A DNA stretch of 34,125 nucleotides. Source: an uncultured Treponema sp. GTDB taxonomy: Bacteria; Spirochaetota; Spirochaetia; Treponematales; Treponemataceae. The stretch is from positions 1 to 34,125 of the forward strand of contig CAMKDH010000005.1 in NCBI GenBank assembly GCA_946411215.1, read 5' to 3'. Numbering within the stretch: position 1 is the first letter of the stretch; each line of letters opens with the position of its first letter. This document shows positions 1 through 34,125 of this stretch, piece after piece. The position numbers and the translations under genes were made by a program. The notes below the pieces were generated by a model. It was not told where the DNA came from. It worked only from the letters and a program-made list of their open reading frames with translations, and made no database searches.

Positions 1-1039
1 CAAACACGAGTACGCCAACAAGCATAATAGCACAAGCCGTAACGCAACTGAGTTTAATTGTGCGCATTACACGCTGCTTGTTTCGGGCACCAAAGTTGTA
101 GCCAACAATTGGAACAGAACCATTATTTAAACCAAAGACCGGCATAAATACAAAGCTCTGAAGCTTAAAGTAAACACCGTAAACCGCAATAGCTGTTGTT
201 GTAAATGAACCAAGAATGATATTCAAAAAGTATACAAGAATAGAACCGATTGACATTACTATAATAGAAGGAACACCAACCGCATAAATCTTTCCGATAA
301 TCTGACCTTCTGGTTTGAGGCCTTTGAACGAAAGATGAATCTCTTTATTTTTTGTGATATTCAAAATCAACGAAACAGTCATAGCGGCAAACTGACCAAG
401 AACTGTTGCAACAGCCGCACCTGCAATACCCATAGCAGGGAATCCGAGCAGACCAAAAATCAAGATTGGGTCAAACACAAGGTTAAAGGCTGTACCTGTG
501 AGCTGCGAAACCATGGAAAGGCCTGTCTTTCCTGTAGACATCAAAAGTCGTTCAAAAGTAATGGAACCAAAAACGCCGGCACAGGCAATAAGACAAATCC
601 TCATGTATGTAACGCCGTATTCAATAATTTCGGCATTGTCTGTCTGTCTTTCAAAGAATGGACGTGGAACAAAAATTCCAACAATCACAAAAACTATGGC
701 TCCCAAAATTGCAAGAAGAATACCATTATTGGCAACTTTATCTACTTCTTCAAAATTCTTTTCTCCAAGGCGGCGCGAAAGCAGAGAGTTAATACCAACA
801 CCGGTACCAAGCGCAACCGAAAACATAAGATTCTGAATTGGGAAAGCAAGAGAAACAGCAGTAAGCGCATTTTCCGAAATACGTGCAACAAAGATACTAT
901 CTACAATGTTATAAAGGGACTGCACAAACATCGAGATCATCATAGGAACCGACATTGTTATAAGCAGTTTGCCCAAAGGCATGTACCCCATCTTATTTTC
1001 ACCACGTGGGGCGTTATTCTGTTCTTTAATATCTGACAT
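1..1039 (-). CDS. MATE family efflux transporter, 3' part missing
   Basis: This is a multidrug/Na+-type antiporter of the MATE (multi-antimicrobial extrusion) family, acting in the inner membrane. The reading frame opens at ATG 1037-1039 (MSDIKEQNNAPRG) and stays open to the left edge, giving about 346 codons of a family that is usually about 450 long, so the C-terminal helices lie outside the window. Visible family hallmarks are the N-terminal stretch PLGKLLITMSVPMMISMF, the SIFVARISENALTAVSLAFP helix and a long run of hydrophobic segments separated by short charged loops. No strong ribosome binding site precedes the ATG. It is divergent from the PcfJ-like gene and probably unrelated to the CRISPR region. 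The family is clear; the substrate cannot be told. Confidence 0.9.
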   Translation of the reverse strand, partial: MSDIKEQNNAPRGENKMGYMPLGKLLITMSVPMMISMFVQSLYNIVDSIFVARISENALTAVSLAFPIQNLMFSVALGTGVGINSLLSRRLGEKNFEEVDKVANNGILLAILGAIVFVIVGIFVPRPFFERQTDNAEIIEYGVTYMRICLIACAGVFGSITFERLLMSTGKTGLSMVSQLTGTAFNLVFDPILIFGLLGFPAMGIAGAAVATVLGQFAAMTVSLILNITKNKEIHLSFKGLKPEGQIIGKIYAVGVPSIIVMSIGSILVYFLNIILGSFTTTAIAVYGVYFKLQSFVFMPVFGLNNGSVPIVGYNFGARNKQRVMRTIKLSCVTACAIMLVGVLVF

Positions 1040-1123
1040 AATAGGTAATAATACCAAAATAAAAAAAATAGGGGAATAGGAAGGTTTTTCCATTTTTATT
1101 AATAATTTATTTAAAACTTATCA

Positions 1124-1152
1124 TTGTATGATACACAAACAACCTATATTAT
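1124..1152 (+). promoter_or_regulatory. Sigma-70 type promoter of the PcfJ-like gene
   Basis: TTGTAT at 1124-1129 and TATTAT at 1147-1152 are separated by 17 nt. A GAGGG ribosome binding site follows, just before ATG 1172. This supports 1172 as the true translation start of the downstream gene, in spite of the later frame change. Confidence 0.5.
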
Positions 1153-1171
1153 AATTATAAGAGGGTAACAA

Positions 1172-2706
1172 ATGCAGAGATTCTGGGCTTATGATATAAG
1201 AAAGAACAATTACATTCCTAAAGACTCAGAACCACTTTCGACTTTTCCGACTATTATTGATTCAAAAAAATGTTGGTATGGTACCGCTCCTGTCACAAGT
1301 GGGAAAATATTCGTGCGTTTTCTCAGAATGTTCTTAAGTCTGAATGTGGTAAGCTTTATGCAGGTCCGTTTACTCAAGATAAAAGAGAATTTTCCTATGG
1401 CTTTGAAGTTTCACAAAAAGACCAGATTTTTTATATCCGCATCCTGTCACAGGTAGTTGCTACAGATTACCGCAGACTTTTGGAAAATCATTTTGAACTT
1501 AATCTGAACAAAAAGCGTCTTTATAAAAACGGCAAGGAAACCTTTGACCGTGAAGAAATCTCTGGTGCCCTATGCCAGGAAATTACTGTTCAGATTATTG
1601 ATGCCATTGGAAATGAATATAAAAAACAGTATGGAATAAAACCTAGCGTTACTTCTTCGCTTAAAGGATTTTCTCTTGTGCTTGGGTATATGCTCTGCCC
1701 GTTTAATGTAAACTTTTTTATTATCTGTCGTCACTGGGGTTTGAATCCTTATGATGCTGATTTTACTGCTCTTTCTTCGGGCGACACTCCAAATGCCGAA
1801 AACGAAATGTTTGCATATCTTGGAGTAAGACCAACAAAAAGTATAAGAAAGCTGTATCAGCAATTTCCACAGGGACTCATTAGTTATGCAGCCACACAAA
1901 ATCTTGGCATTACAGACGTGAATCTTTTAATGAAGAGTGCGAATCCCAAATGGTATGCATTTTTTCAGTATTATATGATTTCGTGCAACAATGACGAAAT
2001 TATGTATCCTGTTCAGCCGGCACTCAAACAGTTTGTTCAGGATATGCTTGAAATTTCAAATCAAAAGACAGTCTGGAATTCGCTTGATAGAACTATTAAT
2101 TATTTAGTAAATCAGACCTTTGAAAATTTCTATATAACTGATGCCCTGCAGATGTATCGCGGTTGTTCAACGCATCTTACCGATCGCGAAAAAAAGGAAA
2201 TCTTAAGCGAAGGCTTTAATGTGTATACTCATGATTTTCTTATGAGACGTTACAATGAGATAGGTCGTTCCTTTTTTAGTAAAGGTACAGAAGAAAATGT
2301 TATTTTTGATATTGAAAGACCTTTCCTTGATCTGGAATACAAGGCCGGTGATTCTTTCAGGAAAGATGCAAATGGCGACATGGAGCCTGTTCCAGATGAA
2401 GATCTTTACTGCTTCTTTGTAGCAAGAGATTCTTTCACTCTCAAAACAATCGGAAGTGAAATGAATAACTGTGTTGGCTGGGGATATAAAGAAGCCGTTC
2501 GCGCCCGCCGTGCAACAATTGTTTACGCAATGTATCAGGGAAAATATAAAATCTGTATAGAAGTAACTCCAAAGTTTACAATCCGCCAGGCCTTTGGACC
2601 TCGTAACACAGAATTATGCGATGACGCTTTTGAAGCTTATAGTGAATGGTGCCTCGAAAAAAACATCCTTCGTCAGAATGCATTTTCTATTCATGCAGCG
2701 CCGTAA
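1172..2706 (+). CDS. PcfJ-like protein, reading frame changes at an A7 run
   Basis: This belongs to the PcfJ-like family, first named from enterococcal conjugative plasmids; its biochemical role is not known. The family signature is near the C terminus: GSEMNNCVGWGYKEAV, then a basic patch and a beta-rich segment ending in IRQAFGPRNTELC. Translation should start at ATG 1172, which has a promoter and a GAGGG site. That frame (33 codons to IIDSKK) must pass to the frame that runs from 1270 to 2706 (478 codons). The ATG at 1270 has no ribosome binding site. The change lies at seven A residues, 1264-1270, phased as A-AAA-AAA, a classical -1 slippery heptamer. One extra A would also give a continuous 511-codon gene. 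So this may be an assembly error, a mutation, or programmed slippage. The 3' end overlaps the convergent esterase gene by 16 nt. Confidence 0.7.
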
Positions 2707-3248
2707 ATTTTTTCAATTGCTTTTGCAAGCTCTTCTTTTGCAGGCTTGTGTCCGCCTTCAATCATCTGGATTTGTGTAAAGTGCAGTTCATTTTTTGCAT
2801 AGTCAGCATACGAAAAAAGATCATCATTTTTTGCAAAGATTCCATAGATTGTTGAAGGGTTTTGTGCGTTATATTGCTGCAAGGTTTTTTCGCGTAAATC
2901 TGGCCATTCCTGTTTTAGATTTTCCGGGAAAACTTCACCCTGCTCAGGATACATCAGTTTTGGAATTTCTATTTCTGGTTTTAAGCAGGCATTAATAAGA
3001 AGCTTTGGTCCTTCAAACGGAAGGATGTATCCATAAAATCCGCCAAGGGAATGCGCAGTAACAAGCTCTATGTTTTCCTGCTTTATGATCTGATTTATCT
3101 GTTCCAAGGTTGTATTGCAATCCATAAGATCAAAGGTTGGATGGATTGTTTCGTAACCATATTTTTTAAGGATGTCTACAACATAACTGCCTGTAGTAGA
3201 TTCGCTGTCTGAATGAAGTCCGTGAATAAAAAGTGCTTTCTTTGTCAT
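2691..3248 (-). CDS. YqiA/YcfP-like alpha/beta-hydrolase (esterase)
   Basis: A small cytoplasmic alpha/beta-hydrolase of 185 residues, about the size of E. coli YqiA. It opens with the oxyanion strand KALFIHGLHSD. The nucleophile elbow is AHSLGG with Ser67, the acidic residue is one of the Asp pair at 142-143 (FAKNDDLFSY), and the catalytic His is His167 (EGGHKPA). The family acts on short acyl esters or thioesters in vitro; the physiological substrate is unknown. The gene overlaps the 3' end of the PcfJ-like gene on the opposite strand. Nothing ties it to the defence region. Confidence 0.8.
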   Translation of the reverse strand: MTKKALFIHGLHSDSESTTGSYVVDILKKYGYETIHPTFDLMDCNTTLEQINQIIKQENIELVTAHSLGGFYGYILPFEGPKLLINACLKPEIEIPKLMYPEQGEVFPENLKQEWPDLREKTLQQYNAQNPSTIYGIFAKNDDLFSYADYAKNELHFTQIQMIEGGHKPAKEELAKAIEKIYGAA

Positions 3249-3349
3249 ATATTATAATATAAAACGATATTTTAAATAGTCAAAAGGAATTTTTCATTTT
3301 TTCTTCTCCTTCAAAATTTAGCCTGACAAGCTAAGCCTTTTTTCATTAC

Positions 3350-3358
3350 TGGTATTAT
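3350..3358 (+). promoter_or_regulatory. Extended -10 promoter of the LRAT-domain gene, possible leaderless mRNA
   Basis: TGG followed by TATTAT (3353-3358) makes an extended -10. Only nine bases separate it from ATG 3368, so transcription would start within a few bases of the start codon. No Shine-Dalgarno sequence lies between. There is no convincing -35. Confidence 0.35.
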
Positions 3359-3367
3359 TCTATAACC

Positions 3368-3817
3368 ATGAACAAAATCAATATTTTACCTATGCCCGGA
3401 GATGTAATTACTGTCAACCGCGGCTTGTACAAACATTATGGTATTTACGTTGGCAACAACATGGTCGTTCATTTTTCTGGAGGACAAGGAGGTGAGCTTT
3501 CTTCAAAACGAGCATGCATTAGAAAAACTTCATTGGAAGAATTTCGTAAGAATGGCGAGATTCTGATTGAGACAAGATGCTGTAAATCATTCAGCAATGA
3601 ACAAACAGTTCAACGTGCAATTGACGCAATTGGAAGTGGAAAAGGAAAATATGCTCTTCCCTGGAACAACTGCGAGCACTTTGCAAACTGGTGCCGTTAT
3701 GGCGAGAAACGTTCTTTGCAGGTTGAAAAGTTTACAGGCGAGATCATTTCAATTGGTGTTCTTGTAATTGGAACAGTTTTACTCAATTACTACTTATACA
3801 ATATAAAGGAGAACTGA
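3368..3817 (+). CDS. LRAT-domain (NlpC/P60-like) protein with a C-terminal membrane helix
   Basis: The fold is that of lecithin-retinol acyltransferase, a circularly permuted NlpC/P60 papain-like domain. Bacterial members are mostly uncharacterised thiol acyltransferases or hydrolases. All three catalytic-type residues are present: His23 in KHYGIYVG, His35 in VVHFSGG and Cys102 in NNCEHFANWC. The C-terminal segment IISIGVLVIGTVLLNYYLY (about 125-143) is a single membrane anchor, so the enzyme domain probably sits at the inner face of the membrane. It begins a three-gene run with the acidic protein (2 nt gap) and a 56-residue protein. The product, 149 residues, is a usual length for the family. 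The substrate is unknown; action on membrane lipids is an inference from the anchor. Confidence 0.8.
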   Translation: MNKINILPMPGDVITVNRGLYKHYGIYVGNNMVVHFSGGQGGELSSKRACIRKTSLEEFRKNGEILIETRCCKSFSNEQTVQRAIDAIGSGKGKYALPWNNCEHFANWCRYGEKRSLQVEKFTGEIISIGVLVIGTVLLNYYLYNIKEN

Positions 3818-3819
3818 CT

Positions 3820-4290
3820 ATGGCAATCAGCGAAAAAAAACTTAAACAAATTAAACTTGGGTTAGACAAGACTAACAAAATGATTTTAAATCTCTACAAA
3901 AAAAGTGGAGACAAAGCTCTGTTGGAAATGCTTTATCTTGATTCTGAAGATCCTCGGGAAGTGGCAGAAGAATTTGATATTCCCTTAGATGTAGCAGAAG
4001 AGCTTGTAGAAAAAGACAAGGCACTTAAAGCAGAATACCTTAAAGAAAGCGATTCAGAAGCAGATGAAGACAATGATGATGAAAATCTTGAAGACGAGGA
4101 TTCTGATGACACAGACGAAGATGCTTGTGATGATTCAGTTTTTGAGTTTACAGGATTATCAGATTTACCAGAAAAAATCATTGAAGCAGTTTGTTTTATT
4201 GGAGAATTAATTCAAGATACATCGGAGAAAATCTGTGATGTTTTGGATGAATCTGTTGAGCGAATGCAGGAGCACGACTTTGATTTTTAA
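3820..4290 (+). CDS. Hypothetical acidic protein, likely partner of the LRAT protein
   Basis: I do not recognise this 156-residue protein. The N-terminal half is helical and includes PREVAEEFDIPLDVAEELVEK (about 46-66), which reads like a small helix-turn-helix-like or UBA-like helical unit. Residues about 75-108 are almost all Asp, Glu and Ser, and a helical C-terminal tail follows. ATG 3820 has GGAG upstream, overlapping the 3' end of the LRAT gene, so the two are probably translationally coupled. The acidic linker could be DNA-mimic-like or a flexible tether; the sequence does not decide. Confidence 0.7.
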   Translation: MAISEKKLKQIKLGLDKTNKMILNLYKKSGDKALLEMLYLDSEDPREVAEEFDIPLDVAEELVEKDKALKAEYLKESDSEADEDNDDENLEDEDSDDTDEDACDDSVFEFTGLSDLPEKIIEAVCFIGELIQDTSEKICDVLDESVERMQEHDFDF

Positions 4291-4450
4291 GAAAGAGAAA
4301 ACATTACTAAAGGTTATTCTTCATGGTAAAGCTGCGGATGATAAAAAAGTAATTGTTCTTGAAACAAGAAACATCAACACAGCTAAAGAGTTTTTGGCGC
4401 AAAAGTATCCGGATTATGAATACAAAATTGTAAGCAGAATAATTCGTTAA
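4280..4450 (+). CDS. Hypothetical 56-residue protein with a TTG start
   Basis: The frame is open from further upstream, but the best start is TTG at 4280. It is placed 7 nt after AGGAG (4268-4272) and overlaps the stop of the acidic gene. The product begins MIFKKEKTLLKVILHGKAADDK and has an alternating beta-alpha-beta pattern (KVIVLETRNINTAKEFLAQKYPDYEYKIV cannot be assigned to a family by eye). It is the last gene before a strong terminator. Unknown function. Confidence 0.55.
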   Translation: MIFKKEKTLLKVILHGKAADDKKVIVLETRNINTAKEFLAQKYPDYEYKIVSRIIR

Positions 4451-4455
4451 AACTT

Positions 4456-4501
4456 AAGGGCAAAGAGGTTCGAAGCAATTCGTTCCCTTTGCCCTTTTTT
4501 T
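4456..4501 (+). terminator. Rho-independent terminator, probably bidirectional
   Basis: AAGGGCAAAG (4456-4465) pairs perfectly with CTTTGCCCTT (4487-4496), and seven T follow on the plus strand. A-rich sequence on the other side lets it also end the convergent minus-strand operon, which stops at 4509. Confidence 0.85.
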
Positions 4502-4508
4502 GCCTTTG

Positions 4509-5024
4509 TTATTTTCTTCCACCAATAGGATTAAAATGAAAACGAACTAAGGCCTCATTAACTTCATCAATCGAAAACGGACCATATATAAAACAAAATT
4601 CATAAATTAAATCTTTCTTAAAACCGGTAAGCGAATGTCCGGCACTAGAAAGTAAATCAACAGCTTCTTCATAATCAAGGGAAAGCGCAAGTGCTAAAGC
4701 AACGATATTATCTTTTGTAGGCCTTTTAGTTTTCCCACTGATAATTTTCGAAAAGCAGTCAGCAGTCATCCCGGCAGTATTGTAAACCTGAGGATGAGTC
4801 ATTCCCTTTTTGTTAATATAATAATTCAAACGAGTTACAAAATCTTCGTTGACCGACCCCAGAAGCTTTTTTTCAAGCTCTTTAAATTTAGGATGGTCAG
4901 TAGGACTAAATGTTTTTATTGGAGTCAAACTGCGGCGTTTTGAAATCCTGTGAACAATTTTGTTCAACGATCTTTGAGCAGCAGAATTAATGTACTCTTC
5001 AACGTTAGATAAATTCATTGGCAT
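4509..5024 (-). CDS. XRE-type helix-turn-helix regulator
   Basis: A 171-residue DNA-binding protein. ATG 5024 (MPMNLSNVEEY) is chosen because GGAAGGG lies 5 nt upstream; the longer open frame to 5102 has no such site. The middle carries an XRE/Cro-type fold: FVTRLNYYINKKGMTHPQVY, then TADCFSKIISGKTKRPTK as recognition region, then a LALALSLDYEEAVDLLSSAG helix. The C-terminal segment (FKKDLIYEFCFIYG.. VNEALVRFHF) is conserved in a common gut-bacterial family of such regulators. It is the third gene of the operon behind the shared element at 5488. It is one candidate to be the regulator that reads that element, although XRE operators are normally palindromic and this element is not. Confidence 0.75.
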   Translation of the reverse strand: MPMNLSNVEEYINSAAQRSLNKIVHRISKRRSLTPIKTFSPTDHPKFKELEKKLLGSVNEDFVTRLNYYINKKGMTHPQVYNTAGMTADCFSKIISGKTKRPTKDNIVALALALSLDYEEAVDLLSSAGHSLTGFKKDLIYEFCFIYGPFSIDEVNEALVRFHFNPIGGRK

Positions 5025-5047
5025 AAACACCCTTCCTTTTTTTGAGT

Positions 5048-5248
5048 TTAAAAATAAACCCACGGATTGCGAACAACCCGGTAACTTCCACATTCCGGAC
5101 ATTTTGCTCTTTTAACCTTTTTAAACAAATCGTCAAAAAGCCTGAGTCCGCTTGGGTTTGGCCCTATAAAATGCTTGTGACATTTTAAACAAATTAAAGG
5201 CACTGGGTCGCCGTACTTTGGTGGGATCATGTTGTGAAATTTTTGCAT
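5048..5248 (-). CDS. Small zinc-ribbon protein
   Basis: A 66-residue protein with two zinc knuckles, CLKC (about 20-23) and CPEC (about 50-53), the geometry of a zinc ribbon. Basic residues lie between the knuckles (FKKVKRAK). Such proteins usually bind nucleic acid or a protein partner. ATG 5248 has an AAGGAG site upstream. It is the second gene in the operon started by the shared promoter-like element at 5488. No family assigned. Confidence 0.7.
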   Translation of the reverse strand: MQKFHNMIPPKYGDPVPLICLKCHKHFIGPNPSGLRLFDDLFKKVKRAKCPECGSYRVVRNPWVYF

Positions 5249-5260
5249 AGTATCTTCTCC

Positions 5261-5446
5261 TTAATCTGGCAAATCAATATGAACATCATCTGTCCACACA
5301 TCAAGAATAGAACCAATTTCTTCACCTATACCGTCTTCATTACCGGTCAGGATGTCAATGGTCTTTCCAACCTTTGTGAATACATCATCAATCTCCAAAT
5401 CGCCTATAGTCATAGACATGTTGCTGAAAGTAGGTAAGTTTTTCAT
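5261..5446 (-). CDS. Hypothetical 61-residue acidic protein
   Basis: First gene behind the element at 5488-5522. A textbook AGGAGG site precedes ATG 5446. The protein is acidic and rich in Asp, Ile and Gly (TIGDLEIDDVFTKVGKTID) with no recognisable domain. Twelve bases separate it from the zinc-ribbon gene. Unknown function. Confidence 0.6.
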   Translation of the reverse strand: MKNLPTFSNMSMTIGDLEIDDVFTKVGKTIDILTGNEDGIGEEIGSILDVWTDDVHIDLPD

Positions 5447-5487
5447 AAAATCCTCCTAAAAAGTAAAGTGCGTTTTTTAACGCCTCA

Positions 5488-5522
5488 CTAATAATAGAGA
5501 AGGAAGGTATTGAAAAATTGAC
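5488..5522 (-). promoter_or_regulatory. Shared bipartite promoter-like element, copy A
   Basis: Read on the minus strand: GTCAATTTTT (5522-5513), 13 nt, CTCTATTATTAG (5499-5488). It lies 42 nt before ATG 5446. Seven further copies with the identical 13-nt gap occur in this window. TTGTCA to TATTAT is 22 nt, too long for sigma-70. Confidence 0.75.
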
Positions 5523-5557
5523 AAAATTTAAGAAATTTTTTGCAGAAAAATTAAATT

Positions 5558-7315
5558 TTATATAATTTTAACCAGAGCACAAATATATCCTGTACCTTGT
5601 GGGTTCTTTGTCAGGATTTTTACCTGTAATTCTTTTCCAATTAAATTATCAGAAGAGGTTGTAAAATTAATATAATTCTTTTTTGGAATTACACCATATT
5701 CTCCGGTTTCAAGTTTTCCTCTTAAACCGCCATTCATATTTAGACTTTCACCTTTGAAGGAATAGACTGCGTCGTTATCGATTGTATTAGAAGTATTGAT
5801 GCTTGAAGTTTGTTTCGTATTCTCTGCTGCTTCAATACTATCAATAATTTCTTTACATTCATCCTCGGACAATCTTAAATCACTAGGAGTAATCCAGTTT
5901 ATATGATTATGAGCAACTGGATTTCTTATTTGTGAAATATGTATGAATTTCGGTAGCCATTCATTAAAAGAATATTTAGAAAAATATTTTTCAAAAATTT
6001 TCCATTCTTTTTCAATTATCCTAAAGCTTGAGCCTAACGATATTACATCAAAATACTCTGCTTCAGCACAAGAATTGATTCTAGTTTTTACTATGAAACT
6101 GTCATAGGTTTCTATATCTTTTTTCCTTAATCCAGCATTAGCTAAAACAATTCTCCAGTTATCATCATCACTTGAGACTGTTGTACTAGATAAACTATAT
6201 ACGTCAAATATATCAGCTTTATGTCTTTTTATTATCTCTCGTATTTTTTCCTCAACAATTTCCAATGACTTATGAAGATCTATTCCTAAATTTTTCCATT
6301 TAAGAAAATCACGAAAATATTTTGAAATTCCAATATAGTATTCAGAATCTGATTCTTCGTATAAATATCCAAGATTTTCTAATTCATCAATATCATCCTG
6401 TGTAATACCAATATCAGGACCTAAGAGTATAGAAATTAATTTATAAAGATTTCCATCATTTTTAAGATAATTAATTATTCTGTCGTATTCTTGTCGAATC
6501 TTTTCACAATCCTTTTTAAAAATATCAATAACATCAACTTCCTGGTTTTGATTAATACAATCAATTATCTTACTACCTATAATTGAAAGAAAATATGGCA
6601 GCGTTCCCGCATAATACTGTATATTTTCTTTTATTTCATCTGTAAGTTCATAACCTTGATCAGAGAAAACAGAATAGTATTCCTGCATATCATCTTCTGA
6701 AAAACCTTTAAACAGATCCAAAGAAAAGATTCCCGAAAAGGTTGAGCCTTCAGGTGTTTTTCCCTCAATTGTGTGTAATTGCTTACGGGAAATAAGAATT
6801 CCAACAATATTAGAATATTCAGAAAAAACTGTTCTAAAGATTCCGTAGTATTCTGTTTTATTTTCAAAAAGAGTTCCTGCTGAATCAAATTCATCCAAAA
6901 CAATAATTGCTTCAATTCCTTCGGCTTTTAAAAATGAAAAAACTTTTACAGTAGCTTTTTGTAAATCTAAATGAGAATTTTTTTCCTGCGTATAAAATTG
7001 AAAAAGTTTATCATCATATGTCTTCCCCATGGAATCCAATTTTTCTTTTATTGAATCAAAAAGAACTAACCATATATCTTTATAACAGGTAAAAGTATTC
7101 AGGGATAAATAAATATACAATATATTATCTGGGACTGTTTTAAAAACTTCTTTAATTAAAGATGTCTTTCCTGAACGTGGTAATCCAACTATTGAATGGT
7201 TTGACTTATTACCCGGGGTGAAAAAAATATTTCGATATTTTTCGACCAGCTCTTTTCGCCCAATAAAAGCTTTTCCTTCAGCAACTTTTCCATAACCTGC
7301 AAATATATTTTCCAT
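5558..7315 (-). CDS. STAND/AAA-type ATPase with HEPN motif and C-terminal OB-like domain
   Basis: About 585 residues, starting at ATG 7315 (MENIFAGYGKV) behind GGAG; the start overlaps no upstream codon and lies 2 nt after the stop of the partner ATPase. The N-terminal ATPase has a Walker A, GLPRSGKTS, about residue 45-53, and a Walker B, AIIVLDEFD, near 138. A winged-helix-like part follows. Near residue 464 stands RNPVAH, the RX4H motif of HEPN RNases, in a helical, Swt1-like setting. The last 60 residues (GLRGKLETGEYGVIPKK.. VKILTKNPQGTGYICALVKI) look like an OB or S1-like nucleic-acid fold. With its partner it resembles a two-component sensor/effector of STAND type: ATPase for recognition, HEPN for RNA cleavage. 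That role is an inference; no named system matches this arrangement in my knowledge. Confidence 0.7.
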   Translation of the reverse strand: MENIFAGYGKVAEGKAFIGRKELVEKYRNIFFTPGNKSNHSIVGLPRSGKTSLIKEVFKTVPDNILYIYLSLNTFTCYKDIWLVLFDSIKEKLDSMGKTYDDKLFQFYTQEKNSHLDLQKATVKVFSFLKAEGIEAIIVLDEFDSAGTLFENKTEYYGIFRTVFSEYSNIVGILISRKQLHTIEGKTPEGSTFSGIFSLDLFKGFSEDDMQEYYSVFSDQGYELTDEIKENIQYYAGTLPYFLSIIGSKIIDCINQNQEVDVIDIFKKDCEKIRQEYDRIINYLKNDGNLYKLISILLGPDIGITQDDIDELENLGYLYEESDSEYYIGISKYFRDFLKWKNLGIDLHKSLEIVEEKIREIIKRHKADIFDVYSLSSTTVSSDDDNWRIVLANAGLRKKDIETYDSFIVKTRINSCAEAEYFDVISLGSSFRIIEKEWKIFEKYFSKYSFNEWLPKFIHISQIRNPVAHNHINWITPSDLRLSEDECKEIIDSIEAAENTKQTSSINTSNTIDNDAVYSFKGESLNMNGGLRGKLETGEYGVIPKKNYINFTTSSDNLIGKELQVKILTKNPQGTGYICALVKII

Positions 7316-7317
7316 AA

Positions 7318-10077
7318 TTAATAATCTCCATATTTTCTTAAAAGCCATTCTTTGTATAAGGCAATTTTTATTTTACATCGTTGTTTTTCTTCAACTATTA
7401 CAACATCTCTTTCTTCCAGGTTTTTAATTAATTCTTCATCCCTTTCAGAGGTAACAACTTTTTTATAATCTGCCCATTCATTTCTTGATGATTGCTGAGC
7501 AATTTTTTTTAAGATTCGTTTATTTTCTTCGGCAATTTCATTTTCATTTTTAGAATCGCTTTTGTCTATAAACAGTGGATGGAAATATATGTATTCCTCA
7601 AAGGTTGGTAACTTCTTTTTTAAGCACTCCTCTATATAGGCAATAGTAATGAAAGGAATATGTATTTCGCTATTGATAAAATCAACTAATTCAGAACACA
7701 ATTTCATTATTAAATATGCACTACCAGAAGTTAATTCATACAACCGATTAAGAGCTCCTTCTTTATAACGACTTTTTCCATGATATAAAATTGGTTTTTC
7801 CATCAAATCTTTTGCGTATTTTTCGTTTAAGTATGTAACCTTGCGAAGTTCTATTGATCCGAAAACATTTGTGAAACGAGCATCATTCACGAATTTCATC
7901 ATATGATCCTGGCAAATTATAATCGCATAAATTGCATTATTTTGAATAAATGCTTTCCAGAACATCATAAAATCATCAGTCAATTTTCCTGCCCGAATAT
8001 AATCATAAATACAGGTAAACTCATCTATTGTAAGAATAATTTTATAATCTGAATTCTTTTCGAATATGTATTTACAACATCGTTCAAAAATTTTATTAAA
8101 CTGCAATAAGAAATGCTCTTGTGGTAAAGAATCTTCAGATATTATTCCAGCATTCATAAGTTCGCTATATAATGCTGAATGATTTTCTTCAAGCTCTGTT
8201 TGCAATCTGAATAACAATAAAGAACAGAAACTGTATAAATCCATTGCGTTGCCAGAAATATCGCCATAATGGATTATAATATTTTTCTCTGCATCTTTTT
8301 TTCTTAGAGCACTTTCAAGATGATTTACAAGAGAAGATTTTCCTGTTCGCATTTGTCCATACAAAGCTAAAGTTCTTCCTGTTCTTATATTATTATTTCC
8401 AGAGTATATGTCATTAATAATTTGCTGAATATCATCATCTCTACCAAAAAACATTGAATCTTCCGAAACTATGGCACCACCTTTGTAAGCAGCATATTTA
8501 TTTTCGATAGGTTCAAAATCATGTTTTTTTAACGGAAGATTTATTTCTTTTTCAAAGTCTTCATCATCAGTGTTATTAAAATCAAGTGAATACTCAAAAT
8601 GAACATTAAGCTTTATAGAGAATATATCTTTTTTCAATATGCTCTCATCGATAATTCTAATTGTGATTAGTTTTGATATAGTCGAACAGCCTGCTATATA
8701 GAATTTCCCTAAAGTATCTTCCGTTAATATTTCAAACCCTTTTTTTGCAAGAGAAATATCTACATTATCAGCCAGCTGTTTATTTGTATTTGTTATATTT
8801 AAAACAAACTGAATATTCTTATCTTTAATGCTTACAGTATCTGCATCAAGATTTACATCTAATTCCGGCTTTGTTCCTCTAAAAAAATCGGGAACTTCTT
8901 TTGCAAAGTTTTCGTTAAGGATTTGTAAGCTATCATTATATAATTCGTTCTTATTATTTGTTTGAATCACTTCTAATTCTTCAACGATTTCTTTTAGAAC
9001 ACCTTTCCTTTCATCAAAAGTAGAAGTTGATAAATATTTTTTTATCTTTGTAAAAAATTGAATATATGTATTTAGAATTTCATTATTTTCTTCTGCATAT
9101 GTTTTTAACAAATCTATATTATCAGCCAGCTTACCTGGTTTAAAAATATTTACTGCAGTTTCATTAATTATTGAAATCCAAGGATCTGTCTCTTCTTTCC
9201 CTTTAAGAATACTTTGCGCAAAAGTATCATTCGGAACAAGTTTTAGTATTTCTTCGGCCCATTTCTTTGCCTCTTCCAGATTATTTCTTTTCTGTTCAAT
9301 CTGGCATAAAGCCTGCATACTTATTTTCTTCTGAGCAACATTTGCATTCTGTTTATTTATAATATCCTGATGAATTTTTATTGCTTCATCATAATTATCA
9401 AATATAACCATTGCATTTGCATATTGATGTTGCAAAGTAATATTATCATTTGTCACTTTTAATAAATCATTAAAAGTTTTTGTCAATTCATCTAAATATA
9501 TTTCTTCTGGATTTTTAATCAATATGCTGAATTTTGTATTAAGATATTTAGCTTCTGTCATGTAATTCTTATACTCATTAAGAATTTTTAAAGCGTCTTT
9601 CTTTTTATCTTGCTTTTTATATATTTCTGCAATTCTCTTAACTGCATTAGGAACTTTCTGACCAGATTGTATTGCTAATTTATAATACTTAATTGCATCT
9701 TCTAGATTTTTACTACCATATTCATATTCCCAAGCTTTATCAAAATATACATTATCAGAATTGATATAAGGTTCAAGAGGTTTATAATATGGATTTATTT
9801 CATTGTCTTCTCCATCTATAGAAATAGCATCTGCGACAATCTGACCTTTTGAGGTAACCCCTTTTTTATATTTTATAATTGTTGATTTATCAAATTTATC
9901 AAAATAAAGATTTTTTTCTAATTTGTAGTCAAGAACTTGTTTTAAACTAAAGGAAATTCTTCCTGCGGGACCTTCTATATAACCTTTTCCAAATCCTTCA
10001 CCATGAATAAAAGTCTTTATTTGGCCGGTATAATATTCTTCATTATTATTCTCTTTTGATTCATTATTTTCTTTCAT
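7318..10077 (-). CDS. Large STAND-type ATPase with N-terminal cold-shock-like domain and TPR-like repeats
   Basis: A 919-residue protein. Residues about 15-60 (TGQIKTFIHGEGFGKGYI.. GRISFSLKQV) follow the pattern of cold-shock/OB domains, normally RNA- or ssDNA-binding. About 105-310 is a helical TPR-like solenoid (AWEYEYGSKNLEDAIKYYK is typical). About 390-520 is beta-rich. The ATPase lies C-terminal: Walker A GQMRTGKSS near 574, Walker B KIILTIDEF near 680, then helical and winged-helix parts to KEWLLRKYGDY. It has an extended -10 promoter of its own and is translated directly into the HEPN-bearing ATPase. The pair is probably one machine; the solenoid or OB end would be the sensor. Defence is an inference from domain type and neighbourhood. 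Confidence 0.7.
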   Translation of the reverse strand: MKENNESKENNNEEYYTGQIKTFIHGEGFGKGYIEGPAGRISFSLKQVLDYKLEKNLYFDKFDKSTIIKYKKGVTSKGQIVADAISIDGEDNEINPYYKPLEPYINSDNVYFDKAWEYEYGSKNLEDAIKYYKLAIQSGQKVPNAVKRIAEIYKKQDKKKDALKILNEYKNYMTEAKYLNTKFSILIKNPEEIYLDELTKTFNDLLKVTNDNITLQHQYANAMVIFDNYDEAIKIHQDIINKQNANVAQKKISMQALCQIEQKRNNLEEAKKWAEEILKLVPNDTFAQSILKGKEETDPWISIINETAVNIFKPGKLADNIDLLKTYAEENNEILNTYIQFFTKIKKYLSTSTFDERKGVLKEIVEELEVIQTNNKNELYNDSLQILNENFAKEVPDFFRGTKPELDVNLDADTVSIKDKNIQFVLNITNTNKQLADNVDISLAKKGFEILTEDTLGKFYIAGCSTISKLITIRIIDESILKKDIFSIKLNVHFEYSLDFNNTDDEDFEKEINLPLKKHDFEPIENKYAAYKGGAIVSEDSMFFGRDDDIQQIINDIYSGNNNIRTGRTLALYGQMRTGKSSLVNHLESALRKKDAEKNIIIHYGDISGNAMDLYSFCSLLLFRLQTELEENHSALYSELMNAGIISEDSLPQEHFLLQFNKIFERCCKYIFEKNSDYKIILTIDEFTCIYDYIRAGKLTDDFMMFWKAFIQNNAIYAIIICQDHMMKFVNDARFTNVFGSIELRKVTYLNEKYAKDLMEKPILYHGKSRYKEGALNRLYELTSGSAYLIMKLCSELVDFINSEIHIPFITIAYIEECLKKKLPTFEEYIYFHPLFIDKSDSKNENEIAEENKRILKKIAQQSSRNEWADYKKVVTSERDEELIKNLEERDVVIVEEKQRCKIKIALYKEWLLRKYGDY

Positions 10078-10120
10078 ATTATTAATAAGTTTTCCTTTAT
10101 TTATTTTTCTTATTAGTTTG

Positions 10121-10129
10121 ATTATATCA
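10121..10129 (-). promoter_or_regulatory. Extended -10 promoter of the STAND ATPase pair
   Basis: On the minus strand TGA is followed by TATAAT (10126-10121). No good -35 is seen 17 nt upstream. An AAAGGA site and ATG 10077 follow about 44 nt downstream. This operon lacks the shared bipartite element. Confidence 0.5.
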
Positions 10130-10146
10130 TACTTACAGGAAATTTG

Positions 10147-10380
10147 TTATTTTTCTAATTTATCAAAAGCTTTGTTAAACTTGCTGAACTTTCTGGCAGT
10201 TTCAATAGCAAGCTTTACAGCATCAGAAAACTCTTTATGAATGATTGCTTTTCCATTGCAGTTTCTCACTTTGTAAGAACCATCTTTGCAATGTTCAATC
10301 ATAGGAACATGTTCTACACTAGCAACGCTGTACCATTTTCCATCAATCAATTCCTTGTGCCATTTTATAGTGCTCTTCAT
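10147..10380 (-). CDS. Hypothetical 77-residue protein, intact paralogue
   Basis: Unknown small protein, last in the operon that begins at 11701. It starts MKSTIKWHKELIDGKWYSVA and has a beta-rich first half and a basic helical end (ETARKFSKFNKAFDKLEK). GGAG lies 7 nt before ATG 10380. A second copy, damaged by a deletion, lies at 21707-21875 on the other side of the CRISPR genes. The intact copy carries GCAGTTTC twice (10196-10203 and 10258-10265 on the plus strand), the pair that explains the deletion in the other copy. Confidence 0.65.
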   Translation of the reverse strand: MKSTIKWHKELIDGKWYSVASVEHVPMIEHCKDGSYKVRNCNGKAIIHKEFSDAVKLAIETARKFSKFNKAFDKLEK

Positions 10381-10406
10381 TTTACAACTCCTACTCCACC
10401 CAGGGA

Positions 10407-10700
10407 TTAATGAAGCTTTGCAAGCTCATCAATTGCAAACTTAAAAAATTCAATCTTTTGAGAATGGGTATTCTCTTTTGACTCAATCATAGTCGTTCCT
10501 TTCTTTTCTATAAAGTCTATCTTTACACATTTCATTTTGCGATCACAATCAAGAAGCTCCTCTTTGGCTTTTGTTTCCTCTTCAAGCCTATAAAGATACA
10601 TTGCCAGCTTATTGTTCGAGTCAACAATTCTGCCCACAGACTCAGTTATCGAGGCCACGTTTGAGGCTAAAGTAGATGTAGCAATAATTAATTCATTCAT
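10407..10700 (-). CDS. Hypothetical coiled-coil protein, 97 residues
   Basis: Unknown function. A Ser/Thr/Ala-rich amphipathic N terminus (IIATSTLASNVASITESVG) is followed by a predicted coiled coil (LYRLEEETKAKEELL). ATG 10700 overlaps the stop of the preceding gene by ATGA, so translation is coupled. It belongs to a set of small, helical proteins made from one operon and may form part of a shared assembly with them. Confidence 0.6.
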   Translation of the reverse strand: MNELIIATSTLASNVASITESVGRIVDSNNKLAMYLYRLEEETKAKEELLDCDRKMKCVKIDFIEKKGTTMIESKENTHSQKIEFFKFAIDELAKLH

Positions 10701-11023
10701 TTTTCAAGACACCATTTAAAAGCTTCCAAAAGCATCTGACCAGTAAACTCATCTGATGCAAATGCTTTGTCCATATAATCTGATTTGAATTTCCATTCAG
10801 TATCAAATTTCTTCATTTCCATAACAAGTTGCTCATGTTTAATCTGAGAAAGCCGACCAATTTTGTACATTTCAGCCTCACAACTTTTGCAGCTCTGAAT
10901 AATTCCAGAAATAGACTGAATAATCTTACAACCAGAGTCTATAAGATTACCAGACAAACCGATTAAATTGGTAGAAGAGGAACCACCGTTCATTGGGTTA
11001 TTCAAAAAGTTTACATTACTCAT
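10697..11023 (-). CDS. Hypothetical helical protein, 108 residues
   Basis: Unknown function. The first 30 residues are Asn, Ser and Gly rich. Then comes GNLIDSGCKIIQSISGIIQSC, an amphipathic helix of a kind that could insert in a membrane, followed by a charged helix (KHEQLVMEMKKFDTEWKFK). Cysteines form a CKSC pair near residue 45. GGAG precedes ATG 11023, and the end couples to the next gene through ATGA. Confidence 0.6.
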   Translation of the reverse strand: MSNVNFLNNPMNGGSSSTNLIGLSGNLIDSGCKIIQSISGIIQSCKSCEAEMYKIGRLSQIKHEQLVMEMKKFDTEWKFKSDYMDKAFASDEFTGQMLLEAFKWCLEK

Positions 11024-11026
11024 TTT

Positions 11027-11329
11027 TTACTCCTTATTTTCAGAAACAATCTTATAATCATATTCAGCAAGTCTTTCTCTGATTTCGTCCTCAGGAGACT
11101 GCTGATCCGAATCCAAAACTTCCTTCATTTTCTGCAAAAGGGCTTCTGCGTCTACACCATTGTCAAACATATCAGAGCACAGCTTATCGGCCTTTTGTAA
11201 TTCAGCAATGCGTGAAGCATAAACTTCTTTTACAACTTCAGAAGCATAACGGGCCCTTTGGTCAATTTCCTTAATTGCCCTGCGTCGTTCCTTAAAACTG
11301 GCAATGATTGTATCCATGAGCTGTGACAT
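11027..11329 (-). CDS. Hypothetical coiled-coil protein, 100 residues
   Basis: Unknown function; almost wholly helical and charged, with heptad-like spacing in ASEVVKEVYASRIAELQKAD. AAGGAGG lies 6-7 nt before ATG 11329. It is the second gene of the operon driven by element B. Together with its two downstream neighbours it makes a run of small helical proteins without database names that I can recall. Confidence 0.6.
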   Translation of the reverse strand: MSQLMDTIIASFKERRRAIKEIDQRARYASEVVKEVYASRIAELQKADKLCSDMFDNGVDAEALLQKMKEVLDSDQQSPEDEIRERLAEYDYKIVSENKE

Positions 11330-11341
11330 ACCTAAACCTCC

Positions 11342-11701
11342 TTATCTTGTAATCAACAAATTTTCTTTTGATGCAGCATATTCACGGCAATAACGCTTTT
11401 CTTCTTCCGTAAGGTCACTAGCCTCAATGCTTGCAAGAAGAGCCTCAACACACTTTTTGTTCTTTGTCTGAACAGCGGCATCTACATCAGCCTTATATGC
11501 CTTAAGCCTTTCTGCTTTTCTTTTTTTTGCCCGTTTGGCAATAGCGATATTTTCAGCTTCATTATGATCAGCATAAGCCTTAAAACCAATTGCTGTAGCA
11601 GCTGATACTGCAGCAGCACCGCCAACAACCGCTGTTACAGTTGAAGCCGAAATAGCTGTAGCTGCAGCCACACCACCAAGAATTGCACATGTAAACATCA
11701 T
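11342..11701 (-). CDS. Small membrane protein with a glycine-zipper-like hydrophobic segment
   Basis: A 119-residue protein. Residues 1-47 are a long Ala/Gly/Val-rich hydrophobic stretch (AILGGVAAATAISAST followed by VVGGAAAVSAATAIGF) that could form one long or two short membrane helices of the glycine-zipper type. A basic coiled segment follows (AKRAKKRKAERLKAYK). First gene behind element B, with AGGAGG before ATG 11701. A role as a pore-forming or membrane-perturbing peptide is possible but only a guess. Confidence 0.6.
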   Translation of the reverse strand: MMFTCAILGGVAAATAISASTVTAVVGGAAAVSAATAIGFKAYADHNEAENIAIAKRAKKRKAERLKAYKADVDAAVQTKNKKCVEALLASIEASDLTEEEKRYCREYAASKENLLITR

Positions 11702-11730
11702 AAATACCTCCTAAGGATTTTTCCTTTTCA

Positions 11731-11765
11731 CTTATAATAGAGCGTTACAATTACTAAAAATTGAC
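11731..11765 (-). promoter_or_regulatory. Shared bipartite promoter-like element, copy B
   Basis: Minus strand: GTCAATTTTT (11765-11756), 13 nt, CTCTATTATAAG (11742-11731), 30 nt before ATG 11701. The first block doubles as the last codons of the csx20-like gene (Val-Asn-Phe-stop), so the element is fixed inside coding sequence. Confidence 0.75.
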
Positions 11766-12170
11766 ACTTTTCTGAAAAATTTTTGAAAAATATTCATATT
11801 TTCTAAAACAAACATGCTCAAAAATATATTGTCTAGAAACAATTTCTCCATCACGCTGTTCAGCCGCTACCCTTTTTGTAACTGCATATAAAGGGATAAT
11901 CTTGTTCTTAAGAGCAAAATCAACAATCATAAAAGTTGAACCAAACTCTCCCTGCACAATAAGAACATCATCTTTGTCTGCAGCAGCGAGCCATCCAATT
12001 ACTGAATTTATTACGCTTAAATCGAGCTGTTCGGTTACAGGAATTTGAGACCAGGTTTTTGAGAGTTCTTCTGAAGGATATGTAATATTTGTAATTTTAT
12101 ATTTTGCTTCAAGTTCCGAAATCTGATTCTGAGTAAGTTCGTGGTTTAATAAACAATATGCTTTAGACAT
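11754..12170 (-). CDS. csx20: Csx20-like CRISPR accessory protein, probable ring nuclease
   Basis: A 138-residue protein that matches the pattern I recall for Csx20: LLNHELTQNQISELEAKY at the start, LSKTWSQIP near 40, then VLIVQGEFGSTFMIVDFAL and IIPLYAVTKR, and a final FEHVCFRKYEYF. Csx20 is found with type III systems and, as I recall, has been described as a ring nuclease that degrades the cyclic oligoadenylate made by Cas10; I cannot verify that here. If so it would turn the response off. It lies downstream of the cas operon on the same strand but has its own promoter-like element (copy C), unlike the cas genes, so its expression is set separately. Confidence 0.65.
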   Translation of the reverse strand: MSKAYCLLNHELTQNQISELEAKYKITNITYPSEELSKTWSQIPVTEQLDLSVINSVIGWLAAADKDDVLIVQGEFGSTFMIVDFALKNKIIPLYAVTKRVAAEQRDGEIVSRQYIFEHVCFRKYEYFSKIFQKSVNF

Positions 12171-12197
12171 AAAAAATCTCCATTAACAGTTTTACTA

Positions 12198-12232
12198 CTA
12201 TTAATAGAGATTTGTTGTTTGGGAAAATTGAC
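12198..12232 (-). promoter_or_regulatory. Shared bipartite promoter-like element, copy C
   Basis: Minus strand: GTCAATTTTC (12232-12223), 13 nt, CTCTATTAATAG (12209-12198), 28 nt before ATG 12170 of the csx20-like gene. It sits in the short gap after the last cas-operon gene. Confidence 0.75.
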
Positions 12233-12244
12233 AAAAAAGAAAAA

Positions 12245-13543
12245 TTATTTTAATAAATCAAACAAATTTTCAACACCGCGTTTTCCACTTTCATAAATAG
12301 CTGGAATATTTGCAGCATGAGGATAATTTCCATCTCTATTCTTTCCACCACCATGAGCTATTTGATTTCTAAAGGCCTCAAGATTAGTTAAAGGATTTCC
12401 GATATCCTTCCACTCTGTACTATTCCATTTTTTTGTCTTTTTATCTTTTGGAAACTTATACTGGTTAAGTTTTTCCCGACCTGTGGTTTTCCACCATTCA
12501 TAATCACCATATTGATCTGGAGATCCAAATTGTTCAACAATAATAGCTTCAACTGTAACCTGCAAAGTTATTACTGCCTGTATATTCAACTTATGCTCAT
12601 TAAGAAATAATGAATAATTATATAAAGTACCTGATACTGTTGGCGCTTCCAATTTTACAATTTTCTCAAGCGATTCTTTAACAGGTAAAAGCCATTCTGG
12701 TGCATTTTGCGGATAAGCTGTAAGTGAATTTTTAATTTGTTTTATGACCTCTGTAATTTGTAAGGCAAAATTTGTTTGTACAATTTCAGAAAGACTTTTT
12801 ACGGCTTTACTACCTTTTGCCCAATATTTAGAAAGAAGTTCCGAAAGTTTAAAACCATCAAGCTTCTCATTAAAAATACTTAAAGCATTTGTTAGTTCAG
12901 AGTATTTCCAATATTCACTTAAATTTCGAACATATCCTTTTGATTTATTGTTTAAATCCAATTCACCATAAACAATTTCAACTAATTGATTTGTTTGCTG
13001 CGATAAAGAATACTGCAATGATTGATAAAGAAGAACCGGCATTGAACGAAATCCATGAGTTATATCAAAAAGAATATTATTTCCTTTTTTACAAAGTTTA
13101 GTAATGCCTGAATAACATTCAAATAATTGAGCCACAGTATTATTATCAACGCTATGAGTATGTTCCCGAATAGAAACTTCTACAGAAAAACGTTCTGTAA
13201 GATATTTTTCCAACCTGTCAAGATTTTCTCTGGTAACTCCCGAAGGTTGCTCTCCTTTATTCTTTGATTCACATTGGTCAAATAAATCGCTCCATAATTC
13301 TAGAGTTTCATCACGTTCATCTTTATCCTTGTCTACTAAACAATCCCATGAAGATGTATCTGTTCCAAGAATAATTATTTGATTTATGTCCTTATATTTA
13401 CATTCTAAAAGAGCCTGCATGAAAAGACGTGTTTGTTTATGTTGTCCATTTTCTAAAAAGTAATCAGTTTCAACATATCCTTCATAATTCTCTGTTGTTT
13501 TGTACATTCCTGTACCTATCATTGAGATTAATGTGTAGGACAT
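12245..13543 (-). CDS. Csx1/Csx2-type (TM1812 family) CARF-HEPN ribonuclease
   Basis: A 432-residue effector. The N-terminal Rossmann-like CARF domain begins SYTLISMIGTGMYK and contains IIILGTDTSSWD and the ligand-loop region ILFDITHGFRSMPVLLYQS. The C-terminal HEPN domain carries RNQIAH (Arg392 to His397), the RX4H active site. Members of this family bind cyclic oligoadenylate in the CARF domain and then cut RNA nonspecifically in the HEPN domain. ATG 13543 follows GGAGG by 7 nt and overlaps the csm5 stop as TAATG. It is the last gene of the cas operon and takes the place usually held by csm6 in III-A loci. Confidence 0.85.
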   Translation of the reverse strand: MSYTLISMIGTGMYKTTENYEGYVETDYFLENGQHKQTRLFMQALLECKYKDINQIIILGTDTSSWDCLVDKDKDERDETLELWSDLFDQCESKNKGEQPSGVTRENLDRLEKYLTERFSVEVSIREHTHSVDNNTVAQLFECYSGITKLCKKGNNILFDITHGFRSMPVLLYQSLQYSLSQQTNQLVEIVYGELDLNNKSKGYVRNLSEYWKYSELTNALSIFNEKLDGFKLSELLSKYWAKGSKAVKSLSEIVQTNFALQITEVIKQIKNSLTAYPQNAPEWLLPVKESLEKIVKLEAPTVSGTLYNYSLFLNEHKLNIQAVITLQVTVEAIIVEQFGSPDQYGDYEWWKTTGREKLNQYKFPKDKKTKKWNSTEWKDIGNPLTNLEAFRNQIAHGGGKNRDGNYPHAANIPAIYESGKRGVENLFDLLK

Positions 13544-14673
13544 TATATTTCCTCCAAAGTACATTTACACCAACCAAATGGAAGGAACTGGCCATCATAA
13601 TTGAACAAAGATCTTGTTATTCCTGTTCCTTCTCCAGAAGGTAATCGACGAAAATTTTCTTCAAATGTTATAAACTCAACTTGGCTCCATTTACCAACTC
13701 TTATTATAAATTGATTTTTAGCAGCTGTAATTGTTTTTAATTCCGATTTTAATTCTGCTATTAAATCACAACCGATGCTAGCCTCTTGATAAAACGAAGC
13801 ATATTCTTTTTCGAATTCACGAAGATAAAAATAATTACAACTGTCTATTATGTTTTTAGCAGTAATAGACCTAGATAAAGCTCTTTTGTTAACTAAATCT
13901 GAATTAATTCGCAATTGAGAAACTGTTTTATTGGGAAGACCCATGAAATATCCTTTTATAGCTTCTGCTTGAATTGGAATTGAACTTTCAAGGAGTTCTC
14001 CTGTTTGCGCATTTCGAAAAACGTTTTTTACTAATCCTACAATCTGTGAATTATCAGAAGCAAAACTACAGTCACTTATTTCCACTCCTCTAAAAGGATC
14101 GTTCTTTGCATCTTTATAATCACCAAGTAATTTAGATTGCAGTTCTTTTTCATATCGTTGTTGATTATTTGCTCTATTTAAATTTTCATAGAGCCTATCA
14201 TAAGTTTCATCACTTAGTTCATGCATCTGTTGATTTAATACAGCAGTACGTATTGCACCTTTAAGAGAACTTCCTGGAATAACAGGTGTATTTGATTCCT
14301 TTGGTCTATATATTTGCTCTACAAAGGCCGCTGTTTCATACGGATCTTTTGATCGATTTTTTCCATAAACATCATAAAAATCTTTAGTTACTTCACAAGA
14401 ATATTCAGCATCATCTTTAGGACTACAATTACTATGAAAAAAATCCATTATTCCTTTCATATTGTTTGAGGAACTAATTGTCTCAAAAGCTTTTGATTTT
14501 TCTTTATCAGTTGCAATACGCCTTAATAACTTGTCAGATGAAAATTTTAAATACTTTTGTCTTTTTTGTTCTGAGTCGACAACTATGTAATCAAGCATTG
14601 TCAACTGATTACCTGTTCCAATATGAACACAAGTTATAGGCTCTATAGTAAGTTTATATATTTGCTTAGACAT
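13543..14673 (-). CDS. csm5: Csm5, type III-A RAMP subunit
   Basis: About 376 residues. Csm5 caps the 3' end of the crRNA in the Csm complex and helps crRNA maturation. The RAMP features are the opening strand YKLTIEPITCVHIGTG, the loop VIPGSSLKGAIRTAVL and the glycine-rich end GEGTGITRSLFNYDGQ with LPFGWCKC. ATG 14673 is preferred because GGAG lies 5 nt upstream; a GTG at 14679 is in frame. It overlaps the csm4 stop region, as expected for a coupled operon. Confidence 0.88.
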   Translation of the reverse strand: MSKQIYKLTIEPITCVHIGTGNQLTMLDYIVVDSEQKRQKYLKFSSDKLLRRIATDKEKSKAFETISSSNNMKGIMDFFHSNCSPKDDAEYSCEVTKDFYDVYGKNRSKDPYETAAFVEQIYRPKESNTPVIPGSSLKGAIRTAVLNQQMHELSDETYDRLYENLNRANNQQRYEKELQSKLLGDYKDAKNDPFRGVEISDCSFASDNSQIVGLVKNVFRNAQTGELLESSIPIQAEAIKGYFMGLPNKTVSQLRINSDLVNKRALSRSITAKNIIDSCNYFYLREFEKEYASFYQEASIGCDLIAELKSELKTITAAKNQFIIRVGKWSQVEFITFEENFRRLPSGEGTGITRSLFNYDGQFLPFGWCKCTLEEI

Positions 14674-14675
14674 AA

Positions 14676-15566
14676 TCACTCCATACTATCAGATATAGGA
14701 ATAACGGGCGCAAAACCTGACTGGCATATACGAGAGTCACTGTGTATATCTGTGAGCATTTTTCCTATAAATGAAATTGGTTTGTCACTTGAAAATATTG
14801 CCCCTTCGTTAAACAATACGACAGTTTTTTTCCAAGGCTGCAAGAAGCTTGCAAAAGCTCCTCCGATTTTTCCTGTTCTAACAAAAATATCAGCCTTTAA
14901 ATCAGTAATCTCTGAATTTTCTGGTAAAACAAAAGGACCTAAAGCCATATAAGAATTTGACTTACACTTTGTTTTTATAGATTCTGGCTCGCCTACTACG
15001 GTAATTTTACCTTTACCAACAGAAGCATCTGCACCAAAACCGTTTTCAAAAGCCCAGTCTAATAATTGTTTAACTCTGTTTTTTTCATAAGAAGAAACAA
15101 TGTATATGTCAAATAATTTCACAGTTGCCCATTGTTCAGAAACAGCAAAAAGACCTCCGTCATTAACTGTATTTGAAAAACGGTTCATTGTATTATGTGT
15201 TACTTCAACTGATTCAAAAACTTTAGTTATCTTCTCATTTTCTTTCTCGTTTTGTTGCTCAAGATAAAGGGAAGAATTAATATAAATACTTTTTTTGTTT
15301 TTCTTAATCTCTGCATATTTTGCAGGTGTCATTTCTTTCTGACGTTTTTGAACAGGTGGCATTGGTTTACAAAGCATATTGTGTGGAAAAGCCGAAGAAA
15401 CGACAAAAGGCGATTCTGATGTTTTACAATCCGAAAGGAATTTATTAACAGCTTCCTCGCCTTCATGATTTGCTATTCCCCATACAACATGTCCCCAAAT
15501 AGTGTCACCTTTTAAAGGAGTAATAAGAGAAGACTCTAATTCTAATGTAACTTTATAAAGTTCCAT
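14676..15566 (-). CDS. csm4: Csm4, type III-A RAMP subunit
   Basis: A 296-residue RAMP protein that binds the 5' tag of the crRNA and contacts Cas10. Seen here are the start LYKVTLELESSLITPLKGDTIWGH, the insertion region FAVSEQWATVKLFDIYIV and the glycine-rich loop GFGADASVGKGKI (about 185-197), the hallmark of this subunit. It follows csm3 by 9 nt and leads directly to csm5. Confidence 0.88.
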   Translation of the reverse strand: MELYKVTLELESSLITPLKGDTIWGHVVWGIANHEGEEAVNKFLSDCKTSESPFVVSSAFPHNMLCKPMPPVQKRQKEMTPAKYAEIKKNKKSIYINSSLYLEQQNEKENEKITKVFESVEVTHNTMNRFSNTVNDGGLFAVSEQWATVKLFDIYIVSSYEKNRVKQLLDWAFENGFGADASVGKGKITVVGEPESIKTKCKSNSYMALGPFVLPENSEITDLKADIFVRTGKIGGAFASFLQPWKKTVVLFNEGAIFSSDKPISFIGKMLTDIHSDSRICQSGFAPVIPISDSME

Positions 15567-15575
15567 AAATGATTC

Positions 15576-16244
15576 CTAAAGTGTTATGGCATTATCATTT
15601 TCATCTTTTAATTCGACAAATTCAATTTGGCCGTTACCTCGAGTACCACCACCACCAAGATAATCATTTTGTAAAAGACGTAAACCTTCAAGAACTACAG
15701 AATCAAAGAACTCTTTATCTTTTTTTCCACCATCACCATCATCTATGATTCTATATGCTATTTCAAAATCAAATTCAACACCTGGAACGACACGTTCAAT
15801 TGGTCTAGGGTTTGCAGCCGCTGTTATTCGGTTTAAACTGTTTTCACTTTTTTCTTCAACAATTGCTTTTCCTTGTTTGAATTTTTCAGACCATTCTGTA
15901 GTCAAATTTGCATCTCGAACTATGATTCGAGTCGGTCCTTTTGATTTGTCTGCATCCCTAGAATTATTTGCGCTTCCAAAAATACGACAAATAGGACAAT
16001 CCGCTTTACCACAAGAACAAGGCTTGCCTTCACTAGCAGAAACTTTATCTAATTTCCATTCTAGTAATGAACGCATTTTTCCTTTTATAGATGAACCAGG
16101 AATATATGGCTCGCGTGTAAGAGGATTTCGAATTATTGGATTATCCATTCCACCAATTTCAACTTTGTCATTACCAGCGCCTATATGAAGACCTGTTTTT
16201 ACAATTATTTTTCCTTTTATAATTTTTAATCCAATCTGTTTCAT
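15576..16244 (-). CDS. csm3: Csm3, backbone RAMP with target-RNA cleavage Asp
   Basis: A 222-residue backbone subunit, present in several copies per Csm complex, that cuts the bound target RNA at 6-nt intervals. The catalytic Asp is kept: Asp34 in EIGGMDNPIIRNP. Other marks are PGSSIKGKMRSLLEW, a zinc-type cluster CSCGKADCPICRIFG and the glycine-rich end YLGGGGTRGNGQIEF. AAGGAGG precedes ATG 16244. With Asp34 present, sequence-specific RNA cleavage should be active. Confidence 0.93.
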   Translation of the reverse strand: MKQIGLKIIKGKIIVKTGLHIGAGNDKVEIGGMDNPIIRNPLTREPYIPGSSIKGKMRSLLEWKLDKVSASEGKPCSCGKADCPICRIFGSANNSRDADKSKGPTRIIVRDANLTTEWSEKFKQGKAIVEEKSENSLNRITAAANPRPIERVVPGVEFDFEIAYRIIDDGDGGKKDKEFFDSVVLEGLRLLQNDYLGGGGTRGNGQIEFVELKDENDNAITL

Positions 16245-16260
16245 TTTTTATCCTCCTTTT

Positions 16261-16794
16261 TTATTTTGCGCTCTTTGGGGCTTTTTCATAATAGAAACCA
16301 TATACAGCTTCAAACAAAGAAACGAAAACTTCATAATCTTTATTTGTTTTGACCAAATCAATACATGAACTTATGAATTTCTCAAGATTCTTATAAAGCC
16401 CTGCTTCGTCTGCTTTATCCTTCGCTGCACGAGCAACAGTATATGCAACCTTTGATTTAATCATTCGTATATATGGATACTGAACTTCCCATTGATCTGG
16501 AGATACTGATAAAATTTGTTCAAAGCGTTTAACTTCATCGAAAATACGACGTAATTGTGTTGATGTAATTCCTATATCAGAGCCTCTACGATTCTGTCCA
16601 ATAAACGAATTTGCAATTTTACTTGCAGTTTCATCAAATAATTCTTGCTTAATTGTTGATCCATTATCTTTATAAAATGAATCAACAACTATGGCTTGAG
16701 GTATAAAAGATTTATCCTCAAATTGTTTATTACCATAAGAATTCCTATTACCAAAGTCGCCCCTGGATCCATTATTGTTTTGTTGATAACCCAT
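16261..16794 (-). CDS. csm2: Csm2 small subunit with Asn/Gly-rich N-terminal extension
   Basis: A 177-residue helical small subunit that lines the crRNA-target duplex. The core is recognisable in TSTQLRRIFDEVKRFEQI and YIRMIKSKVAYTVARA. The first 25 residues (GYQQNNNGSRGDFGNRNS and onwards) are low-complexity Asn, Gly and Arg, longer than in usual Csm2 proteins of about 120-150 residues. Such a tail may bind RNA; this is inference. GGAGG precedes ATG 16794. Confidence 0.85.
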   Translation of the reverse strand: MGYQQNNNGSRGDFGNRNSYGNKQFEDKSFIPQAIVVDSFYKDNGSTIKQELFDETASKIANSFIGQNRRGSDIGITSTQLRRIFDEVKRFEQILSVSPDQWEVQYPYIRMIKSKVAYTVARAAKDKADEAGLYKNLEKFISSCIDLVKTNKDYEVFVSLFEAVYGFYYEKAPKSAK

Positions 16795-16807
16795 CTATCT
16801 TCCTCCA

Positions 16808-19075
16808 TTACGATTGTCTTTGTGTATATAATGCATAACATACAGCTATGCGTGATTTGATTATTTCTTCTTGAGAAGTTCCAAAATGAAGGAACCAGTC
16901 AAGCACTTCTTTTTTCTTAATATTTCTTACTGCACAGTATTTAAAATTACTTTTCCAGATATGATCATGTAAATTTGCGCTTCCTGTTTTAAGTAATTCT
17001 GACACATCACCTGTTTTTACTCGTTCGGCTCGTTTCGAAAAATCAATTAATTTATAAACGCTTCCAGATGAAATCGTTTTATTATTTAAATATTGTTCTA
17101 GACTCATGCCATCCTTCAAGCAATTAGAATAATCTTCCCATGACACTGTAGTTTCAAAAACTGTTATTGCATTTTTAACAGTATTACCATTGTTATCTTT
17201 TCTACTCTTAGAAGTTTCTAGAGCTTCTTCTGCATCTCTAGCAATATTCTTAACAGGTACAACACAAGAAGAAAGTGTTATTCCCCCAGACAATGTTATA
17301 GATGGATTATGATTTGTAAATTTCTGCAATTCTGTTTCAAAATCAGAAGCAAATTGCACAACAGCATCCCAGGCACCAAGAATACATAAATCATCTCCAC
17401 CAGAGAAAACTGTATAAATAACTTCGTCGTATTTAACTATGGTTCCATCTTTGTTATAACTATGTTTGTGAACAAAATCTGCATAATATGCTGAGAAGAA
17501 GAAATGTAAAAGATGACTTAAATCTGCATAACGAGCAAAAGACATTCTGCTTCCAAGAGAAGACGAGAAAACAAGTCCTAAATTATCTATATCAGATTTG
17601 AACATTGCAAGCTTCTTGTTTCCTTTAGATTTTTCAGAAATATCTTCAAAGGTTAATATTTCACCGTCCAAAGAAGGTGCAGTATATGGTATATACATAA
17701 CCGGTTTTCCAGGAACAAATTCATTAACAGTATATCCATTCTTTAAATCATCTTTTGGAGAAACTTTTACCATTTGTGAAAAGGATTTTAAGCTTGAAGA
17801 ATCAAAGATAATTGTTCCTGCCCGAACTAAATGGCCTCCAATATCTGTTAATTTTTTACAATCGGAACATTCACAAGGATTACCTTTATCATCTACACCA
17901 CTTGCCGGAAAAACTCCACATTTAGGGCACTCGCCATACATTTGTAATTGATTATAAAAATCACTTAGAACTGCCCCATTTTTCTGTAGGGCTTTTTGCA
18001 TTTTTTTCTGTTTACAGGTATCTGTATTTTCACCTATTCGATTCATCAAGTCTTGTACATTTTCTTTTAATAAATCATTCGCACAAGCCTCTACTCCGTC
18101 TGAAACAATTACAGCAAGCTTTCCTGCAAACTCTCGTAAAAAATAAGATTCAATTTCAAGCTGGATTTGTGGTAGGAAACTTATATTTTTCTCGGTGTTT
18201 GGAATAAGAACCATAAAGTTTCCACCTGCAGACATTATTACATTAGCAAGAGAAACATCAAATTGCTGAACAATATATTGAGAAAGAATTTCACTTAAGG
18301 CTGCAATCTGAAAGCTTTTTGCACGAAGAAGCTTTGCATTGTGTTTTGTAGTTTTTAAATCAAAAATATATTTTTGGATACCAGAAACATCGCCCTTAAT
18401 AAATCTAAATTTTTTAAGGGAATAGTCTTGCAAAGCTTCAATTGTCTGAGTATCTGTTTCTTTATGATAGTCAAATAATACAGCCGCAATTGCAGCAGAT
18501 AGTTTTGAATGCTGGTACAAACTTTCAGAATCTTCTTCAGATAATGATGGAATACACCACCAATAACGTTCTAGCAGTGAATTAAGAGCTTTTATAAAAA
18601 GATCTGTAGATTCATTAGGGAGCTTTGATAAACCTTCCTCAAAATCTTTCCATAATTTTTGATAATCTGCTTTAGCCGTTTTGTAATTTTCTTTTGAGAC
18701 AGGAAGCATACCCGCTGATTCTAATGGCTGAAATTTACAATATGATATTTCAGCTTTTTTTCGTTCGGGAATCTGCAAGGTTGAAACAAGATGCTGCAAC
18801 AATGTTGGATTTTCATAAAACTTTGAATTATTATTTTTACAAATATCATTATTTCCACTGCTCAGACAATCAGCATAGGCTATAAGATTTTCCTCATAAG
18901 AAAAAGGGTTCTGCCAGTTATTAATTAATTGTTTTACATTTTCTTTATTAATAGTTTTTGGCAAAACAGATTCAAGTATAGTCAAGACTGAACTATCTTT
19001 GGCATAAAATAAAATATTATGTAACCAGGCTGCTATTATTATTTCATCTTTTTCTATATTCAACATTTCTTGCAT
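16808..19075 (-). CDS. cas10: Cas10/Csm1: intact cyclase palm, altered HD site
   Basis: A 755-residue large subunit. The cyclase palm has an intact GGDD (residues 559-562, VFSGGDDLCILG), which in this family makes cyclic oligoadenylate when target RNA is bound. The zinc region is CPKCGVFPASG to CECSDCKK. The N-terminal HD-nuclease region reads AAWLHNILFYAKD: His19 is followed by Asn20 instead of Asp, and the later conserved D-H of Csm1 proteins is QH (SLYQHSKLSAAIAA). The ssDNA nuclease is therefore probably lost or weak, and the system should act mainly through RNA cleavage and signalling. Start ATG 19075; an internal ATG at 19066 is also possible. Confidence 0.93.
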   Translation of the reverse strand: MQEMLNIEKDEIIIAAWLHNILFYAKDSSVLTILESVLPKTINKENVKQLINNWQNPFSYEENLIAYADCLSSGNNDICKNNNSKFYENPTLLQHLVSTLQIPERKKAEISYCKFQPLESAGMLPVSKENYKTAKADYQKLWKDFEEGLSKLPNESTDLFIKALNSLLERYWWCIPSLSEEDSESLYQHSKLSAAIAAVLFDYHKETDTQTIEALQDYSLKKFRFIKGDVSGIQKYIFDLKTTKHNAKLLRAKSFQIAALSEILSQYIVQQFDVSLANVIMSAGGNFMVLIPNTEKNISFLPQIQLEIESYFLREFAGKLAVIVSDGVEACANDLLKENVQDLMNRIGENTDTCKQKKMQKALQKNGAVLSDFYNQLQMYGECPKCGVFPASGVDDKGNPCECSDCKKLTDIGGHLVRAGTIIFDSSSLKSFSQMVKVSPKDDLKNGYTVNEFVPGKPVMYIPYTAPSLDGEILTFEDISEKSKGNKKLAMFKSDIDNLGLVFSSSLGSRMSFARYADLSHLLHFFFSAYYADFVHKHSYNKDGTIVKYDEVIYTVFSGGDDLCILGAWDAVVQFASDFETELQKFTNHNPSITLSGGITLSSCVVPVKNIARDAEEALETSKSRKDNNGNTVKNAITVFETTVSWEDYSNCLKDGMSLEQYLNNKTISSGSVYKLIDFSKRAERVKTGDVSELLKTGSANLHDHIWKSNFKYCAVRNIKKKEVLDWFLHFGTSQEEIIKSRIAVCYALYTQRQS

Positions 19076-19084
19076 ATCTCTATT

Positions 19085-19999
19085 CTACTCCCACTTTGTC
19101 CAAAAGTCCAATTGACCGAGTCCGAAATTTGTATTTTTCCCAGCGTTGAACAGTCTGCTAAATTCTATGAGATTCTGCTCATGTGCAGAGAAACTTCCCT
19201 GAAGTTTTATAGTGCCTAAGGCTCCACCTATATTCATTGCTTCTTTTTGGCGGGCTGAATAATGTCGATTGTCCTGCCAGCTAAGATTTTTTTCAATAAT
19301 TTTATTCTTGTCTGACGGATTAAAACTAAAATCTTCTGCAGCATCTCCATACAAACTACAAAGGGTTTTTGCTCGACGATACAAACAAGCAAAAAAATCC
19401 TGTGAAGAAAAATCTGTGCCATACTTGCCACCGTACTTAAAACGCACAGGTGTTTTTAGTTCTATCAAAACTTCGCCTTTTTTTTCTGGAAGTGCTAAAT
19501 CAATTTGCCAGATCTTTGATGTTACAGATGTATCAAGATGTTCGGTATCAAGCAGGATATTGTTTCCATCAACTTCAACACGAACAACTTCAAAAGGTGT
19601 ACGGCTTTTAAATATTCCATCCTTTCCAGCCCGCACAAAAGCAGCATATATATATGGGAGATAATCAATCGCTTTTCCTAAAAGTGTGATAGTAAAATCA
19701 TATTCGCTGATTTCAGTACCAGAGCTGAAAGTTCCACTGCTAAAAACAAATGGATGCGAAGCCCTGTCTCGTCCTGGGGTTACATTATTATCTGTTGGAA
19801 GAATTGTTTCAAACAAAAAAGCATAAGCACAAGTACGGTTGTACATACATTCCGGACATTTATTCTGGTGCGCAATGCAACTCATTGAATGCAGATTTTT
19901 ACCTAGCATGGAACGAAGAATAAAAAGGGGGGGAGTGTCAGCAAGAACTGGATGAGAAAAACATAAAGTGAACTTTATTGGAAGGTATGAGAGAAGCAT
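19085..19999 (-). CDS. cas6: Cas6 pre-crRNA endoribonuclease
   Basis: A 304-residue RAMP protein of the Cas6 family that cuts the repeat RNA to make crRNAs with a short 5' tag. Typical marks are the cysteine region CPECMYNRTCAYAFLFE (about 48-64), the long beta-rich middle with PFEVVRVEV, and the glycine-rich end NFGLGQLDFW. It is more divergent than the canonical small Cas6 enzymes. Its ATG overlaps the stop of the preceding gene as TAATG, so the two are translationally coupled, and it lies just before cas10. Confidence 0.85.
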   Translation of the reverse strand: MLLSYLPIKFTLCFSHPVLADTPPLFILRSMLGKNLHSMSCIAHQNKCPECMYNRTCAYAFLFETILPTDNNVTPGRDRASHPFVFSSGTFSSGTEISEYDFTITLLGKAIDYLPYIYAAFVRAGKDGIFKSRTPFEVVRVEVDGNNILLDTEHLDTSVTSKIWQIDLALPEKKGEVLIELKTPVRFKYGGKYGTDFSSQDFFACLYRRAKTLCSLYGDAAEDFSFNPSDKNKIIEKNLSWQDNRHYSARQKEAMNIGGALGTIKLQGSFSAHEQNLIEFSRLFNAGKNTNFGLGQLDFWTKWE

Positions 20000-20976
20000 T
20001 ACAAACCGGCCTTATCCAATTTTTGTCTGTATTCTTCATTTATTAAGTTTTCAAATCTATCGTAAGTATTTCCTATACTTGATTCGTTGATACCACACAT
20101 TAAACCTATTGATTTTCTGTCTGTATTTGGTTTCCAATTATTGTCTTTTGTAAAGTTTTCAAGTTCAGTTTTGTCAATTAAGTCATAGGGAGCTAAGAAT
20201 TGTTCAATATCCAGCCCAGATAAATTTTCGTTTAGTAAAGCTGCCAAAAGTATATTTGTAAACCAACGGGAATAAAAAACATCATTTTTTTGATTTTTAC
20301 CTTTTTTACGAAGATATACTTTATTAGCAGCTTTTATATAAAGACTCAGCTTTTTAAGGAGTATTTCTTGATTTTCCTCAAATCCAAACAAATCTTTTTC
20401 ACTCAAAAAATCAAAGACCTCTGAATTTGAGTCATCACTCTCAACCGTCTGGTTTCCCTCTATTACATTTTTCTTATCTAACCAATCTAAAGCTTTTTTA
20501 ATTTGTTCATCACTCTTACCCCAGGAATGTCCATATTCAAAAAGTTTGGCTTCAACATAAGAATTTCGTTTATAAATATTTGTGGTCAAACCTTTTAGTT
20601 CCGCCCACTTTGCTAAATCGCGCCCCAGTTTTATAACATCTTTGCTTACTTCTGAAATTCCTTTTTTGCTTTCATCGGTTTTTGTATTAAATAATTTCTG
20701 TTTTAATACATATCCAAACAAGCTTATCCAAGAATCTGGTTTTCCCTCCAGACATTCTATAATAGCATCAGAAATAGAATCTTCAAAAATCTCTTCATCA
20801 ATATCAGAATATTTTAATACTTTCAAAAGCTCTGCATATTCCCATAATTCTTTTGAAAGTTTGTTACGACAAATTCTCCAGGCTGAATTATCATTGTTCC
20901 TTTCTTCATCTGAAAAATTAAGGAATTCCTTTCCAAGAGTTTCTATGCTGTCTTTTAAGTGATTAAAATCTGCCAT
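19999..20976 (-). CDS. Possible divergent sigma-70-like / HTH protein within the cas operon
   Basis: Not a known Cas protein. The 325-residue chain reads like a stretched sigma factor: SISDAIIECLEGKPDSWISL with LFGYVLKQKLFN (about 66-97) resembles the region 2 core helix; GISEVSKDVIKLGRDLAKWA and KSDEQIKKALDWLDKKNVIEG resemble region 3; the end, DRKSIGLMCGINESSIGNTY, is a helix-turn-helix like region 4. A long lysine-rich insertion (LRKKGKNQKND) separates the parts. It is the second gene of the operon, between a CARF-only protein and cas6, coupled to the latter. The alternative is a plain HTH regulator or an unknown structural protein. The sigma call is by pattern only and should be tested by profile or structure comparison. 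Confidence 0.45.
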   Translation of the reverse strand: MADFNHLKDSIETLGKEFLNFSDEERNNDNSAWRICRNKLSKELWEYAELLKVLKYSDIDEEIFEDSISDAIIECLEGKPDSWISLFGYVLKQKLFNTKTDESKKGISEVSKDVIKLGRDLAKWAELKGLTTNIYKRNSYVEAKLFEYGHSWGKSDEQIKKALDWLDKKNVIEGNQTVESDDSNSEVFDFLSEKDLFGFEENQEILLKKLSLYIKAANKVYLRKKGKNQKNDVFYSRWFTNILLAALLNENLSGLDIEQFLAPYDLIDKTELENFTKDNNWKPNTDRKSIGLMCGINESSIGNTYDRFENLINEEYRQKLDKAGL

Positions 20977-20985
20977 AATTAAACT

Positions 20986-21627
20986 CTATAGAGCAAAAAA
21001 CTTATCTAAGCGCGCAAGAGCTGTTTTTCCATCAGGAGCTTCCATTACAGAAGTAAGAGAATTCAAATAATACAATGATGTTACATCATAGAGTTCACAA
21101 GTTCCAGGAACAGGATGTCCCCCATCGAATTCTGCTTTATCATAAAGAATATTTTTAATATCTGCATTAAAGAATTTTTCTGCAAAACCTAAAACATAAA
21201 ATAGAACAGGAATAAGTGTTTTGGAACCATAGGTCATATCCAAAATAATCTGTCTGTCTTCTTCTAAAACTCCTATTAATTCTCTAAAGCGTTTTTCAAT
21301 AGTTTTTCCAGAATCATCATAATCTGTTATAATAGGTTTATAATCAATTTTGGCACCAATGTTATTGTTCAGTTCATCTAATTCTTGTTGTTGAATTTCG
21401 GCATTTCTTACAGCACTTGATTTTGACGAGTTTACAAGTATTTGTATAATTTTTACATCATCACCTTTATTTAACGTTTTTGCAAGAAAACCATTTATTG
21501 CAAAATGCACTTTATTGTTATATTCGTATTTTTTATTTTCATTGAATGTATAAAAATATCCCTGAGGATCCCATCCTTTTCCTTCAATAGATTGAATTGG
21601 AATTGTAACGAATACTGTTTTTTTCAT
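20986..21627 (-). CDS. Stand-alone CARF-domain protein
   Basis: A 213-residue protein with the fold pattern of the TM1812-type CARF domain: KKTVFVTIPIQSIEGKGW at the start, VKIIQILVNSS as a central strand, and the ligand-loop signature IILDMTYGSKTLIPVLFYVLG, which lines up with ILFDITHGFRSMPVLLYQS in the CARF-HEPN nuclease of the same operon. The closing ELYDVTSLYYLNSL also matches that family. There is no HEPN, nuclease or HTH domain after it, so it should sense cyclic oligoadenylate and pass the signal to a partner. It is the first gene behind the sigma-70 promoter and sits next to the sigma-like gene. A ring-nuclease role is the main alternative. Confidence 0.75.
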   Translation of the reverse strand: MKKTVFVTIPIQSIEGKGWDPQGYFYTFNENKKYEYNNKVHFAINGFLAKTLNKGDDVKIIQILVNSSKSSAVRNAEIQQQELDELNNNIGAKIDYKPIITDYDDSGKTIEKRFRELIGVLEEDRQIILDMTYGSKTLIPVLFYVLGFAEKFFNADIKNILYDKAEFDGGHPVPGTCELYDVTSLYYLNSLTSVMEAPDGKTALARLDKFFAL

Positions 21628-21652
21628 ATTATTACCTTATATCCTTATTAAA

Positions 21653-21681
21653 ATTATAACATAGATTATTTTATCTGTAAA
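21653..21681 (-). promoter_or_regulatory. Sigma-70 promoter of the type III-A operon
   Basis: Minus strand: TTTACA (21681-21676), 17 nt, TATAAT (21658-21653), about 20 nt from the predicted start of transcription to ATG 21627. Near-consensus, and clearly different from the shared bipartite element around it. Confidence 0.8.
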
Positions 21682-21706
21682 AAATATTTTAGATTTAGAA
21701 ATCCTT

Positions 21707-21875
21707 TTATTGTCCTTTATCAAAAGCTTTGTTGAATTTGCTGAACTTTTTAGCAGTTTCTTACCTTATAAGAACCATCCTTGCAATATTCAATCATTGG
21801 AATATGTTCAACATTTGCAACGCTGTACCATTTTCCATCAATCAATTCTTTATGCCATTTAACAGTACTTTTCAT
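21707..21875 (-). pseudogene. Deletion-damaged copy of the 77-residue protein gene
   Basis: ATG 21875 opens a copy of the gene at 10147-10380: MKSTVKWHKELIDGKWYSVA continues to SYKVRNC and then meets a stop at 21750. The C-terminal part (ETAKKFSKFNKAFDKG) is still present downstream in another frame, to a stop at 21707. Compared with the intact copy, 62 bp are missing, exactly the distance between two GCAGTTTC repeats there, one of which is left here. It follows the DUF1232 gene with AAGGA before the ATG. The truncated product might still be made. Confidence 0.8.
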
Positions 21876-21888
21876 TCTTTTTTCCTTC

Positions 21889-22293
21889 TTATGCCACTTT
21901 CTGTCCCATTTCTTCCTTGTACTTCTGAACATCGAATTGTGTAAAGCGTAAACTCATTCTTATAATAAATGCGTCGTCAATGTAACCAATGACAGGTATG
22001 TAATCCGGGATAATATCCTGCGGGTTCAGGACATAAAGGAGTGTACATACAATGGTGGCAATTGTTCCAAAAGGAATCTTTTTGTATTTTCCGGTTACAA
22101 TGTCACGAAGCATCCTAAAGTAGAGTTTTACATCTTCCACAAATTTAATGAGTTCAGGGTTCTTAAGAATCTTGTTGATTTTGCTTTCGTTGTCCAGGAC
22201 CTTCTTTAAGTCATCGTCGGTGTAGTTTTTGAATGAATCAAATTTATCTTTGAGCTGTTCTTTAATTTCTTCTTTGTTGAATTTGTTTTCCAT
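21889..22293 (-). CDS. DUF1232 (YkvA-like) membrane protein
   Basis: A 134-residue protein with the DUF1232 core: the hydrophobic helix IPFGTIATIVCTLLYVLNP, then the signature PQDIIPDYIPVIGYIDDAF. The family is membrane associated and of unknown function. The N-terminal half is charged and helical (FNKEEIKEQLKDKFDSFK). AGGAG precedes ATG 22293, and element D lies 32 nt upstream. The damaged small-protein gene follows 14 nt downstream. Confidence 0.85.
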   Translation of the reverse strand: MENKFNKEEIKEQLKDKFDSFKNYTDDDLKKVLDNESKINKILKNPELIKFVEDVKLYFRMLRDIVTGKYKKIPFGTIATIVCTLLYVLNPQDIIPDYIPVIGYIDDAFIIRMSLRFTQFDVQKYKEEMGQKVA

Positions 22294-22324
22294 AATTAAA
22301 TCTCCTTAATGTTTTGTATTTACA

Positions 22325-22359
22325 CTTTTAATAGAGACATGGAAATTGGAAAAATTGAC
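22325..22359 (-). promoter_or_regulatory. Shared bipartite promoter-like element, copy D
   Basis: Minus strand: GTCAATTTTT (22359-22350), 13 nt, CTCTATTAAAAG (22336-22325), 32 nt before ATG 22293. AAAAGTGTAAA continues into the leader and is shared with copy E. Confidence 0.75.
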
Positions 22360-22394
22360 AGATTTTGAAAAGTTTTTTTGATTTTTTTCTAAAT

Positions 22395-22422
22395 AAAAAA
22401 CCTCTGATGGTTTTCAGAGGTT
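22395..22422 (-). terminator. Terminator at the leader-distal end of the CRISPR array
   Basis: AACCTCTGA (22399-22407) pairs perfectly with TCAGAGGTT (22414-22422). On the minus strand six T follow, so it would end array transcription 10 nt after the degenerate repeat. It supports minus-strand transcription of the array. Confidence 0.75.
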
Positions 22423-22432
22423 TGGTTTTGTG

Positions 22433-22686
22433 GTTGTAATCCCTTGAAGCAGGTCAATGTTTTAGACTCCGAAGTTTATCAAGAAAGAGACGGTGGGAAA
22501 AAGGTCTTAATCCCTTAAAGCAGGTCAATGTTTTAGACAAGATCACATACCACGAGTCATGTGAACTTGAATCATGGTCTTAATCCCTTAAAGCAGGTCA
22601 ATGTTTTAGACTGACAAGCTATGCTAATGGTGGAATGACACCAACTGGCGCGTCTTAATCCCTTAAAGCAGGTCAATGTTTTAGAC
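22433..22686 (-). CRISPR. CRISPR array, four 35-nt repeats and three spacers
   Basis: Repeats at 22433-22467, 22504-22538, 22577-22611 and 22652-22686; spacers of 36, 38 and 40 nt. On the plus strand each repeat begins GTCTTAATCCCTT and ends GTTTTAGAC; the ends are inverted repeats. On the minus strand it ends AAGGGATTAAGAC, similar to the common AAGGGATTGAAAC end, so the 5' tag would be ATTAAGAC. The first copy (22433) has three changes, as expected for the repeat farthest from the leader. Leader and promoter therefore lie above 22687, and the terminator at 22395 agrees. No cas1 or cas2 is in the window. Cas6 of the adjacent operon is the likely processing enzyme. Confidence 0.97.
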
Positions 22687-22703
22687 AGCACCCCTCGTAA
22701 ATC

Positions 22704-22732
22704 CTTATATTAGATATTCTAAAGAATTACAA
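22704..22732 (-). promoter_or_regulatory. Candidate leader promoter of the CRISPR array
   Basis: Minus strand: TTGTAA (22732-22727), 17 nt, TATAAG (22709-22704), ending 17 nt before the first repeat. The rest of 22733-22848 shows no gene. It holds a weak inverted repeat (ACACAAATTCTGTGT, 22804-22818) and a stretch near 22742 that loosely echoes the array terminator. Confidence 0.5.
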
Positions 22733-22848
22733 AAATCGCGAACCTCTGCCGGTGGTTTTCAGGTCCGCTATGTCAAACAACTGCCCGACACGTTCATTAT
22801 TACACACAAATTCTGTGTTGTAAAGAAACTTTTATATCCATCTCTTTT

Positions 22849-23022
22849 CTATTTTGCGCGGCTGTTTGCTCCAATTCTTGCGGCATTGTCATAGGCTTTT
22901 TTTATTACCTTACTTCGATGTTGTTTAGAAATTATTTTTGGGGTACACCAGTCAGATCTGGCTATGAGTCCTAATGATTCGAGTCCTTTTACTGCGTCAA
23001 CTGCTTTTGTAATATCTATCAT
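22849..23022 (-). CDS. Hypothetical basic 57-residue protein upstream of the CRISPR leader
   Basis: A short ORF, starting at ATG 23022 (MIDITKAVDAVKGLESLGL) and ending in RIGANSRAK. It is basic in its second half (SKQHRSKVIKKAYDNAARIG). The ribosome binding site is weak (AAAGAGAAAAG). The main support is element E, 31 nt upstream. Transcription could run on into the CRISPR array. Unknown function; a DNA- or RNA-binding peptide would fit the charge. Confidence 0.5.
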   Translation of the reverse strand: MIDITKAVDAVKGLESLGLIARSDWCTPKIISKQHRSKVIKKAYDNAARIGANSRAK

Positions 23023-23052
23023 TTCTTTTCTCTTTATGCTTTAATGTTTACA

Positions 23053-23087
23053 CTTTTAATAGATACTGGAAGTTCTGAAAAATTGGT
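23053..23087 (-). promoter_or_regulatory. Shared bipartite promoter-like element, variant copy E
   Basis: Minus strand: ACCAATTTTT (23087-23078), 13 nt, ATCTATTAAAAG (23064-23053), 31 nt before ATG 23022. It differs from consensus at the first two bases of the upstream block and the first base of the downstream block, and may be weaker. Confidence 0.6.
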
Positions 23088-23149
23088 AAATTTTCAGTTA
23101 TTTTTTTTCGCATCGCCTCTTTTACTTTGAAATAGTTTTCTTAATAAAT

Positions 23150-23161
23150 ATATGATATAAT
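23150..23161 (+). promoter_or_regulatory. Extended -10 promoter giving a probably leaderless mRNA
   Basis: TGA followed by TATAAT (23156-23161). Transcription would begin about 7 nt on, at or next to ATG 23168. No Shine-Dalgarno sequence lies before that ATG and there is no good -35. Confidence 0.45.
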
Positions 23162-23167
23162 ATATCT

Positions 23168-24640
23168 ATGGATAATTACGAAAAACAATTTCAAAATTTA
23201 TCTGATTGTGAAATTCATAATTTAAACAGAAACATTAGCAATAGCGCAGAACTTGAGTTTTCAATTAATAACAAATTCTTAAATCAGTTAATATATGACG
23301 ATGAAGAAATAATTGAAAATATTCAGCAAGAAGTTGAATATTGTAATATTTTCTCAATGATGACAATGGCTAACTGGTATAGAGAAGGAAGTTTTTATGA
23401 GCAATCTGATAAAAAATATGTCGAATACTTACAGCGTATAGTCCATGTAAAAACAGAACGTCTAGATGCACAGCAATTAATTAAATCATTAAACGGAAAA
23501 ATAAAACACCATAGCTCAAATGATTTGTTATACGGTGAAATACTTGGCGAGGCTTATGTTCAATTGGGGCAATATTATTCAAGTAGTACAAATAAAAAAA
23601 ACCTCAAAATTGCAAAAGTTTTCTTTGAAAATTCTAAATGTTATGCCCCTGCATTAATATCTGCTATTCCTCTGCTATCTCCTGTGTTAGGATTATCTAT
23701 AAAGGCGTTAGGATTAATAGTAGCAAAGCAAGTATTAGGAATCGGTGCCTCTGGATTATTAGGAGCAGGTGCTATGATTGGAGCACCAGTTGTCTTACCT
23801 GTTGCTGTCGCAGGAGGAGCTATTGCAGGTATTGCAAGACATCGTGCAAAAGATAAAAACAAAAAATCGAAACATCTGTATAAGCCTGCTTTCCCATTTA
23901 CAAAAAAGGCACCTACTCTGCTATTAGAAAAAAAAGAACAGTATGCCATTCCTCCAGAGGAGATTGCAAAACAGAATTTTGGAGACCTATGGAATCAACT
24001 TACTGAAGTATCGCAAAAGAGCATTTCTACTGCTTACAAAAATTATTATCAAAATAAAGATGACCCAGATTATGATTTTTCTTCTGTTATTGGATTACTC
24101 GGAAAAGCACTTGAGGGTGAATTAAAGATAAGATTTTATAATAAGTATATTGAATACCTGAAAAATAATTTTGAATCCGCTCAGGATTATATCAAATATA
24201 ATAATCTTAATAACTTTCAGATTAATACTTTGACCAGAGTATTACTTTATGCTCCTAAAACAGGCAATAGAGAATTTCAATTCTTTGATTATATAAATCA
24301 TGGGACTTTTACTTTGGGTAGTTTCAGATTTCTTCTGGGTATTGATAAACAAGGTACAATTTCTCCATCTTCCAGATTATTTTGTCATCTTTCAATGCTT
24401 GATTATGCAAAAACAACTCTATATAAAGATATTTTTGTTAGAAAAGAATATCCAGAAGTAGATTCTTTTTTAAAAGAACTGTCTGATAATATTGTAACAT
24501 TGATAAATTATCGAAATAAAGCCGATCATGCAGGAGAAAATATGTCTGTAGATGATGCAAATCTGGTTTTATATATTATGATAACTACAAAAAAAATCCT
24601 TTTACGTATTCTGGATCCACTAGTGCCTTTTGCAGAGTAA
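23168..24640 (+). CDS. Membrane protein with C-terminal HEPN-like motif
   Basis: A 490-residue protein of no named family. The N-terminal part is helical and Sel1/TPR-like (SMMTMANWYREGSFYEQS; GEAYVQLGQYYSSS). Residues about 165-225 are a long glycine-zipper hydrophobic region (GASGLLGAGAMIGAPVVLP) able to form a membrane hairpin. The C-terminal part is helical and holds YRNKADHAGE, Arg449 to His454, the RX4H pattern of HEPN RNases. So it may be a membrane-anchored RNase or HEPN partner. It is on the plus strand, opposite to the CRISPR genes, and lacks the shared element. It converges with nrdD. Function is inferred from motif only. Confidence 0.65.
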   Translation: MDNYEKQFQNLSDCEIHNLNRNISNSAELEFSINNKFLNQLIYDDEEIIENIQQEVEYCNIFSMMTMANWYREGSFYEQSDKKYVEYLQRIVHVKTERLDAQQLIKSLNGKIKHHSSNDLLYGEILGEAYVQLGQYYSSSTNKKNLKIAKVFFENSKCYAPALISAIPLLSPVLGLSIKALGLIVAKQVLGIGASGLLGAGAMIGAPVVLPVAVAGGAIAGIARHRAKDKNKKSKHLYKPAFPFTKKAPTLLLEKKEQYAIPPEEIAKQNFGDLWNQLTEVSQKSISTAYKNYYQNKDDPDYDFSSVIGLLGKALEGELKIRFYNKYIEYLKNNFESAQDYIKYNNLNNFQINTLTRVLLYAPKTGNREFQFFDYINHGTFTLGSFRFLLGIDKQGTISPSSRLFCHLSMLDYAKTTLYKDIFVRKEYPEVDSFLKELSDNIVTLINYRNKADHAGENMSVDDANLVLYIMITTKKILLRILDPLVPFAE

Positions 24641-24663
24641 TCATCCTTAATATTAAACAGACT

Positions 24664-26319
24664 TTATTGTATCCATTGTTTTATTCTGTCCTTCAATTCA
24701 AATTTTTTACCATTTGTGAATCTGTCTTCTTCTGCTAAATATCCGGAAACGCGGCGTAATCTTCGGATATTTTTTGAGGAACACTTTGGGCACAGGCCTG
24801 ATATTCTTCCTATGAAACCGCAGTCATTACAGTTATCAAGTGGAAAGTTAATTCCAATATAATTACAGCCCTTGTTCCAGGCGTATTCTACAACTTCCTG
24901 AACGGCGTCTACATTTCGGTCCGGCATTTCTTCCAGCTCTACATAAGTGATAGAACCACCGTTGCACAACTCGTGGAAATCGGCTTCCATATCAACCTTT
25001 TCCATATAACTTGTTTCAATGAAAACAGGAACATGGAAAGAATTTGTGTAATAACCTTTTTCGCATACATCGAATCCTTTCCCGTCATGGGTTGAATCAT
25101 ACGCTGTAAATGAACCTGTAACACCTTCTGCTGCAGATGCCAAAAGAGAAAAGTTCAGGTTATTTTCTTTTATATAAGAATCGGTACGCTCACGCATAAA
25201 ACGCACTACAGATAATGCCTCTTCCTTAAAAGGCAGCATGTCTGAAATAGCTTCCCACTTTTTTCCATGTAATACAGAAAGAGCATCCCAAAGACCAATG
25301 AAGCCTATTGAAAGTGTTCCATTACGGAGCATTTCGTGTACATCATCTTTGTCCTGGTCTTTGTAAACTTTATGCAATTGCAATTCCGAAAAATCAGCAT
25401 TATTTGCAAGCGTTTCAAAACGATGAAGCAACAATTCTTTGGAATCTTCCATTGCAGCTCCAACAAGTTCAAGGAATTTTTCCAAACTGCCCTGCGCACT
25501 AAATGCCAGCTGGACAAGATTCATTGTTACACATGCAATGTTACCCCTGTTCAATCCGGAAGCTTCCCCATAGAGATTTGATACAACTCTTGTTCTGCAG
25601 CCCATTATACCAATTTTATTTGAAGGCGCATTTTTGTTTGCAGGGGAATCGCAATTAAAATATGTTGGAACCATTCTGCGTGCTGTTACAGACAATGCTT
25701 TTAAATACAAATCATGATTAGGAGAATCCTCGCTTACGTTTGTATCCTTCTTAAGCTTAAATACAAGATTTGGAAAAATAAAAGGATTTCCTTTCTCATC
25801 TCCTTTTGAATATGCTTCAAGAAGAAGACGACTTACCCTTCTTCCTTCATCACTTGTATTCAGTCCAAAGTTAAATGTAACATAAGGTTTCTCACAGCCT
25901 TTTCGTGTAAAACTATTAAGATCAAAAAAGAATTCTCTGATATCTTCGATAGCCTGATCATCGTTGTAATCTTTGTTCAGAAATGCGGCCATATCTGTAT
26001 CAAAATCAAGAAAGCCAATACCGCCAGACTGCAAGTTAGTAAGCCATACAATTTTTCTACCAAGACTGCGTAGTGCCGCACCAAAGTTTTGTTGAGTTTT
26101 CCCAATCAAATCTTCGGCTCGTATTCCAATACAGTTATATGTAATTGAATAAAACTCAAGATCATGGATGTGGACTGTTCTGTTTTTATGATTTTGAGAA
26201 GCCTTCAAAGGAATTACAGAATCCAAAAGCTGTTTCTTAATTGTCTCTTCGCCAAGCTTTACGATTGCTCCTGCTGCATTTCCTATACTGTTTGCTAAAT
26301 CTTTTCCACTCTTGTTCAT
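24664..26319 (-). CDS. nrdD: Anaerobic (class III) ribonucleotide reductase, short form without ATP cone
   Basis: About 551 residues. It reduces ribonucleoside triphosphates to dNTPs with a glycyl radical made by NrdG. Seen: HIHDLEFY near the start, active-site cysteines in YNCIGIRAE and GNIACVTMNL, the C-terminal zinc site CNDCGFIG with CPKCSS, and the glycyl-radical loop RVSGYL with the Gly near residue 526. The ATP-cone domain that regulates the roughly 700-residue E. coli enzyme is absent, as in phage and some mobile-element enzymes. ATG 26319 is preferred: it overlaps the nrdG stop as ATGA with AAGGG upstream. Transcribed from element F. Confidence 0.9.
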   Translation of the reverse strand: MNKSGKDLANSIGNAAGAIVKLGEETIKKQLLDSVIPLKASQNHKNRTVHIHDLEFYSITYNCIGIRAEDLIGKTQQNFGAALRSLGRKIVWLTNLQSGGIGFLDFDTDMAAFLNKDYNDDQAIEDIREFFFDLNSFTRKGCEKPYVTFNFGLNTSDEGRRVSRLLLEAYSKGDEKGNPFIFPNLVFKLKKDTNVSEDSPNHDLYLKALSVTARRMVPTYFNCDSPANKNAPSNKIGIMGCRTRVVSNLYGEASGLNRGNIACVTMNLVQLAFSAQGSLEKFLELVGAAMEDSKELLLHRFETLANNADFSELQLHKVYKDQDKDDVHEMLRNGTLSIGFIGLWDALSVLHGKKWEAISDMLPFKEEALSVVRFMRERTDSYIKENNLNFSLLASAAEGVTGSFTAYDSTHDGKGFDVCEKGYYTNSFHVPVFIETSYMEKVDMEADFHELCNGGSITYVELEEMPDRNVDAVQEVVEYAWNKGCNYIGINFPLDNCNDCGFIGRISGLCPKCSSKNIRRLRRVSGYLAEEDRFTNGKKFELKDRIKQWIQ

Positions 26320-26804
26320 GCGCATCCCTTCTCTAACAAATCCATTTCAACTAGTGTTCCGTTTCCAATTTTACGGTACATATGCTGATTATCTGAACCA
26401 ACGTACATCAGTGACGGATTGAGTTTGGTTTTGTCAAAGCCACCACACTTAAGATAGTTTACGCGGTCCCAAACCATCTTCGGAACTCTATTCAAGGACC
26501 ATCCTGTGTAGACACAAATATTATAGTCCCGCTCATTTAATATATCAAGAATTGCAATGAGTGCATCAAGCTGTTCGAGGGGTTCGCCACCAGATATGGT
26601 TATCTTTTTGTTGTGGCATTCACTTTCTATAAGAGAAATAACTTCTTCAACGGACAATTTCTTTCCGCAGCCTTTTTGATGTGTTGAAGAATTCTGGCAT
26701 CCTGGACAGTGCATGCTGCATCCCTGAAAAAACAATACGCTACGCATGCCGGGACCATCATCACAACTTGTCTTTTTCCATCCTGCACATTCAACATACA
26801 TCAT
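26316..26804 (-). CDS. nrdG: Anaerobic ribonucleotide reductase activating protein
   Basis: A 162-residue radical-SAM enzyme that installs the glycyl radical in NrdD. The cluster motif is CSMHCPGC (CX3CX2C), preceded by DDGPGMRSVLFFQG; ITISGGEPLEQ is the SAM-binding GGE region. AGGAGG precedes ATG 26804. It is upstream of and overlaps nrdD, the usual partnership though not the usual order. Element F lies 29 nt upstream. Confidence 0.93.
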   Translation of the reverse strand: MMYVECAGWKKTSCDDGPGMRSVLFFQGCSMHCPGCQNSSTHQKGCGKKLSVEEVISLIESECHNKKITISGGEPLEQLDALIAILDILNERDYNICVYTGWSLNRVPKMVWDRVNYLKCGGFDKTKLNPSLMYVGSDNQHMYRKIGNGTLVEMDLLEKGCA

Positions 26805-26832
26805 TGGTATTCCTCCTCTTAATAAAGCTCTA

Positions 26833-26867
26833 TGTTAATTAGAGAAGTTTGATGTGCAAAAATTGAC
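26833..26867 (-). promoter_or_regulatory. Shared bipartite promoter-like element, copy F
   Basis: Minus strand: GTCAATTTTT (26867-26858), 13 nt, CTCTAATTAACA (26844-26833), 29 nt before ATG 26804 of nrdG. It begins only 4 nt after the kinase-like gene. Confidence 0.7.
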
Positions 26868-26870
26868 AAA

Positions 26871-27497
26871 TTAGGCAGAAAATTTGTGGTTTATTGAAGG
26901 ATCATCATCAAGGTGTCTTGCAACTGCATCAAGAGTTTTATCTACTATCTGTTTGCGGGAAATTCCTGAAGTTGAGATTGTCACCCATTCATATGGGGTT
27001 CGGTCCATTATATGTGAAAAAATGTAATTATACTTTTGAGCACGTTCCAATGTTATGTCGTCAAATCCTTCTGCATTACGTTCTATGATTCGTTTAACAC
27101 GTTCTTCCATATCGCAGGTAAGACGTATAACGCAAAGCGGAGTTGCCATTAAAGGAATCAATTCATCAAGCTTCTTGTCCACTTCTGAAACACTCCAGTT
27201 TCTGTCTGCAAAGGCAGCCGCAAGAGAACTTGGCCAATAACGAATGAGTATATTTGTATCAAACTGGGAATCATATTTCTTTACGAGTCTACTGCACTCC
27301 AAATTGTAATTGAGGAATGATGTTACCGGAGCTATGTGTCCGCCTTTGCCGGCTTCTTCCCGAGCCTGGGTAAGAGCAGCTTTTGCATCTGGATGGTATG
27401 TAAGAATATTGAAACCGTAAGGGGCAAGGCCCTGAGCTAAAGTGTCTTTTCCTGTTCCGTTATCACCTTCAATAACTATAAAGTTCTTCTTTGACAT
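26871..27497 (-). CDS. P-loop kinase resembling thymidylate kinase
   Basis: A 208-residue P-loop protein. It opens FIVIEGDNGTGKDTLAQGL, a Walker A of the GX4GKDT type typical of dTMP and related nucleotide kinases. DTNILIRYWPSSLAAAFADR and LCVIRLTCDMEERVKRIIER resemble the substrate and LID regions. It is more divergent than a housekeeping thymidylate kinase and the phosphate acceptor is uncertain. Its neighbour is nrdG-nrdD, so a shared role in dNTP supply is likely. AGGAGG-like site before ATG 27497; element G upstream. Confidence 0.75.
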   Translation of the reverse strand: MSKKNFIVIEGDNGTGKDTLAQGLAPYGFNILTYHPDAKAALTQAREEAGKGGHIAPVTSFLNYNLECSRLVKKYDSQFDTNILIRYWPSSLAAAFADRNWSVSEVDKKLDELIPLMATPLCVIRLTCDMEERVKRIIERNAEGFDDITLERAQKYNYIFSHIMDRTPYEWVTISTSGISRKQIVDKTLDAVARHLDDDPSINHKFSA

Positions 27498-27528
27498 AAA
27501 ATTCCTCCGTTTATAATTTTCTCTATCA

Positions 27529-27563
27529 CTTTTATTAGAGACCTGTCAGTTTAGAAAATTGAC
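27529..27563 (-). promoter_or_regulatory. Shared bipartite promoter-like element, copy G
   Basis: Minus strand: GTCAATTTTC (27563-27554), 13 nt, CTCTAATAAAAG (27540-27529), 32 nt before ATG 27497. It stands back to back with copy H across 48 nt of A+T-rich DNA. Confidence 0.75.
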
Positions 27564-27611
27564 ATAAAAAATAAAAAAATCATAAATTGCGAAAAATTTT
27601 TTTTATATTGT

Positions 27612-27646
27612 GTCAATTTTTCAATACAACACGTCTCTATTATAAA
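27612..27646 (+). promoter_or_regulatory. Shared bipartite promoter-like element, copy H
   Basis: Plus strand: GTCAATTTTT (27612-27621), 13 nt, CTCTATTATAAA (27635-27646), 44 nt before ATG 27690. The only plus-strand copy; its presence on both strands excludes simple orientation bias. Confidence 0.75.
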
Positions 27647-27689
27647 TAGCTGTTCATCTTAGCGATGAGAATCTTATGGAGGTTTTAAT

Positions 27690-28118
27690 ATGATGATTAA
27701 TTCGGTTAGCTTAGGTCTTTTCTTTAATGCGGTGCTTTTGCTCTCATTTCTTTTTCTTTACTTTAACGACCCGGACGCTTTCTATTCGAAAATGTATTCA
27801 CGCATTTTTAGAATTAAATTTTTCTTCAGAACTCATTTTGGCAAGACAGGAAAAGAGTATAAAGAAAAATATAAGTCTTTATCCAGAACTATCAGTCGCT
27901 GTGAATACTTAATTTCCAGATATGTTAATAAGAAAAATCTTTCTACGCTTTCTGATGATGAAACTCTACAGAATCTTTTAAAGCATTACAAAGAACTTTT
28001 GTATATCGACTCTCTTCCGGAAGAAGAAGTGTCCCTTGAAAAAATCAATAAGGAATGGGAAGAAATTATAGATTTGTATCTTCCAGAAATGGATCCTTAT
28101 TACCAGGGTGATTTTTAA
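27690..28118 (+). CDS. Small membrane-anchored protein of the helicase operon
   Basis: A 142-residue protein with one N-terminal membrane helix (SLGLFFNAVLLLSFLFLYF) and a charged helical cytoplasmic part (SEDEE-like regions, KKNLSTLSDDETLQNLLKHY). GGAGG lies 7 nt before ATG 27690. First gene behind element H; the SNF2 protein follows after 51 nt. No family recognised. It may tether or regulate the helicase. Confidence 0.65.
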   Translation: MMINSVSLGLFFNAVLLLSFLFLYFNDPDAFYSKMYSRIFRIKFFFRTHFGKTGKEYKEKYKSLSRTISRCEYLISRYVNKKNLSTLSDDETLQNLLKHYKELLYIDSLPEEEVSLEKINKEWEEIIDLYLPEMDPYYQGDF

Positions 28119-28169
28119 TTGGAATTTGATAGCATTCTGAGATATTATGGTTTACAATAGGAAGCCACG

Positions 28170-30878
28170 GTGGGTAATTCTTTTAAGTTAATTTCGGATA
28201 TTCATTTTTCTCTGCATTCGGTTATTACGCGAAGCTTGTCGGATAGCGATAATGACCTTAAGAAGCTGTTTTTCCAATGGATTTCTGGAAGACAGGAGGA
28301 TGAAGATTTTCTTGATATTGACTGGCTCAGTTCACCTGTTTCTAAGACTGATTTTCCTGATGGAATTACCTGGGCCGATATTGTTGATTATGCAGAAGGG
28401 ATTTCCTGTAAAAAAGTTTCTTTGAGTCAGACCGAAAATGATGAACGGAAGATTTTACGAATGGATACCGCTGAACTTCTTTTTGATAGATTTCTTCATG
28501 AAGGACTTTCCCCAGAGCAAAAGATTTTTGTAGAAGAACTCTGGAACAAAACCTTCAATAGTTTTCCGGCTGTTGATTATGAAAATTTTGACTACACCAT
28601 TCACGGCTTTTCACACACCTACGACGGCAAAAAGTTTACGCTCCATGAACAGCAGAAAAAGGGATTTGCTTTTTTGTGCAGCAAGGGAAACGGACTTTTG
28701 GCTTATGATGTTGGAGTTGGAAAAACTGCTACTGGAATTATGGCGGTTATGTATCAGCTGCAGCATGAAAAATGTATACGCCCGCTTATTATTGTTCCAA
28801 AGGCTGTTTATTCAAAATGGGTTCACGATATTCACGAGTTTTTCCCAACTATAACTTTGAACGAACTCGAAAACCTGAATAAAGATGTAATTGACCGAAT
28901 GCGCATGAACTCAATCTTTGAAGATGCAAATGACAGTCTGCTGCTGCCGGTAAATACTGTTTCAATCTGCACGGCTGAAGCTATGGAAAAAATATATTTC
29001 AAACCCGAAAGTGAACCGCTTCTTGAAAAAAGCTTTGAATATATTCTTTCGAAGAAAAAGCAGATGGATTATTTTACTCCGTCAAAAAAACTCAGCAATG
29101 AACAGTATGTATTTTTTGAAGAACTTGGCACTGATCTTCTGCTTGTGGATGAAGCTCATCGTTATAAAAATCTTATAAAAAAAGTAAGCGGTGGCGGACA
29201 TTCTGAATTTACACACCTGGGCTTTGGCGAATCTTCAAGTCGTGCTGTAAAAATGTTTGCAATTACAGAATATATTCACAGGCACAATCTTGAAAAAAAT
29301 GTTTTCCTGCTTTCGGCAACTCCATTTACAAATTCGCCAATGGAAATTTATACAACCCTTTTGTTTACAGGCGGAGATGAATTAAGAAAGTTAGGCTACG
29401 CAAACATAAATGATTTTCTAAACGAATTTGCAGAAATCAAGCTTGAATGGTCTGTAAACAATAAAAATGAAGTTGTCCAAAAAACGGTTATGAAAAATTT
29501 CCGTTCGCTCGATGCGCTGCAAAAAATCATCCAGAATTATATAGATAAAGTTGATGCCGAAGATGCACACATCAACCGCCCTCAGAAAGAAACTCATGTT
29601 TTAAAAATCGAAATGACTCCGCTTCAAAAACAAATCTACGAAGCTCAGATTCAACGACTTTCGGAAGCCTCGAACCTTGATGTCATTTTTTCTGCAATGA
29701 ATATAATGCGTATGTGTCTTATTTCACCAACGCTTGTGAATGACAAAAATCTCAGAATCCCGGACCCTTCTAAGTTTGTTGAGGCTTCTCCTAAACTGCT
29801 TTTTGTCTGCAACACTGTTGTAAACATTTATAAAGCAAAACCTGACTGCGGCCAGATTATATATCTTCCTCGTGGTGTAAAGGAATTTGCGGCTGTTCAA
29901 AAATATCTTGTGAGCCAGAATATTCCACAAGAAGCAATAGGAATGCTCAATTCTTCAACAACAGAATCGCGAAAACTCAAAATAACAAAGGCTTTTAACG
30001 ACCCTAAAGCTCCATTAAAAATCCTTTTGGGCTCCGAAACTATCAGCGAGGGCGTAGACCTAAATGGAAACACGCTCGTTTTATACAACTGTATGCTCGG
30101 CTGGAACCCTACAGAACCCGTTCAGGTAGAAGGAAGGCTCTGGCGACAGGGAAATCTTCAGAAAAAAGTACATATTATTTATCCTCTTATGTATAATTCG
30201 CTGGATTCGCTCATTTATCAAAAGCATGATGAAAAGGCAAGCCGCATAGATGCCATCTGGGAATATCGCGGCGACAAAATCAACGTAGAAGAAATCAATC
30301 CTGCAGAGCTCAAGTTTGATCTCATAAAATCTCCGGAGATGAAGGCAAACATTGTTCTGGAACAAAGATCCATTCCCCTCAAACGGGAATTGAAAATCAT
30401 TGAAGAAATCCGTTCGCTCATTAATCTGGCACAGGAAAGAATTACTATAATTCAAAAAGAGATAGATGATTTTAATGCACAGATTAAACAGCTGGACAAA
30501 GATATTGAAGACACTAAAAAGAAAAATGAAGGCATGCCGCAGGAGTTCACTCAGCTTTCAGATGTAATTATTGCAGATACCCTGGAAGAACGCAAAAAAG
30601 TTGAACAGGCCATTGCTTCAAAAAATCGTGCAATTTCTCTTATCCAGGCAAACCTCAACAAAAAAATCGGCTCTGAATTTAAAGACAAAAAAGAATGCCT
30701 GGCTGCCCTGGACAAAAAGCAAATTGATATAGAATCAAAACTAAACGATCTTTATCTTGAGCGCAATTCTCTTGTTAAACAATTCGCCGAACAATACGAA
30801 CAGGAAAAATCGGTGCAGATCCAGAACCTCGAAGCGATCGTACAGTCTGTAACCCAAAAAATCCTTTCGAACTCATAA
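28170..30878 (+). CDS. SNF2/superfamily-2 helicase with C-terminal coiled coil
   Basis: A 902-residue DNA-dependent ATPase with a GTG start 6 nt after AGGAAG. The helicase core has motif I YDVGVGKTATG (about 179-189), motif II LLLVDEAHRYKN near 327, motif III LLSATPFTNSP, and in the second lobe LGSETISEGVDL and EGRLWRQGN (motif VI). The last 170 residues are a long coiled coil. The N-terminal 150 residues match nothing I know. SNF2 proteins of this build are common in phages and defence or mobile loci. Driven by element H with the small membrane protein. Confidence 0.85.
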   Translation: MGNSFKLISDIHFSLHSVITRSLSDSDNDLKKLFFQWISGRQEDEDFLDIDWLSSPVSKTDFPDGITWADIVDYAEGISCKKVSLSQTENDERKILRMDTAELLFDRFLHEGLSPEQKIFVEELWNKTFNSFPAVDYENFDYTIHGFSHTYDGKKFTLHEQQKKGFAFLCSKGNGLLAYDVGVGKTATGIMAVMYQLQHEKCIRPLIIVPKAVYSKWVHDIHEFFPTITLNELENLNKDVIDRMRMNSIFEDANDSLLLPVNTVSICTAEAMEKIYFKPESEPLLEKSFEYILSKKKQMDYFTPSKKLSNEQYVFFEELGTDLLLVDEAHRYKNLIKKVSGGGHSEFTHLGFGESSSRAVKMFAITEYIHRHNLEKNVFLLSATPFTNSPMEIYTTLLFTGGDELRKLGYANINDFLNEFAEIKLEWSVNNKNEVVQKTVMKNFRSLDALQKIIQNYIDKVDAEDAHINRPQKETHVLKIEMTPLQKQIYEAQIQRLSEASNLDVIFSAMNIMRMCLISPTLVNDKNLRIPDPSKFVEASPKLLFVCNTVVNIYKAKPDCGQIIYLPRGVKEFAAVQKYLVSQNIPQEAIGMLNSSTTESRKLKITKAFNDPKAPLKILLGSETISEGVDLNGNTLVLYNCMLGWNPTEPVQVEGRLWRQGNLQKKVHIIYPLMYNSLDSLIYQKHDEKASRIDAIWEYRGDKINVEEINPAELKFDLIKSPEMKANIVLEQRSIPLKRELKIIEEIRSLINLAQERITIIQKEIDDFNAQIKQLDKDIEDTKKKNEGMPQEFTQLSDVIIADTLEERKKVEQAIASKNRAISLIQANLNKKIGSEFKDKKECLAALDKKQIDIESKLNDLYLERNSLVKQFAEQYEQEKSVQIQNLEAIVQSVTQKILSNS

Positions 30879-30978
30879 ATCGCAAAAATTCTTTAAAATT
30901 TCTCAAAATTTTTTCATTTTATATCACAAAATGAGAGTCTGGCCACCTATATTAATATAAGCAAATATGGAGGATTTT

Positions 30979-33303
30979 ATGAGTATTAGTTTTGGCCGTA
31001 CATTTAGAAACAGACGTGCAGGAAGAAAATCAGATGCATCAATTACTTTTACAAAGGATGAACCTTTTTCAATTTGTTATTACCTTTATGTGCTCTTTGA
31101 AAATATGAGTAATAACTACATCATTTCGGATTATTATGAAGGTATCAAAGCATTCCTTGAAAGTGTAGAAAAAATGAAAAAAACAGAACGTCTCAATAAA
31201 GTTTTGCAGGCAGAAATTCAACATCTTGAAAAACAAAAATTATTAGTTCCTCTTAATGAAGAAGCCGTTACAGAAGACATGTATTTTGACGACAGTGATG
31301 TTCCTTTTCATTATGAACAGGACAGAAGAATTGACAGGTCTATCAGACATTATGGGAGTGTCTCTAGTCTGGCAATTGATATTCATCGTGTATTATTTAC
31401 ATATCAAACTCCAGTTTTTTCTTCAATAATCAATACTGTTGTTTTTAGTAATTCTGAAGATCTCTCTCTTTCTTCGGAACTTAAACTTACTAAAAAGATG
31501 CAGAATTCAATTCTGAACATCGAAAAAACACAATTCCTTGTTGACCAGGTACAGCTTTCTCCGGAAGAAGCACGCTACGTTTTGTTTTTGTGCCGCTTTA
31601 ATACAAACCGAGATTTGAATCGTATTGGAAACAACTTTGGTAATGAAATGCGAAACTTTCTTCCAGACTTACTGAATATGTCTCCTGCCGCTTTTTCTCA
31701 TATGCTCAGAAGCGACCAGAAATTAAAGTCATTTGATTTTATTGACCACGACTGTGATTATAATCCTTGCCTGAATGAATGTATTGAAATTCAAAGCATT
31801 GAACCTTACTTTTGTGATTTGTTAAAACCAATTGATTGTTCTGCTGCATACGCCAAGGAAACTTTTGCTATTCCACAGGATTCTCTTGAGATTTGTGCTG
31901 ACCTTCTTAAAAGTGATAATCCTGTTTCAATTCTTTTTTATGGAAAACCAGGAAGCGGAAAAACTGAACTTGCAAAAACAATCTGTAAAGAATCTGGAAA
32001 GAAAGCTTACATTTTTAAGAACGAGTCAGAAACTGAAGGCCGAAACCTTTTGGGAAAACTTGTATGCCTTCTTTCAATGGAACGCAAGGATTCTGTTCTG
32101 ATTGTTGATGAAGCAGACTCTCTTATAAGCACTCTTGATTTCTCTTTCTTTGGGGCAATGCCTTCAAAACGAAAAGGAACAATTAACAAGATGCTTGAAA
32201 ACAACAAGGATTCTGTTATTTACATTATTAATCATCAGCGCCAGATTGATGAATCTACCCTTCGCCGATTTACGTTCAGTATAAAGTTTGAAGCAATGCC
32301 CGCAACTCAGCTCAGGTCTATTGCCAAAACAAAAATTGACCCTATGGAACTGTCTGAAGAAACAAAGCAGCAGATTCTTGATATGTTTGACAAATATCGT
32401 CTTACGGGTCAAAGCGTAGATAATATTGTAAAAACAATTGAAGGCATGGAATGTAAGGAAGAAGAAACTCTCCTTAAAAAAGTTCAGATTGTAATGAAAG
32501 AAAATTCCCTGCTCCTCAATGGTAAATCAAAAATCCGCAACACGGTAAAAGCAGAATATGACCCTTCTGTACTCAATGCAAGCATGAACCCACTCCAGAT
32601 TGTGGAGATGGTACAGAATGCTGCTAAGTTCGCAGAAAAGAACAAGGGTACAGAAAGCGCAATCAGAATGCTTTTTTACGGATTAAGCGGCACTGGTAAA
32701 ACAGAGCTTGCCCGTTACCTTGCGGAAAAACTTGGTAAGCCTTTGCTTTTAAAAAGAGCCAGCGATATTCTGGGCATGTATGTTGGTCAAAATGAACAGA
32801 ATATTCGCGACGCTTTTGCCGAAGCAGAAGCTTCTGATTCCATTCTTCTTTTTGATGAAGCCGATACTTTCTTCTATGACCGTAACCAGGCACAAAGAAG
32901 CTGGGAACGTTCAACTGTAAATGAGTTCCTTACACAAATGGAAGAATTTTCAGGTATCCTTATTTGTACCACAAACCTTCGAAATATTATGGACCCTGCA
33001 ATGCAGCGTCGTTTCCATATTATGGTTGAGTTCAAACCCATGAAATTTGATGGTATTAAGACAATGCTCGAAAAATATTTTCCTGCTTATCATCTTTCGA
33101 ATAAAGAAATTGAAGAGCTGGAAGATTGCCAGAGTGTTACCCCGGGTGATTTTGGCGCCCTTTCAAGCCGTATTCGTTTTATGAACCAAGATATTGTCAA
33201 CAGCGAATACATTCTGCAAGAGCTTAAAAAGCTTCAGGAAGAAAAGAAGAATCAGTGGCACCTGGAAGGAAGTGCAAACAGAAAGATTGGATTCAGTGCT
33301 TAG
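30979..33303 (+). CDS. Tandem AAA+ ATPase (COG0464-like)
   Basis: About 774 residues. The start is ATG 30979 (MSISFGRTFRNRR): GGAGG lies 5 nt before it, inside the codons that follow an upstream ATG at 30967. Two AAA+ modules: Walker A FYGKPGSGKTELA near 320 with Walker B LIVDEADSL, and Walker A FYGLSGTGKTELA near 566 with Walker B LLFDEADTFF and arginine-finger region AMQRRFHIM. The 300-residue N-terminal part is unassigned. Such proteins remodel or unfold protein complexes. It follows the SNF2 gene by 100 nt of A+T-rich sequence with a TATATTAATATA inverted repeat, but without the shared element. Confidence 0.85.
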   Translation: MSISFGRTFRNRRAGRKSDASITFTKDEPFSICYYLYVLFENMSNNYIISDYYEGIKAFLESVEKMKKTERLNKVLQAEIQHLEKQKLLVPLNEEAVTEDMYFDDSDVPFHYEQDRRIDRSIRHYGSVSSLAIDIHRVLFTYQTPVFSSIINTVVFSNSEDLSLSSELKLTKKMQNSILNIEKTQFLVDQVQLSPEEARYVLFLCRFNTNRDLNRIGNNFGNEMRNFLPDLLNMSPAAFSHMLRSDQKLKSFDFIDHDCDYNPCLNECIEIQSIEPYFCDLLKPIDCSAAYAKETFAIPQDSLEICADLLKSDNPVSILFYGKPGSGKTELAKTICKESGKKAYIFKNESETEGRNLLGKLVCLLSMERKDSVLIVDEADSLISTLDFSFFGAMPSKRKGTINKMLENNKDSVIYIINHQRQIDESTLRRFTFSIKFEAMPATQLRSIAKTKIDPMELSEETKQQILDMFDKYRLTGQSVDNIVKTIEGMECKEEETLLKKVQIVMKENSLLLNGKSKIRNTVKAEYDPSVLNASMNPLQIVEMVQNAAKFAEKNKGTESAIRMLFYGLSGTGKTELARYLAEKLGKPLLLKRASDILGMYVGQNEQNIRDAFAEAEASDSILLFDEADTFFYDRNQAQRSWERSTVNEFLTQMEEFSGILICTTNLRNIMDPAMQRRFHIMVEFKPMKFDGIKTMLEKYFPAYHLSNKEIEELEDCQSVTPGDFGALSSRIRFMNQDIVNSEYILQELKKLQEEKKNQWHLEGSANRKIGFSA

Positions 33304-33320
33304 GGTCGGGGTGCACGCTC

Positions 33321-33713
33321 TTATTTAGCGTTCTGCTTATCCTGCTTGCCGTATTGTGCCATGTGAGCTTTAATGGCCTTAAAGGTTTTATCGCTTATAT
33401 AGTGTTCAATGCGGCAGGCATCTTCTGTAGCAGTTTTTTTGTCTACGCCAAGATTCATAAATAAAGTAGAAAGAACACTGTGACGTTCGTAAATAGTTTT
33501 TGCGATTTTCTCGCCTGCCTTTGTAAGCTTTATTGCTCCTGCATCAGATTTTTCTATATAGCCTTTATCTTTAAGAACTCCAAGCGCACGGCTTACAGAG
33601 GGCTTTGAATAGCCTAAATAATTTCCTATATCTATTGCCAGAACTGTGCTTGATTCTTTTGAAAGCACGTAAATTGTTTCAAGGTACATCTCTCCAGATT
33701 CCTGTAATGACAT
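33321..33713 (-). CDS. DtxR/MntR-family metal-dependent repressor
   Basis: A 130-residue regulator. The winged helix is ETIYVLSKESSTVLAIDIG with the recognition part YSKPSVSRALGVLKDKGYIE, and the dimerisation/metal region follows (AKTIYERHSVLSTLF, EDACRIEHYISD) with Glu, Cys, Glu and His at the usual ligand positions. The SH3-like third domain is absent, as in MntR. It is divergent from feoA and near three inverted repeats that are likely its operators. It should repress iron uptake when iron is plentiful. Whether Fe or Mn is the natural signal is not decided by sequence. Confidence 0.88.
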   Translation of the reverse strand: MSLQESGEMYLETIYVLSKESSTVLAIDIGNYLGYSKPSVSRALGVLKDKGYIEKSDAGAIKLTKAGEKIAKTIYERHSVLSTLFMNLGVDKKTATEDACRIEHYISDKTFKAIKAHMAQYGKQDKQNAK

Positions 33714-33781
33714 ATGCAGAATCTCCTTTTTTTATTGGTTATCTTTAAAATACCATATAATAGAAAATTTTTCCACCTTGC

Positions 33782-33810
33782 TTGACAAGTTAGCATGCGC
33801 TAACTATAAT
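33782..33810 (+). promoter_or_regulatory. Consensus sigma-70 promoter of feoA with overlapping operator
   Basis: TTGACA (33782-33787), 17 nt, TATAAT (33805-33810): both hexamers perfect. The inverted repeat GTTAGCATGCGCTAAC (33789-33804) fills the spacer, so a bound repressor would block RNA polymerase. Confidence 0.9.
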
Positions 33811-33819
33811 CTTTTATGA

Positions 33820-33870
33820 TTAGCCATTGCTAACTTCTTTTTTTTACCACATGGTTAGCAATGGCTAACC
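33820..33870 (+). promoter_or_regulatory. Two further metal-repressor operators in the feoA leader
   Basis: TTAGCCATTGCTAA (33820-33833) and GGTTAGCAATGGCTAACC (33853-33870) repeat the TTAGC-N4-GCTAA design of the site inside the promoter. Centres are about 30-35 nt apart, which would allow several dimers on one face. Confidence 0.7.
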
Positions 33871-33896
33871 CAAAGTAAAAGATCAGGAGAAATATA

Positions 33897-34109
33897 ATGA
33901 TGCCTCTTATTTATGCACAAAAAGATGAACCTCAGATCATCAAAAAAATTGGTGGCAGCCCTGAGGTAAAAAAACACCTGGAAGATCTTGGGTTTAATGT
34001 TGGTGGCCAGGTAAGCGTTGTAAGCTCACTGGGTCAAAATCTTATTATTAAGGTCAAAGAAAGCCGCGTAGCGGTAAGTGATGAACTCGCAAAAAAAATA
34101 ATGATATAG
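33897..34109 (+). CDS. feoA: FeoA, ferrous iron transport accessory protein
   Basis: A 70-residue SH3-like protein of the Feo system. It shows the family pattern SPEVKKHLEDLGFNVGGQVSVVS, and then NLIIKVKESRVAVSDELAKKI. It binds or regulates the FeoB permease at the inner membrane. AGGAG lies 7 nt before ATG 33897; the next codon is also ATG. A gene starts directly downstream. Confidence 0.9.
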   Translation: MMPLIYAQKDEPQIIKKIGGSPEVKKHLEDLGFNVGGQVSVVSSLGQNLIIKVKESRVAVSDELAKKIMI

Positions 34110-34119
34110 GAGATAAACA

Positions 34120-34125
34120 GTGAAA
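34120..34125 (+). CDS. Start of the next feo-operon gene, cut by the window edge
   Basis: GGAG lies 8 nt before GTG AAA at 34120. Only two codons are visible. By operon convention it would be a second feoA or feoB. Confidence 0.35.

Follow-up and report, generated by a model that had tools for sequence, protein, structure and literature searches.

The window, by which we mean the whole stretch of DNA analysed here (34,125 nucleotides), is the entire contig C5 of a Treponema genome bin (2.52 Mb, 75% complete) and carries a type III-A (Csm) CRISPR-Cas locus, in which all five Csm1-Csm5 NCBIfam models match above cut-off and are accompanied by an array and Cas6. The cas operon lies on the minus strand in the order CARF-only gene, U325, cas6, cas10, csm2, csm3, csm4, csm5 and Csx1-type CARF-HEPN gene. 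Its first gene (20986..21627) encodes a protein with a CARF domain only (PDLC01820), followed by U325 (19999..20976), a 325-aa protein of the CARF-partner family with probable sigma-70 likeness, placed there by hhalign to the partner alignment A4, and by cas6 (19085..19999; PF10040 above cut-off and PDLC01477, with TIGR01877 below cut-off). The cas10/csm1 gene (16808..19075; 755 aa, 521.7 bits against TIGR02578, cut-off 170), in which the HD site is lost and GGDD is intact, leads into csm2 (16261..16794; TIGR01870 and PF03750 above cut-off), csm3 (15576..16244; TIGR02582, 239.6 bits), csm4 (14676..15566; TIGR01903) and csm5 (13543..14679; TIGR01899). Csm3 contains a GGMDNP stretch, which we take to hold the catalytic Asp. 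The operon ends with the Csx1-type effector (12245..13564), recognized by TIGR02221 (98.2 bits), PDLC01834 (E 8.8e-154) and the RX4-6H motif R399-NQIA-H, after which csx20 of the ring nuclease family (11754..12170, minus strand; NF040559, 126.6 bits against a cut-off of 70) follows with a promoter-like element of its own.

Upstream of the cas operon lie a DUF1232 gene (21889..22293, minus strand; PF06803) and the CRISPR array (22432..22686), which has four 36-nt repeats and three spacers, is assigned to the minus strand from a degenerate repeat at its low-coordinate end, and uses a repeat absent elsewhere in the genome bin. When 20-mers of the three spacers were compared with viral contigs, the one match covered only about 21 of 39 nt and was not accepted as a protospacer; a search of viral contigs with AAA778 gave no match. 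No cas1 was found anywhere in the 75% complete bin. Two small ORFs (10147-10380 and 21750-21932) sit in 87%-identical DNA repeats, D4 and D9, which flank the csx20-cas block as if it had been inserted, or the repeats duplicated around it. At the edges of the contig (1-1093 and 33321-34125) stand a MATE transporter and an mntR-like gene, and since mntR has other neighbour genes in the near relative G019, the middle of the contig may be an island.

The N-terminus of Cas10, MQEMLNIEKDEIIIAAWLHNILFYAKDSS, reads His19-Asn20 at the HD motif, just as the preliminary description of this DNA had stated. We aligned it with 30 hand-chosen relatives (28 HD-intact; G130, at locus L013, and L028 HD-lost), leaving aside full-length HD-less distant Csm1s such as L043-L046, L050 and L057. 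In this 31-row alignment the six ligand columns read H, D, H, H, H, D in 28/28 HD-intact rows and H19, N20, gap, W54, Q55, D69 in the window, so that two of the six positions of the H-D...H...HH...D motif are kept (H19 and D69) and four are lost: the loop histidine is deleted and HH has become WQ, while G22 and K23 have given way to L and F. This damage is not a matter of chance, because all 28 aligned HD-intact rows keep all six positions. Moreover, about 32 residues are missing between HD and D69 in comparison with HD-intact relatives, the span from H19 to D69 being 51 residues in the window, where 12 of 13 HD-intact relatives have 82-87 (83 in most) and the thirteenth has 73. Ahead of residue 95 the only histidine is H19, so the N-terminal segment cannot build a normal HD metal centre. 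The degenerate HD nuclease of the preliminary description is thus confirmed by the comparison with Csm1 relatives (four of six positions gone, H19 the lone histidine ahead of residue 95), and the lesion, an internal deletion in addition to ligand loss, is larger than was noted.

With its HD active site removed by substitution and internal deletion, the window's Csm1 should no longer cut ssDNA and, judged from its sequence (two of six positions, loop deleted), does not belong among the HD-active Csm1s. A weak nuclease, kept by another residue or by a rearranged site, would find some room in the persistence of H19 and D69 and in an HD fold region that is still modelled, but D20, the loop histidine and HH are gone and no further histidine precedes residue 95, which makes such an activity highly improbable in our view. 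One further sign of degeneration had been proposed, namely that the later conserved DH of Csm1 proteins reads QH. The letters are indeed there (LYQHS, Q188-H189), but because HD-intact treponemal relatives (L011, L012 and L014) read SLYQHAKTT, QH is a feature of the lineage and is silent on the HD nuclease. A solved Csm1, PDB 9zs2_A, which is the best solved-chain profile match by E-value, also has LHN for LHD, in a stretch that scores only 0.1 bit.

The cyclase side of the protein presents the opposite picture. GGDD at 559-562 stands as first described, DIDN at 495-498 is likewise intact, and GGDD in palm 2 is invariant in 31/31 alignment rows and missing from none of the five treponemal Csm1s that have lost HD (window, G130, L028, G224 and G507), with DIDN, DVDN or DLDN in all rows displayed. 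The AlphaFold2 model of the window Cas10 is confident (pLDDT 90.2, pTM 0.89), and the nearest solved folds to it are all Csm1 (9ash_A: VIA Z 35.0, rmsd 2.7, 682 aligned). Cas10 has two catalytic outputs, and the predicted cyclase is the one that remains.

How often this has happened could be followed among relatives. HDxGK occurs in 35 of 53 ORFs of at least 450 aa in our locus census and is absent in 14, the other 4 being not assessable; a Csm1 profile search found a match in 32 of 392 Spirochaetota genomes and added the HD-lost G224 and G507. The span equivalent to H19..D69 is short in every HD-lost protein (window 51, G130 50, G224 64, G507 51, L028 54). On a Cas10 tree from which the HD domain was left out, the HD state changed at least three times. 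The window groups with the HD-intact L020 (UBA6988) with support 94/96, or 81/94 when the truncated L131 is included; G224 and G507 stand together (100/100); and G130, L028 and the HD-intact L025 form one group (100/100), in which the node uniting the G130 and L028 losses has weak support (78/11). Forcing all five HD-lost rows into one clade cost 106.7 log-likelihood units, and a single ancestral loss was rejected by the AU test (p-AU 2.0e-5). The sequences thus place at least three losses of HD among related treponemal Csm1s, with similar shortening each time, and such repeated changes on an HD-free tree indicate that the cyclase persists as the HD site disappears. HD-lost proteins beside HD-intact sisters amount to a natural experiment on the purpose of the Cas10 DNase.

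Two relatives have broken cas10 genes: in L022 (a T. brennaborense MAG) an in-frame stop at about 10064 comes directly after HDVGKFA, which may be a MAG error, and in L034 cas10 is split over two frames. Such cases, along with the short array of three spacers and a bin without cas1, might be read as general decay of the window's locus, with HD loss as one step of it. Every cas and accessory frame is open, however, GGDD is intact, csm3 is 72-77% identical to close treponemal relatives, and the same shortening recurs with the cyclase retained; we therefore consider decay very unlikely.

The preliminary description had taken the presence of at least two CARF proteins and a probable ring nuclease as consistent with reliance on signalling. 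These genes are present (Csx1 CARF-HEPN, with PDLC01834, TIGR02221 and RNQIAH at 399; the CARF-only protein; and Csx20, above the cut-off of NF040559), but HD-intact relatives have equal numbers of CARF effectors, and Csx20 as well, and the genes are therefore no evidence of a switch to signalling, a reading that we rejected as non-diagnostic. What differs, as a lead only, is the kind of effector: Csx1 CARF-HEPN occurs in 4/5 HD-lost against 1/7 HD-intact loci (p 0.07), and most HD-intact loci have a CARF-PDDEXK effector (profile PDLC01880), presumably Can2/Card1-like. These counts, like those for cas1 below, come from hand-filled tables that leave out L022 (stop), L131 (no N-terminus) and cut contigs, and for cas1 also L024 (contig end).

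Loss of adaptation offers another route to the same lesion, in which, once cas1-cas2 are gone, the ssDNase decays from disuse and signalling is not the cause. In a staphylococcal III-A system, acquiring and retaining spacers depends on the ssDNase of Cas10, and 0.94% of new spacers matched phage in cas10HD against 97.96% in the wild type (PMC11708336). Adjacent cas1 is missing in 4/5 HD-lost loci (window, G130, L028 and G224) and present in 5/6 HD-intact ones, and there is none anywhere in the complete genome of G130 or in the window's bin. Nevertheless, G507 has lost HD and still keeps cas1-cas2-cas2 beside cas10, a cas1 lies some 28 kb from the G224 locus, and the link between cas1 and HD loss (Fisher p 0.08, among related and hence non-independent rows) is a lead only. 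We regard this route as possible though rather unlikely; the HD-lost and HD-intact sisters would themselves test the laboratory finding that the Cas10 DNase supports spacer acquisition.

Our preferred reading is that the window holds a complete type III-A system whose Cas10 is ssDNase-dead while RNA targeting and cyclic oligoadenylate signalling are kept, and we consider this very probable. The loss of the ssDNase is established at the level of sequence; what remains to the system is predicted from knowledge of the family. The suggestion that ssDNA cleavage has probably been dropped is supported by the deletion, the ligand loss, the lone early histidine and the independent losses in relatives. 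The crRNA-guided Csm complex would bind target RNA, Csm3 would cut it, and the intact GGDD site would make cyclic oligoadenylate, which is expected to switch on the Csx1 CARF-HEPN RNase, and probably also the CARF-only protein with its sigma-like partner, before being cleared by Csx20. For another member of the Csx20 family cA4 ring-nuclease activity has been shown (PMC12409355). Because the bin is 75% complete, it may lack further effectors or a separate nuclease that the organism has.

The pair at the head of the operon deserves attention of its own. Relatives of the CARF-only protein occur in 22 of 392 Spirochaetota genomes, one of which is that of the window, counted in a genome draw of the same size and settings as the 32/392 for Csm1-like Cas10; the two lists overlap in G000 and G345 only, and in at least two of the other twenty genomes (G376 and G496) there is a type III Cas10 of another kind, unreported by the Csm1 profile. 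A full-length relative with 47% identity lies on T. saccharophilum pTS2. In 19/19 inspected loci (L187-L205) a same-strand ORF follows immediately after the CARF-only gene, one of them cut by a contig end. The two-gene module of CARF and sigma-like genes (L187-L205, L185) has a wide distribution in Treponema, where it often adjoins RavA/ViaA-like genes and often lacks a Csm1-like Cas10; at L211 the pair adjoins RavA- and ViaA-like genes, and the neighbours at L212 and L213 are similar by eye. In the HD-lost Treponema Nc350_bin133 (L028 13067-13792), a 242-aa ORF consists of a CARF start fused to the end of a sigma-like partner and reads as a collapsed copy of this module in the same kind of locus.

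U325 itself has no sequence relatives in the 392 phylum genomes or in plasmids, phages and viral contigs, and no match to Pfam, NCBIfam or PHROGs, nor a direct one to a sigma-70 model; its single-sequence fold is poor (pLDDT 42.7), and a weak match to L053 was not supported. A plain hmmsearch with the family profile did not report it at E 10, and profile-profile comparison alone finds it: against A4, an alignment of thirteen CARF partners, hhalign gave 97.2% (E 3.2e-11, 291 columns), with a score of 64.1 for U325, where the best of 80 decoys reached 21.5 and the best of 15 shuffles 17.2, while the synteny partner at L189 scored 24.5, little above the decoys' 21.5. In the family, Sigma70_r2 (L201) and Sigma70_r3 (L206) pass the Pfam cut-offs, and RpoD_Cterm matches at E 5.4e-6, far under that model's cut-off. 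A joint RpoD/RpoS/FliA profile reached 84.3% against the enlarged partner family, six control proteins reaching at most 1.6%, and 41.3% against A4 alone and 0.2% against U325 alone; FliA and RpoD singly gave 1.6 and 1.9% against the family, not standing out from controls. From these comparisons we think it likely that the CARF-partner family, that of U325, is sigma-like.

A candidate for what such a protein might read is present in the same contig. The promoter-like element TGTCAATTTT-N15-TCTATTA occurs without mismatch five times in the 2.52-Mb bin, each time on the 34-kb contig, against none for the reversed control and none in 117 other genomes of the genus. On the minus strand these lie before the DUF1232 gene (22329..22360), csx20 (12202..12233), a 119-aa gene (11735..11766) and a 61-aa ORF (5492..5523), and on the plus strand before the 142-aa/SNF2/AAA genes (27611..27642). 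With up to two mismatches and fixed spacing there are nine in the genome, eight of them on the contig, the additional minus-strand sites lying before tmk (27533..27564, one mismatch), nrdG (26837..26868, two mismatches) and a 57-aa ORF upstream of the array (23057..23088, two mismatches); 8/8 contig elements stand 31-47 nt before a same-strand ATG. With up to three mismatches the genome has 26 sites against 28 for the reversed control, and only sites with at most two mismatches were therefore counted. Element matches in viral contigs numbered 21, all single, and were taken as chance.

At L206 (G376), positions 13933-17418 belong to a T. saccharophilum-like island of another type III subtype, which has CARF-sigma-cas6 in common with the window. 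The locus contains an array, CARF, the sigma-like gene, cas6, a Cas10 with a Cmr2-type match, RAMPs, Csx1 and nrdD, its Csx1 and nrdD being 61.5% and 65% identical to those of the window, and accessory parts seem to move between type III subtypes. The partner of the other CARF copy in G376 is identical to the one carried by T. saccharophilum pTS2. L206 shows three element sites with three mismatches against 0.15 expected (0/200 shuffles reach three), one of them before nrdG as in the window. With a relaxed pattern, two of three matches in the whole G376 genome fall inside the L206 island, and only two of four in the window's own genome fall on its contig.

U325 may be the protein that reads the TGTCAATTTT-N15-TCTATTA element. 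The element could instead be the site of a different island regulator, such as the XRE protein at 4509-5102, or be part of a mobile element's own control: an HTH gene is present on the island, the elements also stand before small ORFs, nrdG and tmk, which resemble genes of a mobile element, and before the cas operon and the TPR-AAA gene there are TATAAT-like boxes rather than the TGTCAATTTT element. On the other hand, U325 is the only sigma-like gene found in the window, and similar elements occur in the T. saccharophilum-like island, which also has CARF-sigma-cas6. Assignment to another regulator is a serious possibility, if somewhat short of probable. Read with U325, the elements permit a tentative picture of a CRISPR-controlled sigma regulon, in which the DNase-dead Csm complex would make cyclic oligoadenylate, the CARF protein would bind it and free or activate U325, and U325 would direct RNA polymerase to the promoters of private island genes, namely csx20 (as feedback), nrdDG, tmk, SNF2/AAA and small ORFs. 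The same pair may serve other Treponema defence islands (RavA/ViaA-like) that are without Csm1-type Cas10. If this were so, a candidate promoter map of the target genes would already be in hand.

Set against known systems, an HD-less Csm1 as such is ordinary: in the census of Hoikkala 2024 (PMC11229360), HD is recognisable in 65% of III-A loci and 39% of all 1113 loci, which leaves about a third of III-A without it. The HD-less type III-A Csm systems described there likewise have csm1-5, a kept cyclase, no HD motif and a cA4-type effector; here, by contrast, repeated internal deletions beside HD-intact sisters account for the loss. VmeCmr of Vibrio metoecus (PMC8682760) shares the HD-less Cas10 and the signalling output, predicted in our case, but is a III-B system with NucC, whereas the window is III-A with Csx1 CARF-HEPN and Csx20. 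A CARF with a transcription-type protein, and CARF beside MoxR/vWA genes, have been described; the latter arrangement resembles L211-L213, by description only. In the open-licence literature, where the Calp system appears, no CARF-sigma pair with type III CRISPR was identified, and among the window genes scanned (a subset of ORFs) there was no SAVED-Lon protease CalpL and no CalpT, which sets the locus apart from Calp proper. If our reading of U325 is right, the window shares with Calp (CalpL-CalpT-CalpS; PMC11229360) a route from type III messenger to sigma factor, but with a small CARF protein directly before the sigma-like gene, and type III immunity would then reprogramme transcription without a protease cascade.

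Follow-up and report, generated by a model that had tools for sequence, protein, structure and literature searches.

A conserved pair of genes for a CARF protein and a sigma-70-related protein heads diverse defence operons in Treponema and other bacteria

Introduction

In the Calp system, the signal of type III CRISPR immunity reaches a sigma factor via a SAVED protein, a protease, and an anti-sigma factor (PMC11229360). The locus described here resembles CalpL-CalpT-CalpS in that a type III signal would be passed to a sigma factor. However, the sensor is a CARF protein and not a SAVED protein, the sigma-like gene adjoins that of the sensor itself, and most copies of the pair are located outside CRISPR loci. 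Control of transcription by a CARF sensor is also known from Csa3 and other CARF-wHTH regulators (PMC8699464, PMC4012209). Csa3 is a single protein with its own DNA-binding domain, whereas the output considered here is a separate sigma factor. In the RsiG-WhiG complex with c-di-GMP (PDB 7lq4), a partner protein places a sigma factor under the control of a nucleotide second messenger. RsiG-WhiG differs from the CARF-sigma pair in its sensor fold and messenger and is not a defence system, but it is an earlier example of a sigma factor governed by a second messenger.

The Cap controllers, CapW/BrxR, CapH+CapP, and CapK+CapS, are repressors that answer DNA damage and stand at the heads of immune operons (PMC13373217). 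The CARF-sigma pair is similar to them because it also consists of regulatory genes heading diverse immune operons. However, it combines a CARF protein with a sigma-70-like protein and does not contain a WYL, HTH-peptidase, or STAS DNA-binding repressor. An arrangement named UAS-58, a "two-component RNAPol + CARF" near type III loci, is mentioned briefly, in a single phrase, in the main text of a previous paper (PMC10910872). UAS-58 places a CARF protein with a transcription-related protein and is possibly the same pair as that described here; the main text of that paper gives it no sigma assignment, promoter, or distribution outside CRISPR loci (PMC10910872). The type III surveys consulted contain no description of the CARF-sigma pair.

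The pair looks like an unrecognised route to switch on bacterial immunity genes. If this is true, sigma-factor activation would join the known ways of switching on bacterial immunity, and nucleotide sensing by CARF would be linked directly to RNA polymerase. In type III systems, cyclic oligoadenylate would then raise the surveillance complex together with the ring nuclease, forming a feedback loop.

Results and Discussion

Gene organization of the locus

The window, that is, the whole stretch of DNA analysed (34,125 nucleotides from an uncultured Treponema sp.), contains a minus-strand gene run in the order DUF1232, CARF, the 325-aa partner, cas6, csm1 (Cas10), csm2–csm5, CARF2-HEPN (Csx1-type), and Csx20 (Table 1). 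The earlier note on this DNA had placed two ORFs at the head of the cas operon, and both were confirmed there, encoding the CARF protein and its partner. The gap between the two genes is 9 nt. Coupling of the partner to cas6 had also been proposed, and the stop codon of the former overlaps the start codon of the latter by 1 base (TAATG at 19999). The layout is, as had been suggested, unlike that of CalpL-CalpT-CalpS: the operon has no recognisable protease or anti-sigma gene, and neither a SAVED-Lon protease nor any other protease was found among its scanned proteins (cas6, csm1–5, Csx1, and Csx20).

A DUF1232 gene is also located 5' of CARF in the closest relative locus (L027). The CARF gene itself has a sigma70-like site, the spacing of which before CARF is the same in two other loci (L028 and L030); therefore, basal CARF expression may be provided by the housekeeping sigma factor. 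A 124-nt direct repeat with 87% identity occurs at 10258–10381 and 21753–21876 of the window, with a 54-nt companion repeat at 10150 and 21707. One copy of the 124-nt repeat is just 5' of CARF; therefore, part of this region is duplicated. By eye, the N-terminus of Cas10 (16808–19075) has WLHN in place of a possible HD nuclease motif. The HD nuclease may thus be degenerate, with the cyclase left as the active part.

Table 1. Features of the window, with the strand and the supporting evidence or remark
Feature	Position	Strand	Evidence or remark
Stand-alone CARF sensor, 213 aa	20986..21627	-	PADLOC CARF2--CARF 1.1e-69; TIGR02221 5.5e-9, below cut-off; Foldseek
Sigma-70-related partner, 325 aa	19999..20976	-	Family profile, leave-one-out, model, sigma-2 match
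Predicted regions of the partner	Residues 6-108 (sigma-2), 174-199 (disordered linker), 200-323 (C-terminal helices with helix-turn-helix)		
DUF1232 gene, directly 5' of CARF	21889..22293	-	PF06803 3.6e-13
cas6	19085..19999	-	PADLOC Cas6 8e-73; PF10040
csm1/cas10 with GGDD (residue 559)	16808..19075	-	TIGR02578 4e-156
csm2, csm3, csm4, csm5	13543..16794	-	csm5 PADLOC 3.5e-33; csm2-csm4 by order and sequence
CARF2-HEPN (Csx1-type) effector	12245..13564	-	PADLOC 8.8e-154
Csx20, cA4 ring-nuclease family	11754..12170	-	PADLOC Csx20 7e-46
CRISPR array, four 36-nt repeats, beyond head of gene run	22432..22686	.	
Sigma70-like site TTTACA-N17-TATAAT before CARF	21653..21681	-	Read from sequence
Promoter-like element before DUF1232, exact	22329..22360	-	35 nt ahead of start codon
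Promoter-like element before Csx20, exact	12202..12233	-	31 nt ahead of start codon
Promoter-like element before 119-aa gene, exact	11735..11766	-	33 nt ahead of start codon
Promoter-like element before 61-aa ORF (start 5446), exact	5492..5523	-	
Promoter-like element before 142-aa gene and SNF2-type helicase, exact	27611..27642	+	
Promoter-like element before thymidylate-kinase-like gene, 1 mismatch	27533..27564	-	
Promoter-like element before NrdG-like gene, 2 mismatches	26837..26868	-	
Weak promoter-like element before 57-aa ORF (start 23022), facing CRISPR array, 3 mismatches	23057..23088	-	

CARF sensor and its putative ligand

The first protein of the pair had been described as a CARF domain without an effector, carrying a DMTYGSKTLIPV loop. 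This description was borne out: the loop is present, the protein matches the PADLOC CARF2--CARF profile over its full length, and fold and sequence agree on a CARF2 protein. The best Foldseek matches of the CARF model are Csx1/Csm6-type CARF proteins, including Csx1-Crn2 (9e-8), Csm6, Can2, and Csa3, and several of the structures closest to the model were solved with cA4. The DxTxG loop is conserved; in 36 relatives, T132 and G134 are invariant and D130 is nearly invariant. The ligand in this window is probably cA4 because the CARF model is nearest to cA4-type CARFs, and the Cas10 GGDD motif and Csx20, a family that degrades cA4 (PMC12409355), are found in the same gene run.

CARF-only proteins are among the known ring nucleases, and one of them, Sso2081, is among the Foldseek matches of the CARF model. 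Ring nucleases are also common in type III loci (PMC12409355). These points would fit a CARF protein that mainly clears cyclic oligoadenylate as a ring nuclease, next to a sigma-like protein that acts alone. However, a dedicated ring nuclease, Csx20, is already present in the same gene run, the CARF protein and its partner are kept together in genomes without a clear Cas10, and their evolutionary distances are correlated (see below). We therefore consider a mere clearing role improbable and favour a sensor that controls its partner.

Sigma-70-related partner

The 325-aa protein alone gave no match in Pfam, PADLOC, PHROGs, or other direct family searches, and as a sequence query against 148 related genomes, plasmids, and viral contigs it found only itself. 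Since its own sequence search found no relatives, the partner family was gathered with CARF as bait. The gene 3' of CARF is codirectional and usually encodes 245–380 aa. A family profile was built from 36 aligned partners and compared with the PDB; it matched SigA at 5.7e-11, and nearly all of the matches listed were RNA-polymerase sigma factors. TIGR02937 (NCBIfam sigma70-ECF) is matched by 14 of the 36 members and Pfam sigma region 3 by four, and many single members gave weak or no sigma matches. A phylum scan with the family profile also recovers ORFs of ordinary sigma-factor size at 30–50 bits. In a leave-one-out comparison, the window protein matched the profile of the other 35 members at 2.2e-29 over nearly its full length. 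The window protein is therefore sigma-70-related, because it fits the family profile end to end and the family is itself sigma-70-related.

A model of the 325-aa protein predicted alone has a mean pLDDT of 87.5 and contains a sigma-2 fold. Residues 6–108 match the sigma-2 domain of SigE (5or5) with an rmsd of 2.8 Å over 87 residues, and residues 14–98 match BldN with 2.3 Å over 72 residues. Among the matches listed, the 50 structural neighbours of the model are sigma factors. The whole-chain structural matches have rmsd values above 15 Å, and Foldseek with the whole model gave weak E-values (best 0.11); therefore, the assignment is less secure for the C-terminal part than for sigma-2. A sigma-4 fold is more weakly indicated, by the topology and the helix-turn-helix of the model. 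Profile and predicted fold together identify the 325-aa protein as a member of a fast-evolving sigma-70-related family. The earlier note had recognised sigma-like patterns in this protein and had proposed a comparison with sigma-70 profiles. Homology was obtained through the family profile, and the sigma-2 fold agrees with it; the part of the claim that did not stand is recognition from the window protein alone.

Conservation and distribution of the pair

The CARF protein was found in 45 of 196 genomes of the genus. When the CARF alignment was used to search named genomes, 65 loci were obtained, mostly in Treponema, with T. saccharophilum DSM 2985, T. vincentii OMZ 806, and T. bryantii NK4A124 among the named carriers. 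Outside Treponema, the carriers are MAGs labelled Fibrobacter, Clostridiales, Christensenella, Alphaproteobacteria, Agathobacter, and UBP6, and the isolate Hornefia butyriciproducens. All sets pooled contain 82 distinct CARF relatives (Treponema, Bacillota, and other MAGs); 80 are testable, and the other two run off their contigs. In 78 of the 80 testable loci, which belong to several bacterial phyla, a sigma-like gene detected by the profile comes next after CARF. In the two loci without a profile match (L107, minus strand, and L162), CARF is followed by proteins of 335 and 313 aa in which sigma-2-like stretches were seen by eye. The genes for a stand-alone CARF protein and a sigma-70-related protein stand next to each other as a conserved pair.

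The distances among CARF proteins and among their partners are correlated (r = 0.72; 0 of 2000 permutations). The sigma partner diverges far faster, with a median identity of 18% versus 39% for CARF. One locus (L136) was left out of the trees, since its "sigma" reads into galactokinase-like sequence and is probably a chimera.

An apparent CARF-sigma fusion in two loci (L051 and L131) was rejected, because a deletion has connected CARF with the mid-portion of the sigma gene, the end of which lies in another frame. The deletion remnant (L051, 9737–10534; L131, 6001–6798) fronts an otherwise intact MoxR operon. The 382-kb plasmid pTS2 of T. saccharophilum also carries a CARF-sigma pair (L174, 6001–7587); it is annotated as a TM1812 family CRISPR-associated protein followed by a hypothetical protein, and the stretch has no annotated cas gene. 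A human-gut scaffold filed as a phage (MT835511.1; L175, 2933–9402) has a WYL-like gene, then the CARF-sigma pair and VWA-, PP2C-, and kinase-like genes, the last three named by eye. This scaffold is probably a bacterial defence island.

Promoter-like elements

A bipartite element, TGTCAATTTT-N14-CTCTATTA, is repeated in the window. The 2.5-Mb genome has five exact copies, all within the window; no copy occurs in three other genomes. When up to three mismatches are allowed, 8 of the 11 sites in the genome are in the window, and shuffles of the window give at most one. The eight window sites (five exact and three near-matches) are all located 31–47 nt ahead of start codons. The shorter form TGTCAATTTT-N14-CTC occurs at 14 sites in ten genomes (reversed control, 0). 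Eleven of these sites are on contigs with a CARF pair (seven in the window, two in G247, and one each in G209 and G065), and three are elsewhere. The closest relative locus (L027) also has related sites, which are located before the Csx20 homologue and other genes.

Other subgroups have different versions. In one of them, the sole conserved stretch 5' of CARF is TATCAACT-N16/17-CTAATA. TGTCAAC is found 5' of CARF in 19 of 81 loci (expected, 0.38). On the coding strand, 26 of 81 loci have the bipartite pattern of the TGTCAA..CTA class in their 1.5 kb of upstream sequence, compared with 0 on the opposite strand and 0.6 in shuffles; because the patterns were drawn from the same loci in which they were later counted, more weight should be given to the strand and genome-wide controls. 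Some subgroups lack a promoter-like element. The upstream regions of CARF-sigma modules contain bipartite, subfamily-specific elements that resemble promoters. Such a dedicated putative promoter supports a real sigma function of the partner, and it indirectly suggests that the partner would bind core RNA polymerase and initiate transcription in a promoter-specific manner. The elements are concrete targets and allow the regulon to be predicted from sequence.

The very fast divergence of the partner and the weak or absent sigma matches of many members could also be explained if the sigma-derived fold no longer starts transcription and acts on the operon as a DNA-binding repressor or adaptor. However, the bipartite elements, with their fixed spacing and their position ahead of start codons, look like promoters, and the subfamilies have their own versions of them. 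A repressor or adaptor is therefore quite unlikely in our view, and an active sigma factor is preferred.

The window at 24664–33303 contains NrdD, NrdG-like, thymidylate-kinase-like, SNF2/DarB-like helicase, and double-AAA genes, several of which begin with the promoter-like element. This gene content suggests a plasmid or mobile element, as do the PcfJ-like and antirestriction-helicase-like genes of the contig. A phage origin was rejected, as 26871–34125 has no DNA match to phage records, and no terminal overlap was found that would indicate a circular contig. The repeated element might be a property of the entire mobile element and be read by another factor, with the CARF-sigma pair as a passenger. 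The sites before the NrdG, kinase, and helicase genes, which are not necessarily defence genes, agree with this, and so do the PcfJ-like and antirestriction-like genes. Nevertheless, we regard a passenger role as unlikely. CARF pairs of unrelated loci and genera also have related elements in front of them, the CTAATA form occurs only once in each of the genomes G226 and G227, directly before CARF, and no sigma-like protein other than the 325-aa partner (P0001) was found on the contig. A dedicated element read by the partner of CARF remains our preferred reading.

Cargo operons and the source of the signal

The genes behind the pair include type III-A/III-D cas genes, MoxR-VWA, DUF6884-kinase-VWA-PP2C, a Card1-like nuclease, AbiD-like (Abi) genes, and kinase-helicase genes. 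A wide variety of defence or conflict operons begin with the CARF-sigma pair. The CRISPR-linked pairs group together in a single branch of the CARF tree, with support values of 100/98.

A clear Cas10, defined by a cut that we set at 38 bits, was detected in approximately 12 of the 196 genus genomes and in 6 of the 45 CARF carrier genomes, where it is enriched (Fisher p = 0.03); the incompleteness of MAGs limits every statement of absence, including that of Cas10. The occurrence with Cas10 expected of a type III cyclic oligoadenylate effector is seen in the window itself and not across the carriers. The presence of the pair does not depend on Cas10. The earlier note had seen a new output of type III immunity in this locus. 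The conserved pairing of CARF with a sigma-70 family protein upholds one half of this proposal, but its type III specificity is not upheld, given the few carriers with Cas10 and the many operons unrelated to CRISPR. A module serving type III systems only was rejected, because most copies are outside CRISPR loci.

In most of the other carriers, no Cas10 was found, which raises the question of the signal that CARF reads there; this signal would come from another source. As a source of cyclic nucleotides, mCpol was searched for in 17 carrier genomes and found in none. A CD-NTase (SMODS) is present in 6 of the 45 carrier genomes. In one genome without a clear Cas10, a CD-NTase (SMODS) gene (G154:C9:9868-10353) is located approximately 7 kb from the CARF-sigma pair of locus L036; this CD-NTase is possibly another signal source.

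Proposed mechanism

In its features, the module resembles a regulator of the operon to which it belongs rather than an effector. We think it likely that the pair is a CARF-controlled, self-regulating two-gene sigma switch for defence operons. The nucleotide-bound state of CARF would hold, release, or help to load the sigma partner. The active sigma factor would then take RNA polymerase to promoters of the TGTCAA..CTA type, that of its own operon first, which would result in positive feedback. In the window, cA4 from the Cas10 of the same operon would be the most likely signal. The simplest scheme is that cA4 changes CARF, sigma is freed or loaded, and the cas operon, sigma itself, and the ring nuclease are switched on. 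The targets in the window would be the DUF1232-CARF-sigma-cas genes, the Csx20 ring nuclease, which would provide negative feedback, and further genes on the contig. We infer that CARF would act directly on the sigma factor. A model of a CARF-sigma read-through fusion had a pTM of 0.44 and gave no confident placement of the two proteins relative to each other.

In a broader form, CARF-sigma pairs would be widespread controllers of immune operons that use a nucleotide signal to arm a dedicated sigma factor directly. The subfamilies would each have their own promoter and different cargo, and outside type III CRISPR the nucleotide would come from another source. We give this generalisation an even chance of being correct.

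Two adjacent STAND/AAA-type ATPase genes, one with TPR repeats, are located at 5558–10077 of the window and are possibly further defence genes. In two other type III-A operons of the genus (L095 and L102), which are without the CARF-sigma pair, a 730-aa gene is present 5' of cas6.
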